Below are positions 1 through 64,000 of a stretch of 64,000 bases of DNA, piece after piece (positions within the stretch are counted from its first letter, which is position 1; each line of letters opens with the position of its first letter). The notes under the pieces were generated by a model. The model did not search any database, was not told the DNA's origin, and saw only the letters and a program-made list of their open reading frames with translations. Both the position numbers and the translations under genes were made by a program. The DNA comes from Nematopogon swammerdamellus (lineage: Eukaryota > Arthropoda > Insecta > Lepidoptera > Adelidae). The stretch spans positions 1,526,754 to 1,590,753 of the forward strand of contig OX336343.1 of NCBI GenBank assembly GCA_946902875.1, read 5' to 3'.

Positions 1-300
1 ACCATGGTGCGTTTGATATGTTTCGAAGCACTTTGTTTTGGAATCTCTGCAAGATCTCAATGTTACTGTTGCCTGCAGTGCCCCACAACTGTATGCCATA
101 TGTCCACACCGGCTTGATGACCGCTTTGTAGATGAGGAGTTTGTTGGATGTGCTCAGTTTAGAGGCTCTGCCCATCAGCCAGTGCAGTTTGTTGAGCCGT
201 AGGTTCAGTTCCTGTCTTTTGCACCTGATGTGCTCTTTGAATGTCTGCCTCCTATCTAAGTGCATTCCTACATAACGCGTGTGGTAGGGTTTCGCTTCCA
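1..300 (-). mobile_element. Non-LTR retrotransposon RT C-terminal fragment
   Basis: Reading the minus strand gives an open stretch with hallmarks of the region after the reverse transcriptase core of Jockey/R1-type LINEs: 'YVGMHLDRRQTFKEH', 'AVIKPVWTYGIQLWG' and 'IEILQRFQNKVLRNI'. It enters from the left window edge and fades near 300, so it is a fragment. Family assignment comes from recognised motif order; the exact clade is not determined. Confidence 0.8.
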
Positions 301-599
301 AGTTTCACAGGAGGACAGTCGCCGACTCGACTATTAATTACTAATTAACTGCTCTATTAATTTGTAGATTATTTATTAGGTAGGTACGTAATAAGTACGT
401 ACCTATGCCTAATTACCTATATCCATTAGAGCCGAGCGGGCGGGGGATAGCTGCGGGGTGCGTATGATTCTAGTCGGCCCCCGCGCCGCACCGTACGTGC
501 ACCGCCGCCGCGTTTAAGAGCGTATATAAGCGAGCGTATAAGAGCGACAGTCTAAAAAATATAACCAGAGAAAAACGTGGCACTGGACAAAAAACACTG
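301..599. other. No gene recognised
   Basis: Contains a short AT-rich stretch with repeated GTAGGTACGTA-like words (about 375-415) and then a GC-rich stretch (about 425-510). No coding similarity, SINE or TIR was seen. Confidence 0.4.
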
Positions 600-1404
600 G
601 TGTCTGCTACGGCCAAAATACCTAAAGGCTGGGGGAATTTCCTAAGGGACAATTCAAACAAAGAAGGACTGTTTCACTTGCTTTCAATACTCTGCCAATC
701 CTACGCAAACGAAATTGAGAATGGGAAAGAAGTTTGCATCACGGATGGGCCAAATATTTTCACCAACATCACCCGTGCCCGTGACACACAGCGATTAGCC
801 CCGTGTAATCATGAAGAGGCGGATACTCGCATGATGGGCTTAACAAAAATTATGCTACGTACTGTAGATACCGATGTCGTAGTGCTAGCAGGTGCACAGG
901 TGCAAAAATTACCTCAGCTTGAAGAGCTGTGGGTGCACATAGGTACTGGAAAACACCACCAGTACCTGTCAGTCAGTCAGCGTGTAAGCGTCCACTGCTG
1001 GACATACGCCTCTCCAGTTTTCCTACAGTCCTCCCGGCCTTCAGCGGTACGGAACCACTGCTTTCCGCCAGTAACTTTGCTGCCATGATATTGCGACTTC
1101 CATATGTAAAGACTTAAATGTTTGCATTACCTATACCTATATTAAGTATAGACACAATAGATACTTTATATAATAATGTAATTTTTTTACAGTACCACAG
1201 CGAGCGAGGGCCTTGCCTCTGTTTCATGCGTTTTCTGGGTGTGACACTGTCTCTTGCTTCAGCGGAAAAGGCAAGAAAAGTGCTTTTGAAGCATGGGAGG
1301 CCTTTCCCGCTTTAACTGAGAGTTTGGTGTCAGCGACTGAAGGGCGGCTCGAAAAGGCAATGACGACGATTGAAAAATACGTCGTTATTTTTTATGACAT
1401 GTAG
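600..1404 (+). pseudogene. Fragment of an uncharacterised 'HEEADTR / FHAFSGCDTVS' protein
   Basis: Two open blocks belong together. Block 1 (about 600-965) has 'CNHEEADTRMM', 'TVDTDVVVLAGA' and 'ELWVHIGTGK'. Block 2 (about 1191-1402, after a TTTTTTACAG acceptor-like site) has 'ALPLFHAFSGCDTVSCFSG' and 'GKKSAFEAWEAF'. I recognise these motifs from uncharacterised proteins in many animal genomes that are often scattered and repeat-associated. No biochemical function is assigned. Between the blocks is unrelated sequence including a LINE-tail-like word GTCCACTGCTGGACATACGCC near 990, so this is either an intron with a retroposon or a broken copy. N- and C-terminal parts of the family are missing. 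A decayed mobile gene is most likely. Confidence 0.55.
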
Positions 1405-1549
1405 ATTTATTAATATTTTTTTGAAGTGGATACTTCTTTGTTCACCATATGGGCCCCCCTTTTCAGAACTTCTACGTCACTTCCGGAACGACTTTTTTAA
1501 CTAATATAACTAATATAAACTGTTAAAACTTTATGAAATTAATAGAACT

Positions 1550-1716
1550 TCGGTCGAAACGGCTATGTGAATAGTTCGTGTTTTCCGTCCAGTTCAGTGT
1601 TGCCGGTGCGAAATGAAGGGAAGCATTGACATGACACCTAGTTCACCCGGTGTTATGGGCTTACATCACGGATGTTGTAGGTGATGTAGCCAACCGTGTC
1701 AGTTTCCATAAAAAAA
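1550..1716 (+). repeat. SINE-A/C 3' body, truncated
   Basis: Shares the 3' half of the abundant SINE of this window (GGTCGAAACGGCTATGTGAA ... CAACCGTGTCAGTTTCCATA) and ends in a short A-tract. The head is missing. Confidence 0.85.
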
Positions 1717-2429
1717 TTACGACATGGTAATAATATAAAGCATTTACTTTAGGTAGCAATCACAAACATGGGTAAGGTAGGTATGTGTGTGTGTATGTGA
1801 GGGTGGGTGTGTGTGTATGTGAATAATTTAATGTTTAATTAGCAATAATTTTACAAATGTATAATAATAATAATAATCACGTATCACCTAGGTAACTGTT
1901 TTCAATTCACTACGCATCTTAGCACGATGTTCGCCTCAAAATGTAAATACACGGCACTGTTTTGAAATTTTTTTCACTCACTTATTATTACGCCATCCCA
2001 ATAAAATTTATATATTTGTAATCCTGGTAAATGCAGCTATTAGCCCATATTTTTTATTTATCTTTATCTTTAGTAGTTCAAAAGTAAACGACGTTTATTT
2101 AAAAAAAATATTTTCACGTTTTGTGAGTTTTGCCTAATATTTATATTTTTTTGTATAGAAAGGCAAAATGTTTCTTCCAGAAATGAATCCGTCGTCCTTG
2201 AGTTATCCGAAAATGACATCACACTTGCCCTAATACCTATAGTTTTGAAGGAATAGGGTACAAAGTGAAGCGCGGCAGAAGCAAACTTCCACCCCCTCCC
2301 CCCGCCACCCCCGCGGTGACCCCCGATGTCTACCGGTGGAAATCCACTCAGGAGCACCTAAGGAACAACTGTTGCAAGTATGAGCCTTCTAAGTAAAAAT
2401 GCAGGGTATATCGCACTAAATCCTCCACT
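1717..2429. other. AT-rich, no gene; TG-rich microsatellite
   Basis: Holds an imperfect TG/TATG microsatellite near 1783-1822 and homopolymer runs. Minus-strand ORFs here have no recognisable domain. Confidence 0.4.
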
Positions 2430-2720
2430 AATGGGCAGTTTCCACATTCCCAAGAATCTGCTGTCGTTCTACTGCCACCACCGGGCACTCCAGGAGCACG
2501 TGGGTGGCTGTTTCGTCCTCCGCCATGCATCCTTGGCATAGGGGACTGTCGGTGACACCTATTGTAAACAAGTGTCTGTTGAGTGGGCAGTGAACCGTAA
2601 GAAGTCCCACCGCCATACGGAGTTGACCCCTGTGGAACTTTAGCAGGCGCTTCCTGAGTCGCAAGTCCAGTTTGGGAATGGCTTCCCGGGATTGCCTGCA
2701 GTCCCTGGTGTTGGCCCAAA
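2430..2720 (-). mobile_element. LINE RNase H-distal C-terminal fragment
   Basis: The minus strand encodes 'GQLRMAVGLLTVHCPLNRHL' followed by 'CQGCMAEDETATHVLLECP'. The cysteine/histidine pattern CxxC...H...C is the cysteine-rich tail typical of Jockey/R1-type LINE polyproteins after RNase H. No upstream domains are attached, so it is an isolated 3' fragment. Confidence 0.75.
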
Positions 2721-2799
2721 GATTTTCACGTTTGGAAAGCCGCAACATATTAAAGTGTGAAACTTTAATCCAATCCCACAAATAAATAAAAAAGAACAT

Positions 2800-3540
2800 C
2801 TTTTCAACAACAAAGAAGTTCAACTTCGAGGCCACAGCGTGAAACTAAGTTGAACAATCTTTAACAGCCTCGTCAGCCTCGTCAGCCTCGATATCTCAGT
2901 GGTGCAGACAGTCAACTGTCGCTATTGAATGTTAAGCAACGCTGGGTGCGGTCAGTACTTGGATGGGTGACCGCTGACCGTTGGAGGCTGACCGAGGTTC
3001 GGATTCCTCGTAAAACTGTAGGTCCCTTTCCTCCTAATCTTACTTGGTGGTAGGGTTTAACCCGCCCTGGTTGGTACCACCGCACTGAATGAAACGTCGC
3101 TCTAAATGGCTATGTAAATAGTTTGTGTTTTCCGACCAGTTCAGTGTAGCCGGCACGATCAAAGGGGGAAGCACTGACATGGCACGTAGTTCACCCAGTG
3201 TTATGGGCTGACATCACGGACGTTGTAGGTGATGTAGCCAACCGTGTCAGTTTCCATAAAAAAAAAACAGCAATACTCCCAAACATTTCATAACAAACAG
3301 ATTGGCGGACGACTGGAACCAACTTCCAGAGGAAGTAATAAGCGAACTTAGTACCAACCAATTCAAAAATAGACTAGATAAATATCTAACAAATAAAACA
3401 TAATCTCGAAAAGAGTGCTGAAGAAAGATAATAAAAAAAATATTGTAAACAAATCTAAGATAATGACCAAAACAACAAATTTTAACCGGATTTAGACATA
3501 TCAGCCTAGGCTGCCTGTCTAAAATAAATAAATAAATAAC
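2800..3540 (+). mobile_element. CR1-like LINE 3' end, split by a SINE
   Basis: Left piece (about 2807-2868) and right piece (3266-3540) match the contiguous copy at 28195-28556, which encodes 'RNRVVDDWNQLPEEVISALT' and ends in AAATAAATAA. A SINE-A copy sits between them. The sequence terminates in the same AT-rich tail near 3537. Confidence 0.8.
2869..3265 (+). repeat. SINE-A, full-length (tRNA/5S hybrid head)
   Basis: The head has a tRNA A-box-like ATCTCAGTGGTGC. It is followed by GTTAAGCAACGCTGGGTGCG and CAGTACTTGGATGGGTGACC, which closely resemble the 5S rRNA internal control region. Then comes GGTTCGGATTCC, a B-box match. Body and A-tail follow. It is flanked by the 6-bp target duplication AACAGC (2863-2868 and 3266-3271), and the uninterrupted LINE copy at 28240 gives the empty site. 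Confidence 0.9.
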
Positions 3541-3807
3541 AAGAAATCTCGTCAGAATATACTTTTTTCTGTTTGGGTGCAGAATTATTTTGATGTCAAG
3601 GTTTTTTAATCATATAATATCTAAAGTGCTCTCTCGTTCTAATAAGAAAAATTGCACTGGATGAATATTTTCGACGCCACCTTCGACGGAAGCGAGCATA
3701 CATCAAAGGATCGAGACCAGGGCTTTCAGAACCTAATAGGTTATAATTAAAATGTTTGTTCTTTTGGCCACTTTTTAGCGTTCCATACTCTAATCCAAAT
3801 TACTGTG

Positions 3808-3970
3808 TGTGGCCCGGTACTTGAAACGAATAGACCCACCGCATCTCTCTCCGTGCATATTGTAAAAGGCGACTAAGGGATAAGGACAAGATGCCGTGCT
3901 AAAGGACGAAAGGATAGCCACCTCTCACTTTGGCACGGACCTCCGCAGTAGGTAACTTGCCTTTCGCCAT
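3808..3970 (+). repeat. SINE-E copy
   Basis: Starts with the GTGTGGCCCGGTACTT head, then TAAAAGGCGACTAAGGGATA, then GACAAGATGCCGTGCTAAAG and a CACCTCTCAC block. Matches 17230-17465 (+) and 33203-33385 (-). Confidence 0.75.
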
Positions 3971-3980
3971 TTGCTCCTTC

Positions 3981-4179
3981 TATATTCTACACCTGCTGCT
4001 TCACCATTCGGAACCGACGTAAAACTGTAGGTTCCTTTCCTTACCCCTTACTAGGTGGTAGGCTCAAATTGTAGCCGACTGGGTTGATACCACTGTACTG
4101 AATGAAACGTCGCTCGAAACGGCTATGTAAATAGTTTGTGTTTTCTGTCCAATTCAGTGTAGCCGGCACGATCGAAGGG
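3981..4179 (+). repeat. Chimeric SINE-B/A fragment
   Basis: Begins with SINE-B post-head sequence (CACCTGCTGCTTCACCATTC, GTAGCCGACTGGGTTGATAC) and switches to SINE-A body (ACGTCGCTCGAAACGGCTAT). The switch occurs just after the block shared by both families. Confidence 0.75.
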
Positions 4180-4180
4180 A

Positions 4181-4366
4181 GGGGTTGAACCCTACCACCA
4201 AGTAAGGTAGGAAGAGAAGGGACCTACAGTTTAACGTGGAATCCGAACCGCGGTCAGCCTCCAACAGTCGAGCGGTCACCCATCCAAGTACTGACCGGCT
4301 CAGCGTTGCTTAACCATCAATAGCGACAGTCGACTGTCTGCACCACTGAGCTATCGAGGCTGTCAA
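4181..4366 (-). repeat. SINE-A head half, inverted
   Basis: Minus-strand SINE-A head: GAGGCTGTC end, tRNA A box, 5S-like block (reverse of CACCCATCCAAGTACTGACC) and B box. Truncated at the central block and joined directly to the preceding + fragment, forming an inverted junction. Confidence 0.85.
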
Positions 4367-4370
4367 ATGC

Positions 4371-4425
4371 AGTGGGGGCAAGAAATGCAGTGGGGCTATT
4401 CTTTTTAAGCACCGGCCCACACAGT
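4371..4425 (-). repeat. SINE-C/E head fragment
   Basis: Reads GCAGTGGGGCTATTCTTTTT and CACCGGCCCACACAG, the reverse of the GTGTGGGGCCGGTACTT head. Confidence 0.65.
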
Positions 4426-4945
4426 ACTGGTGAAAATCAGGCTGATAATCAAGTTCCACAGTTATTTCCTTGAAATGAAATGAAATGAAAACGTTTATTT
4501 ATCGCCATTTCGCATTACAATTTTAAGAAACAACACAATCTAATGATTTAGTCATATTGGCGACAAATTGGGCTCAACTCAGCGTGTGCAATAGATACCT
4601 ATTGCGCTGATTTTCAGTTGAACCCATTTTGCCGGGAAATACATTTTTTTTACTTACAGGCTAGACATACATTGATGATAAAAAACAATTGTGAGAATAA
4701 CAAAAAAAAAAGAAAGATAACCTTAAATTCCTACCAAAAACACTAAATAAACAAATTTATCATAAATATGGAAAACTAACCAGAACTGTATAACAAAATA
4801 TTAAAATGAGAAATAAACAAAATACAACATAAACAAAAGACCTACGTGTGTACATACATATTACAAATTAACATAAAATTACACTACCGACTATAAATTA
4901 AGACAAACATTATTACAGAAGAAACTAAATTAATTACTATGAATT
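4426..4945. other. AT-rich, possible LINE 3' UTR
   Basis: Has GAAATGAAATGAAATGAAAA then TTTATCGCCATTTCGCATT, suggestive of a minus-strand LINE tail. No coding sequence supports this, so it is only a suggestion. Confidence 0.3.
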
Positions 4946-5205
4946 ATTTTTTTTTTTTTTTTATGGAAACTGACACGGTTGGCTTTCATCACCTACAGCA
5001 TCCGTGATGTCAGCCCATAACACCGGGTGAACTTAGTGCCACGTCAGTGCTTCCCTTCGGTCGTGCCGGCTACACTGAACTGGACGGAAAACACAAACTA
5101 TTTACATAGCCGTTTCGACCGACCTTTCATTCAGTGCGGTGGTACCAACCCGGGCGGGTTAAACCCTACCACCTAGTAATATAAGAAGGGAGTCATATCC
5201 CTTAA
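4946..5205 (-). repeat. SINE-C, 3' two thirds
   Basis: Poly(T), then the reverse SINE-A/C body to CCTACCACCTAGTAATATAA and GGGAGTCATATCCCTTA, which is SINE-C specific. The head is truncated. Confidence 0.85.
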
Positions 5206-5579
5206 TTAGATTCAACCCAAGAGGTCAGAACGTTGGCACTGCAACAACCAAGGCTTGCAGGCGGCTCGAAAAGAGTATATAGTGCGCTTTTCACGCAAGG
5301 GTGGTGGAAGATTGTTCCAGCACTTGGTTGCACAGTACCTGAATGACCCCTCAAAACCTGCTGAGACATGACGCGGTACTACGAGAAGATGGCCTCTGGC
5401 TCTAGTGTCGTGATTATGTATGTTCCGGGATCAGGTAAGCTTTTCATGAAGGTATTCCGGTGTTTCCGTTTGTATAACTTTGAAAACGAGACATGCTAAA
5501 TGAAAAGCTCGCCTGGTTTTCATTTTCAATATTCCTCTTCCATTGAGGTAGGGAGTAATGTGCGTACGCCTCGGAATGG
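5206..5579 (+). other. Unassigned, weakly coding-like stretch
   Basis: One frame reads 'SRKGGGRLFQHLVAQYLND' (about 5260-5350), faintly reminiscent of Helitron-type proteins. A second open piece from ATG 5371 ends at a GTAAGC donor-like site (about 5434). Neither is long enough to assign. The second was considered as an upstream exon of the zinc-finger gene, but its phase (1) does not fit the next exon. Confidence 0.25.
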
Positions 5580-5822
5580 TACTGTGTGGGGTCGGTACTT
5601 AATAAGAATAGTCCCACTGCATCTCTCCCCGTGCATGTCGTAAAAGGCGACTAAGGGATAGGCGGCCTGCAGACACCCCGGTCGACTTGTGGCTTTCATG
5701 GAAGACAGGCTGACTGGGGTAGCTGGAGACTGCGGGGTTTTGCACGAAGGTCCCCAACCAAGCGGGATTAGTTTGCAGGCCTAGAGCCAACCCCAAACCA
5801 AAACAACAACAACAACAACAAA
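5580..5822 (+). repeat. SINE-D copy with CAA tail
   Basis: GTGTGGGGTCGGTACTT head, GTCGTAAAAGGCGACTAAGG, then GTTTTGCACGAAGGTCCCCA, GCCTAGAGCCAACCCC and an (ACA)n tail. Compared with 27252-27428 it has about 70 extra bases in the middle. Confidence 0.8.
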
Positions 5823-6073
5823 CGCCGCGGAATGTTGAGCCAGAAACGCGCGCACGCATTTTGCACACGTTGTATTGCCTGTGATGTCTTGGCCAGTAGC
5901 CGCGGGCCATACACCGTGTCACAATAATCAAAGGGCGAAAGGATCAGACCATCTGTGAGTAATATTTTTACCTTTTCCGAAAGGTAGGGCCTAATATTAT
6001 AAAGAGCTTTAAGCCTGTAGAAGGCTGCTCAGTGCCTTCAGTTTGGGCAAGTACAGCGTGTGACTAACGGCGT
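5823..6073. other. Upstream region of the ZAD zinc-finger gene
   Basis: No repeat recognised. Any 5' UTR or promoter of the + strand gene starting at 6074 should lie here or further left. GACTAACGGCGTATGCGCAG (6062-6081) resembles a branch site plus acceptor, so the first visible exon might instead be spliced to an unseen one. Confidence 0.35.
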
Positions 6074-6223
6074 ATGCGCAGGAGACAAGAGGGGCACGCG
6101 GCGGGCGGCGGTGGGGAGCTGGTGTGTCGGGTGTGCACGGGCAGCGGCTGTACACCGCTGCGCGAGACTCTCGGGGACGGCGGCGACATCATGTCGGCCG
6201 TCTGCTCCGTTACTGGTGTAGCG
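6074..6223 (+). CDS. Gene 1 exon 1: ZAD first half
   Basis: Encodes 'ELVCRVCTGSGC' with the first ZAD cysteine pair and ends 'SVTGVA' at a GCG|GTACGC donor, phase 0. A minus-strand SINE-A starts about 25 bp into the intron. Confidence 0.85.
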
Positions 6224-9200
6224 GTACGCTGGCACTGCACTATTTTTATTTATTTATTTATTTTATGGAAACTGACACGGTTGGCTACATCACCAACAAC
6301 ATCCGTGATGAGGGCAAACATACTCAAAAACCCGAGGACACTCCAAGAGGCCTGCAAGTACGTCGGCAGCCTGCAGGACTTCTGGAAGGAGCTGGGCTGG
6401 ATCGAGTAGCGGCCGGGGTGATACGCACAGCGGGTCCAAGAAGAGCGACCTACATGCGGAAAATGCCCATCAAGAAGAAGAAGAAGAAGATCCGTGATGT
6501 TAGCCCATAACACCTTGGTGAACTAGGTGCCATTTCATTAATGTCGGCTACACTGAACTGGACGGAAAGCGCTAACTATTTACATAGCCGTTTCGACCGA
6601 CGTTTCGCTCAGTGCGGTGCTAGCAACCCGGGCGGGATAAAACCTACCACCTAGTGAGATAAGAAGGAAAGGGACATACAGTTTTAACGTGGAATCCGAA
6701 CCACGGTCAGCCTCCAACGGTCGAGCGGTCAGTACCCATCCAAGTACTGACCGCGCCCAGGGTTGCTTAATAACAGTCGACCGACCGCACCACTGAGCTA
6801 CCGAGCCTGACAAAATTGTATTGCTATTGTATATTGTTTATTAAGTGGTGCGATTGGTCGACAGTCGTTCGTGATCATAAGCACAGTGTGTTCAAATTTT
6901 GGGCCACTAGCAAAAAAAAAATATTCCTCCCGGTCTGAACGTTTTTATTAATTAAACCTTCTAACGAAACTAAAAAAAAAATATTTTTTTATTTTTATGT
7001 AAGGCTGAGTCGGAGGGGCCAAAGCACATGCTCCGATCAGCGAATATCACCTCCGAGAAGGTAGGTGCCATACCGGAGACTTCCCTGGATTCCTGGCTAA
7101 ACTGGACTAGAGGAGAACACAACCGAGGCTGCTATCTGGCCATCTTACATCCAGTGCGGTGGTACCAACCCAGTCGGCTACAAATTTAAACCTACCACCT
7201 AGTAAGGGGCAAGGGAAGGGACCTACAGTTTTACACCGGTTCCGAACGGTGAAGCACTCATTGATACACGCCGACCGGATTCGAACCTCGGACCTCTCGC
7301 ATGAGAAGCCGATGCCCAAAACACTTGGCCACCCGCCGCTTAAAATGAATGTGTTGCAGATGAGCGTTGAGGACAGCTTCCCCAAGTACATCTGCACGGC
7401 GTGCCTGCAGCTGCTGCGGTCCGCCCTGGAGCTCCGCCGCACCTGCCAGGCCTCCGACCGCAAGTTCCGCTCGGCACTCACCCAGCACTGTACGTGCACG
7501 CCTCTTCTTTTTTTTTTTTATGGAAACTGACACTTTTGGGTACATCACCTACAACATCTGTGATGTCAGCCCATAACACAGGGTGAACTTGGTGCCACGT
7601 CAGCCTTCCCTTCGGTCGTGGCGGCTACACTGAACTGGACGGAAAACACTAACTATTTACATAGCCGTTTCGACCGACCTTTCATTCAGTGCGGTGGTAC
7701 CAACCCGGGCGGGTTAAACCCTACCACCTATTAATATAAGAAGGGAGTCATAGCCCTTAGTCGCCTTTTACGACATACACGGGGAGAGTAGCAGTGGGGC
7801 TATTCTTTTAAAGTACCGGCCCCACACGGTTCTATGATTGATTATAATTTAAAGTGTGATAGTTAGTGCACCCTCTTATGACTGCAACCTAGGAAGATCT
7901 ATAGCAGGGGTGTCCAACCTAATGCAGTGGCGGGCCAGTTTAATAATTTTTACCAATGTGAAGGGCCAGAGCAGATGTTTATTTCTAGGGAAAGACAAGA
8001 GTGCTAATGTAATTATAACGCTTTGCTATAGTTTTCCATGTATCTAATTTATTATACATATATTGGTAAACAATGGTAAATTTCAATTTAAGCACAAGTT
8101 CTTACTAAATACAAAACTTAATGTGATTTTTGACATTGTTTTTTTTACACAGTGAGTCTATAACAGGTGATATTTTGAATGTTGCGATGCGGAGAAGGCC
8201 GTTCAGGTGGTTGTCTGTCAGAGATGATCTATGTAGTCTTTAATTTTACATGCTTCATGCGGGAAAAAACTGCTCGCAAGAATAAGTACTTCCAAATAAA
8301 GACACTTGTTGTAAAGCCAGCTTAGATAAGTTTGGATACCGATCAGGTTTTATGTATTTTTTGTAAAATTCGATCTGTCCATTCTGTAGGCAACTATTAT
8401 AGGCAGTTATAGAAGACTACTATACTATTATAGAAGACTATTATTACTTTGCAGCTCAATCAACTCCATTTGGATATGTTGATCCGCATATTCAATCTCG
8501 ATATCAAATGGATTTTTAAACACTTTCATGTAGGGTTCCTGAATTTTAAACTCGTTGAACCTCTCGTCAAATTCATTCCTTAGTTTTTGAAGCAAAGCCA
8601 CAAACTTTCCGAAATCCAGAGTCTGTTGATTTCGAGTAGTAAGGGTCTCTCAATGTCCCAACGGTTTTTACCTAACTGTTACTCCAGCAATATTAACTTT
8701 TTGGTGAAAGCTTGAACATGTTCATAGAGTTCAGAAACTAAGTTGATCCTTGAAGTTTTTGATTGTTGGCGAGATATTTAGTTATGTCAACCAAAAAAGC
8801 TAGATCAGTCAACCACTGCTCATCATCCAAAAAGCCAACGTCTTGTCCTTTGCTGTTCATAAAAAAAATTATTTCATCCAGGAGAGAATAAAATCTGTGC
8901 CACTGTGGATGATCTGCAGAGCCAGCGAATGCGACTAAAGTATACTATATCTTCGTGCTGTGAATCTACTTCCAACAAAAAAGCTTGAAATTGTCTGTGG
9001 TTTAGTCCTCTTGCACGTATTAAATTTATGGTTCGTATTACCTTTTCCATCACATGTTTCATTTCAACCACTTTCGCACATAGTTGCTCCTGGTGAATAA
9101 TACAGTGATGTTTTACAATTGAGTGATCCATGCTATTGTTCATCAAAGTCACAAGGCCATTTGTTCTTCCTGTCATCGCTGGTGCACCGTCTGTGGTTAG

Positions 9201-12200
9201 GGCGGTAAGATTGTGATCTGGAAGACCAAACTTTCCCATGCAACTTCTTACTTCTTCATAGGTGTCTTGTCCTGTTGTGGTGCCTTTCATCGAGCGCAAG
9301 TCAAGTAGTTCCTCGATGACTACATAGTTATTGTTTACTCCCCTGACAAAAATTGCCAACTGCGCTGTATCTGAAATGTCTGTACTTTCATCGAGCGTAT
9401 TCAATTCGCGCACTTTGCGTATCAAATCGGCCGCCAAAACAGTATTTTGTAAAAAAGCAAGACATGGCGGGCCGGATTGACCGCTCCCTACGGCCCGTAT
9501 GTTGGACAGCCTTGATCTATAGTAATCTCTCAAAAGTTTGGAGCTCACCCCCAAGTCCGATTTCCGCTATGAACCGATTATATTCTTTGGGTTGAAGTGC
9601 CTGCCAAATACAGGCCTGTCAAATCACATTCCCATATCCATTTATTTTTTCGGATATCAAATACCTACCCATATCATACTAAAATAATAGTTTATTGAAC
9701 AATTATTTCATTGCATGGGTAGATATCGTAAAAAAAAAACAAATGGGTACGGGAACGTGATCAGTATCCATACACGCACACCCCTTCATCATCATCAGCC
9801 TGTATCGGTCCACTGCTGGACCTAGGCCTCTCCCAAGGCATACACCCCTTAGCGTAAAGTTACCTACTAATGAAAGATGTAGTTACTTGAGCTGGAAAAA
9901 AAACTAATCGCAGATCGTCCTTGCAGTCAGAACTTCAAAACAAAACCAAAATCTGTTTTTGATCTTGCTCTCAAGCTGTATTGTCAATCGACTGTAGGCG
10001 GTGTTATTATGTGGATAGTCACTAAATGATTGTAAAAATGACTATGAAAAAAAAAACCCTGCGAAGTTTCTTACCGGTTCTTCTTCGTGGGTGTAATCGA
10101 ATCGGATAGAACAAATTGTAACAAATTCGAGTACAGTCATGCTGTCTAATGAATGCTTAATAAACAATATACAATATACAGAGGGAACAAAAAAAAAACT
10201 TGAGCTGGGACCACTTCAAAGCAAATAAATGCTTTATTTTCAGGTAATTTGTCAACGAAGAATTCATACCCCTACTCCAAGCACAACTTCCAGCTGATGC
10301 TGCACCAGATGAAGCTGAGACAGATAGAGGCCGTGGAGCGGACGGAGAAGGCAAACATCAACCGTGCCAAGAGGAAGAAGCAACGCATTAAGAAGGAAGA
10401 GAAAGTCACCGCCAACAAGTTTACATGCAAACCTTGCAACCTGCCATTCCCCGATAAGGTAAACATGTTTATATATAGACTGTTTTTTTGGAAGACGGAG
10501 GAAAGTGACGTTTAGAGTGTTGCCAGTTTCTGGCAAATTTTAAATAGGCATGTAGTTGCTATCGATGCTTTTATCGATTGATTAACTAATGAAATGCTGT
10601 AAACTCTAATATTTACCTAATTGTGGATTTAATTGACAACATATTTATTAAGCTAAATCTAGCTAGAAAAATGTTAACTTGGCAGCGCCACAGGTAGCGC
10701 ATAATATGTGTGAAGGTGTGTCGTGTTCGTGTTGTGTAAAAGTCGATACTATTTTCATCAACTACAATCACTAGTGGTGCAAAGCGTGCAACACTCTAAT
10801 GTCAGTCAAACGTCAATTTACTCCGTCTTCCAAAAAAACAGACTATATGCCTACTAGCTTTGCCCGCGACTTCGGACTTATCACGCCATCTACCGGGTCC
10901 AATTGTATTTTCAAACCATCCCGGGACCCACACAAATATACACACAAAATTTCATCCAAATTGGTCCAGCCGTTTAGGTGGAGTTAGGTTACAAACACAC
11001 GTACAGAAGAATTATATATGTATATATAAGGATGGAGCTACAGATAGATAGATCGAAATTTCTTTATTGCTCCAATAAACAAACAACAGTACTAAGTACA
11101 TTAGAAAATTTACATAAGGTGCAAAGGCGGACTTATCGCTTACAGAGATTCTTACGATTCTTACAGTAAACCTATGGATGTTTGAGATTCGATTAATATA
11201 GTGGAATGTAAGTAGGTAGTATCAAAAGAGTTGAGCGTGAGAATTGAATTTTAGTGGACTACGACACAGCGCCGCGCGTGAGACACAGTGAGACGGTGAA
11301 GAATGTTTGCATTTGACAGCTTTTTTAATATATTTTGAAATAGTCTTCTAAGATTTATGCAAAATAATATTTTAGCAACGGGCGCGGCGCGCGTGCGTGC
11401 GGCACCCGTGCCACATCTGCGGGCAGCTGGTGCTGAGCCTGCGGCAGCAAGTGCGCGTGCTGCACGGCCAGCCGCGCGCGCACACGTGCCACGTCTGCGG
11501 CAAGGAGTTCCCCATCGTCGCGCGCCTGCGCAGCCATCAGTCAGTGTAACCTGGTTATACACGGTGTTGCAGGAGAGGCTGGTCGCGCACCGGGCGCGGC
11601 GTGCGTGCGTGCGGCACCCGTGCCACATCTGCGGGCAGCTGGTGCTGAGCCTGCGGCAGCACGTGCGCGTGCTGCACGGCCAGCCGCGCGCGCACACGTG
11701 CCACGTCTGCGGCAAGGAGTTCCCCATCGTCGCGCGCCTGCGCAGCCATCAGTCAGTGTAACCTGGTTATACACGGTGTTGCAGTTGCCCCCGTAATATT
11801 TTAACTGACATAAGGGGGTTATTCTATAGGTAAAACTAAATAACTTGTGTGAAGAAAAAGAAATTTTTTTCCATACAAATTTTTAATTTCATAATTTATG
11901 GAAAAAAAAATTTTTTTTCTTCAAATAAAAAAGTCGTAGAACAAAAGTTGTTCTATTTCACATACAGAATCACCCACTTTCGGGTTTTACGGTTGGGGTT
12001 GCAACACTGTGTATAAAGAAAGGAATTGAAAATGGCGGCATTTTACCGCTGTACAGTCGACATGCAATTTTTTATTTGCAAATTTTTGTCTTTGAACAAT
12101 TGCTTTATTTTCTTTAGACGGCAATACTGTGCCAGCGAGAGGAAAAAAGGAATGCCGCCATTTTCAATACCTTTCTTTAAATTACTATACTATAGTACGT

Positions 12201-15200
12201 TCAAACCTATCATATTCGTGAATTCGCTTCAGATTCAAATTCACATATTTATTTTTCCATAAAGAACACACAACATTTTATACAATATTTCATTCACACA
12301 AATGTTTAGCAATTCAATTCATAAGGAAGAATGACTGTAGTGTGTGAAATGGTTGTGGCTTCCAGTGTGAAGTGGCAGGTCCCGCCAATGCCCTGCTCCC
12401 AATACACACCACCCTTTGTGTGACCTTATTTCAGCCAGCAACACTAAAGCAGTGCTTCCTCCTGCAGGCTACTGCACACACCACACTTTGTGTGACCTTA
12501 TTTCAGCCAGCGACACTAAAGCAGTGCTTCCTCCTGCAGGCTACTGCACACACCACACTTTGTGTGACCTTATTTCAGGAGGCAACACTAAAGCAGTGCT
12601 TCCTCCTGCAGGCTACTGCACACACCACACTTTGTGTGACCTTATTTCAGCCAGCAACACTAAAGCTGTGCTTCCTCCTGCAGGCTACTGCACACACCAC
12701 GCTTTGTGTGACCTTATTTCAGCCAGCAACACTAAAGCAGTGCTTCCTCCTGCAGGCTACTGCACACACCACACTTTGTGTGACCTTATTTCAGCCAGCA
12801 ACACTAAAGTAGTGCTTCCTCCTGCAGGCTACTGCACACACCACACTTTGTGTGACCTTATTTCAGCCAGCAACACTAAAGCAGTGCTTCCTCCTGCAGG
12901 CTACTGCACACACCACACTTTGTGTGACCTTATTTCAGCCAGCAACACTAAAGCAGTGCTTCCTCCTGCAGGCTACTGCACACACCACACTTTGTGTGAC
13001 CTTATTTCAGCCAGCAACACTAAAGCAGTGCTTCCTCCTGCAGGCTACTGCACACACCACACTTTGTGTGACCTTATTTCAGCCAGCAACACTAAAGCAG
13101 TGCTTCCTCCTGCAGGCTACTGCACACACCACACTTTGTGTGACCTTATTTCAGCCAGCGACACTAAAGCAGTGCTTCCTCCTGCAGGCTACTGCACACA
13201 CCACACTTTGTGTGACCTTATTTCAGCCAGCAACACTAAAGCAGTGCTTCCTCCTGCAGGCTACTGCACACACCACACTTTGTGTGACCTTATTTCAGCC
13301 AGCAACACTAAAGCAGTGCTTCCTCCTGCAGGCTACTGCACACACCACACTTTGTGTGACCTTATTTCAGCCAGCAACACTAAAGCAGTGCTTCCTCCTG
13401 CAGGCTACTGCACACACTACACTTTGTGTGACCTTATTTCAGCCAGCAACACTAAAGCAGTGCTTCCTCCTGCAGGCTACTGCACACACCACACTTTGTG
13501 TGACCTTATTTCAGCCAGCAACACTAAAGCAGTGCTTCCTCCTGCAGGCTACTGCACACACCACACTTTGTGTGACCTTATTTCAGCCAGCAACACTAAA
13601 GCAGTGCTTCCTCCTGCAGGCTAATGCACACACCACACTTTGTGTGACCTTATTTCAGTCAGCAGCACTAAAGCAGTGCTTCCTCCTGCAGGCTACTGCA
13701 CACACCACACTTTGTGTGACCTTATTTCAGCCAGCAACACTAAAGCAGTGCTTCCTCCTGCAGGCTACTGCACACACCACACTTTGTGTGACCTTATTTC
13801 AGCCAGCAACACTAAAGCAGTGCTTCCTCCTGCAGGCTACTGCACACACCACACTTTGTGTGACCTTATTTCAGCCAGCAACACTAAAGCAGTGCTTCCT
13901 CCTGCAGGCTACTGCACACACCACACTTTGTGTGACCTTATTTCAGCCAGCAACACTAAAACGGTGCTTCCTCCTGCAGGCTACTGCACACACCACACTT
14001 TGTGTGACCTTATTTCAGCCAGCAACACTAAAGCAGTGCTTCCTCCTGCAGGCTACTGCACACACCACACTTTGTGTGACCTTATTTCAGCCAGCAACAC
14101 TAAAGCTGTGCTTCCTCCTGCAGGCTACTGCACACACCACACTTTGTGTGACCTTATTTCAGCCAGCAACACTAAAGCAGTGCTTCCTCCTGCAGGCTAC
14201 TGCACACACCACACTTTGTGTGACCTTATTTCAGCCAGCAACACTAAAGCAGTGCTTCCTCCTGCAGGCTACTGCACACACCACACTTTGTGTGACCTTA
14301 TTTCAGCCAGCAACACTAAAGCAGTGCTTCCTCCTGCAGGCTACTGCACACACCACACTTTGTGTGACCTTATTTCAGCCAGCAACACTAAAACGGTGCT
14401 TCCTCCTGCAGGCTACTGCACACACCACACTTTGTGTGACCTTATTTCAGCCAGCAACACTAAAGCAGTGCTTCCTCCTGCAGGCTACTGCACACACCAC
14501 ACTTTGTGTGACCTTATTTCAGCCAGCAACACTAAAGCAGTGCTTCCTCCTGCAGGCTACTGCACACACCACACTTTGTGTGACCTTATTTCAGCCAGCA
14601 ACACTAAAGCAGTGCTTCCTCCTGCAGGCTACTGCACACACCACACTTTGTGTGACCTTATTTCAGCCAGCAACACTAAAGCAGTGCTTCCTCCTGCAGG
14701 CTACTGCACACACCACACTTTGTGTGACCTTATTTCAGCCAGCAACACTAAAGCAGTGCTTCCTCCTGCAGGCTACTGCACACACCACACTTTGTGTGAC
14801 CTTATTTCAGCCAGCAACACTAAAGCAGTGCTTCCTCCTGCAGGCTACTGCACACACCACACTTTGTGTGACCTTATTTCAGCCAGCAACACTAAAACGG
14901 TGCTTCCTCCTGCAGGCTACTGCACACACCACACTTTGTGTGACCTTATTTCAGCCAGCAACACTAAAGCAGTGCTTCCTCCTGCAGGCTACTGCACACA
15001 CCACACTTTGTGTGACCTTATTTCAGCCAGCAACACTAAAGCTGTGCTTCCTCCTGCAGGCTACTGCACACACCACACTTTGTGTGACCTTATTTCAGCC
15101 AGCAACACTAAAGCAGTGCTTCCTCCTGCAGGCTACTGCACACACCACACTTTGTGTGACCTTATTTCAGCCAGCAACACTAAAGCAGTGCTTCCTCCTG

Positions 15201-18200
15201 CAGGCTACTGCACACACCACACTTTGTGTGACCTTATTTCAGCCAGCAACACTAAAGCAGTGCTTCCTCCTGCAGGCTACTGCACACACCACACTTTGTG
15301 TGACCTTATTTCAGCCAGCAACACTAAAGCAGTGCTTCCTCCTGCAGGCTACTGCACACACCACACTTTGTGTGACCTTATTTCAGCCAGCAAAACTAAA
15401 GCAGTGCTTCCTCCTGCAGGCTATTGCACACACCACACTTTGTGTGATCTTATTTCAGCCAGCAACACTAAAGCAGTGCTTCCTCCTGCAGGCTACTGCA
15501 CACACCACACTTTGTGTGACCTTATTTCAGCCAGCAACACTAAAGCAGTGCTTCCTCCTGCAGGCTACTGCACACACCACACTTTGTGTGACCTTATTTC
15601 AGCCAGCAACACTAAAGCAGTGCTTCCTCCTGCAGGCTACTGCACACACCACACTTTGTGTGACCTTATTTCAGCCAGCAACACTGAAGCAGTGCTTCCT
15701 CCTGCAGGCTGCTGCACACACCACACTTTGTGTGACCTTATTTGAGCAAGCAACACTAAAGCAGTGCTTCCTCCTGCAGGAGGAAGCTGCACACACCACA
15801 CTTTGTGTGACCTTATTTCAGTCAGCAGCACTAAAGCATGTTTGCCCCCACAGACTAGTGCACACGAACACGTTCAGCTTCCATTGCGACATGTGCCCGT
15901 ACAAGAGCAAGCACAAGTACTATCTGGTGATGCACATGCGCACTCACACCGGCGAGAAGCCGTACAAGTGCGACGCGTGCGACGCGACCTTCGTCAACCC
16001 GTCCAACCTCAACAAGCACCGGCTCACACACAGGGAGAAACAGTTTCAGGTATCAACGATCAAGTTGAGAGAGATTTTCGATGTGTTAACAGCTACATCG
16101 GGACCCTGAGACAGGCCTCACGCAGTCTATGTACTTGCGCGCGCTAACTACCTACCGCCCGGTGGACCGCCGGCGGTGTAATTCAGTAAAAATTCGTCAG
16201 CCGCGGGAAACATACCTACACGCTCGCCCACGCAAATGCGCGCAGCTGCAAAGCAATAATGCACTTTACACTCGATCGTTTAGGTAAATTTTCGCATGCA
16301 GTGATTGGCGACGTGAAACAATAGGCTATTAAAGCCGAAGGTATGGAACTTTTTCTATGGAGTGATTTATCTGTTACGAAGTAACTATTAAGTAATCTGT
16401 GCCTGAGGTTTATCGGGGCTGGAGTTAATTGCGATTTGGTAACAGTAACACTCACACTCACACACAAATTTTTTTTTATGGAACCTGACATAGTTGGTGA
16501 TGCCGGTCCATTAGGACCGTGGTGGTCTTGGTGCAGTGTCAGCGCTTCCCTTTGTTCGTGCTGGCTACATTGAAATGAACGGAAAACATTTACTATTTTC
16601 ATAGCCGCTTCGACCGACCTTAACATATTGCAAATAGTACGGTAAGGTACCTATAGCCGCTCTACAGTCTCTTCGAGAACCTAGGCCAGCCAAGATCGAC
16701 GCTGAACTCATATATGGAGAGAGCTTCGAAAACGTCACTGGAGGCATCCCACAGAATGTGGATAGGTAGAGAGAAGGAGGTCGAGAGTTGGACTAGTCTA
16801 GTCATCGCAGACTAGCTTCTTTTTTTTTTATGTAATCCGGTATGTGTGGCTGAGTTGGAGGGGCTAAGGCGCATGCTCCGACCAGCCAATATCACCTCCA
16901 AGAAGGTAGGTGCCATACCGGAGACTTCCCTGGATTGCTGCTTATACTGGACTAGAGGAGAACACAACCGAGGCTGCTATGCGGCCATCTTACATCCAGT
17001 ACGGTGGTACGAACCCAGTCGGCTACAATTTGAGCCTACCACCTAGTAAGGGGCAAGGCTGACGAGGGCTTGATGCGAGCCGAAACGTCACGCACACTGG
17101 AGAACTACACAGAGTGGCCGCTCGCTAGTCCCGACCTCGATTGACACACCCCTCTACTGCCAATATGCCTGGATATGTTCTGTAAAGCCATTTCAAGAAG
17201 TATAGCTTTATAATAGGTATACGGATAGTAGCGTGTGGGGCCGGTACTTAAAGTACCGTGTGGGGCCGGTACTTAAAAAGTACCGTGTGGGGCCGGTACT
17301 TAAAAAGAATAGCCCCACTGCATCTCTACCCATGCATGTCGTAAAAGGCGACTAAGGGATAAGAACAAGATGCCGTGCTAAAGGGCGACAGGCTCGCCAC
17401 CTCTCACCTTGGCACGGTACTTCCACCGAGTCATGCAGCAGGTGGGATTTCGTGCCTTACTTGCTGCTTGATCGATTGAATCTTGTTCGAATACTTTGCG
17501 AAACGTGGTGGTCGGTGTTGTGCTGTAATTTACCACAGTTCTTGCAGCACAACACTGATTACTCTGCTTACCCCGTTTTTCGGGATTCAGCGTGTGTGAT
17601 ATGTAGCTATATAAATCATTATGTCTTTGTTTGGCAGTGTACGCTTTGCGAGAAAGCGTTCAGGACGAGCACTGCGCTACGCGAGCACCACGAGGCCGCC
17701 CACATGAATCTGAAGCACACCTGCAAGTACTGCGGCCGAGACTTCTGCTACAAGTATGTACACACTTGTACACACACGCTGCATCCCAACAGTCGGCTCC
17801 GGGGTGTATTGGCCCAATTATCATAATGCCAAGAATGTAATGTCCAATACTCAAAACGTCTAGTGGTCTAAATGTCCATTTATCAATAGACCTAGCTGCC
17901 AAAACGTCTTAAGTGGTCAAAATTTTTAGTTATCTAAAGACCTAGTTGCCAAAACGTTTTAGTGGTCAAAATGTCCAGTGATCAAAACCCAAACCCAGTT
18001 GCCAAAAAGTGTTGAAAAGAGAGTACTTTAAAAGAATAGCCCCACTGCATCTCTCCCCGTGTATGTCGTAAAAGGCGACTAAGGGATATGACTCCCTTCT
18101 TATATTACTAGGGTTTAACTCGCCCGGGTTAACTGCACTGAATGAAAGGTCGGTCGAAACGGCTATGTAAATAGTTTGTGTTTTCCGTCCAGTTCAGTGT

Positions 18201-21200
18201 AGCCGGCACGACCGAAGGGAAGGCTGACGTGGCACCAAGTTCACCCGGTGTTATGGGCTGATATCACGGATGTTGTAGGTGATGTAGCAGACCGTGTCAG
18301 ATTCCAGAAAAAAAACACATGTTGCATCCCAACAGTCGGGAGGGAAGTCTCCGGTATGGCACCTACCTTCGCGAAGGTGATATTGGCTGGTCGGAGCATG
18401 TGCTTTGGCCCCTCCGACTCAGTCACCCATTCCGGATTACATAAAAAAAAAACAAAAACTGACTAAGCTAAGAGCAAGTAAAAAAAAAAATAAACCTGCT
18501 AAACTACTAACCTTCAGGTCGGACCTGCGCAAACACGAGATCCGCTACCACAACCGCATCAAGAAGGACTACATCGGCGGCGAGCCCACTTACAAGCAGG
18601 TGGAGAGGCTGACGCGCGCGACGGACGCCGCCGGCGACCCCGCCAAGTGGGTGGAGGTCCCCGTCGTCACCGCCCCCGCGCCGCCGGTCGTCCCCGTGTT
18701 TCCGCAGACAACACTCTACGCTTACCAGTTGCCTGACACTTTCATGCAACCTACACTGGGTGAGCTTTTTAGCGTTCCGTATCCGGTATGGGACCCTATT
18801 ACTAAACCTACGCCGTCTGTCTGTCTGTCTGTCTGTCCGTCCGTCCGTCCGTCCGTCTGTCTGTCCAAGGGCTGTATGTCTTGAACCGTAGTAGGTAGCC
18901 TGTTGAAATTTTCACAGAATATTTGTTATTATGGCCGATATAACAACAAATAATAAAAATAAGAAAAAGTAAAAAATTCACAGGGGTTCCCATAGAAGAA
19001 ACCAAAAAGTGTATGCGCGCGCCATCTACCGAAAAGGGTATGAAGCATTTTAACTAATCATGAATTTTATCTCATATGAAACATTTCATAAACACACCAT
19101 AGATTTTTGAGTTCATGCTTTACATAAGCTGGTTTGCACGTGAAATAAGTTAAACCTACCATGCCCGATACAGGAATATACCCAGTGAGCATTTTAACTA
19201 ATCATGACATTTAACTAATATGAAGCATTAGCAAAAATATCAAACACGCCATAGATGGAGTGAGTGGCGCTAGCCATGACATGGCGATACGGAACCCTCG
19301 GTGTGCGAGTTCGACTCGCACTTGCCCCTTACTAGGTGGTAGGCTCAAATTGTAGCCGACTGGGTTGCTACCACCGTACTGGATGTAAGATGGCCGCATA
19401 GCAGACTCGGTTGTGTTCCTCTCTAGTCCAGTATTGCCAGCAATCCAGGGAAGTCTCCGGTATGGCGCCTACCTTCTCGGAGGTCATATTGACTGGTCGG
19501 AGCATGCGCTTTGGCCCCTCCGACTCAGCCACCCATACCGGATTACATAAAAAAAAAACAAAAACTTATTTTTTGACCTGGATTGAGTGACCTCTTCGCG
19601 TATTTCCTTTTCCGTGTTCAATAGGAGGCAGTACTGCCTTGAAACGCACACGGGTTTGTTAATCTCTCTTTTTTTTCAAACTCGTATTAAAATTCAAGGC
19701 CTGTCTGTTAACTGAATCGGATATTCGTCTGGTCACTTATGAGCTTTGGTGGTTCATTAGTAGAGTTTAGAGGGCAGTGTATAAATTTTTCGATCTCATG
19801 GTCATGGGTTCGATTCCCCCTCGTGCAAGTAATTTTTTTTTTTACTTTTTTATGACCAGCATTGTTAGAGTAATAAAAATAGGTTATGGTTATTTTTTTT
19901 ATAACCACATTTAAACAAAATTATTATCGGAAGTACGCCTTGAATTGAACACGAGTTTGAAAAGGGACTTGCACAAACCCGTGTGCGGTTCAAGGCTGCC
20001 TCCGGCCTCGTATGACCCCTTCAGATAGGTCAGAGCACAAATTCAGACCAGCCAATATCACCTCTGAGAAGGCACTTTATCGCAGACTTTTCTTTGGTTT
20101 GCTGACTAAAGTCGTATTTTTAATCAGACGAAGTAAACTGACAGTAGCTAATGTCACTTTGCAAAATAATGTTGCCTTATTTAATGTAATAGTGATGTGC
20201 TACGATAAAATCTAAACTTTTTTATTGTTTGGCCATCTGCGATCATAAACAATACTTTTAGTATATTTTTTTGTTTTCTGGGTTTGGCATTAAGAGGCTG
20301 AAGTCCAGTGAGCCCGGTTCTAAATTTTAATGCATTGGACTGTTCATTTCGAGAGGTTGCGCCTTATTCCATTCTTACCTTACTAGGTGGTAGGGTTTTT
20401 CCCGGCCGGATTTCTACCACCGCACTGAATGATACGTTGGTCGAAACGGCTATGTAAATAGCTCGTGTTTTCCGTCCAGTTCAGTGTAGCCGACATGAAA
20501 TGAGGAGAAGCACTGACATGGCACCTAGTTCACCCGGTGTTATGGGCTGACATCAGATTCAGGGATCGGAATTAGGTAGTGTGATTTGGTACCAAAGTAG
20601 GTAAAGTTCGCGAGAGGATATAGGTAATATGGAGTTGTTAAAACCACCACTTTGTTTGGGAATTCTGAACATTTCCTGAGAAAATTTCAGGGACTGGATT
20701 TTTCTTCGGGATCGTATTTATTGACTAAATACAAGCTTCTTTTGTTCTTAGCTGATTTTCTCTAGAGTGGCCGGTTATGGAGATATAATTTTTTTCATAA
20801 ATTTTTATTTCTACTCAATTTACAGGAAAACCGGGGAAGATGTGATAAAATAATCTAAGAGTGTATCGAACTGCTTACAAAACAAGACCTAATTTGTTGT
20901 CGTACCATCATTGGTTCTCGATTTATACCTCGCCGCGATTCTGAATTATGCAGGACGGCATTTGTATGGAAAGCTCCGCCCCCTTTCCTGATTTAATTTC
21001 TCCAATGTTGATATTTTTCGTCTGAATCTTATTTCTAGAGGAAATATAAGACACTTTTATTCTTACACGTTTTTCAATAAAATCGATATTTCCGGAGAAA
21101 AAAAATCTATTTTTTTTTTCCAAAATGTTCTCGATTGGTGATGTTTTTGGCATATTCTTATTTCTAAACAAAATATAAGACACTTTTATTCTTAGACGTT

Positions 21201-22873
21201 TTTCACTTAAGTCGATATTTCCGGAGAAAAAAATAAAACAACCTATTTTGTATACGTTGCGTATCATAAGTTTTTCGGTGGCGCTAAGAGCAACACGTTT
21301 TTTTTCTTTGGAGATATAGAGTCTTGTTGGCTTGATGTACTCGGGCGAGGATGCATGTCTTTTGTATTGACAACGAAACAATACGAAGACAGGTTAACGA
21401 AACAAAAACTCAACAATACAACACACAAACACAATAAAACAATAACCACAAACAAAATGTAACAAAAAACTTAACAACAGAACAGCGTACGCGCAAAGTA
21501 AACATTCGTGCATTCAGATCAGTGGTTAGAAGCCGAATGAAAATTTGTCATTGACAGGAGTTGCCAGATGCTATTTTTCCAATTTCCCCAGGTTGAAAAA
21601 TTGTTTCCCCAAAATTATACTAGAAAAACAGTGTTTCTGATAAAAAAATATAACACAAATTAATAGTTATCTATTCATAAATATTATATAAACGACTTAT
21701 TTGTCATTGACGAGAGTTGTCAGATGCTATTTTTTCAAATTTCCACAGGTTGAAAAATAATTTCCCCAAAATTATAGTAGAAAAACAGTGTTTCTGAAAA
21801 AAAAATTCAACACAATTAATAGTTATCTACTCATAAATATTATATAAACAACTTATCTGTCATTGAGAAGAGTTGCCAGATGCTATTTTTAAAATTTCCC
21901 CAGGTTGATAAAATAATTTTCTAAAAATTATACTAGAAAAACAGTGATTCTGGTAAAAATTTTGTTGTTTCTAATTGTGGTGAGTTCAAGTTCCGATTTA
22001 GCAATTTAATTCAACATTCTTAGGGTGTAACATTTTTCTGTTAATAAAAAGCTTTTCTAAATCCTTAGCATGACTTTAATTTCTATTTTATATGTTTGGA
22101 TTACACATATATTAGATCCTGAAAACCCCTATCGCTTTTTTATGATTTATTTTATATTTTATAGCTATTTTATATTAAATTATTGAGTGAGTTATTATTA
22201 TCGATAGTTTGCGTCTCAACACTATTTATTTTTTCTCAAAACCTGGCATCCCAGCAAACGTCAGTTTACTTCGTCTGATTAAAAATACGACTTTATACTG
22301 GCTACTGATACACTAATATGGTGCTAAAACTTGTGTACTTGTTTTGTTCACAGTAACAGAAGCAACGTCCAACCTTCCACTGCTGCAGGCGAGCTCAATG
22401 CTGTAAGCTGTTATTTATTTCTTTATCTGAACTCTTCGCTGTGGAAGTCGGAGCAAGGGGGGTTTTTCAAAAGGGGCGTGAAAGGGCTCCTGTCAGGCCG
22501 GCATCCTTTCAAAGCAGTAAAATAATTTTTTGTTGGCTATGTTTGTTAATTAAAGACCAATACATAACATATATTTTTTTTATTGATTTTTTATCTTTAC
22601 CAATAGCTAAACAATTTCGTTTAAAGTTGACCTTTTGAGTCTAATTTGCGCCTTGTTGCCAATAGGCCTGGTTGCGTTCCGGATGGTTCCGCGCGGGACC
22701 CTGAAACTAGTGGAAGGGACTAACTATAATAATGTAATGATTGACTCCGCAGGCCCGAATTGTCGATGAAGAAGGACGATGACAAGTTGTACGTGGCGCA
22801 GAACAGCCTGGGCTTCTTCTACCCCGCGGAGTCTCATCGCCCCGTCCACAACAGCTCCTACAGTACTAAATAA
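6074..22873 (+). CDS. ZAD-C2H2 zinc-finger protein, gene 1 (9 exons)
   Basis: Joined exons: 6074-6223, 7360-7489, 10244-10458, 11573-11751, 15854-16049, 17638-17753, 18518-18759, 22354-22402, 22753-22873. They total 1398 nt, 465 codons plus TAA, and every junction is GT-AG and phase-compatible. The ZAD has CxxC at C18/C21 and C62/C65. A basic region (about 100-150) precedes C2H2 fingers near 182-200, 208-228, 236-256, 264-284, 291-312 and 319-340; the first finger (C155, C158, H171) lacks a normal last histidine. Several fingers are completed only by splicing, for example HQ|LVH across exons 4-5. The family are nuclear DNA-binding regulators expanded in insects; the target is unknown. The start at 6074 is chosen because the ZAD begins 17 residues later, as is usual. 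Intron 4 carries the 72-bp array. Confidence 0.9.
6251..6812 (-). repeat. SINE-A, full-length, split by a LINE fragment
   Basis: Minus-strand SINE-A from poly(T/A) tail to the A box (reverse of CACCACTGAGCTACCGAG), with the 5S-like block at about 6735-6775. Interrupted at 6311-6489 by a retroposed insert. Lies in intron 1 of gene 1. Confidence 0.88.
6311..6489 (+). mobile_element. 5'-truncated LINE insertion with AAG tail
   Basis: A 179-bp insert encodes a LINE-like C-terminus ('KNPRTLQEACKYVGSLQDFW') and stop, a short 3' UTR and an (AAG)n tail. It is flanked by a perfect 10-bp duplication ATCCGTGATG (6301-6310, 6490-6499) that occurs once in intact SINE copies. Confidence 0.85.
6978..7341 (-). 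repeat. SINE-B, near full-length
   Basis: Minus-strand tRNA-headed SINE: A box (reverse of CTTGGCCACCCGCCGC), B box (reverse of GGATTCGAACC), body, and a tail near 6985. Ends 18 bp before the exon 2 acceptor of gene 1. A roughly 40-bp segment after the head is deleted. Confidence 0.88.
7360..7489 (+). CDS. Gene 1 exon 2: ZAD second half
   Basis: Acceptor GTGTTGCAG|ATG. Encodes 'SFPKYICTACLQLLRSALEL' with the second ZAD cysteine pair and ends CACT|GTACGTG, phase 1. SINEs lie within about 20 bp on both sides. Confidence 0.88.
7504..7830 (-). repeat. SINE-C, full-length
   Basis: Poly(T), reverse SINE-A/C body, then TAGTCGCCTTTTACGACAT and GGGGCTATTCTTTTAAAGTA to ACCGGCCCCACACGG. Starts 14 bp after the exon 2 donor. 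Confidence 0.88.
7905..9514 (-). mobile_element. hAT element with intact target duplication
   Basis: Termini CAGGGGTGTCCAACCT (7905) and, inverted, CAAGGCTGTCCAACATACGG (ending 9514) are typical hAT TIRs. The 8-bp duplication ATCTATAG occurs at 7897-7904 and 9515-9522. Encloses a decayed transposase on the minus strand. At 1610 bp it is short for an autonomous hAT: the transposase N-terminus (zinc finger and part of the catalytic region) is missing. Confidence 0.88.
8105..9514 (-). pseudogene. hAT transposase remnant, GTF2IRD2/ZBED-like
   Basis: The minus strand reads 'LDESTDISDTAQLAIFVRGV', 'LTALTTDGAPAMTGRTNGLV' and 'HHCIIHQEQLCAK', the catalytic-core arrangement of hAT transposases of the GTF2IRD2/ZBED type. 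After a frame change come 'FLDDEQWLTDLAFLVDITKY' and, near the end, 'KLALQQVSLFGSTYSCEQFF' and 'HLNGLLRIAT', the hAT dimerisation region. At least two frameshifts and stop codons around 8240-8650 and the absent N-terminus make it non-functional. It sits in intron 2 of gene 1, antisense to it. Confidence 0.85.
9640..9870. mobile_element. Degenerate TIR element relic with small LINE-tail insert
   Basis: Matches the palindromic element at 38717-38967 (ATAATAGTTTATTGAACAAT, GATCAGTATC, CCTTAGCGT, TTACCTACTAATGAAAGA). Its right terminus is split at 9787-9841 by a 55-bp insert. Confidence 0.6.
9787..9841 (-). mobile_element. 55-bp RTE-like LINE tail insertion
   Basis: On the minus strand GGAGAGGCCTAGGTCCAGCA leads to GCTGATGATGATG, a tail seen in lepidopteran RTE-type LINEs. 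Flanked by the 9-bp duplication ACACCCCTT (9778-9786, 9842-9850). Confidence 0.7.
9950..10175 (+). repeat. Dispersed repeat (LINE 3' UTR-like)
   Basis: Shares GCGAAGTTTCTTACCGGTTC, CTTCGTGGGTGTAATCGA and GATAGAACAAATTGT with 61758-61950; both copies end near CTTAATAAACAATA-type sequence. Confidence 0.55.
10244..10458 (+). CDS. Gene 1 exon 3: basic linker and start of first finger
   Basis: Acceptor TTTTCAG|GTAATT, donor GATAAG|GTAAAC. Highly charged (RAKRKKQRIKKEEK), then 'FTCKPCNLPFPDK'. The finger histidine is in exon 4 (ERLVAH). Confidence 0.9.
10474..10847. mobile_element. TIR/MITE element, family T1
   Basis: Inverted termini: left TATAGACTGTTTTTTTGGAA with GACGGAGGAAAGTGACGTTT, right reverse TATAGTCTGTTTTTTTGGAA with GACGGAGTAAATTGACGTTT. 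Starts 16 bp after the exon 3 donor of gene 1. Confidence 0.8.
10853..11030 (+). repeat. Degenerate dispersed repeat
   Basis: Has CTAGCTTTGCCCGCGACTTC, AAAATTTCATCCAAATTGGT and CAGCCGTTTAGGTGGAG, word order common to an old insect interspersed repeat. Family not named. Confidence 0.5.
11045..11165 (-). repeat. LINE 3' end-like fragment
   Basis: ATCGAAATTTCTTTATTGCTCC followed by a stretch ending in GGCGGACTTATCGC resembles the reverse of an AATAAAGAAATTTCGAT LINE tail. No coding sequence is attached. Confidence 0.45.
11379..11572 (+). pseudogene. Duplicated exon 4 (pseudo-exon) of gene 1
   Basis: A 194-bp near-identical copy of 11591-11784, offset 212 bp. It covers exon 4 minus its first 18 nt, plus the donor and 33 nt of intron. 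It lacks the GAGAGGCTG start and normal acceptor, and the finger histidine of 'LRQHVRVLH' is glutamine here (LRQQVRVLH). Inclusion would break zinc binding, so it is judged non-functional. Confidence 0.8.
11573..11751 (+). CDS. Gene 1 exon 4: fingers 2 and 3
   Basis: Acceptor GTGTTGCAG|GAGAGG, donor CATCA|GTCAGT (phase 2). Encodes 'CHICGQLVLSLRQHVRVLH' and 'CHVCGKEFPIVARLRSHQ'; the last histidine of finger 3 comes from exon 5. Confidence 0.9.
11785..12014. other. Intron 4 sequence, nothing recognised
   Basis: AT-rich with an A/T-run inverted pair near 11860-11920. No repeat family or coding signal seen. Confidence 0.35.
12015..12180. mobile_element. MITE (AAAGAAAGG..ATTGAAAATGG termini)
   Basis: Inverted ends AAAGAAAGGAATTGAAAATG and, reversed, AAAGAAAGGTATTGAAAATG, about 166 bp. 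A second copy lies at 60175-60327 with the same internal AACAATTGCTTTATTTTC and GACGGCAATACTGTG. Confidence 0.85.
12403..15853 (+). repeat. 72-bp tandem array of splice-acceptor-like units
   Basis: 46 units of exactly 72 bp run in register from 12469 to 15780, preceded by one partial unit and followed by a divergent 73-nt unit that ends in the authentic exon 5 acceptor. Each unit contains CACTAAAGCAGTGCTTCCTC and CTGCAG, then GCTACTGCACAC. The real junction reads CACTAAAGCATGTTTG, CCCCCACAG, ACTAGTGCACAC. Variants ACGGTG (13961, 14393, 14897) and GCTGTG (14105, 15041) repeat with a 936-bp (13-unit) offset, so part of the array is itself duplicated. The unit is a multiple of three, which creates very long spurious reading frames. 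Confidence 0.95.
15854..16049 (+). CDS. Gene 1 exon 5: fingers 4 and 5
   Basis: Acceptor CCCCCACAG|ACTAGTG, donor TTTCAG|GTATCA (phase 0). Encodes 'CDMCPYKSKHKYYLVMHMRTH', the linker TGEKPYK and 'CDACDATFVNPSNLNKHRLTH'. Confidence 0.93.
16050..16467. other. Intron 5, first part, nothing recognised
   Basis: Mixed composition with a GC-rich patch at 16130-16210. No repeat family recognised. Confidence 0.35.
16468..16623 (-). repeat. Diverged SINE-A/C body fragment
   Basis: Reverse SINE tail (TTTTTTTTATGGAACCTGAC), TCAGCGCTTCCCTTTGTTCG and CATAGCCGCTTCGACCGACC, with an internal deletion. Confidence 0.75.
16644..17205 (+). mobile_element. VEVGARG-type element 3' end, split by SINE-B
   Basis: 16644-16816 matches the coding end 'SYMERASKTSLEE..YRIWIGR' of 38400-38520. 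17058-17205 matches its 3' region (GACGAGGGCTTGATGCGAGC, CGCTAGTCCCGACCTCGATT). A SINE-B lies between. Confidence 0.75.
16817..17057 (-). repeat. SINE-B, 5'-truncated
   Basis: Poly(T), TGTAATCCGGTATGTGTGGC, body, ending in CCTACCACCTAGTAAGGGGC. The tRNA-like head is missing. Confidence 0.85.
17230..17465 (+). repeat. SINE-E, full-length, with triplicated head
   Basis: The head GTGTGGGGCCGGTACTTAAA is repeated three times at roughly 30-bp spacing (about 17232-17310). Then GGCGACTAAGGGATAAGAAC, AAGATGCCGTGCTAAAGGGC and the CACCTCTCACCTTGGCACGG end. Confidence 0.8.
17485..17620 (+). repeat. Dispersed repeat with internal palindrome
   Basis: GGTCGGTGTTGTGCTGTAAT is followed by TTGCAGCACAACAC. 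The same unit occurs reversed at 32665-32790. Directly precedes exon 6. Confidence 0.6.
17638..17753 (+). CDS. Gene 1 exon 6: finger 6 and start of finger 7
   Basis: Acceptor TTTGGCAG|TGT, donor TACAA|GTATGT (phase 2). Encodes 'CTLCEKAFRTSTALREHHEA' and 'CKYCGRDFCYK'. Confidence 0.92.
17790..18012. repeat. Degenerate internal tandem repeat
   Basis: Words such as GCCAAAACGT, AGTGGTCAAAATGTCC and GACCTAG recur three to four times at roughly 60-bp spacing. Confidence 0.6.
18018..18316 (+). repeat. SINE-C
   Basis: Starts inside the head (GAATAGCCCCACTGCATCTC), passes GTCGTAAAAGGCGACTAAGG and GGGATATGACTCCCTTCTTA into the SINE-A/C body and an A-tail. Confidence 0.85.
18338..18452 (+). repeat. 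SINE-B 3' end
   Basis: GGAAGTCTCCGGTATGGCAC to CATTCCGGATTACATAAAAA, ending about 65 bp before the exon 7 acceptor. Confidence 0.8.
18518..18759 (+). CDS. Gene 1 exon 7: end of finger 7 and C-terminal region
   Basis: Acceptor CCTTCAG|GTCGGA, donor CACTGG|GTGAGC (phase 1). 'SDLRKHEIRYH' completes the last finger; then a proline/valine-rich tail. A dispersed element begins about 10 bp after the donor. Confidence 0.9.
18768..19322 (+). mobile_element. GTTCCGTATC-type dispersed element
   Basis: Begins GCGTTCCGTATCCGG, has a GTCT/GTCC microsatellite (18812-18848) and GTCTTGAACCGTAGTAGGTA, ends CGATACGGAACCCTCGGTGT with a CGAG..CTCG hairpin. Further copies: 40665-41255, 52146-52735, 55705-56155, 57885-58655. 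Confidence 0.75.
19324..19561 (+). repeat. SINE-B, 5'-truncated
   Basis: CCCCTTACTAGGTGGTAGGC through the body to CATACCGGATTACATAAAAA. Confidence 0.85.
19626..20005. mobile_element. TIR element with internal tRNA-like segment
   Basis: Termini AGGCAGTACTGCCTTGAAAC with CGCACACGGGTTTGT, and inverted GAGGCAGCCTTGAACCGCAC with ACGGGTTTGT, extending about 75 bp. Inside (about 19750-19830) is TTCATTAGTAGAG ... GGGTTCGATTCCC, A/B-box-like, followed by TTATAACCACATTTAAA as in the foldback at 44040-44870. Confidence 0.75.
20020..20085 (-). repeat. SINE-B fragment
   Basis: CAGACCAGCCAATATCACCT with CTGAGAAGG, diverged. Confidence 0.6.
20376..20556 (+). repeat. SINE-A, body fragment
   Basis: TTACCTTACTAGGTGGTAGG to GTGTTATGGGCTGACATCA, both ends missing. 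Nested in the T1 element. Confidence 0.8.
20990..21240. repeat. Two-copy tandem duplication
   Basis: ATATAAGACACTTTTATTCT with ACGTTTTTCA and TCGATATTTCCGGAGAAAAA occur twice, about 130 bp apart. Confidence 0.75.
21543..21960. repeat. 156-bp tandem repeat, three copies
   Basis: Units start at 21543, 21699 and 21855 with TGTCATTGA and AGTTG(C/T)CAGATGCTATTTTT; the third is partial. Confidence 0.8.
22354..22402 (+). CDS. Gene 1 exon 8 (micro-exon)
   Basis: A 49-nt exon between TTGTTCACAG|TAACAG and ATGCT|GTAAGC. It is supported because it converts the phase-1 end of exon 7 into the phase 2 needed by exon 9 and gives an open 'VTEATSNLPLLQASSML' join. Confidence 0.75.
22403..22752. other. Intron 8, nothing recognised
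   Basis: About 350 bp, with a G-rich stretch near 22450-22500. No repeat family seen. Confidence 0.35.
22753..22873 (+). CDS. Gene 1 exon 9: terminal exon
   Basis: Acceptor ACTCCGCAG|GCCCGA. Encodes 'KKDDDKLYVAQNSLGFFYPA' and ends 'NSSYSTK' with TAA at 22871-22873. Confidence 0.85.
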
Positions 22874-22904
22874 CACAATCACTTCATTTCATCCTAGCTT
22901 TCGG

Positions 22905-23025
22905 CCATAGCTCTGCTCGTGATTATTTTTTTGTCAGAAACCTTCCCCGGCGCACGCACAACAACCCACCAAAGTTTCACCGTAATCGGATGAACGGTTT
23001 ACGAATGCATAAAAGACAAACTAAT
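22905..23025 (+). repeat. Degenerate dispersed repeat
   Basis: CCAAAGTTTCACCGTAATCG and GATGAACGGTTTACGAATGC, an old interspersed tail of the same style as 10853-11030. Confidence 0.45.
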
Positions 23026-23037
23026 TACAGTAGGCGC

Positions 23038-23355
23038 TCGGTAATCCGGCACCCAAGTTCTTTCGCCCATGCCGGATTGCTGGAACTGCCGGATTATGGG
23101 ATTGGTATGGGATATACAGCATTTATGTATGTACATATGTGGTAAACTGCGTTACACACTGTTATTAAAAAAAAAAAAAAGACGCGTACTTTCGCTGTCA
23201 AGGTCGGGGCCGGACTGAGCGCGAGAGCAAATTTTGCTATGCTCACCCGAATCCCCCGCTCTATAATCCGGCAGTAGTGCCGGATTATAGAGCGGGTTAG
23301 CTGAGGCTAAAAAGCGTGCCGGACTGTCGAGCGCCGGATTACCGAGCGCCTATTG
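23038..23355. mobile_element. pogo/Tigger-like MITE
   Basis: TIRs CAGTAGGCGCTCGGTAATCC and inverse GGATTACCGAGCGCCTATTG, flanked by TA on both sides. 318 bp, no transposase. Confidence 0.8.
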
Positions 23356-23455
23356 TATTCATTTTTATGTTGTAGATAATCATTCGTTTGGGTGCATTCG
23401 AAATGTGATTTTGACCAAATTGCGGGTAGTAGGAAGCTAATCTGATATGTACATA

Positions 23456-24370
23456 GGGCACACTAAAAGTTTCCGGAATTGGCCACTTACATAAACAATA
23501 TTTAAAAAGTAATTACAACATTTGAAAATGGAACTCTTTGGCTGTAGAATGCAGTTTGTTTCATCTGACTGTCAATTGTTTTTCCATTGTGGCGCCATTT
23601 TAAAAATTGCGTGTCTACATTAACATAAATTTAACCCGGAAAAATTTTCGTAGTATGATTTTCTACGATTTTAAGTGTAATTTGACAGCTCATCAGAGCC
23701 TCGCTCGGCTTCAATCTGCTTTTGGCGATGAAGCACCATGCAAGACGACTATTTATTGCTGGTTTGCAGAATTCAAGCGCGGTCGTGTCAATCTCAGTGA
23801 CTAATCTCGCGATGGTCGCCCGTTCACCGATGTGAACAACAAAAACATCGATGCTGTGCGCCGTATGATCGAAACATACAGGCATGTGACCTACCATGAG
23901 ATTCGGGCATCCTTAGACATAGGCATGAGTCAAATACAATCAATCCTACACAAACATTTGGGTGTGAGAAAGCTGTGCTCGCGGTGGAACCCTAACAATT
24001 TGACCGAGGCTCAAAAACGCACCGCGTCACTTGGTGCAATGCCATGCTTACCAGATGCAACAAAGGCGCCTCAAATTTGGTGTGGGACATAGTAACAGGT
24101 GACGGCACCTTGTGACTTTTTTCTGTTCCCAAAAATTAAGAACCAATTACGCGGTCAACGATTTTCATCGCCAGAAGAGGCTGTCGAAGAATATGAAAAA
24201 CACGTTTCTGAGGTCACCACGGAGGAGTGGCACAAAAGTTTTCAAAATTGGTTTAATCGTATGAAAAAGTGCATTTACGCAAAGGGAGAATATTTTGAGA
24301 AACAATAAATTCATTTTTGTCCTTTAATAGTATTTTATTCTTATTAATTCCGGAAACTTTTAGTGTGCCC
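23456..24370 (+). pseudogene. mariner element with internally deleted transposase
   Basis: TIRs GGGCACACTAAAAGTTTCCG and inverse CGGAAACTTTTAGTGTGCCC. The transposase reads 'LQSAFGDEAPCKTTIYCWFA', an early in-frame stop, then 'TYHEIRASLDIGMSQIQSIL' and, after loss of the central part including the first catalytic aspartates, the C-terminal 'CDFFLFPKIKNQLRGQ' (third acidic-triad region) and 'WFNRMKKCIYAKGEYFE'. Inactive. Confidence 0.9.
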
Positions 24371-24372
24371 CA

Positions 24373-25424
24373 CGTATTATCTCTGTTGAGTTGTTGATTA
24401 GGACTGATTATGAGGAGCTCAGTGAAGCACGACTTACGACATGACGATTTATTTTCAAAGTGGTGTTGTTATATACAAAACACTGTATTGGGCCAATGTG
24501 GCAGTGTTGCAATACGTAAAATACAATAAAGGCTATTTATTCAACAATCTCTTCTTCTGTATCCATGAGATAATTCTAAGTTTATTGGCACCAAGACAAT
24601 CACGAGGATAAAACTCTTTACCCAAATTGGGCCTTACTGTATAACCATTACGTATATCAGACAAGGCATTATCTGCAAGGCGTCAACCCACACGGCTCCT
24701 GGACCCTTGTCTATACTGAAAAGGGATAACGGAAAAAATTGATTCTAGATGTTTTAGCTGGGCAAATATTTTTGCTGGCGAGTGTAGGATCAGAAATGTC
24801 ACAGATTTGTACAGCAAGAAAAATAAGACTAAATTGTGAATAAGATATTATTATATTACTTTATGCTAGCTTGTAAGATATTAAAGAATAAATAATTATA
24901 TAAATAAATGAATCATTATTTCAAGAAGACATATTTGAGTCGTATAGTTCCAGAACCAGCCAAATCCATTTCTCCAAAAAAAGTAGTTATAAACAGTTTC
25001 AAATAAAGTATTGAAATTGTCACTTATCTCTTAAGACATTATGTTCATACACAGTCCAATCCAGAGTGAATCGCAAAGAAAAATTAACATTCGTTCCAGC
25101 TCCCTCGTAGTCTTATTTTATTGGGCGGCTATTTATCGAGGTCAGTATAGTGTTTTTGTCTTACTGTAAACTCGTCCTAAACGGAGTTGGCGGGTTCTGG
25201 AAGTATACTACTCATTTGTACTCTGTGGAAAGATAATTTCATCAGCTATCGATCTATCTCTGTCTTTTCTATAGGAAACATTGACTGAAATAGCAATAGA
25301 TCAAAACTCGCGAACGTAGAATGGCACGGAGAGGCGCACAATGCTTGGGGCCGATCGGCCCCTATGGGAGGTGTTGAACAAAAACCCCCGATGGGAGCTG
25401 ACGGGTTAACAATAAGTTCAAATG
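24373..25424. other. Intergenic, largely unrecognised
   Basis: Between the two convergent zinc-finger genes. The 25190-25410 part (TCGATCTATCTCTGTCTTTT, CTATAGGAAACATTGACTGA, GGGGCCGATCGGCCCC) recurs inverted at 39525-39680. The rest shows no coding or repeat signal. Confidence 0.45.
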
Positions 25425-25803
25425 TTTTTTTTTTTATTTAATCCTGTATGGGTGGCTGAATCGGAGGACCAAAGCACATGCTCCGACCAGCCAATATCAC
25501 CTCCGAGAAGGTAGGTGCCATACCGGAGACTACCCTGGATTGCTGGCTATACTGGACTAGAGAACACAACCGAGGTTGCTATGCGGCCATCTTACACCCA
25601 GTACGGTGGTACCAACCCAGTCGGCTACAATTTGAGCCTACCACCTATTAAGGGATCTACAGTTTTATTGAAGCAGCAGGTGAAGGTATGCACGTAAATT
25701 TTGTTCGTCGGAAAAAACTCATTGGTACACACCAACTGGATTCGAACCTCGGACCTCTCGCATGAGAAGCCGACGCCCAAACCACTCGACCACCCGCCAC
25801 TTA
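25425..25803 (-). repeat. SINE-B, full-length
   Basis: Poly(T), body, central block, and the tRNA-like head (B box reverse of GGATTCGAACC; A box reverse of CTCGACCACCCGCC). Ends 76 bp downstream of the gene 2 stop. Confidence 0.9.
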
Positions 25804-25878
25804 GTATTCTCTTCTTTATTATTCTATAGACAACTAATAGGTTATGTATTTACAATAAAAACACAATTAAATAGAAAT

Positions 25879-26023
25879 CTATATATTAGCGTTATCGCAC
25901 GCAGTTTCCGTGTTCCCGTTCTGTTGATTTATTTTCTCGTCGATCTCCAGGTACAGCGGGAGTCGCCCTAGTCGCTTCTTCGGTCGTTTGTGGACTATTC
26001 TTAAATGCTGGCCCAGCTTTACC
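25879..26023 (-). CDS. Gene 2 exon 8: last finger end and C-terminus
   Basis: Acceptor TTATTTCCAG|GGTAAA. 'VKLGQHLRIVHKRPKKRLGR' finishes the last finger; TAG at 25881-25879. A SINE-C tail begins about 20 bp upstream. Confidence 0.9.
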
Positions 26024-29000
26024 CTGGAAATAACGTTTACACTTAAATTTTTTTTATTTTTTTTTATGGAAACTGACACGGTTGGCTACATCACCTACAA
26101 CATCCGTGATGTCAGCCCATAACACCGGGCGAACTTGGTGCCACGTCAGTGCTTCCCTTCGGTCGTGCCGGCTACACTGAACTGGGCGGAAAACACAAAC
26201 TACTTACATAGCCGTTTCGACCGACCTTTCATTAAGAGCATTGCTACCAACTCGGGCGGGTTAAACCCTACCACCTAGTAATATAAGAAGGGAGTCATAT
26301 CCCTTATTCGCCTTTTACGACATACGCGGGGAGAGATGCAGTGGGGCTATTCTTTTAAAGTACCGGCCCCACACGGTACAATCACGGTTCAATGTGCCAT
26401 TTTGACTACTCTACTTTGCAATAAATTATTTGTCTTTTGTCTTTGAAATATGTTTCCTTCATTCATAGAAGCATGAAATTTTGACGTGATAATGTCTTAT
26501 AAATTGATGAACACCGGCTGCACACACGAAAAAGTGTCACGTTCCATCTGAGCCTGTGTGTGCAAGCGAGAGCGCGTAACAAGCGATAGAGAGGCACAAT
26601 CGGCCCAAGCGTCGCGACGCGTCGGCTTTTACACATTTATCTCTCTGGTTCTAAAGTACCAGGGCAGCACAAATTGAAAGGAGGTTACTCGTACCATAAT
26701 ATATTCTGCATCTGGCCGGTCGGAAAAGATTTCAAATTTAGAATATTGACGTTATCAAGTTATCACATAAAACTATTGTCCGTAAACCGACTTTACAGAC
26801 AACCAATTTTTCAGAAACATTTCAGTGACTCATCCATACATACAAACATACATATGTACATACATAGCGTCACGCCTGTTTCCCAGTGGGGTAGGCAGAG
26901 ACAAAACGGATCTCCACGCGCCACGATCCTGACACACCTCTGCCGCCTCTTCCACTTCCATAATGTTCTTCATGCGTGCTCGTCGGTTACGGGTACTACG
27001 AACTTGACCCTTTTTGAGCACATGCCCAATCTGGTCCAGGTACTTGCGTCTAGGGCGACCCTTCAACTACAATTTGAACCTACCACCCAGTAAGGGGACG
27101 GATCTAAAGGGAATGGACCTACAGTTTTACACCGGTTCCGAATGGTGAAGCAGCAGGTGTAGGTATGCACGTAAATTTTTCCATCAGAAAAAACTCATTG
27201 GTACACGTCTCGGTTGGATTCGAACCTCGAACCTCTCGCAAGAGAAGCCGACTGTAGCCGTAGTTGTACCGTGTGGGGTCGGTACTTAAAAAGAATAGCC
27301 CCACTGCATCTCTCCCCGTGCATGTCGTAAAAGTCGACTAAGGGATAGGGGTTTTGCACGAAGGTCCCCAACCAAGCGGGATTAGTTTGCAGGCCTAGAG
27401 CCAACCCCAAATCAACAACAACAACAACAAGAGAAGCCGACGCCCAAAACACTCGGCCACCGCCGCTTATATAAGGTCTTTTTTTATTAACTGACGAGGC
27501 GTAAAGGGGATGTTCTGTATCGGAAATAGATAATATTAAATGATAAAAAAAGGGGATAAAATTTATATATTTTATTAAATATTAAAAAAAAATATAATAC
27601 AAACAGACTCGCTTTTACATACTGAAACACCTTTTGCTAAGAAACTATGTTTCTATTTCTAATAATTACCGAGATAATAATTGTGAAAGTTTATTAAAGT
27701 TTAAATTCATAAGGAGCACGCGTTGGGTAGGTAGCTACCTACCTACGTATCTTCGCACATTATCTGTGCTACGCACGCGGCGATTATTGAACTTCGGCCT
27801 TGACACACATTAGTAATTTCAATAACGCGCAATCAGCTGTTCGGAAGTCGGCGAGCGTGCGTAGGTACTTACGAATGTTTACCCCTTTACGCCTCATCAG
27901 TTAATAAAAAAAGACCTTATATATACTGAAACGAAGAAAAGAAGAACGCCCTCTACTGGAATATGGGTTTCAGATCTGGCAGCCGTACTTCTCGAAGGAT
28001 ATTCAACAGCTAGAACGAGTCCAAAGAAAATTCACAAAAATACCACGGGAGCTACGACATCTTAGTTACGAAGAGAGACTCAAAGCGCTAAAGCTGCCCT
28101 CCCTGGAAGCTCGACGCCAGAGAGGGGATCTAATAGAGGTGTACAAAATTCTGACATGTAAATACGAATGCCCTGAGCTGATCCAAATGTTCACATTGAA
28201 CCAAAACGTTCATCTTCGAGGCCACAGCATGAAACTAAGTCAAACAATCTTTAACAGCAATACTCGCAAACATTTTACAAGAAACAGAGTGGTGGATGAC
28301 TGGAACCAACTTCCAGAGGAAGTAATAAGCGCACTTACTACCAACCAATTCAAAAATAGACTAGATAAATATCTAACAAATAAAACATAATCTCAAAGAG
28401 TGCTCAAGAATGAAAAAAAAAAAAAAAATTAAACAAAAAAATCTAAGATAATGACGAAAAACAACAAATTTTAACTGGATTTAGACCACAGATAAATAAA
28501 ATAATGTATAGACGTATCAGCCTAGGCTGCCTGTCTAAAATAAATAAATAAAAAAAAATAAAAATAATAAAAGAAGTGAGCACAGGGACATACTTGTATC
28601 CAAACTCCTTGCCGCAGACATCGCAGATGTGCTCCTTCAGGCCCATGTGGTCCACCTTAATGTGCGCCCTCATCTTGTACTGCGTGTGGAAACCCTTATC
28701 GCAGTGTGTGCACTGTAAGCGGCAAACACTCCTGCTTACATTTCGGTATTAATGCTCTGTATGAAAATGTTTATCACACTCAATAAATGGTTTTTTATTT
28801 TATTTATTTATTACCTTATACTGGTGTTGTGTGAGGTGTGTCCTGGAGTGTTTCTTGAGGTTGCTGGAGTTGGGGAAGCGCGCGGGGCAGCGATGGCACG
28901 CGTACGGCCGCTCGCCCGTGTGCGTCCGCGTGTGCTCCTTCAGCGACGCGCTGTAGCGGCAGCGGTACGGGCAGCGGCCGCACGCGAACGGCAGCTCGTC

Positions 29001-32000
29001 CGTGTGCGTCAAACTAAGAAAGAAGAAAGAAAGAAACATTTTTAACGGCAGACAGAACTCACAGATGTCGCGTGAGGGAGCCCTTCATGATGAAGCTCTT
29101 GCCGCAGACGTCGCAGATGTGCGACTCAGCTTGCGTGTGGAAGCGCGTCACGTGCGCTCGCAGGCTGCCCTCGCACACGAGTATCTATAGAGCAGACAGA
29201 ACTCATAGATGTCGCGTGAGGGAGCCCTTCATGATGAAGCTCTTGCCGCAGACGTCGCAGATGTGCGACTCAGCTTGCGTGTGGAAGCGCGTCACGTGCG
29301 CTCGCAGGCTGCCCTCGCACACGAGTATCTATAGAGCAGACAGAACTCATAGATGTCGCGTGAGGGAGCCCTTCATGATGAAGCTCTTGCCGCAGACGTC
29401 GCAGATGTGCGACTCAGCTTGCGTGTGGAAGCGCGTCACGTGCGCCCGCAGGCTGCCCTCGCACACGTGTATCTATAGAGCAGACAGAACTCACAGATGT
29501 CGCGTGAGGGAGCCCTTCATGATGAAGCTCTTGCCGCAGACGTCGCAAATGTGCGACTCAGCTTGCGTGTGGAAGCGCGTCACGTGCGCCCGCAGGCTGC
29601 CCTCGCACACGAGTATCTATAGAGCAGACAGAACTCACAGATGTCGCGTGAGGGAGCCCTTCATGATGAAGCTCTTGCCGCAGACGTCGCAGATGTGCGA
29701 CTCAGCTTGCGTGTGGAAGCGCGTCACGTGCGCCCGCAGGCTGCCCTTGCAGACGATGAGGCTGCACTCGGGGCACTGCACGCGCGGCTTGCGGTGCGAC
29801 TCTGACTTGCGGTGCTCTAGCAGCTCCTCCTACATGAATAGAAGAAAAAAGAATAGAATAGAATTTATTGCACAAAAAAAAGCAAAGAATTTTTTTTATT
29901 TTATGTAATCCGGTATGGGTGTCTGGGTGAGGAATATGTGACTGAAGCAATAGTATTAAACTGAATGTTCACAAGAATCGTAAAATATTTTTTTTTTGTA
30001 ATCCGGTATGGTTGGCTGAGCCGGAGGGACCAAAGCGCATGCTCCGAACCGCCAATATCACCTCCGAGAAGGTAGGTGCCATACCGGAGACTTCCGTGGA
30101 TATCATGCTGGCTATACTGGGCTAGAGGAGAGCACAACCGAGGCTGCTATGCGGCCATCGTCGTCGGCTACAATTTGAGCCTACCATCTAGTAAGGGGCA
30201 AGGGAAGGGACCTACAGTTTTACACCGGTTCCGAACGGTGAAGCAGCAGATGTAGGTATGCACATGGGTCTCTGAGTGAGGAATGTGTGACTGAAGCAAT
30301 AGGATTAAAACTGAATGTTCAAATTAAAATAGTCATGTCGTGCTGCCGCTGGGGTAGTGCATTGCTTTAAGGTCTTTGCTTACGGTGACGCTTGGTACGG
30401 GTTGCCTCCCGTGCTCAAATATGGTTGAGGGAGGCGATGGCTGGCCCTGGCGTGATGCCCGTGAACGGGTGCTGTTTGTGGAGACTGACCTGCTCCAATT
30501 GGCAACATGTTATCTGAATGGTATACTTACTTATGTATGTATAATACTACTTACCTGACTGCATAAAATTGCAACATGACATTTTTACAATTCATCTGCA
30601 CATTTAGTATGTAGAGAGTTGCCGGGTTGGTCCCACCGCACTGAATGAAATGTCGGTTGAAATGGCTAAGATGTAAATAGTTCATGTTTTCCATCCAGTT
30701 CTGTGTAGCCCACATGAAAAGATATTGAGCTACTAGAGAGAGTACAGCGGCGAGCAACAAAGATGGTATCATCAATTAAAAATAAAACATATGAAGATCG
30801 CTTACAGGCACTGGGATTAACAACTCTTGAGAAAAGGAGACAATGAGGAGACATTATAGAAACCTATAAAATCCTAAAAGAATGCTACGATGTACCAAGT
30901 CTACAGTCAATGTACGAAAGGAGCACTGAAGAACGTCTTCGCGGTCACTCATTAAAACTAAAATGGCCCACACATAGAACCAACCCCAGGAAGCATTTTC
31001 TGACGCACCGGGTCGTAAGGGCCTGGAACAAATTATCTGAGGACACCGTCAGCGCCCCCTCGGTTAATTCTTTAAAAAACAATACAAGTGCACTCATAAA
31101 TTTAAAAAACAATACAAATCAAACCCAAGAAAACACTTTATTGCCAACCGGGTAGTTGACTCGTGGAACAGACTCCCAGAGGAAGTGATTCTACTTCAGT
31201 GAACAGCTTCAAAAACAGACTTGACATCTATATAAAAAACCACAAACTTTAGAACGAAATAAAAAAAAAAAAAACAAAACAAAAAAAACAAAAACAAAAA
31301 AACAAAACAAAAAAAAATCTAACAAGTGCACCATCAATTTACCAACTTCGATGTACACGCATCAGCTTTAAGCTGCTAGTGTATCTAAACAATAATAATA
31401 ATACACGCACCAGCTGTGAGCTGTCAGTGTTTAAAATAAATAAATAAATGAAATGAAGGGAACCACTGACATGGAACCTAGTTCATAGTTATGGGCTGAC
31501 ATCACGGATGAAGCGTGTCAGTTTCAATAAAAATTAAAAATTAAAAACAGCATTTTAGTATGTGGAGTATAGAAAGAAATAAACCTACAGCATTCGCGAA
31601 GTCTATCTGACATTTACGACAGCGAAATATGCTGCTATCCTTTTCTGTGTTCTCATCATCACTATGGTGCTCCCTGTCGTCATTGTCATCATCGTCATCA
31701 TTGTGCCAAGTCAATGCTTTATCATTGTTCATGTCGCAGCCGTGCGAGTAGTTTGCTATCGATGGTGGCTTCATTTCTGAAAAGAAAATTCTAAAAATTT
31801 ATATATTTCACAGTTTTCATGTTTGCATTAACTTTTAATGCTGGCATTATAGTTTTATCTCGCTCTAACTAAGCCATTAAATGCAGATGAAACTAAAATA
31901 TTGGCATCACAAATACACCTACGCCATGTGTCAGGAAAGAAATTTATTGCACAAAAAAAAGCAAAGAATTTTTTTTATTTAGAGCGACTTTTTTAATACC

Positions 32001-35000
32001 GCTAAATCCAATTCAGGACAAAACATATATTATGTCAGTGTTATTTTATGTTTATATGTTAGTACTAAGCACGTACTCGCTTTATATAATATATTTTTAT
32101 TAGAAAAATGCAAAGCGAAAATCATTGGAAAAAATACATCCCGGCCAGGATTCGAACCTGGGTCTTTGGATTGAGCCGCCAACGCGATAACCAACTACGC
32201 CACCGGACCGTTACGTATTATCTCCAAATTTTCGCTCGCTTGCACCTTCATGATGATGTCGCATAATTGACTGTTCGCAAAAATTATGCGACATCATCAT
32301 GAAGGTGCAAGAGAGCGAAAATTTGGAGATAATACGTAACGGTCCGGTGGCGTAGTTGGTTATCGCGTTGGCGGCTCAAGCCAAAGACCCAGGTTCGAAT
32401 CCTGGCCGGAATGTATTTTTTCCAATGATTTTCGCTTTGCATTTTTCTAATAAAAATATATTATGTCAATGTTTTTCGGTTACGCGGTAAACATTGTCAT
32501 AATGTGTAATAGCGGTAAAAGCCTAAACGAAAACATATATTCTTTTAGTTCCGCTTGAAATGGCTAAATTCAAGGGTGGATCAAGGATTTTTTTTCGGGA
32601 GGGGCAAAGGGGCAGATGGCTCACGACAAATTCGAAAAGTCACTCTTATTATATAATATACATACATACCACACGCTGCATCCCGACTATCGGCGTAAAC
32701 AGAGTCGTCGGTGTTGTGCTGCAAGTACTCTTGTAAATTACAGCACAACACTGCCGACCACCACATTTAGCAAAGTATTAGGACAAGACAACAAGCGGCG
32801 GGTGGCCGAGTGGTTTGGGCATCGGCTTCTCATGCGAGAGGTCCGCGGTTCGAATCCCGTCGGCGTGTACCAATGAGTTTTTTCTGACGAAAAAATTTAT
32901 GTGCATACCTACACCTGCTGCTTCACCGTTCGGAACCGGTGTAAAACTGTAGGTCCCTTCCCTTGCCCCTTACTAGGTGGTAGGCTCAAATTGTAGCTGA
33001 CTGGGTTGGTACCACCGTACTGGATGTAAAATGGCCGCATAGCAACCTCGGTTGTGTTCTCCTCTAGTCCAGTATAGCCAGCAATCCAGGGAAGTCTCCG
33101 GTATGGCACCTACCTTCTCGGAGGTGATATTGGCTGGTCGGAGCATGCGTTTTAGCACCTCCAACTCAGCCACCCATACCGGATAACATAAAAAAAAAAA
33201 CTATCAAGCAGAAAGTAAGGCACTAAGACCCGCCTGCTGCATGACTCTGTGGAAGGACCGTTACAAGCTGAGAGGTGGCTAGCCCGTCGCCCTTATGCAC
33301 GGCATCTTGTCCTTATCCCTTAGTCGCCTTTTACAACATGCATGGGGAGAGATGCAGTGGGGCTATTCTATTCTACTCCTATATATACCGTCTTTCATTA
33401 GTAGGTAATACGCTGTAATTCATGCGCGGGAAATTTAGAGTGGCCACTCGCTAGTCCCGACCTCGATTAACACCTGTTCTGTCCACTTACTGTGCTGGAT
33501 ATGGGCCTCCGCGTTTCGGCTCCACCTTCCAGGAGTGCATCTATGAATGAACTGCTCCATGCGGGTAGTTTTTAATCCAATGTTAATGTTCACTCAAAGT
33601 CATGACTACCCACATATGTTTTACTGTATGTGCATACATAACATGCCTTTCCCCAAGGTCTATAGATACACTTTGTTTTAAATCACTTTTTACACTACCC
33701 GGTTCATTTATATCTATTAAATCTAATTAATTCTAGGAAAGTTTATATATATATTTGAGCTTTGTATTGGTTGTTTAATTGTCGAATGACTGGTCGAGAT
33801 CCAGCCATTCGTCACTACTGCTGCTCTCGCCGTGCGACTGTGACAGTGCTACTCTTTTACTGTCGGTTGTCGGTGGGCTATCAGTTTCTCTAGCTCGTTT
33901 ACTTGCTCCAGGACGAGGTCTATTTTCACAACTACTGGTGTCGGTGGACTTGGGAATTCCAATAATATCACCCCAATGTCTGGGCGAAGGGATTCTTATA
34001 GTGCCATAGCTGCTATCATTATCAGATTGCTGTGACCGTGGTACCTCTTCATTCTCTACCTGTGGCAATTCAGCATTGGCTTCTCCTCCCCCATAAGTAA
34101 ATCCAAGTATTTGGTTGACATGTCGTGACAGGATCTTGTTGTTGAACGTGATTTGGTATCGGCACACTCCAACTCTCTTTAACACGGTCCCTTTTAACCA
34201 TCGTTTACCTCGAGTGTAATTTCGGAACATTACTGTCTCTCCTGTTTTGAATGTTCGGGGCTGTTTACTTTGATTTTCTTCAATATCGTTTGTTTGTTTC
34301 GATGGTCTTGACAATGGGTTGAGACTGTCAAACTTGGTCCTAAATTTTCTGTTATTAAGCATCTCAGCCGGTGTTCTGCCGGTTACCGTGCTCGGTGTAG
34401 CTCGGAGACCATATAACATTTGTGGCAGCCGAATGTTCCATGGTCCATTTGAAATTTTCTTTAATTTATTTTTTACTGACTGGACCGTTCTCTCTGCTTG
34501 CCCGTTCGATGCTGGATGGTGAGGGGATATCAAAATTTGTCTTATTCCATTGTTCTTTAAATACTCCTTGATCAATTCCCCTGCAAAAGCTTAAGCCATT
34601 GTCACTTACGACCGTTTCTGGCAGTCCTTGGTATGAAAATACGTCTTTTAGTGAATTTATGACTGCCACACTAGTCTGCTCGGACATCATCTTAACTTCT
34701 GGCCACTTTGAGTAGGCGTCTATTATAATCAAGAATGTTTTTCCCTGAAACGGTCCAGCAAAATCTACATGTAGTCTCGACCACGGTTTGTCGGGAGTTA
34801 TCCACTTATGCGTTATTTTTGCTGGCATATTTCTCACGTCTCTACACTTTGGACACTTGTCAATCATTTCTTCTATTTGTTTATCTAAATTTGGCCACCA
34901 AAAATAGCTTCTTGCCATCGCTTTAGTGATTACGATTCCATCATGATTCTCGTGTAGTTCCTCTAATACATGAGCGTGTAGTTTCTCCGGAAGTACTACT

Positions 35001-38000
35001 CTATTTCCCCATAAAATACAGTTATCAAATACCGATAATTCTTCTCTTTTCGCCCAAAAATCTTTAAATTGGGAATCTACTTTTACCGGCCAGCCGTTAC
35101 GTATCCAATAAATGACCTTTGCTAGTGTGTGATCCTTGCTGGTCAATTTTGCCACATCTTTTGCCGTCACATTCAACTCTATCGGTGTCTCGTGTATGAG
35201 CAGAACGTGAGCCTCTTCTTCTTGCAAATCCCCCGTTTCGTGAGCTGGCCATCTGCTCAATGCATTGCTCAGTTGTTTCCCTGCTACATACTCAATGTTA
35301 TAATCGTGAGAATTTAGTAGAAGTGACCAGCGTAACATCCTTGGCGATATAACATTCGGTATTGCTTTCTTAGGATCAAATATTCCAAGTAACGGCTTAT
35401 GATCTGTCTTAATTGTAAATTTACGCCCGAAAATGTATTGATGAAATTTTTGTAGCCCGAAAATGATTGCTCCCGCTTCCTTATCAATTTGTGCATAATT
35501 CCTTTCATGCGAATTCATGGTTCTCGATGCAAACATTATTGGTCTCACAGACCCATCTTCCATTTTGTGTTCCAGGACAGCTCCCAAACCATATTGTGAC
35601 GCGTCGCATGATATTATTACATCTTTCCTCACATCGTAATGTACCAGTGTCTGTCCGGCTGTCAACATATTTTTAAGTATTTTGAATGCTTGTTGACGTT
35701 TACGCTCCAGTGCCATTTCCTACCTTTCTCTAGCAGTTCATAGAGTGGTTCGGCTACTGTAGCCTTACGTGGTAAAAACCGATCATAAAAGTTTAACAAA
35801 CCTAGGAACGCTTGCAACTCTTTGATATTCTGCGGCGCCGGAGTGTCCTTTATCGATTTTATCTTTTCCCCACAGGGGTGCAATCCTTCTGCATCTATCT
35901 GGTATCCAAGAAACTCCACCAATGGCGTAGCAAATTTGCATTTCTGTTTATTTACCCGTAGCCCAGCGTCTTGTAATTTTTGGAGTACTTGTTCCAATCT
36001 GTCATTGTGTTCCTCGACGTAGCGGCCCGTTATCACTATATCATCTAACAGCACTGCTATGCCGGCTATGTTTGCCAACAAGGAAGACATTAATCGCTGA
36101 AAAATTCCCGGACACGCTTTTACTCCGAAAGGAAGACGTTTAACTTTGAATAAACCTTTAGGTGTATTTAATGTTAATATTTTTGACGTCTGTTCATCGA
36201 CCAGCACCTGTGTGTACGCTTGCTCGAGATCGATCTTTGTAAAAATTACTCCTCCCTGTAGCGCAGCAAATGCTTCATTTAACGTCGGTAGGGGGTACGT
36301 ATCTGTTTCTGTCACTTTATTTACTGTAGCGCGGTAATCTCCACACAGTCTCACTGAACCGTTTTTCTTTAAAATTGGCACGATCGGACTGGCAAATTCT
36401 GAATGTGCGATTGGCTCAAGCGCGTCTTCCGATACGAGCCTATCAATTTCCTTCAATACTCTATTTCTTATTGCGAATGGGATAGGTCTGCTTTTCAAAA
36501 ACGTCGGGGCGGCTTCTGGCTTGAGCGGTATATTCACAATCGGACCTGTGTATTTACCTAGTCCTTCCTCGAATACTTTTGTGTATTTTAAGGTTATTTT
36601 ACTGACATCGGTCGTGTTCATCTGAATGTTATGAACCCCTTGCATGTTGATGTTCAACGCTGCAAACCAATCGCGTCCAATTAGACTCGGTCCATCGCCT
36701 TTCGCTACTAAAATATTTAATTTTTTTATCGCTTCCCTCCCCTGTACCGTCACCGTCGATTGTCCCAGCAAGCCAACTTTATTATTTGTCCAAGTTGTTA
36801 ATGATACGTTTGGTTCGTTGAACTTTGGCAGCTTATTATTCCATATATCGTTAGCTGTTTTCTCACTTATCATGGTGTAGCCTGCCCCTGAGTCCACTTC
36901 CATTCCTATCTGTTTATTATTTATTTTAACCTGCATTATGAAGGGTGGAATCCTGTCACTCCTCACGTGATGTATCACTTCTTCATACAACCCGTTCATC
37001 TTATCTCTATGTGATTTCTCCATCGGTTTATCTCTCTTCTTTTTTTCATAACACACTTTTTCTATGTGTCCAATTTTTTCGCAAAAATTGCATTTTTTCC
37101 AGCGGAATCTACACTGACCACTGTGCGACGCACCACACCGCCAACAACTCTGCTGTTCTGGCTTTGATTGCAGCTTATTTACGTCCATCGGTTCCTCTCC
37201 GGTGTCTGGAATGTACGGTGCCGACGTACTCGGTACTGTAGACATCAATAATACGTCGTTGTTTGCAGCTTCTGCAGCGATGGCTATTTCACAAGCTTGT
37301 TGAAAATTTAATTGAGATTTTTGCAATAAATCCTTCTGAGCTCTTTTATCTCTGATGCCGCACACCAATCTATCGCGTAAAGTACGTTTCAGGTCAACAA
37401 AATTACAGTCAATTGCTAGTTTACGCAGCTGTGCCAAATAATCTTTAATTTTCTCGCCTTCCTGTTGACATCTTGTGTGAAACTTATATGACTGTACGAT
37501 TTCATTTCGTATTGGATGGAAATGATTGTCGAGTACGACCTTGATGTGTGAAAAGGACACTTCACTCACCTGTTTTGGTGCAATTAATGATAATATTAAG
37601 TCATATAACTCATGCCCACACACTGACATAAAGTTTGCTTTTTTAACTCCATCCTCGGCATAATACTATTTGCCTCTAAACAAAAAGTAAATCTTTCCAC
37701 ATAACTCTTCCACCTATCACTTTCGAGGTTAAATTTATCAAATTTAACAGCCATTTTTTTTAGCACTGCATTTGTTTTTTCACATAAATTTTTACTACTA
37801 TCACTTTCCCTATTCTTTACTTCATTTTTCACTCGTCGCCAAAATGTTCTGTCCACTTACTGTGCTGGATATGGGCCTCCGCGTTTCGGCTCCACCTTCC
37901 AGGAGTGCATCTATGAATGAACTGCTCCATGCGGGTAGTTTTTAATCCAATGTTAATGTTCACTCAAAGTCATGACTACCCACATATGTTTTACTGTATG

Positions 38001-40332
38001 TGCATACATAACAACACCCTCCTCTACTGCCGATGGGCCCGGATATGTTCGATGAAGACATCGCAAGCTCAGGTCCACACCTTCAAAAGGAAAGGGCAAA
38101 CCAGTAGCGGCTTCCAGAAGGTCAACTTTGTGAAACCTAGAGCCAAAAAGCTGCCCAAAGATAGGACTAAACCTTCTTCAATTTTGGGAGCAGCAAAGGA
38201 TTGGGAATTGTTGATGGACACACATGAGAAGCAAGCATTACCAGATGCCTTCGGAAATCTGTACCACAGCATAAAGACCGGATATACTCAAACTTAACAA
38301 GTACTGCAACTTACTAGACCGGATTGTGAGTAATGGATTCAAGACTGATCTTTTTGCTGTGGAAGTCGGAGCAAGAGGACTACCAGCAAAGTCGCTCTAC
38401 ATTCTCTTCAAGAATCTAGGGCTGCCAAGGTTGACCCTAAGCTCATACATGGAGAGAGCTTCGAAAACGTCACTGGAAGAATCCTACAGAATATGGATAG
38501 GTAGAGAGAGGGAGGTCGAGAGCGGGACTGGTGGTTTCCCCGCGTCCTAGTCAACGCAGACTAGCTGACGAGGGCTTGATGCGAGCCGAAACGTGAAGCA
38601 TGCGCGGGAAATTTAGAGTGGCCACTCGCTAGTCCCGACCTCGATTAATACCCTCCTCTACTGCCGATGGGCCCGGATATGTTCGGTGAAGCCATCGCAA
38701 GCTTAGATCGACACCTTCCCTTCGCTAAGGGGAGTATGTGTATCAGATACTGATCACGTTCCCCATACATATTTTTTTTTTCGGGTATCAACCTACCTAC
38801 CCATGCTATGAAATAATTGTTCAATAAACTATTATTTTAGTAGGATGGTTACTGGTTAGGTATTTGATACAAAAAATATATATATATGTATGGGGAACAT
38901 GATCAGTATCTGATACACATAATCCCCTTAGCGTACTATTACCTACTAATGAAAGACCTTATATTATATTCAAGTTGAATAAAAGATTGTAATAAAAATA
39001 AACCTGGTGCGCGTAATAAGCGATCGGAATGCTGCGCCAGCTTGCGGAAGCGAAGCGCGGCCAGCAGCAAGCTGTAGCAATCCTCACACAGTGCCTTCGG
39101 CAGCTCATCTTCTTCTATGAGCTGCCAAATTAGAAATATGCTTTTAAAAAATTATTTACACATGAAATCTCATATATGTCCCAAAACTCAACGTCAAGCG
39201 AGAATCAGGGAGTAGGCCAGTTTATTTGTTTTTTTATGATATGAGCATTTTTTGAAAAACGTTTCGTACAACATTTTTAGGTACTACGACTACAAATTTG
39301 CAAATATAATTTCTTAAATTTTTTTTATTGGTAGCCTAAATAACTCTGCTATTGATCAGTATCCCAAATAAAACCGAAATGCCCATAGTTTTATCACAAA
39401 AAAATATAAAAAAAAATTACTCCGATATTTTTTTCTTATTTTTCCCTGGGTAGTCATAAACTGACCTACTCCCTGGTTCCCACTTGACGTTGAGTTTTGG
39501 GACACCCTGTATATTATTTACTCGTTCGCTCCCATAAAGGATGATCGGCCCCAAGCATTCTTCACACAATTCTACAGTTTCACAATTTGGTCTATTGCTA
39601 GTTCAGTCAACGTTTCCTATAGAAAAGACAAAGATAGATCGATAGCTGATAAAAATATCTTTCCACAGAGTATAAATTAAATTTGATTATTCAAATATGT
39701 CTATGAAACGAAATTATAACACATAAAGAAAAAAAAGTCTGATATTTTAACTGAAGGTTCCTTTTTTTTCTTAATGTTTTTGTAGATAAAATTCAATGGC
39801 CTCGTACATACGTTGTTTGGCATCTCAGTGGCAGCGTTCTTCACTTAAAATTTGGTATAGGTAGGCATTTTATGCAAAGGGGAATAATTGTCAATGTTAT
39901 ATAGGTTCAAAAATATTTGGAAAAAATGTTGGGTAGACATATTATAAACTGTGGGAGCCAACAAGTATATGCACATTCATACTTACTTCAATTTCTCCAA
40001 ATTTTCTGATGTCGTTGGCAAAGTTTTTGTGCGTATCGTTGTGGAATATAGAAATGTTGCCGCTCTTTAGACATATGCGGCACTTCATTGATTCACTGGT
40101 TCCATCCGTTAGTATTTTTATGCTGCGAAATAAGCCACAATTCCAGAGTAATTAATTTTTTCTTACCTTGAAATTGCTTGGTAAGAAAGATGAAAAAAGT
40201 GAGTATTTTAAAAATTACACAGAACACCATTAGGACTTACGTGCTGTTCACGGAATCTGGCACTCGCTGCCGTCGCCGCCGGGCGCGCCTTTTGTGTCGA
40301 AACATACTTTCTAGCATCACCAGTGCAGCCAT
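25879..40332 (-). CDS. ZAD-C2H2 zinc-finger protein, gene 2 (8 exons)
   Basis: Joined minus-strand exons: 40241-40332, 39987-40122, 39004-39121, 31589-31776, 29639-29829, 28815-29013, 28594-28712, 25879-26023. Sum 1188 nt, 395 codons plus TAG; all junctions GT-AG and phase-compatible. ZAD: C45/C48 ('MKCRICLKSG') and C88/C91 ('LPKALCEDC'). Then a short acidic linker (HNDDDDDNDDREHHSDDEN) and C2H2 fingers from C168 on, ending 'CDVCGKEFGYK|VKLGQHLRIVH'. It is a paralogue of gene 1: same cuts within ZAD (phases 0 and 1) and fingers (0, 2, 0, 2). The start at 40332 gives a basic N-terminus (RRARRRRQR); initiation at internal M43, just before the ZAD, is possible. Function: nuclear DNA-binding regulator by family; target unknown. 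Confidence 0.9.
26045..26380 (-). repeat. SINE-C, full-length
   Basis: Poly(T), reverse body, TCGCCTTTTACGACATACGC, and ACCGGCCCCACACGG end. In intron 7 of gene 2, next to the acceptor. Confidence 0.88.
26505..26820 (+). repeat. Dispersed element, shared with 52775-53150
   Basis: ACCGGCTGCACACACGAAAA, GCGAGAGCGCGTAACAAGCG and TATCACATAAAACTATTGTC with CCGACTTTACAGACAACCAA all recur inverted at 52775-53150. Confidence 0.65.
26830..27066 (-). mobile_element. LINE C-terminal fragment
   Basis: Minus strand: 'GRPRRKYLDQIGHVLKKGQV', 'RSTRNRRARMKNIMEVEEAA' and 'WRSVLSLPTPLGNRRDAMYV', ending in a (CATA)n-like tail. Typical of a lepidopteran LINE 3' end. Confidence 0.75.
27067..27467 (-). repeat. 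SINE-B head half, split by SINE-D
   Basis: Pieces 27067-27251 and 27429-27467 join to a SINE-B head and B box. The right piece overlaps the 12-bp duplication AAGAGAAGCCGA. Confidence 0.85.
27252..27428 (+). repeat. SINE-D insertion with 12-bp target duplication
   Basis: 177 bp from CTGTAGCCGTAGTTGTACCG to the (CAA)n tail, flanked by AAGAGAAGCCGA at 27240-27251 and 27429-27440. This defines the ends of the SINE-D family. Confidence 0.88.
27470..27921. mobile_element. TIR element, family T2
   Basis: TIRs TATAAGGTCTTTTTTTATTA with ACTGACGAGGCGTAAAGGGG, inverse at 27880-27921. 452 bp, no transposase seen. Related ends: 33384, 38963 and 50431. Confidence 0.82.
27940..28556 (+). mobile_element. 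CR1-like LINE, 5'-truncated
   Basis: Encodes 'IQQLERVQRKFTKIPRELRH', 'LPSLEARRQRGDLIEVYKIL' and 'RNRVVDDWNQLPEEVISALT' with a stop at 28388-28390, then a 3' UTR ending AAATAAATAA. A frame break lies upstream of 28139. Ends about 40 bp from the exon 7 donor of gene 2. Confidence 0.85.
28594..28712 (-). CDS. Gene 2 exon 7
   Basis: Acceptor CTTACAG|TGCACA, donor TACAA|GTATGT (phase 2). 'CTHCDKGFHTQYKMRAHIKV' and 'HICDVCGKEFGYK', the same cut as gene 1 exon 6. Confidence 0.92.
28815..29013 (-). CDS. Gene 2 exon 6: two fingers
   Basis: Acceptor TTTCTTAG|TTTGAC, donor TATAAG|GTAATA (phase 0). 'CGRCPYRCRYSASLKEHTRT', linker TGERPYA and 'CHRCPARFPNSSNLKKHSRT'. Confidence 0.92.
29063..29638 (-). repeat. 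Four extra 144-bp copies of the exon 5 end and donor
   Basis: Copies start at 29063, 29207, 29351 and 29495, exact 144-bp register with the true exon at 29639. Each contains 'EGSLRAHVTRFHTQAESHIC' to 'KGSLTRHL', the donor CATCT|GTGAGT and 22 nt of intron ending CTCTATAG. The spacer is far too short to splice and holds in-frame stops, so the copies lie inside intron 5 and are probably not translated. Confidence 0.92.
29639..29829 (-). CDS. Gene 2 exon 5: fingers 1-3
   Basis: Acceptor TATTCATGTAG|GAGGAG, first donor CATCT|GTGAGT (phase 2). 'EELLEHRKSESH' completes finger 1, then 'CPECSLIVCKGSLRAHVTRF' and 'CDVCGKSFIMKGSLTRHL'. The only copy with VCKG; the four duplicates read VCEG. Confidence 0.9.
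29990..30265 (-). repeat. SINE-B flanked by about 60-bp direct repeats
   Basis: Poly(T), body to GTGAAGCAGCAGATGTAGGT. On both sides (29918-29980, 30263-30330) is ATGGGTGTCTGGGTGAGGAA / GTGTGACTGAAGCAATA, too long for a simple target duplication. Confidence 0.75.
30331..30610. other. Intron 4 of gene 2, unassigned
   Basis: Contains an open but unrecognised stretch (30376-30558). No domain or repeat match. Confidence 0.35.
30611..31540 (+). repeat. SINE-A, split by a CR1-like LINE
   Basis: 30611-30718 and 31448-31540 join as a SINE-A body and tail (GTAGCCCACATGAAA ... GAAGGGAACCACTGACATGG). Confidence 0.8.
30719..31447 (+). mobile_element. CR1-like LINE insertion
   Basis: 'IELLERVQRRATKMVSSIKN', an in-frame TGA, then 'LHRV'-class end 'RKHFLTHRVVRAWNKLSEDT', followed by a second partial copy of the same end ('LPTG', 'WNRLPEEV'-like) and an AATAAATAAATAA tail. 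Flanked by ATGAAA at 30713-30718 and 31448-31453. Confidence 0.78.
31589..31776 (-). CDS. Gene 2 exon 4: acidic linker and first finger start
   Basis: Acceptor TTCTTTTCAG|AAATGA, donor AATGCT|GTAGGT (phase 0). Encodes the Asp/Glu-rich linker and 'FRCRKCQIDFANA'. Confidence 0.88.
31777..32089. other. Intron 3, AT-rich
   Basis: Repeats the motif TTTATTGCACAAAAAAAAGC (31938-31978) also found at 29862-29902, likely a LINE tail. Otherwise nothing. Confidence 0.4.
32090..32462. mobile_element. Foldback element with tRNA-like sequences in both arms
   Basis: A near-perfect palindrome of about 370 bp. Each arm holds a tRNA-like segment: TCCGGTGGCGTAGTTGGTTA, stem TTGGC/GCCAA, GGTTCGAATCC, CTGGCCGGA. 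D, anticodon and T arms can fold, but the loop GGCTCAA lacks U33. Arms continue outward with AATGATTTTCGCTTTGCATT and inward with GGTGCAAGAGAGCGAAAATT. Confidence 0.85.
32463..32664. other. Unassigned intron sequence
   Basis: No recognised repeat; a short T-run near 32589. Confidence 0.3.
32665..32790 (-). repeat. Dispersed repeat with internal palindrome
   Basis: Reverse of 17485-17620 (CGGTGTTGTGCTGCAAGTAC, TTACAGCACAACACTGCCGA). Confidence 0.6.
32795..33200 (+). repeat. SINE-B reference copy, full-length
   Basis: tRNA-like head GCGGGTGGCCGAGTGGTTTG (A box), CTTCTCATGCGAGAGGTC, GGTTCGAATCCCGTCGG (B box); then body and CCCATACCGGATAACATAAA with an A-tail. Head resembles Leu/Ser-type tRNA. 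Confidence 0.92.
33203..33381 (-). repeat. SINE-E, nearly complete
   Basis: Reverse of the GTGCTAAAGGGCGAC block (CTAGCCCGTCGCCCTTATGC), CTTAGTCGCCTTTTACAACA and GCAGTGGGGCTATTC. Confidence 0.75.
33475..33643 (-). repeat. gypsy 3' LTR
   Basis: 169-bp LTR at the left end of the element; begins TGTTCTGTCCACTTACTGTG on the + strand. Confidence 0.93.
33775..34575 (-). pseudogene. gypsy integrase C-terminal part (separate frame)
   Basis: Contains 'SPHHPASNGQAERTVQSVKN' with the catalytic glutamate, 'GRTPAEMLNNRKFRTK', and a hydrophilic tail. It is in a different frame from the upstream integrase core, so a frameshift near 34575 breaks the protein. About 266 codons. Confidence 0.9.
34466..35716 (-). 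pseudogene. gypsy RNase H and integrase core
   Basis: RNase H with 'SCDASQYGLGAVL' and 'EAGAIIFGLQKFHQYIFG'. Integrase zinc domain 'HENHDGIVITKAMARSYFWW' and 'CPKCRDV', core 'LHVDFAGPF' and 'VVSDNGLSFC' (two of the three catalytic acidic residues). Out of frame with both neighbours. About 416 codons. Confidence 0.92.
35662..37629 (-). pseudogene. gypsy gag nucleocapsid, protease and reverse transcriptase
   Basis: Gag with two zinc knuckles ('CWRCGASHSGQC', 'CNFCEKIGHIEKVC'), protease 'VDSGAGYTMI', RT 'RLCGDYRATVN', 'LPFGVKACPGIFQRLM' and an active-site box LLDDI in place of the usual YLDD. About 655 codons. Breaks on both sides: near 37630 (to the gag N-terminus) and near 35700 (to RNase H). 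Confidence 0.92.
37596..37856 (-). pseudogene. gypsy gag N-terminus
   Basis: An 86-codon frame reading 'MAVKFDKFNLESDRWKSYVE', typical of the start of insect gypsy Gag, then out of frame. Starts immediately after the 5' LTR and primer site. Confidence 0.8.
37845..38013 (-). repeat. gypsy 5' LTR
   Basis: 169-bp LTR at the right end of the element, identical by eye to 33475-33643. Confidence 0.93.
38019..38719 (+). mobile_element. VEVGARG-type retroelement fragment with direct repeats
   Basis: Coding pieces 'TFKRKGQTSSGFQKVNFVKP', 'SSILGAAKDWELLMDTHEKQ' and 'KTDLFAVEVGARGLPAKSLY', interrupted by a stop near 38296. Followed by GACGAGGGCTTGATGCGAGC and CGCTAGTCCCGACCTCGATT. I recognise this as the C-terminal, endonuclease-like end of an R2-like non-LTR element; clade uncertain. 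The last 130 bp also occur just upstream (33421-33474 plus 38014-38087). Confidence 0.65.
38717..38933. mobile_element. Palindromic MITE-like end of the T2 element
   Basis: CTAAGGGGAGTATGTGTATC with AGATACTGATCACGTTCCCC, inverse at 38885-38933. The palindrome continues into the T2 right end. Confidence 0.75.
39004..39121 (-). CDS. Gene 2 exon 3: ZAD second half
   Basis: Acceptor AATTTGGCAG|CTCATA, donor GCACCAG|GTTTAT (phase 1). 'DELPKALCEDCYSLLLAALR' carries the second ZAD cysteine pair. Confidence 0.9.
39172..39516. mobile_element. MITE in intron 2 of gene 2
   Basis: About 55-bp TIRs: TATGTCCCAAAACTCAACGT with CAAGCGAGAATCAGGGAGTA, inverse at 39462-39516. 345 bp. Confidence 0.82.
39525..39680 (-). 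repeat. Dispersed repeat, pair of 25190-25410
   Basis: GATCGGCCCCAAGCATTCTT, CAGTCAACGTTTCCTATAGA and GATAGATCGATAGCTGATAA. Confidence 0.6.
39987..40122 (-). CDS. Gene 2 exon 2: ZAD first half
   Basis: Acceptor ATTTCGCAG|CATAAA, donor ATTGAA|GTAAGT (phase 0). 'TSESMKCRICLKSGNISIFH' carries the first ZAD cysteine pair. Confidence 0.9.
40241..40332 (-). CDS. Gene 2 exon 1
   Basis: 'MAALVMLESMFRHKRRARRR' to 'VPDSVNS', donor AACAGCAC|GTAAGT (phase 2). Basic, possibly nuclear-targeting. The frame stays open upstream to 40500, so the exact start is uncertain. Confidence 0.7.
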
Positions 40333-40664
40333 TGACCAGTCACAAGAAAAACTACGGCTGTGACTGCATAGGATTATATAGAGCGAACTTCGTAGCCTCA
40401 ATAAACATTGGTTTGTGTCTTGTGATAGGTTTTCGATGCCTCTGTAAGTGAGGTTTTGTATTTTTTTTACCAATGGACTATTTTTGTATTTGTACCACAC
40501 CAGACACCACCCATGATTTCACAGCAGACATGACAGCTGTCAAACAAAATGACATAATGGTTTGGTATACCGTAATTGACTCCTCGTGACTTCTAAAGCA
40601 CAATCATATAAGACTATTATTCTCTCGATGTTTTTCAAAGAAAATTAAATTTAAAAAATCTGCC
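40333..40664 (-). other. Upstream region of gene 2
   Basis: Expected 5' UTR/promoter of gene 2. No TATA box or SINE recognised. Confidence 0.35.
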
Positions 40665-41255
40665 AAGTGCGAGTTTTACTCGCGCGCTGAGGTTTCCGTA
40701 TCTATCCGCTATCAATAATATCCGCCAATCCGCTCAGGTGGCATGGTCTTCGGCTTTGAATTATCAGACATTTAAAACAGACCAGACATATATATTGGTA
40801 ATTTGTGATTATCACTATCAGTTATGTTTCTGTTGTATGAGTTATGTGAGTGACAGGTCTCCATGTTTGCCCACTGACAACTGTTACCATAGTAACGTCA
40901 CTTAATTTTAAAAGTGATTCTGTCAAACATCAAGTTTCTGAACATTCTTTTTTTGGAACGACCAAAGACTAACAAGGGGTTATCTACAATGCAATGTATA
41001 AAAGCTTGTGGCGCCATCTATTATTCAATAGTGTGACTAATTTAATGAAACGTTTCTTGTACGGGGGCCTCCCTTAATTTTTAACTTTTTCTTATTTGTT
41101 GTTTCATCCGCCATAGTAACACATATTCTGTGAAAGTTTCAACCGGCTACCTATTACGGTTCAAGAGATACAGCCTTCGGATGGACGGACGGACGGACGG
41201 ACAGACAGACGACGGAGGCTTAGTAATAGGCTTCCGTACGGAATACGGAAACCTA
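40665..41255 (-). mobile_element. GTTCCGTATC-type dispersed element
   Basis: Starts TGCCAAGTGCGAGTTTTACTCG, ends with a GGAC/AGAC microsatellite (41175-41212) and CTTAGTAATAGGCTTCCGTA. Reverse of 18768-19322. Confidence 0.72.
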
Positions 41256-42029
41256 ATTATTCTGTTTGATTGAACAGAATTTTAAAACTTGTGGCAGGGC
41301 ATTGCGTAGAATAAGCTCGGCACCTTTCGGCGTCAGGCGAGTCAGAAACTTTGCGAAAATTATGTACCTACTTAGCTTAGCTTTATTTTGGGTAGATGCT
41401 CTGAATTATTGCTTTAATTGAATAAAACTGTTTCTATAATATTGATAACTAAAATAAATGTGGACATATTGTGACTTTTTTTAGAAATGAAAAAGCAAAC
41501 CTTTTTTCAATTTACCTACATGTAATTTTTTCCCCCTTATAGTATGTGCATGTAGTCAAACAGCAACCAATTATTGAGACCAATTTTTTATAATAAACAC
41601 CTAAATAAAGCAAGAAAAAAATGGAGCCCGCTGGTTGGAGCAAAACGGGCGTCGATCGCTGTTCTCCATGTAAAGCTATCAATACTCACTCACATCGAAT
41701 ACTCATAATAACTTGGAATGTTTAGGGTAAACAGTTGAGAATTTGATACAAATTAATGGTACATTTAAACGCCGGGGGACCAACTTCTCTTGCGAGAGGT
41801 CCAAGTTTCGAATACTGTCGGAGTGTACAATGACTTTTTTTCTGATGGAAAAATATAATTGCACACCTACACCTGCTGCTTCATTACCGGTGTACGGAAC
41901 CGGTGTAAAACTGTATGTTTCATTACCTAAATGTTAACACAACTTTGCAAGCGGCATGTAGGTACGTATACTGCGAGGGTAAGATAAGAATACAATAAAA
42001 CAATATTTTTAAAAATTAAATTTATAATA
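41256..42029. other. Intergenic, with SINE-B head fragment
   Basis: 41775-41925 (+) is a diverged SINE-B head and following region (CTTGCGAGAGGTCCAAGTTT, CACACCTACACCTGCTGCTT). 41620-41672 can form a hairpin around TGGAG/CTCCA. The remainder is unrecognised. Confidence 0.55.
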
Positions 42030-42339
42030 TTACGAGTTGGCCACCTGTTTCAGTGGCCCCTCAAGGTACTGGGCTATTGCATTAATTTTCTCCTTCAGCA
42101 TTCCAAATCCGACTGTCTCTTTGGCATAAAGACATAATAGCAAGTTGGCCACTTGTGTGATGGCGATTTTTCCCTTCATGCAGTCCACGAAGACGACGTG
42201 AAGGCGGTCCTCTTTGAACGCGTGGTGGCCGTGCTTTTCGTACGCCGACCAGATGTTGCTGGCAATGGCTGCCGTCACTCTGGCGTCTTTGTCGTTGTAG
42301 CCAGAGTACGCCAGAAGCGCTCCTTGATGATTTAGCAAT
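42030..42339 (-). CDS. LAMTOR2: LAMTOR2 exon 2
   Basis: Acceptor CTATTACAG|ATTGCT; encodes residues from 'LLNHQG' to 'PLKQVANS', TAA at 42032-42030. Confidence 0.95.
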
Positions 42340-43690
42340 CTGTAATAGTGAGTTCATTCAATTAAATATAACTTTAAATAATAGCCATTCATTTTAATGA
42401 ACACGGCTAAAGGTGCCTAGTAGTCAAAATTATTTTACAGTATGCAATTTATTGAAGATTTTATTATTTATTATTTAGGCAGGCCTCAGAATTTAAAAGA
42501 ACCTTCATTTTAATTTTATTTATTTTTCTTTTTATTGAAACCGCGACATGTGGCGCCGAGTCACGGACATTCGGTCGTAATGCGGTTGTTGATAATTTTA
42601 TTATTATTATTTTTTTATGAATTAGCAACTTAATATGCTGATGTGTTTATGTCTATGATGATTGTTGGTATTTGTTATCATTCTTTGTTTTTTAAATAGT
42701 TGTTAAGCCTATTTTTTAATGTGTTTATCGTTAGTGCTTCAATAACTTCCCCGGGCGGTTTGTTCCAGCTGTTTCCGATTCTGTTAGTCAGGAAGTGTGT
42801 TCTTGCTTCGGTTGAGAAGCTTGGTACAATTGAGTTTCAATCTGTAACCTCTTAGTTTGTTTAAATTTAACTAAAACATGCTTCCTAAGTCTGGGCAGTT
42901 CAGGTTGTGTGAATTTACGACCAGTGCGTCATCCCGGTTATGACTTGCGTGAAACACGGTCAGCCATCCTGAGCCTCGGAATATCGCTACGTAATATGTT
43001 GTGTAACGAGGCAATCCCCCGAAGCACCAAAGTAGGTAATATTGGACACCGGGTGGCTAGGTTCAAATAGCACTGGACTGGGCACGTAAGCCGACGGGAC
43101 GACGACCGTTGGAGTAAACATGCCCTATACTGGGTGATCGCGGACAGGGAAACAAAGAGTGTGGAAAGACCAAACCGGCGGGTGGGATGACGACATAAGT
43201 ACGTCGGAGGAAATCAGTGGTTCCATACTGCTGAAGGGCACTGGAGAAAAATTGGAGAGGTGTATGTTCAGCAGTTGACACATATACGGTGACTGACCGA
43301 CTGGATGCACGTGTTACAATAAAATTAATGTACTACACGTCGGTTGCAGTATGTATAGAATACCGTTTACAAAAATAGCTACAAGAAAGAAGGCGGAAAT
43401 AAAGACGGACGGTGCTCAGCAATAAATAATGAACATCGAACTTTCGAAAGAGACAATTCGGTTGTAGAGCGTCGTCTCTGCCGCACCAACTCGCACGTCT
43501 CTGTGCGACAGGGACGATGCTCTACAACCTGATTGTCTTTTTTTAAAGTTCCATGTTTATTATTTACTGCTCAGTACTGTACATTGTTGCAAAAGGCAGG
43601 TAGGGCAAGGTGCGTGACTCACAATGTGTTTTCGACGCCCCCTGTGTTGGCTTGGCTCAAGACCTGCGTTAGAGCTTTTGGCTTTAACAT
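42030..43690 (-). CDS. LAMTOR2: LAMTOR2 (Ragulator roadblock subunit), 2 exons
   Basis: Exons 43623-43690 and 42030-42339 join (phase 2) to 125 codons, the exact length of the human protein. Exon 1 '[20 protein letters not shown]', exon 2 '[20 protein letters not shown]', '[19 protein letters not shown]' and '[19 protein letters not shown]', all diagnostic of LAMTOR2/p14. By family, it pairs with LAMTOR3 in the late-endosomal/lysosomal Ragulator complex that recruits Rag GTPases and mTORC1 and scaffolds MEK-ERK. Head-to-head with the RBBP6-like gene. Intron 1 holds LINE fragments and a MITE. No defects seen. Confidence 0.97.
42540..42890 (-). mobile_element. CR1-like LINE 3' fragment
   Basis: Minus strand '[20 protein letters not shown]' and '[18 protein letters not shown]' with stop, then an AT-rich 3' UTR. 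Confidence 0.78.
43033..43310 (+). mobile_element. LINE C-terminal fragment (RTE/Jockey-like)
   Basis: '[20 protein letters not shown]', '[10 protein letters not shown]', 'GEVYVQQLT', with stops. This is the usual end of lepidopteran LINE polyproteins. Confidence 0.72.
43413..43578. mobile_element. MITE in LAMTOR2 intron 1
   Basis: Inverted arms: GCTCAGCAATAAATAATGAA with GACAATTCGGTTGTAGAGC; inverse GCTCTACAACCTGATTGTC with AATTATTTACTGCTCAG-like end. Confidence 0.8.
43623..43690 (-). CDS. LAMTOR2: LAMTOR2 exon 1
   Basis: ATG at 43690-43688, 22 codons plus 2 nt, donor ACATT|GTGAGT. Confidence 0.95.
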
Positions 43691-44039
43691 TTTGAAGGAT
43701 AAATCAAGGATTTGGAAGTGGGTTTCCGTGAAGTTTTACGAATAAAATATTATATTGCTCTCCCGTGGAAAACAAACTTTTCTTTCAATGGCATTGACAG
43801 TTTGATTGACACATAACAATAATACTCTTTGGTTTGACACCGTACGACACCTGAAAGCCTTTGTCGTGCCTGCCGTTCCTTCACACTTGTTAGCTCAGTG
43901 GTAAGCATGTAGGGTTTGCATTTTTTGGACCATGGGTTCGAATCCCACAAAATCTTTTTGTTTGTTTTGTTTTTTTTAGGAATGTTAGGGTGTTTAAATT
44001 TTTTTAGGGTGTTTAGTTTTTTTATAACCACCTAAAAGC
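43691..44039. other. Upstream of LAMTOR2, with a tRNA-like repeat
   Basis: 43888-43960 (+) reads TTAGCTCAGTGGTAAGCATG ... CATGGGTTCGAATCCCAC (A/B-box-like), then TTTTTATAACCACCTAAAAG, the outer arm of the foldback next to it. The proximal 150 bp are the expected LAMTOR2 promoter. Confidence 0.6.
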
Positions 44040-44870
44040 TTTATTTTCGGAAATGCAAACGTAACAAAAACGACATGCACCACCTCAAAATAATATTTTT
44101 TTTAAACCACCAAAACATCATTTATTTATCACTTCAAGGAGTGCGGAACCACTAAATACCAATAAATACCCTACACCGTACCACTGAGCCACCAAATCAC
44201 ATAAACGACCTAACGAATATCGGATTCAGTAGTTTCGCTAGGAGTGCCGGAGGCGGAGCCAGACGAAATTTAAATTTTCCGCCAAACAGGAATCGACCAA
44301 TCAGAGCAACTCACCGTATAGACTTTGGATATATGCAACCGGGGCGGTCGGTTCTCTTCAGATCCGCCAGATTTATGAATTTTATGGCGCCTAACGCATA
44401 TTCTAATCGCGCTTTCTATAATATCATATTTTCTAATGCATCTTACAGGCTAGCGAATTTATTTTTCATCTAGCGCATTAGTTAGCGGATTCAGTTCACT
44501 TCATGTTTCCCAAATGCGCGTTTTCTTGAATCAGAGATGGCCGCACCGCACTATCCAAAGTCCACTAGACGAATTATGCTGATTGGTCGATGCCAGTTTG
44601 GCGGAAAATTTAAATTTCGTCTGGCTCCGCCTCCGGCACTCCCAGCGAACCTAGTGAATCCGATATTCGTTAGGTCGTTTAAGAGAGTTGGTGGCTCAAT
44701 GGTATAGTGTAGGGCGTTGGGCTTTATTTTTTCGATCTTGACCATGGGTTCGAGTCCCGTCGCCAATTTTTTTTTTTGTTTTTTTTTTAAGCAATGTTAG
44801 GGTGTTAAAATTAGGTTATTTTTTTATAACCACCTAAAAAAACTTTATTTTTGAAAATATTTTCGAAAAT
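44040..44870. mobile_element. Second foldback element with tRNA-like arms
   Basis: Long inverted repeat. Left arm (reverse) and right arm share CGACCTAACGAATATCGGAT, GTGCCGGAGGCGGAGCCAGA, CGAAATTTAAATTTTCCGCC and, further out, a tRNA-like GGTGGCTCAATGGTATAGTG ... CATGGGTTCGAGTCCCGTC and TTATAACCACCTAAAAA. The central 44345-44550 is unique. Confidence 0.82.
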
Positions 44871-45014
44871 ACTTCCGAAAGGGGTTAGAATATTTTACTA
44901 TGGAATGTAGCTTGGGGCTGCGGCGGCCATTTGGAAAAAAATTCAAAACAAAGGCCAGCGATGAAACCTGGATAAATCGATAGGGCGTACATAGACAAAC
45001 ATAAAATGTTATGT

Positions 45015-45130
45015 AACATTAGTTCCTAAAGTGTCACGTTACTGAGATAATTGGACGTAAAGATCGCATTATGGCCATATTGCGATCTTTACCTCCAATT
45101 ATCTCAGTTTTTACTTTAGGAACTAATGTT
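45015..45130. repeat. 116-bp near-perfect palindrome
   Basis: AACATTAGTTCCTAAAGTG with GAGATAATTGGACGTAAAGA to TCGCA, then the inverse. Loop TTATGGCCATA. The right arm lacks a few bases. Confidence 0.85.
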
Positions 45131-45174
45131 ATATAATATAACAAATAGCGGACGATGACCAAGCCACAAACTTT

Positions 45175-45360
45175 CGAAGCCCTTTATATTTCTTCCTTTT
45201 TTTTTGTTAAGTTATATTAGGGTGTTAAAATTAGGTTATTTTTTTTATAACCACCTAAAAACACTTTATTTTCGAAAATACTTCCGAAATTTAAATTTTC
45301 CCTCAAAACTGAGAACGACCAATCAGAGCAATTCGCCTAGTGGACTTTGGAAATATGCGC
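45175..45360 (+). repeat. Partial copy of the foldback arm
   Basis: TTAGGGTGTTAAAATTAGGT, TTATAACCACCTAAAAACAC and CGACCAATCAGAGCAATTCG as in 44040-44870. Confidence 0.7.
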
Positions 45361-45802
45361 ACCGCACAGAGCCCAAAGAGTATTAATTTTGGACCGGCGG
45401 CGGCGGCGGCGGACGGAGTTCTTTCTTCGGACCGGTCAAAATTAAAATGGCTGCCGCTCTTTGAAGGAAAAGGAAGCGGCGGCGATTTCTCGTTTTTACG
45501 TAAAAGCATGTGAAAAGTGAAATTTTTGCACGAGTTATTACATAGTGATTCCTAATATATTTTGAGACTCTAATAACATCCCAGATAAACTTTTGCCAGC
45601 ACATGTACTGTAGTGTTCATTTTTGAGGTCTGTGTTCTGGGACCCGATTTCTACGGATAACGTGTTGATTTGAACATTTTGTGCTATCGGTTTTGTCTGC
45701 AAGCATCTAGCTTCTCGGACTACCGCCCAGAAGACACCCACAGGAGGAATATACCGCGCATATCCTATGCGATGCTGTCTATTCAGGTGACGCGGCCAGG
45801 CT
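45361..45802 (+). promoter_or_regulatory. Probable promoter/5' UTR of the RBBP6-like gene
   Basis: A GC-rich (CGG)n-like block at 45400-45420, then GGCTGCCGCTCTTTGAAGGA. No TATA box evident. GTCTATTCAG|GTGACG (45777-45786) could be a 5' UTR acceptor. Confidence 0.35.
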
Positions 45803-45968
45803 ATGTCAGTTCACTATAAGTTCAAGAGCGCGTTGGACTACGACACTGTCACGTTCGATGGGCTGCACATCTCAGTAGGCGAGCTCAAGAGTGCCATCTC
45901 TCAGCAAAAACGTATTGGAAAAACATCGGATTTCGATCTTCAGATCACCAACGCACAGACCAAGGAAG
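45803..45968 (+). CDS. RBBP6: RBBP6 exon 1: DWNN start
   Basis: ATG 45803; donor AAGGAAG|GTTAGT (phase 1). Confidence 0.93.
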
Positions 45969-48900
45969 GTTAGTTGCAACATATACATTTAGGTTTACAT
46001 GATAGGGCGGGTTTCCATTACGAACAACGATTAAAAAAATAAATAAACAAAAACCATAAAGGGCCCGAAAACACTGCTTTTAGAAAAGACACCGAAACTA
46101 CGCATTTCCGGCAAACAATTCTTTTTGGTAATAGTTCCATAGACCCTCACCTACCAGTCCCAGCTACCAGCAATTTTCTAATTAACAGGCCTTATACTAC
46201 AGCACACCCAAAGACTTAGTATGCGGAAATGAAAACGGGGGCCAAAAATAAAAAATAAATATTTTACGAAAAAATGTCATACAAAATGGTGTCTTATCCC
46301 AATCAAACATTTATAGTATATTTTACAAAGTGGTACACATTTTGTAAAAATCATTCCTTCCTCGCTGGCCATTTTTTTAGTTTAGCCGCAGGCCGGATAA
46401 ACCAAGCTCGCGGGCCGGAACTGTCCCGCGGGCCGTAGTTTGCCCATCGCTGTACTTACACCATGGCATCTAGTTTATCAAGGTGTTATGGGCTGACATC
46501 ACGGATGTTGTATGTAGTTGACGTAGCCAACCGCGTCAGTTTCAACAAAAAAAATTCTTTTTTTTGCCTCAAATTTTTTTTAAATTATTCAAACGCGCAA
46601 ACTCTCCGTGCAGTATACTGCGACGACCACACGCTCATACCGAAGAACACCTCGCTGCTGGTGGCGCGCATCCCGCTCGCGGTCCAACCGAAGAAGCCGT
46701 GGCACGGGGACGGCGGCGCGGGGGCGGCGGCCAAGCACAAGGATGTCGGCCACAACAAGGGGCTCGCGGACCTCTCCCGCATGGAGGGCAGCGAGCAGGA
46801 CAAGATCAACGCTATGATCTCGCAGTCCACACTCGACTACGATCCTAGCAAGTTAGCATTATTATTATATTTTTTTATTTACTCATTTACATATTTACAT
46901 TAATTTTTCATTATACAGGGTATAAAAATACAAAAACACAATGGAGCCTCGATAATCCGTACTCAGGCTAATCCGAACGCCTCTATAATCCGAACACCGC
47001 CAAGTGACCCCCTCTCGCTGACGAATCTAGGAATGACGATTCTTTTACGAGTTTATTGACGATTCTCCTACTCCAAATTTCAAGAAAATACCCACTCGCA
47101 AGCCATATCAACACTTAATACTTGCTTGGACTGGGCTGACTAAAATGACCTCTCGTTATCCGAAAAGATGATGCTACGTAATTTTAGGGACAAGGCTTTT
47201 TATTTGTCAATAAATAGAACCCGCCAGACTAAAATAGACTGAATGAAACCACCGCACTGAATGAAAGGTCGGTCCAAACGGCTATGTAAATAGTTTGTGT
47301 TTTCCGTCCAGTTCAGTGTAGCCGGCACAACCGAAGGGAAGCACTGACGTGGCACCAAGTTCGCCCGGTGTTATGGGCTGACATCACGGATGTTGTAGGT
47401 GATGTAGCCAACCGTGTCAGTTTCCATAAAAAAAAAAAAAAATCTAAGTAACTGTTTTTTGTGTATTTTATGATTCAAAAGGTCACTCAATATATTTTTT
47501 CAAAGTATACAGCTGTTTTATTGAATTTGTCTATATAACATACTATAATCCGAATGCTTCGTGAGTCCGAACAGGGGTAGTTTTTTGGTAGTTCAGATTA
47601 TCAAGGCTCTACTGTATGTTTAAAATTAATACAAAAAATAAACGGAGTTTCCACCACCGACGGCGGGGTGAACCCAAGCTATCGATGGTCGGGCCCTAGG
47701 GAGAGAAACCTCCGGACTTAGCGCGCAGTGTCAAGCAGTGCTGCCTTCTGGATCTGGCCCTTGACCCAACCACTCATATCGAAAGCCTCTTATTTTTATT
47801 ATTTTTATTGCTTCCAAACTGGGTGGCTCTGCCCGAGGTCGAAGCCGCATTTGTGTTGAGTATTGTAGAGTATGTACTTAACTCCAGATGTAAATGTAAA
47901 TTCGCCACCTAACACTATATTGGGCACAGTGGCGATTCCTTTAAGTTGGCTAGGTTGGCGCCGCCAAACCGAATAAAATGAATGCCACCATTAATATCGA
48001 ATTAATATTAATAACCCACGATGAATAAGATAAAACGTCAATCCATAATTTGAAATTTCGCGCGCGTCAAACGCGCGCGACGAATGACGACACATCAAGG
48101 CATTCATTGGCCGCTTGGCTACATTTGAAGCGCCATCGTATTCCATACAAACGGCCGATGTCCCCCATCCCGCGCGCACCCGCTGAACAGCCTTTCGAGT
48201 TGGCGCAGCGGGGAGCGCATTATTTAGCGCGACTAGCGAGCTATAGGTGTGCGTAAGTGTGCGCGCTGCGACTAGCGAGCTATGTGTGTTGTGTGTGCGT
48301 GTGTCAGTTGATAGCTGCATGTATTCTGTTATGTAGGTATGGACCTGGTAATCCTGGTATGGATGAATCCTCTGCTGTGTTTTTTTTTTCATTGGTTATA
48401 TGAAATTATGAAAAAAAAATTCCTTAGCCAGAGCCAACCCAATACTCAGCACCAGGAATCGCTGCTGATTGGGCAACGAGCAGGCTGACTGCCTGGCTAG
48501 TAAGGCTAGTACATCTGATGCAATAATTAGTCAATATAAAACTTTCTGCACTGACCACCTACCCGAAATAAAAAAGAACTGTTATAATATGTGGAAGCAA
48601 TATTTCGATGAGAGATCAGTGCAGAAAGGTATATGGTACAGAACAATGCAGTGTGAACCGTTAAAAATTCCCTGGTTTGCCAAGAGCGACAGACCGAGAA
48701 CAGAAATTGTAATGGGCCTGAGACTACGATCTGGACACATTCCAACCAATAAGACAATGTACCTTATGAAGATAGCACAATCACCCAACTGTAGCATATG
48801 TGCGATAGAAGAGGATCTACTCCATATACTGTTGGAATGTGCCCGGAACCAAGAACTGAGGCAGAAGCTATTGAGAGACTTAAGAACTGACAGACTCAAC

Positions 48901-51900
48901 CTGTTTTTTAAAGTATATGAAGCCTTGGGGCGAGCTCAGGGGGAGGAGTTTGAATTCATACTAAGTTTTTTTGTAAAGTTACAGGCGTTGAGTCGTGCTG
49001 AAGTACAATAAAAAATCAATATAGTTACTATGGGGCTGGCATAGCCAGGAATGGCTAAAGCTCTAAACAAAATAAAGATAAAAAAAAAAAAAAAAAAAAT
49101 AACACTATATTATCATGAGAATTTGTATAATACAATATAAAATAATATGCAAATTTGCTTTTTATGCTTTCCGAAGGTATTATAAGTAAGTATATGTCGG
49201 CACAGTATAAATTTATTATTATTGCTTAGTTGCTTAACCTCTTGGCTTTCGTCAGGGCCGGCCGGCCCGCAAACCGCTTACATCCGTTGACATCCGGAAG
49301 GGCTGGTCGGCCCCAAATTGCGATTTCTATTAATTTCCTTAATGAGTGAGAATGCTGGGCTGTACGGATAAAAACCTTTGCCTTTCTTATAGAACACACT
49401 ATAAAAATATTCCCAAGTCTTGAGAAAACAATTATTTTGACGACTATATCAATAGTTTTTTTTTATAACTTTGTAATCTCTGGCAGGATGGTAAACTGGT
49501 ATCTAGTCTAATGTAATTTAGAATGTGTTATTTGAATAGTTAAATTCACTATCTACGCATCCGTATTTCATTCGCATAGGGTTAATTTGACAATTTTATG
49601 TTTGGGAAATTGGGGGGAAAAAAAAATTACGGCGTGTTTTGTTTTTCCTGGAGATCTAAAAATCTGTCTGTGCTTCCCTCACCCTCACTTGTTGTGTACC
49701 GTTTTGTGGGTAACTTTATTAGTTGTCAAGAGCCCATAGATGTTAACGCTTTGACCTAATTATTTTACGAAACATTTGAGTTGACTTGTCCCAAAATTAG
49801 CTTATTTTCGTGCTGTGAAAATGGCATGGAAGCCAAGCATATTAAACATTTGGAAAGCCATACGGTTTCTTCTGAACGGTTGGTCGTGTCAAGTTGAAAT
49901 TTGGCAGTCTAGAAGACTTCAAAATATATTTAAAAAATTCCAACCATTAGTGGGGGTTGATTGTGACGTTTTGTAATGAAAATATTTTTTATATGGCAAG
50001 TGACACATTGTTGGAACCAGGTTGCATATTTGCAAAGTCTACTATGCTAGTTTGCGAAAGCCTTTTTTTATTTATATTGTTTGTCGATTGTCTGTTTGAG
50101 ACAACTATTCTACCCTATGATCTACGAGTGATGACCTAAAATTCGTTGGCGCAGGTAGGTCGAATGGCATTACAGCTTTGAGGGAACTGTATAATGAGCA
50201 GACATCGGAATCCGCGGGGCACGAATACGACCTTGTTAGGGATTGACTACGGCGATCAATAAACAATCGACACTGTTATAGATACTCATATTTATTTGTT
50301 TATTGTATTTTAGTCATGTCATATTTCAGACCTGAATACTTATATACACCGAGCATACTATATACCTACAGTACTTATATAAACATGTAAACTTTATGTT
50401 AACGATTAAGTAAATATAATACATAATTTATATAAGGTCTTTCAAAATTAGTTCATAGTACGCTAAGGGGGGGTTCTGTATCATATAGGGAGTAAAACCT
50501 ATATAAAAATTTTTGGACCTTGGGCTTTTTTTAAGTAAAAATTTTTTTTATGTAGGTATTTAAATAAAAAAATAGGTGCTTGATTTTTATAGCCTAATCG
50601 ATTCAGTTTCATAACAGTAACAAAAAAGTCTTCAATATCATTATGATGTAACACGTGTAAGTTGGTAAAAAAATCAAATTCTTTCTATTCCATATTAATA
50701 AAACTAATATTGTGGTTTGAACAGATTTGTATTGTACCTACAAAGTAAATACAACATTTGTTTATTATATCTTATTTTCTATAGAAATACTCTTAGTTTT
50801 AATAATCGACATTATTCCATATTATTCTAAAATAACAATCGATTTTCGATATTTGTGGATACATTGTCCCATCACTAAACAACCTTGAATCATTCGTGCC
50901 CCGCGGATTCCGATGTATGATAATGAGGATTCATGGTCAGGTGCGGTCATTTTAAAATTGTTCGTTACTGAACGCAGAGTCTGGAAAACACTTGTTTAAT
51001 TTTTTATTTTGATGATGACACGGTTGACTACACCACCTACAATATCCGTGATGTCAGCCCATATCACCGGGTGAACTAGGTGCCTTGTCAGTGTTACCCT
51101 TCACGGCTACACTGAACTGGACGGAAGACACAAACTATTTACATAGCCGTTTCGACCAACGTTTCATTCGGTGCGGTGGTACCGAACCGTTACCCCGGGC
51201 GGGATAAACCCTACCACTTAGTAAGGTAAGAAGGGAAGGGCCTCACAGTTTTACGTGGAATCCGAACCGCAGTCAGTCTCCGACGGTCGAGCGGTCACCC
51301 ATCCGAGTACTGACCGCGCTTGCTTAGGGTTGCTTAACAAAAGTCGACTGATCGCACCACTGAGCTAATGAGGCTTCGTTGTTGTTATGTTGTTTTGTGG
51401 AGAATCCCCCCCCCCCCCCCCCCCCCCCCCCCCGCATCACAAGAGGCTGGGCAGGAAACAACAACAACAAACGCTTCACTTTTCTCACAAATTCTTAATA
51501 TATTGTGAATTGTTTCATTTGTTTTTAGCTACCAGAAGATCCGAGGACAGAATCAGCGCGGTGACGTACCGCCCAACTACCGCTGCCATCGCTGCCACAA
51601 GCCCGGCCACTGGATCAAGAACTGCCCCATCGTCGCCATCGCTGTCAGTATCAACTGCTAACTACTGCACCATCTGTGATGTCAGCCCCTAACACTTGTT
51701 GAACTAGGCGCCGTGTTAGCGCTAGGGAAGGTGTGGAACTAAGCTTGCCATGGCTTCACCGAACATATCCGGGCCCATCGGCAGTAGAGGAGGGTGTTAA
51801 GGTCGGGACTAGCGAGTGGCCACTCGAAATTTCCCGCGCATGCTTCACGTTTCGGCTCGCATGAAGCCTTCGTCAGCTAGTCTGCGTTGACTAGGACACG

Positions 51901-54900
51901 GGGAAACCACCAGTCCCGCTCTCGACCTCCCTCTCTCTACCTATCCATATTCTGTAGGATGCTTCCAGTGACGTTTTCGAAGCTCTCTCCATGTAGCTTA
52001 GCGTCGATCTTGGCAGCCCTAGATTCTTGGAACGAAGAAGAAGTGGACGGAAAACACCGAAACTATTTACATAGCATTTTCGACTGACTTTTCATTCAGT
52101 GCGGTGGTATCAACCCGGGCGGGTTAAACCCTACCACTGGTTGGGTTCCGTATCGTATGGGGCGTATACTATGTCTACGCTTTCTGTCCGTCCGTCCGTC
52201 CATCTGTCGTACCTTTAAAGGACTGTAATCTTTTGAACTTTTCACAGAATGGATGCTAATGCTATGGCGGATATCCTAAAAAATAATAAAAAAAACAAAA
52301 AGTAAAAAATTTACCCATTCCAGATTTAGACATTCCAAGTCCTCATGTATGACCGCATGTTTTTTTTTCCTGGTGTTAAAAAATGCATCTTTGATTCTAA
52401 AGATGTGAATTCTCACCTTGTTTACATAGTTTTGTGGGTAATGAAATTTGCTATAAGTGCCAAATTCAGTTTATTGATCTGACTTCATTATTTTAAGAAA
52501 TCTAAGAGTTTTTGTGAAAGTCGGCGCTCAAGGTCGCGCAATGCTGCAGCACGGCGAGAACGCCTGGAAGTCAACGGTTTTGGAAAAATGTATACGTACA
52601 AACGTCAAACTTAATGTGATTATAGTGCAACCTCTAAAAAAACAACTAATAATAAAAAATAAAAAAAAGTAACCAACAATTACGTGGTGGTACGGGAACC
52701 CTCGGTGCGCGAGTCGGAGTCGCACTTGGCAGGTTTTTTGTTCTTATCATCTCTTGAACTGCAGCATAATAATTAAAATAATTGGTTGTCTGTAAAGTCG
52801 GTTTACGGATGATAGTTTTACGTGATAACGTCATAAAGAAACACAGCTATAAGAATTACCGTATTTTTTCGTACGGCACCCCCATCGCTGCGTACGCCGT
52901 ACATTTGTCGATTTCTAGCCTCGATTACCGTACGATACGGCAATTACCGTACGTTTGGCAACACTGCCGCTACATTTGTCGATTTCTAGCCTCGATTACC
53001 GTACGATACGGCAATTACCGTACGTTTGGCAACACTGCCGCTTGGGCCGATTGTGCCTCTCTATCGCTTGTTACGCGCTCTCGCTTGCACACACAGGCTC
53101 AGATGGAACGTGACACTTTTTCGTGCGTGCAGCCGGTGTTCATCAATTTATAAGACGTCACTAATGCAATAATAATTGTTGTGTTTGCCACCAGGGATCG
53201 GAGTCCGTGGAGATCCGAAGGAGTACGGGCATACCGCGTAGTTTTATGGTACCGGTAGACGGCCCCAAGGCCCCCGGAGCCATGATGACGCCCACCGGCA
53301 GTTTTGCTGTTCCCGTCGTTGATCAGTGAGTATCTTTACATTTTATACGAGAGACAATAATTAATGATAGTCTATGTGTGCTCTGAAATGCCGTTTATTG
53401 TTCATTGAGCTTTCTTAAAACCGCTCACGCGTCGACAACCGATTTCGTAAAACATCGCAGTTATTTTCCAATAAGCAATTCATCACGCAAGAAAAAAAAA
53501 CACCTATAGCAAAAGCATGGTTGTAATTATTTTCCTAAAAAAAACCGACAAAATTATCTATAGCTTACAGTGCACCGACACAGTGGTTTTCGATGGTGCT
53601 TTATTCCCAAAAGTCGTGAGTCGATCCATGCACTGTTTTTGTGTTAACCCACGCTGTAAATCGTAATAAATCATCGCACGAAAATGTTCATGAGTGAAAT
53701 CCATGGTGACGATAAGACGCGCAATTTTTAAAATGACGCCACAATGTAAAAACAATTGACAGTTAGATGAACCAAACTGTATTCTACAGCCAAAGAGTTC
53801 CATTTTCAAATGTTCTAATTACTTTTTAAATATTCTTCATGTAAGTGGCCAGTTCCGAATTCATAAATAGCAGCCTAGTAAGAGACTGAAGTAGAAGATG
53901 AAACTCGTTATTATTTGTGCAATAATTGGTGTCGCCGTACGTACAGTGAGGCGTACCAAGCGTCGGAGAGCGGGACGGGCGGAGAGACGGGCGCGCCGGC
54001 GGAGAGCGAGCGGCGCGAGATCCCGGACGACCTCATCTGCAGCCTGTGCCGTGACCTGCTCACAGACGCCGTTATGATCCCATGCTGCGGCAACTCCTTC
54101 TGCGACGAATGTGAGTCCCACTTCATAATAATAATTGCACTGTTGTAGCAAGTTTTTTTTTTTATGTAAACCAGCATGTTTGGCTGTGCCGAGAGACCAA
54201 TGGTGCAGTCGACAGAGCCAAAATCACCTCTCCTCGCGAAACCACGCTCAGTTAGGTGCCATGCCAGCAGATTTGCGTACTGTTGCTAGGCTGTCTAGCC
54301 CGTTAATACGACGCTTGAAGACACCCAGGTTAAAGGATTCAGGAAATACACTCGCCGGAAGACAGTTCCACACTCTAGTGGTGCGACAAAGAAACGATTT
54401 AGAGAACCGATGGGTTCTCAAAAACCCAATGTCAACAACAAAAGGGTGCTGAGTCTCTGCGACGAGTCATGCGGTGATAGGACGGGTGGCAGGGAATAAG
54501 GGATGCTAGTTCCACAGAGCAGCGTCCGTGATAGTTGCAGGTTCAAACCGTGGTAGGCTCAAATTGTAGCCGATTGGGTTGGTACCACCGTACTGGGCGT
54601 AAGGTGACCACATAGCAGCCCCGGCTGTACTCTCCTCTAGTCCAGTATAGCCAGAGCAATGCAAAGGGAAGTCTTCGGTACGGCATCTTCTCGGAGGTGA
54701 TGTTGGCCGGTCGGAGCATGTGCTCTGGCCCCTCTGACTCAGCCCACCCATAAAAGTTTCGTTCGTTTCTTTGTCGCACCGCTAGGGTGTGGAACTGTCT
54801 TCCAGCGAGTGTATTTCCTGAATCCTTTAACCTGGGTGTCTTCAAGCGTCGTATTAACGGGCTAGACAGCCTAGCAACAGTCCGCAAATCTGCTGGCATG

Positions 54901-57900
54901 GCACCTAACTGAGCGTGGTTTCGCGAGGAGAGGTGATTTTGGCTCTGTCGACTGCACCATTGGTCCCTCGACAACGCCACCCATGCGTAAAAAAAAAAAA
55001 AAAAGATTACATAAAAAAATGTTCTGATCAAATATGTAACTTATTGATGACTGATGGTAGTTGGTGTTGGAAAAAAACCAACGGGTCTTTGTTATACTCC
55101 GTGGAATGTTTACCAAGTGCTTGCGGCTCTGGTGCAGGTATTCGCGGAGCGCTGCTGGAGTCTGAGGATCACGAGTGCCCCGACTGCCGTGAGAAGGAGA
55201 TCTCCCCCACCACCCTCATCCCCAACAGGTATGCCACACCGTCCAACTTGTCTTGCATCTTCATAACATTTTGAATGCCTTTTGGACTAACTTATGCAGT
55301 GTACACTTTTCAGAGAGCTATGAATTAATTTTTGGTTAATAATTTTCTTTGAAAGGATAGCTAGAAGAAATCACTCATAGTGATAAATCCACCTTTCTAC
55401 ACACTTTTATTTATAGTCTTGTTATTTTTGTTGGCAATTAAGCATTTCAATTCAACTTACTGAGACTGTAATGGGTGATTACTGCATCTGAGATTACGAT
55501 CCGGACACATTCCAACAAATAGGATAATGCACCTCATGAAGATAGCACAATTACCCAACTGCAGCACATGTAGAAAGATAGAAGAGGGCCTACTCCATAA
55601 TATGTCCGGGAATGGAACCGTGAACTGATGCAGAAGCTATTGAGAGACTTAAGAACTGGCAGACTCAACCTGTTCTTAAAGTACATGAAACCTTGGGTCG
55701 AGCTCGTGCGCCGAGGGTTCCGTATCGCCATGTCATGGTCAGCGCCACTCACACCATCTATGGATTAGTTAAAATGCTTCATACTTTTTTCGGTAGATGG
55801 CGCATACACTTTTAGTTTCTTGTATGGGGACTTGCGTGAATTTTTTACTTTTTCTTATTTAAATTTTTTATTTATTTTTTTTTTTTTATGGAAACTGACA
55901 TGGTTTACATCACCTACAACATCCGTGATGTCAGCCCATAACACCGGGTGCACTTGGTGCCACGTCAGTGCTTCCCTTCGGCCGTGCCGACTTTTCTTAT
56001 TTTTATTTTTTGTTATATCGGCCATAATAAGACATATTCAGTAAAAATCAACGGGCTACCTATTACGGTTCAAGAGATACAGCTCTCGGACGGACAGATG
56101 GACACACAGACAGCGTAGGCTTAGTAATAGGGTCCCATACGACGGATACGGAACCCTAAAAATGGCTAATGGCATAAATAAAATAAAGATTAAAAAAAAT
56201 TCTACTTAATTCTTGACGATGACCTTGCCTTCGTCCATCCCGCATTCCGCAATGTGCCGTGTTGAATACTTGGAGTGTGCCGCGTTTGTGCTGATCTCTC
56301 CCGCTCACCGGACAGGTTCCTGCGCAACTCGGTGTCATCGTTCCGCAACCAGACGGGCTACAGCCGGCGCGCGCCGCACCGCCCCGCCAACATACCGCCA
56401 CCGCCCGTCGTGCAGCCCCCACCTGGTATGCGTAAGTTATATTAAAAACAAAAACATCTCTATAAAGTTTCTTACCCTTACGTTCTTCCTTATAGATTGC
56501 ATTGCTTAACGGGACATGACAAAAATTAAAAAATGATGAATTACAGTAGGGCCTTGGTAATCCGGACCCCCGATAGTCCAGTGATCGCGGTAACCGGACA
56601 GCCGATAGAGGAGACAGGCGGTGGCGCGGCAAGAGGTTGTGCGCTGCCCGACGCGTCGCTTTTCCAATCGCAGTACTGCCCCACGACCAGGCACATCTGT
56701 GCCAGGCATATATCCGTGTTTGCGAAAAATGGCGCCACATAAACACCTCTAACACTGCAGGACGAAGTGTGATTTCTCGAGATGATCGATAGAGGTGATA
56801 GTTACACTACGATTTTGAAGATGTTTGGAATAAGCGGATAAATAAAACAAATTCATACTATAATCACATCTCGGACCTGGAGGACTAGGAATCTGGGACA
56901 GCAGCAAGGGAAGAAATTGGACTCACTGGAGACCGATTCTGAAAGTCAGAAAAAAACAAAAAAACTGTTTGCAGGTAGCAAAAGAGGAGAACAAAAAAAA
57001 ATACTATAATCCGGACGTCTTGGTAATCCGGCATAAAGGCCCTACTGTATACTGAATATGCATATGTCTCAATGAAATATTGTTAATGTTGTGCGTTCTT
57101 TATAACGAAATAAATATCTGATTCTGAATCTGAATCTAATGGGGTTCGTTCACACCTTTCCATTATTATAACATTACCTGTCATGTTTACTGTCGTGAAC
57201 GAGCATTATAAGTAATAATAGTAATAAAGATAATGTATGTATATATGTATGTGCGTAGAACATCAGCCATCGTCCGCACCTCACCTGGCTCCACCCAACG
57301 GGCAGAATCAGCTCATTCCACCCACCATCGGTATGTAGGCTTCTATTGTAGTGTCTGTGTATGTGTGTTGGGGATGTATATTTGTAATAAGAACAAGTAT
57401 TTTTATAACATTGTTTTGTTAAATAAAAAATATAAATAAATTCAATTAATAAAAATTAAATTAAATGAAATCTTTAGCAGTTTGACCGGAACTGCCGAAC
57501 GAAATAATTTTAAATTATTAACAACTCTTTGTTGTATCAATGTATACTAATGTGACTGCTGTTTTCATTAGTCATACAAATGTAACAGATACTTCAAATA
57601 AATAACGATTACTTACAATAACGATTACTTTGTGTTTTTAGTGAGAATTTTTCGAATAACATTTTCTTCCTCTGAAACTAACTGAACACTCGATTTTGTC
57701 TGAATTTGTTGTTGGTTTGTTTGTTTGTTTATTTGTTCATGTTTGTTTGTTGTTTTATCACAATGCTGAAGTGTGTGAGAGTGGGATTGTTTTTGTATAT
57801 TATTTTTATGTAGAACTACGTTTGAACGATGCAAGAAACCTAAAGAGATACAATGAAGGAAGTTTAATTTTTAGGTTTCCGTATCTGCACTCCGTCTGTC

Positions 57901-60629
57901 CGTCTGTCCTACCTTTGAAGGTACAGATGTTTTGAACCGCAATAGTCAGCCAGTTTAAATTTTTACAGAATATGTGTTATTATGGTGGATGTCCTAACAA
58001 ATAATAACAACAATTTTCAGTTTAAAATTAAGGGGGGGCCCCCCATACAAGAAATTTTTTTTCTCAATTTTTTTATTTGTTTTTGCTTTATCTTAAAATC
58101 AGTAATACATGCAAGCGACAAACTTGGTGTGATTATAGTGGAAACTCTAAAGTAGAATTTTTATCAACAAAATTGTATTAAAATTTTTTTTTTTCTATTA
58201 AAACTTAGGGTAATCATCAGTAATAGGTCTGTATTCTGTAAAAAGCGACTAAGGGATATGACTCCCTTCTTATATTACTAGGTGGTGGGGTTTAACCCGC
58301 CCGGTTTGGTACCACCGCACTGAATGAAAGGTCGGTCGAAACGGCTATGTAAATAGTTTTTGTTTTCCGTCCAGTTCAGTGTAGCCGGCACGACCGAAGG
58401 GAAGCACTGACGTGGCACCAAGTTCACCCGGTGTTATGGGCTTACATCACGGATGTTGTAGGTGATGTAGCCAACCGTGTCAGTATCCATAAAAAAAAAA
58501 AGTTTGTTTTTCAAAATATGCTGTTTCCATAGGCTGTTCAATTAAGAAGAGAAGAATGAAGAAGAGAAATAAAAATAAAATAAAAATCTGCCAATTACGT
58601 GGTAGTACGGAACTCTCAAAGGTCAAGTGCGAGTCCGACTCGCACTTGACCTTTATTTTTCCTAAAATAACATTCTTAATAAAATTATATTCTACTGTGG
58701 ACCCCCAGTCTCGGCTCTTCACCTGGTGGGTACAATACTCTGAAACCTTGCCGAAGAACCGAGGTATGCAACAGTGAGAACCAGGTTTTGGTCAAACTAA
58801 AGGCAGTCTCGGTAGCTCAGTGGTGCGGTCGGTCGACTGTTGTTAAGCACACCGTTGGGCAAAATAATTCCCCATCTGAACGTGTTAAATGAGTGCTTAT
58901 ATTTTTCAAAAAATTAATAAAAAGATAGCTGGTCAGTTAGGAACGTTCCCAGGTATCACGTCGCTTAGTGATAATGATAGTGGTTATAATAAATGATTTA
59001 AATATACCTATGTATCGAGCGAGACGTATTTCTACATAAAACTGAGTTTTGTGATCAGATTTTTGGAAGAAACAATCTTGAGATGCATTCATGCGTTAAT
59101 GAAAACTGTGACTTTTTGCCTTGAAGGACTCAATACTCTACTTGGCGATAAATACATTGGCAGACACCTACTAAAACCGTCAGCCAATCACATCTTGGTG
59201 AATTAGGTGCCATGTCAGTGCTACGAACAAGAAAGCGAACAGTTTTCAGATCACATTCATATAAAAAAAAATAGATAATAATTATTTAGATTAACATATT
59301 ATACACGGTGAACAAAAAACCTGTCAAACACCCGAAGGCAGGAAGTACAGTTTCAGATACTGAATCGGATAGGCTAGTTTTTTTTTTAATTCGGACAAAA
59401 TTTTTCAGGGAAGGTGTGGATCTAAGCTTGCGATGGCTTCACCGAACATATCCGGGCCCATCGGCAGTAGAGGAGGGTATTAATCGAGGCCGGGACTAGC
59501 GAGTGGCCACTCTAAATTTCCCGCGCATGCTTCACGTTTCGGCTCCCTTCAAGCCCTCGTCAGCTAGTCTGCGTTGACTAGGACGCGGGGAAACACCAGT
59601 CCCGCACTCGACATCCCTCTCTCTACCTATCCATATTCTGTAGGATGCTTCCAGTGACGTTTTCGAAGCTTTCTCCATGTATGAGCTTAGGGTCAACCTT
59701 GGCAGCCCTAGATTCTTGAAAAGACTGTAGAGCGACTTCTAAAAAATCTAATTAGTATCACGACCTTTTACTTCTATGCAAAATTCTTTACTCTAGGCGG
59801 CGGCGGCGCGCAACACAAAGCGCCCGCCGCGTCGGTGTCATAAATTATCTTGACGCGGTATTCAATGAAGTGAAGATAGAGCGTTTTCTTATGTCTTTAG
59901 TGAAATTCTTTGTAAAATAATTTGCCGACATTGATTATTTTTATTGTATTCTGTGCTGAAAATGAAGTCAGTAAGTGCTTTGAGGTCAGTTAGTGTGCAA
60001 CAAACTAACTAACCTATCCGATTAAGTATCTGAAACTGTACTTCCTGCCTTCGGGTGTTCGACAGGTTTTTTGTTCACCGTGTATTTCTTTCTCTCCTAT
60101 GGAGAGAATATGAAATCAAATAATTTATTGGATACATAATAAGGCATGTATAACCTGGTTATTTAAAGAAAGGGATTGAAAATGGTGGCGTTCTACAGCT
60201 GTCCAGAGCATGCAAATAATATTTTTTTGTTGTATTATCTTCGAACAATTGCTTTATTTTCTCTAGACGGCAATACTGTGCGAACGAGAGGAAATAGGAG
60301 TGCCGCCATTTTCAATCCCTTTCTTTAAATACAGCATTATAATCTTGATGAACGAGCAGCCTGTGGGTTTTCTCTTCCAAAGATCTTATTTATAAGTATA
60401 GATTAAAAGGGTACGGGTGGTATAACTGGTACAATAGGTGCGGAGGCGCCGCCTGTCGCGGCGGGCGCGGCGGGTGCGGCGGTGGGCGGGGGTGGGGAGG
60501 AGTCGGACGGTTCGTACGAGGACAACATCACGGTGACGGTGCCGCCGCCGAGCCACGCGTACGCGCGGCACGCGCACGCGCACGCGCGGCCGCACGCGCA
60601 CCGCTCGCACGCGCGACCGCAGCGATACG
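45803..60629 (+). CDS. RBBP6: RBBP6/SNAMA-type E3 ubiquitin ligase, 5' part
   Basis: Exons 45803-45968, 46614-46851, 51529-51643, 53195-53325, 53947-54110, 55138-55228, 56316-56425, 57259-57330 join in phase (362 codons); 60410-60629 is a further likely exon. Domains: ubiquitin-like DWNN ('MSVHYKFKSALDYDTVTFDG', 'GKTSDFDLQITNAQ', 'DDHTLIPKNTSLLVARIPL'); CCHC knuckle C154/C157/H162/C167; 'RRSTGIPRSFM'; RING/U-box from C248 ('DLICSLCRDLLTDAVMIPCC', 'CPDCREKEIS'). By family, a nuclear E3 acting on p53/YBX1 and in 3' end processing. Family members are much longer, so the RS/lysine-rich C-terminus lies beyond the exons found. No domain-breaking lesions seen. Confidence 0.95.
46386..46451 (-). mobile_element. 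hAT terminal fragment
   Basis: Reverse reads CAGCGATGGGCAAACTACGG then CCCGCGGGACAGTTCC, a typical hAT end. No partner terminus was found nearby. Confidence 0.65.
46453..46556 (+). repeat. SINE-A/C tail
   Basis: CCATGGCATCTAGTTTATCA to AACCGCGTCAGTTTCAACAA with an A-tail. Ends about 57 bp before exon 2. Confidence 0.78.
46614..46851 (+). CDS. RBBP6: RBBP6 exon 2: DWNN end
   Basis: Acceptor CTCCGTGCAG|TATACT, donor CTAGCAA|GTTAGC (phase 2). Ends 'SQSTLDYDPSK'. Confidence 0.93.
46939..47614. mobile_element. pogo/Tigger-like element with SINE insertion
   Basis: Left CAATGGAGCCTCGATAATCC, right inverse (AGATTATCAAGGCTCTACTG). Repeated CTCTATAATCCGAA words. A SINE occupies 47250-47445. Confidence 0.72.
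47250..47445 (+). repeat. SINE-A/C body and tail
   Basis: CCACCGCACTGAATGAAAGG to CAACCGTGTCAGTTTCCATA with 15 or more A. Confidence 0.85.
47638..47780 (+). repeat. Dispersed repeat, shared with 60923-61003
   Basis: GGAGTTTCCACCACCGACGG, CGAACCCAAGCTA-like and GGTCGGGCCCTAGGGAGAGA. Confidence 0.65.
47781..48439. other. Intron 2 of RBBP6, mostly unrecognised
   Basis: Two copies of GCGACTAGCGAGCTAT near 48227-48285 and TG-rich DNA near 48285-48305. CAGTGGCGATTCC near 47940 may be a hAT-like end, unproven. Confidence 0.35.
48440..49100 (+). mobile_element. LINE 3' end: RNase H and Cys-rich tail
   Basis: 'GNEQADCLASKAS' is the end of RNase H; then 'GLRLRSGHIPTNKTMYLMKI', 'CSICAIEEDLLHILLECARN' with stop and a poly(A) tail (49080-49098). 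Jockey/I-type arrangement. A second copy is at 55468-56195. Confidence 0.88.
49101..50203. other. Intron 2 of RBBP6, no gene
   Basis: AT-rich; a GC patch (GGGCCGGCCGGCCC near 49255) stands out. No repeat family or coding signal recognised. Confidence 0.35.
50204..50917. mobile_element. Putative TIR element (CGGAATCCGCGGGGCACGAA)
   Basis: CATCGGAATCCGCGGGGCAC at the left and its inverse at the right, about 24 bp, 714 bp overall. A T2-like terminus TATAAGGTCTTTCAAAATTA lies inside at 50431. No transposase. Confidence 0.6.
51010..51377 (-). repeat. SINE-A, full-length
   Basis: Body, B box (reverse of GGAATCCGAACC), 5S-like block (reverse CACCCATCCGAGTACTGACC) and A box (reverse CACCACTGAGCTAATGAGGC). 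Confidence 0.9.
51406..51433. repeat. Poly(C) tract, 28 nt
   Basis: An uninterrupted C run 95 bp upstream of RBBP6 exon 3, followed by an (ACA)n stretch (51461-51472). Confidence 0.9.
51529..51643 (+). CDS. RBBP6: RBBP6 exon 3: CCHC zinc knuckle
   Basis: Acceptor TTTTTAG|CTACCA, donor ATCGCT|GTCAGT (phase 0). 'CHRCHKPGHWIKNC'. An upstream GTCGCC donor would also be in phase but fits consensus less well. Confidence 0.9.
51660..52138 (-). repeat. SINE-A/C, split by a VEVGARG-type element
   Basis: Pieces 51660-51723 and 52041-52138 (AACTATTTACATAGCATTTT, ACCCGGGCGGGTTAAACCCT) belong to one SINE. It begins about 17 bp after the exon 3 donor. Confidence 0.75.
51724..52040 (-). mobile_element. 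VEVGARG-type element 3' end
   Basis: Minus strand has the 'SKTSLE..YRIWIGRERE' coding end, CGAGCCGAAACGTGAAGCAT and GCCGATGGGCCCGGATATGT. Confidence 0.78.
52146..52735 (+). mobile_element. GTTCCGTATC-type dispersed element
   Basis: GGGTTCCGTATCGTATGGGG, CTGTCCGTCCGTCCGTCC, end GTACGGGAACCCTCGGTGCG with CGAGTCGGAGTCGCACTTGG. Confidence 0.75.
52775..53150 (-). repeat. Dispersed element with 71-bp tandem duplication
   Basis: Inverse of 26505-26820. Inside it, 52899-53041 holds two near-identical 71-bp copies of CATTTGTCGATTTCTAGCCT ... GGCAACACTGCCG. Confidence 0.7.
53195..53325 (+). CDS. RBBP6: RBBP6 exon 4
   Basis: Acceptor TGCCACCAG|GGATCG, donor TTGATCA|GTGAGT (phase 2). 'IRRSTGIPRSFMVPVDGP' is conserved in RBBP6. 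Confidence 0.93.
53560..53865 (-). pseudogene. mariner N-terminal fragment
   Basis: 'FTHEHFRAMIYYDLQRGLTQ' and 'NKAPSKTTVS', with a 5' region like that of 23456-24370 (AACTCTTTGGCTGTAGAAT). The rest of the element is missing. Confidence 0.85.
53947..54110 (+). CDS. RBBP6: RBBP6 exon 5: RING/U-box start
   Basis: Acceptor ACGTACAG|TGAGGC, donor GACGAAT|GTGAGT (phase 1). 'PDDLICSLCRDLLTDAVMIP'. Confidence 0.93.
54147..54530 (-). mobile_element. CR1-like LINE 3' end
   Basis: Poly(T) then minus strand 'TRVWNCLPASVFPESFNLGV' and 'FKRRINGLDSLATVRKSAGM' with stop. Inverted relative to 54765-55001. Confidence 0.8.
54545..54752 (+). repeat. SINE-B, 5'-truncated
   Basis: GTGGTAGGCTCAAATTGTAG to CTCAGCCCACCCATAAAA. 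Confidence 0.82.
54765..55001 (+). mobile_element. CR1-like LINE 3' end, + copy
   Basis: Same protein end as 54147-54530, poly(A) at 54988-55002. The two copies form an inverted pair about 230 bp apart in one intron. Confidence 0.8.
55138..55228 (+). CDS. RBBP6: RBBP6 exon 6: RING/U-box end
   Basis: Acceptor CTGGTGCAG|GTATTC, donor CCAACAG|GTATGC (phase 2). 'CIRGALLESEDHECPDCREK'. Confidence 0.93.
55468..56195 (+). mobile_element. LINE 3' fragment, split by another element
   Basis: 55468-55700 matches 48715-48935 with frameshifts; 56160-56195 is its tail (GGCTAATGGCATAAATAAAA). Between lies a GTTCCGTATC element. Confidence 0.75.
55705..56155 (-). mobile_element. GTTCCGTATC-type dispersed element
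   Basis: CGAGGGTTCCGTATCGCCAT to AGTAATAGGGTCCCATACGA. A SINE-C tail (55877-55990, -) is nested in it. Confidence 0.75.
56316..56425 (+). CDS. RBBP6: RBBP6 exon 7
   Basis: Acceptor ACCGGACAG|GTTCCT, donor CACCTG|GTATGC (phase 1). 'RFLRNSVSSFRNQTGYSRR', then proline-rich. Confidence 0.9.
56544..57047. mobile_element. pogo/Tigger-like element
   Basis: TIRs CAGTAGGGCCTTGGTAATCC and inverse ATTACCAAGACGTCC-like, outer GGCCCTACTG; flanked by TA on both sides. 504 bp, only shards of reading frame. Confidence 0.78.
57259..57330 (+). CDS. RBBP6: RBBP6 exon 8
   Basis: Acceptor ATGTGCGTAG|AACATC, donor CACCATCG|GTATGT (phase 1). 'PSSAPHLAPPNGQNQLIPP'. Confidence 0.8.
57331..57884. other. Intron 8 of RBBP6, nothing recognised
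   Basis: AT-rich; a (TTTG)n stretch near 57713-57745. Confidence 0.35.
57885..58655 (+). mobile_element. GTTCCGTATC-type element with SINE-C insertion
   Basis: GTTTCCGTATCTGCACTCCG, GTCTGTCCGTCTGTCC, end GTACGGAACTCTCAAAGGTC with AAGTGCGAGTCCGACTCGCA. SINE-C at 58235-58502. Confidence 0.75.
58235..58502 (+). repeat. SINE-C, nearly complete
   Basis: AAGCGACTAAGGGATATGAC through the body to GTGTCAGTATCCATAAAAAA. Confidence 0.85.
58804..58860 (+). repeat. SINE-A head fragment
   Basis: GTCTCGGTAGCTCAGTGGTG and CGGTCGACTGTTGTTAAGCA, cut within the 5S-like block. Confidence 0.75.
58861..59301. other. Intron sequence, nothing clear
   Basis: A short SINE-like word (AGGTGCCATGTCAGTGCTA) at about 59202. 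Otherwise unrecognised. Confidence 0.35.
59302..60084. mobile_element. TIR element with about 75-bp arms
   Basis: TACACGGTGAACAAAAAACC with CACCCGAAGGCAGGAAGTAC and GTTTCAGATACT; inverse at 60010-60084. Interrupted by 59405-59735. Confidence 0.82.
59405..59735 (-). mobile_element. VEVGARG-type element 3' end
   Basis: Same as 51724-52040: CGGGCCCATCGGCAGTAGAG, GCATGCTTCACGTTTCGGCT, ATATTCTGTAGGATGCTTCC. Confidence 0.78.
60175..60327. mobile_element. MITE, second copy of the 12015-12180 family
   Basis: AAAGAAAGGGATTGAAAATG and inverse CCATTTTCAATCCCTTTCTT. Confidence 0.85.
60410..60629 (+). CDS. RBBP6: Probable RBBP6 exon 9 (low-complexity)
   Basis: Open frame 'GEESDGSYEDNITVTVPPPS' then Ala/His/Arg-rich repeats, donor ATACG|GTACGA. 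The upstream side (AGATTAAAAG) is a poor acceptor and phase 0 does not follow exon 8 (phase 1), so an intermediate exon is probably missing from this model. Confidence 0.55.
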
Positions 60630-60922
60630 GTACGACAGAGAGAGAGAGACTGTACGGTTGTGCGCGGGCGCTGGCCTGTGGCGGCCGCGGATGAGGGCAA
60701 TTCTGGCTGAATGACCGATTGAGCATATGATTTGTAATCCTGTCTGCATAATTAGTAAACGCTTGACTAGGTACGATTAGTACCTCAATTTATTTAAACC
60801 ATTGACAACTTGATACTTCAAGGGTAAAGTTTTTTTACAAATTATTTTATCCATTTATTTGATGTTCCTTTTTATATAAATTTTAATATTTTTTTTTATT
60901 CAAACCTAAGATTAATATAAAA
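60630..60922. other. Intron, nothing recognised
   Basis: AT-rich after an (AG)n run at 60637-60650. Confidence 0.35.
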
Positions 60923-61003
60923 ATAAACAGAGTTTCCACCACCGGCGGCGGGGCGAACCCAAGCTACCGATGGTCGGGCCCTAGGGAGAGAAACCTCCGG
61001 ACG
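60923..61003 (+). repeat. Dispersed repeat, pair of 47638-47780
   Basis: AGAGTTTCCACCACCGGCGG and GGTCGGGCCCTAGGGAGAGA. Confidence 0.65.
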
Positions 61004-61027
61004 ATGCGTGATTTTATTATATTTTTT

Positions 61028-61390
61028 GTTTTTTTTTATGGAAACTGACGCGGTTGGCTACATCACCTACAACATCCGTGATGTCTGCCCATAACACTGG
61101 GTGAACTAGGTGCCATGTCAGTGCGTCCCTTCATTTCATGTCACCTACACTGAACTGAACGGAAAACACTAACTATTTACATAGCCGTTTCGACCGACGT
61201 TTCATTCAGTGTGGTGGTACCTACCCGGGCGGGTTAAACCCTACCACCTAGTAAGGTATGAAGGGAATAGACCTACAGTTTTATGTGGAATTCGAACTAC
61301 CGTCAGTTTCCGCCGGTCTAGCCATCCAAGTGCTGACCGCGCCCAGTTCTGCTTAACAATAGTCGACCGACCGAACTACCGAGGCTGACA
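61028..61390 (-). repeat. SINE-A, full-length
   Basis: Poly(T), body, then the reverse B box, diverged 5S-like block and A box. Confidence 0.88.
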
Positions 61391-61544
61391 GACTACATTG
61401 TAGTATGCGTAATGTTCTAGCATTATTGATTCAATCGCATCAATAAATTTAGTATCAACATTTTTCCTTTTTGTTTGAGCATTTCTCAATGCTCTTTACA
61501 CCTGATACACTAAATTAATAAGTCTTTTTAGTCAGAACTCTCAG

Positions 61545-61757
61545 TAAGCGCACTTAGTACCAAACAATTCAAAAATAGACTAGATAAATATTTAACAAAT
61601 AAAACATAATCTCAAAAATAGTGCTCAAGAACGATAATTAAATATAAAAAAAATAAAAAAAAACCCAAGATAATGACAAAAACAACAAAGTTTAACTGGA
61701 TTTAGACGTATCAGCCTAGGCTGCCTGTCTAAAATAAATAAATAAATAAATAAAATT
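61545..61757 (+). mobile_element. CR1-like LINE tail
   Basis: Matches the end of 27940-28556 (ATTCAAAAATAGACTAGATA, CAGCCTAGGCTGCCTGTCTA), tail AAATAAATAAATAAATAA. Confidence 0.8.
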
Positions 61758-61950
61758 GTTAATCTTGTTCTAAAGCTGTGTTTTCGATAGACTGTAAGCG
61801 ATGTTACTCGTATTATATGGTTAGTCACTAAAATTATACCATGCGAAGTTTCTTGCTGACTCATCTTCGTGGGTTTAATCGAACCAGATAGAACAAATTG
61901 TGACAAGTTCGAGTGCAGTCTGAAGAATGCTCAATAAACAATAATAAATA
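61758..61950 (+). repeat. Dispersed repeat, pair of 9950-10175
   Basis: GCGAAGTTTCTTGCTGACTC and CAGATAGAACAAATTGTGAC. Confidence 0.55.
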
Positions 61951-62066
61951 TGTGAATCTGTACATGTGGCAGCGGATGTCGACATATTACGCTCTCTCAT
62001 TGGCTGTAGATGTTAACGTGACGTTGCGCTGAGTGGCTGCGAAGCACTATGTTGCTGTAAACACCT

Positions 62067-62125
62067 ACATCACGGATGTTGTAGGTGATGTAGCAAACCG
62101 TGTCAGGTTCCATAAAAAAAAAAAA
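62067..62125 (+). repeat. SINE-A/C extreme 3' end
   Basis: ACATCACGGATGTTGTAGGT to GTGTCAGGTTCCATAAAAAA. Confidence 0.75.
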
Positions 62126-62249
62126 ATTGGTAGGAAGTGTTGCCATATAGAATGCTCTTGATGGTCATCTAGCCTTTATTTCTCTCATCTGTGGTGGGTG
62201 CTTTAACATTCGAAGGGAGGGGATGTGGTGGAAATCTTTAAATTACTTT

Positions 62250-62410
62250 ATACACCCACATTATATTTTTCATTAGATGTGAAGACGAAATAAAGAGAAC
62301 ATGTACGTTCCGACAAGGATTTTGACATGGAACTCCGGCTTGAGCCGCCAACGCGTTACCAATTTCGCTACCTGGTTGATGACATATTCTCTCTAAATTT
62401 CGAACAGTTG
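62250..62410 (-). repeat. Diverged single arm of the tRNA foldback family
   Basis: GGCTTGAGCCGCCAACGCGT matches the arm of 32090-32462; flanks diverged. Confidence 0.55.
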
Positions 62411-64000
62411 AATCTTCTATAGTATGTATCTAATGAAGGAATATAATGCGGGAAAATTCTTAGTACTAACATATAAAAAAATAAAATAATTTTACATCCA
62501 GTTGTAAAATGAAAGCTGTTTTCAAACAGTTGCCACATGTTTTTAATTTAGGAAAGACATGTTATAACAATGATAAAATAATAAACTTTTCCTGTATAGT
62601 TTAATAAAAAAAATATAATGTACAGAACAACAATTTATAGACAATAGAAATAAGGGCATACAAAATATAATGTTAATTTAGATAAATTACATTTTATAAT
62701 AAAGATTTCTAATAAAATTCAAACCCTGGCTCAGATTTTTGAATTTGGAAAATAATAAAGGAAAAATTTTAAGCATATCTCTTCTACATAATATTATGTA
62801 ATAATTCTTATAATATTTAGTACTTGTCACTAAAATATCTTACTAGTGTTGCTTTCGAGTTTTCATTCATGTTCATCTACGAGTATGTACTACCTACTGA
62901 CACTAGGTAACAACACACAGGTGGGATTCAACAACAGCTTTTCTCGTAATCATGCTTTACAAGACATAAAAAATCAAAAAACTACAGTTTAACTTTTGAT
63001 TGTCGCAATGTGAGCTAATAGATATTTTTAAACACTGAACTCTATTATTCTAGTATGCTGGATCGGCTATAGCTTATAACGTGAGGCTCTGTCTGATAGA
63101 AGTAGTGAAACCGCAAACTACTGCAACTAGTCATTTAATGCAAACGGCGGTCGTGTTGTTTGGACAGTCTCTGCGTTTTTTAACCACTCACGCGTCACTG
63201 TTCCACCCCTATGGAATGGTATGCTAGCTAGAGTACCGCAGAGCGTCGTATTCAAACCTTATGAAACAGGGGTGCAGCCGAATTTCGGCATTGAAATACG
63301 CGCTCTTTAAATATTTAGATAAGGCTCATTATACTTCTAAATAAAGGTGAATATATGCCCTACTTGATCTGATTCACTTTCTCAGATTTCTCAGTTGATT
63401 TCGAGACATGGTGACGGGCGCCATGTTTGTGAATTAGTTGCGCCGTCGCATCAAATAAAAATAAAAATTGAAATAAATTACATTTGTTTTTAGTCAGTAG
63501 TTTCTTGTGTTTGTGTATAAATTCGCAAGAATACAATATTTCTGAAGTGAATGTGTTATTATTGGAGGTTTTTGTCCATTTGCGAGTGTACAATATGGAA
63601 TCAAAGCAAAGGTAAGTGTACTGTAAGGTGTAGATACCCTTGTAGGAAATTTTGTAACGATTATAACAATGCAAAAACAAAAAAAAATTTTTTGCGTAAC
63701 AAAACGCGGCCGCGAATTTCCGACGCGCACGGAGTCAGAAACCGCGCGGTGTCCCAAAAATATTTTACAACAGAGAAGGCGACTAACCTTTACCTATCTC
63801 GGAACGGGATAAACACAACAAAAAAAAGTATTCTCATAGCAATATTAGTTCCGTGGACACTCACTACTGTGCCAATATGGCAATCATATCTGCACATCAC
63901 AACGTCGTAAACAGTCCAGCATACTTGTGTAATAGAGGTCAGTGTATTGTAAGTTTTAAGAGCTTCTAAAGATGCGTGTGAAATGAGACAGTAACGAGTG
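62411..64000. other. AT-rich end region, one possible small exon
   Basis: 62411-63350 shows nothing. Near 63594 ATGGAATCAAAGCAAAG runs into a GTAAGT donor-like site and could be a first coding exon (MESKQR), but nothing else supports it. No repeat family recognised to 64000. Confidence 0.3.

Follow-up and report, generated by a model that had tools for sequence, protein, structure and literature searches.

In a lepidopteran gene for a ZAD/C2H2 zinc-finger protein (gene A), located in the 64,000-nucleotide stretch of Nematopogon swammerdamellus DNA analysed here ('the window', to which all coordinates refer), intron 4 ends in a tandem array that is likely a border minisatellite of the 'mirage' type, grown from the border of exon 5 and probably without a selected function. 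The array has a 72-bp period and spans 12404–15838 on the forward strand, with 47.7 copies at 98% matches (TRF), each unit combining ~60 nt of intron end with 8–12 nt of exon start. The preliminary description had counted about 48 tandem units; the array itself is real, but what was counted as unit 48 is the border.

Gene A is encoded on the forward strand, and its exons were delineated from the sequence, open frames, Pfam matches and related proteins. The exon 1 region (6113–6223, with a nominal 5' end) and exon 2 (7360–7489) encode the two halves of the ZAD (zf-AD), exon 3 (10244–10458) a basic linker and the first half of finger 1, exon 5 (15854–16049) two C2H2 fingers and exon 6 (17638–17753) further ones; exon 7 (18518–18884) is listed from its start to the end of the open frame. 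When the spliced translations were scanned as two separate pieces, the joined ZAD halves matched PF07776 (E 1.3e-11) and the fingers PF00096 (E 5.8e-22). The joint between the 3' copy of exon 4 (11573–11751, donor at 11752) and exon 5 would read RLRSHQ-LVHTNTF, as in related proteins, LVHTNTF following a split codon. Intron 4 (11752–15853, 4102 nt) comprises a short transposon, recognised from its other copies, ~390 nt of other sequence and then the array; its position is common to gene A and a paralogue, B. Near the array, donor-side duplications of exon 4 are present in both genes: a 212-bp × 1.9 duplication of exon 4 and its donor in gene A (11375–11784, forward strand) and, in paralogue B, one of 144 bp × 4.9 that takes in the end of exon 4 and its donor (29048–29756, reverse strand), both detected by TRF.

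The consensus unit contains CACTAAAGCA, followed by a pyrimidine-rich tract, CTGCAG and GCTACTGCACAC, and copies the layout of the authentic acceptor, as the preliminary description had stated for the CTGCAG site; a second acceptor-like site in each unit, TTATTTCAG, had been missed. These signals are well retained: CTGCAG is intact and TCCTGCAG exact in all 47 units, TCAG (TTTCAG) is exact in 46/47, that site being lost in unit 47, and CTACTGCACAC and CACTAAAG are exact in 43/47 and 42/47, respectively. With two sites per unit, the array presents ~94 acceptor-like sites, located 683 to ~4070 nt downstream of one exon 4 donor and upstream of one true acceptor. Recursive splicing was considered and discarded on inspection, the consensus unit containing no AG-GT joint. 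Unit 47 also carries a 22-nt perfect palindrome, GCTTCCTCCTGCAGGAGGAAGC (15766–15787, forward strand), which suggests a mutation templated by a hairpin. When two units were folded as single-stranded DNA, the z-score was −1.86, with 8 of 200 shuffles equally good.

The array runs into the exon 5 border in register. Its terminal, divergent unit (15788–15853, forward strand) contains the authentic acceptor CCCCCACAG, and when three joined units were aligned locally to 15788–15950, the alignment crossed this acceptor and reached CACAC in exon 5. Likewise, when two units were compared with the assembly by BLAST, one match extended to 15861, 8 nt inside exon 5, at 88%. A test anchored in register, which was confined to the sequence past the clear copy, yielded a score of 12 that was reached by none of 1000 dinucleotide shuffles and at none of 940 positions in the rest of the window. 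The exon nucleotides common to unit and exon 5 are only ~12, 10 of which are identical; of the 3292 YAG sites that do not belong to the array, which include the real acceptor, that acceptor is the only one to match this 12-nt core at 9 or more positions, while seven match at 8. Unanchored alignments are weak: for 15839–15950 the score was reached in 416 and 386 of 2000 shuffles (two scorings; not significant over 112 nt), and for 15839–15880 in 31 of 2000. It is therefore the in-register match that carries the claim of homology.

Upstream of the first unit no homology to the unit was detected (extension score 0), and it is the downstream end of the array that passes into the border. The start of exon 5 is the same in the proteins of Ostrinia, Eumeta, Phthorimaea and Manduca, the four named ones that cover it, and in the Logan ORF P0013. 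Exon 5 is thus not derived from the array; its border is ancestral and the array is its copy. A protein search with the frame that connects the final units to exon 5 returned 22 matches, which fall on the exon. The closest Logan ORFs that begin upstream of it, P0013 and P0121, have 13 and 2 residues before RLVH, which are not array-like and are too few for the introns of these genes to be judged. When the 699-Mb assembly was searched with a 27-nt unit core (≤3 mismatches), 47 matches were obtained, each of them in the array, with 0 matches for the reversed core as a control. Together with the anchored test and the BLAST match, the ancestral exon start and this restriction of the core to the array bear out the earlier suggestion that the intron/exon border gave rise to the array.

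The units are not uniformly alike. Variants occur in 10 of the 12 outer units versus 9 of the 35 inner ones, a distribution matched in extremity by 13 of 20000 permutations, as for concerted evolution of the interior from which edge units are excluded. A block of variants recurs 13 units apart (units 22/24 and 35/37), and unit 18 (13628–13699, forward strand) carries both border-type variants (32T, 38G). That all 47 CTGCAG acceptors are intact could reflect selection, though recent homogenisation suffices to account for it.

We suggest the following history. A short tandem duplication of ~72 bp would have taken the last ~60 nt of intron 4 together with the first 8–12 nt of exon 5, the duplicated intron end carrying a branch-site-like sequence, the pyrimidine tract and the acceptor. 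At the joint, exon (GTGCACAC) and intron (ATACACACCAC) share a 4-nt ACAC overlap, as expected of a microhomology-mediated duplication, and we infer that the array was born in this manner. Unequal exchange or slippage may then have expanded it to ~47 copies, its centre staying homogeneous while its edges would have drifted. We expect the authentic, terminal acceptor to be the one used for normal mRNA, although the units still look usable, mainly because exon 5 and its own donor would be recognised as one entity (exon definition), from which most units are too distant on the upstream side; this scheme presupposes that the array is skipped in splicing. Leaky splicing into the decoys is possible, and would lead to three-finger stubs or to transcripts removed by nonsense-mediated decay.

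A splice from exon 4 to CTGCAG is predicted to give HQLLHTPHFV and then a stop in 43/47 units, one-residue variants of that peptide in three and HQRKLHTPHFV-stop in one, so that the product previously proposed for any unit is exact for most and replaced by near-identical stubs in four. In these predicted splices the histidine of the pending finger is restored before the stop, as had been proposed. Use of the second site likewise leads to an early stop, and with either site (CTGCAG or TTTCAG) the stop comes within 5–11 residues. On a rough matrix, which ranks sites only loosely, the two decoys score 4.85 and 3.09 versus 2.38 for the real acceptor; noticeable use of the decoys would thus be predicted, a point against the reading proposed here.

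Many arrays arise as dispersed or transposon-borne repeats, and the weakness of the unanchored similarity would suit a dispersed satellite, or a minisatellite carried by a transposon, that landed next to exon 5 and whose likeness to the border is coincidental. We regard this as very unlikely: the in-register run into exon 5 is equalled by 0/1000 shuffles, and no copy was found elsewhere in the 699-Mb assembly, since, besides the core matches, 22/22 matches of the two-unit BLAST query lie in the array (the assembly search passes over simple repeats and very common words), rather than at many loci. Contig collections of viruses and prokaryotes held no match to an exact 26-nt piece of the unit, which is unsurprising if the repeat is an insect one. 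It is also rather improbable that the size of the array is in part an artefact. Copy number in a single assembly could be affected by repeat assembly, and there is a precedent in amphioxus, where a draft had the mirage BflGb6 misassembled (PMC3087553); however, the present units are told apart by position-specific variants whose pattern is ordered, and a single contig, in an assembly of 39, contains the array. A coding repeat, with the array extending exon 5 by 24-residue repeats in its frame, appears extremely improbable, even though a forward frame of 1098 codons runs without a stop from 12813 into exon 5 (its single stop in the array is in unit 6). Two open frames of six are the commonest outcome for shuffled units (1854/5000; two or more in 3141/5000), so that the openness is explained by chance; in this frame, synonymous changes are a minority (7/19) of the variants in units 1 to 46, and it has no homologue at E ≤10 among 7993 candidates scored and no Pfam match. 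In addition, a retained intron 4 stops at once after exon 4 (GTCAGTGTAA), and the unit acceptors feed another frame. The 1098-codon frame was therefore rejected as coding.

It might instead be that a regulated share of transcripts, adjusted through copy number, splices into the units and yields a product that has three fingers or is decayed, the splice-site buffer or length-dependent isoform switch envisaged previously. The retention of both sites in (nearly) all units, each followed by an early stop, and rough scores as good as those of real sites agree with this reading; moreover, a VNTR in intron 6 of human TERT shifts splicing (PMC11830802), and a C. elegans minisatellite is reported to be enriched near multiple alternative splicing choices (PMC4039745). 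Nevertheless, we consider it unlikely: recent homogenisation alone accounts for the intact sites, the TERT VNTR reportedly acts via G-quadruplexes (PMC11830802), which the 72-bp unit on inspection does not contain, and amphioxus mirages are thought not to disturb splicing (PMC3087553). It is tempting, if quite a long shot, to speculate that the array is a working rheostat, in which ~94 sites compete with the real one and length sets the ratio of full-length protein to three-finger stub or decayed mRNA, and that the exon 4 donor duplications of gene A and paralogue B mark intron 4 as a place where borders have been duplicated repeatedly within the family. A selected function is probably absent, and of the options raised in the preliminary description we favour the neutral one.

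The nearest relatives of such a neutral border array are the amphioxus 'mirages', minisatellite-like tandem duplications of an intron/exon boundary known from the globins BflGb6 and BflGb9, Adh3 and troponin C, with similar but imperfect ones in PGBD5 (PMC3087553, PMC3902484; original report 10.1093/nar/gkf386, cited through these). Amphioxus mirages, like the present array, keep splice signals in many units and are homogenised inside and divergent at the edge; their length polymorphism and regular splicing, thought to be undisturbed (PMC3087553), are features of amphioxus. The 72 bp of the moth unit equal the upper end of the range for Adh3 (10–72 bp), whereas its ~47 copies compare with 3 and 6 in the two BflGb6 haplotypes, and the exon share of only 8–12 nt per unit is unlike that of the amphioxus cases. 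Three other systems are less close. Internal tandem repeats of human segmental duplications are likewise border minisatellite expansions in duplicated genes, some with cryptic splice sites, but those repeats are exonic or turn into new introns, as RNA supports (PMC2812944), whereas the moth array is intronic at a position common to paralogue B. TERT VNTR6-1 is also an intronic minisatellite upstream of an exon (24–66.5 units) and a splicing switch, but is linked to G-quadruplexes, with no copy of a splice border described in that text (PMC11830802). Intron gain in potato RdRp similarly involved tandem duplication with splice signals, but made a new intron (PMC4974935), of which the moth array gives no sign.

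We thus read the array as a mirage in an insect, mirages as such having already been described from amphioxus; no insect border minisatellite was found in the open-access literature searched. With 47 near-identical units forming a natural ladder of ~94 acceptor-like sites before one true site, the locus provides a natural ruler for how the spliceosome chooses among near-equal acceptors, and RNA reads alone could decide whether the first transcribed, the one nearest to the exon's donor or the strongest acceptor is taken.

The 72-bp tandem array (12404-15838; 47.7 copies, 98% matches) is located inside the 4102-nt intron 4 (11752-15853) of a ZAD C2H2 zinc-finger gene on the forward strand (gene A; matches to PF07776 and PF00096), in agreement with the preliminary description of about 48 units preceding a zinc-finger exon. 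The unit consensus is ACACACCACACTTTGTGTGACCTTATTTCAGCCAGCAACACTAAAGCAGTGCTTCCTCCTGCAGGCTACTGC, to which 28 of the 47 units are identical while 19 are variant. Our analysis suggests that the array is best read as copies of the intron/exon border. When continued in register, the last clear copy aligns through the authentic exon 5 acceptor (unit GTGCTTCCTCCTGCAG|GCTACTGCACAC versus border TGTTTGCCCCCACAG|ACTAGTGCACAC), and the extension score of 12, anchored at the end of that copy, was reached by none of 1000 dinucleotide shuffles and at none of 940 window positions (1000 drawn, of which 60 inside the array were dropped). Likewise, of the 3292 YAG sites that lie outside the array (a count that includes the authentic acceptor), none but the authentic one shares at least 9 of the 12 positions of the exon core, and the match of a two-unit BLAST query reaches 8 nt into exon 5 (88%). 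Alignment tests with a free start were weak, and the case for the proposed homology, which holds in register, thus rests on register.

It is then of importance for the direction of copying that the exon 5 start is common to related proteins and therefore older than the array. The exon 4-exon 5 joint reads RLRSHQ-LVHTNTFSFHC in gene A, and the four best matches in a protein search, all lepidopteran and, from similarity rather than from a tree, putative orthologues, read NHM-LVHTDTF (Ostrinia nubilalis), NHM-MVHTNTF (Eumeta japonica and Phthorimaea operculella) and NHM-LVHTNTF (Manduca sexta). The upstream end of the array is abrupt (extension score 0 upstream of 12404); the first unit starts within ATACACACCAC, the exon reads GTGCACACG, and the unit joint TGCACACACCAC would combine the two with a 4-nt ACAC overlap. 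Hence, given the older exon start, the abrupt upstream end, the joint combining both ends and the in-register run into the exon, the earlier suggestion that the array grew from the border is well supported. A dispersed repeat is unlikely: in a DNA search of the 699-Mb, 39-contig assembly, which passes over simple repeats and very common words, all 47 matches to a 27-nt core (up to 3 mismatches) and all 22 matches to a two-unit query fell inside the array, and the reversed core, used as a control, gave none.

Variant units are concentrated at the edges (10 of the 12 outer versus 9 of the 35 inner units; equally extreme in 13 of 20000 permutations). Units 35 and 37 repeat the variants of units 22 and 24, giving a block repeat of 13 units; these variants are also found singly, in units 28 and 4. 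Unit 18 (13628-13699) carries both variants of the border copy, 32T and 38G, which suggests that this unit and the real border exchanged sequence. Unit 47 contains a perfect 22-nt palindrome (15766-15787) where the consensus is palindromic only in part, and this palindrome looks like the product of a hairpin-templated mutation.

One reading frame remains open from 12813 into exon 5. Shuffled units most often (1854 of 5000) have two of their six frames open, and the array frame yielded neither a homologue among 7993 candidates scored nor a Pfam domain, so that a coding role is rejected. As had been predicted, splicing from exon 4 to the CTGCAG of a unit would read HQLLHTPHFV and then stop in 43 of 47 units; of the other four, three carry a single-residue change and one gives HQRKLHTPHFV-stop. 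At the second site (TTTCAG in 46 units and the border copy, TTTGAG in unit 47), a stop would follow after 5 residues at all 48 places (HHQQH in 43, variants in 5). Unless it used an inner donor, such a transcript would extend across the array into exon 5 and would be a likely target of decay, the stop lying upstream of two introns. On a rough scoring matrix, the two sites of the unit reach 4.85 and 3.09 and the real acceptor 2.38 (range 1.09-6.43 for the nine acceptors of gene A and its minus-strand paralogue B, the real one included), and the sequence thus gives the real acceptor no stronger look. Exon 5 would measure 196 nt from the authentic acceptor, 228 nt from the TTTCAG of the border and 270 nt from the nearest CTGCAG, each further unit upstream adding 72 nt, and position, rather than strength, would more likely explain the expected use of the real acceptor. 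Leaving aside leaky decoy splicing, which is possible, the array most likely has no function, and a regulatory role is conceivable but improbable.

The array, known here from the sequence of one assembly, shares all four features compared with the amphioxus ‘mirages’, minisatellites made of exon/intron borders, as portrayed in PMC3902484: tandem arrangement, a border-spanning unit, kept splice signals, and inner homogenisation excluding edge units. According to the respective reports, human border repeats (PMC2812944) and the TERT VNTR (PMC11830802) are able to alter splicing, and a C. elegans minisatellite is enriched close to multiple splicing choices (PMC4039745).

Two further border duplications are present in the window, both at the donor side of exon 4. 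In gene A, exon 4 is duplicated in tandem (11375-11784; 212 bp x 1.9, 98%); since the 5' copy is devoid of the first ~14 nt, the functional exon is probably the 3' copy. A short inverted-repeat transposon with TATACACGGTGTTGCA-type ends (11767-12016) lies where intron 4 begins. The first 18 nt of this element are found again immediately ahead of the 3' copy (11555-11572), where they now form the acceptor; the exon 4 duplication probably carried them there. Similar sequences lie at no fewer than 39 places beyond the window (83-91% identity; of 2393 first-look candidates, 40 were scored), and of six copies retrieved all have at least one terminus and four have both. Gene A has small tandem repeats in intron 5 (17216-17307) and in intron 6 as well (17852-17987, ~100 nt past the exon 6 donor). 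By eye, we take frames at 33775-37856 (minus strand), which separate the zinc-finger part of paralogue B from an apparent ZAD half (38939-39151), to be of LTR-retrotransposon type, and 23805-24308 and 8874-9566 (minus strand) to be mariner-like and hAT-like transposase remnants. In paralogue B, the end of exon 4 and its donor form five tandem copies (29048-29756, minus strand; 144 bp x 4.9), with donors GT, GT, AT, AT and GT in transcript order and a spacer of 22 nt from donor to the AG of the next copy, not long enough for an intron. Two genes are too small a sample for a general statement, but intron 4 of this family may be prone to border duplications.
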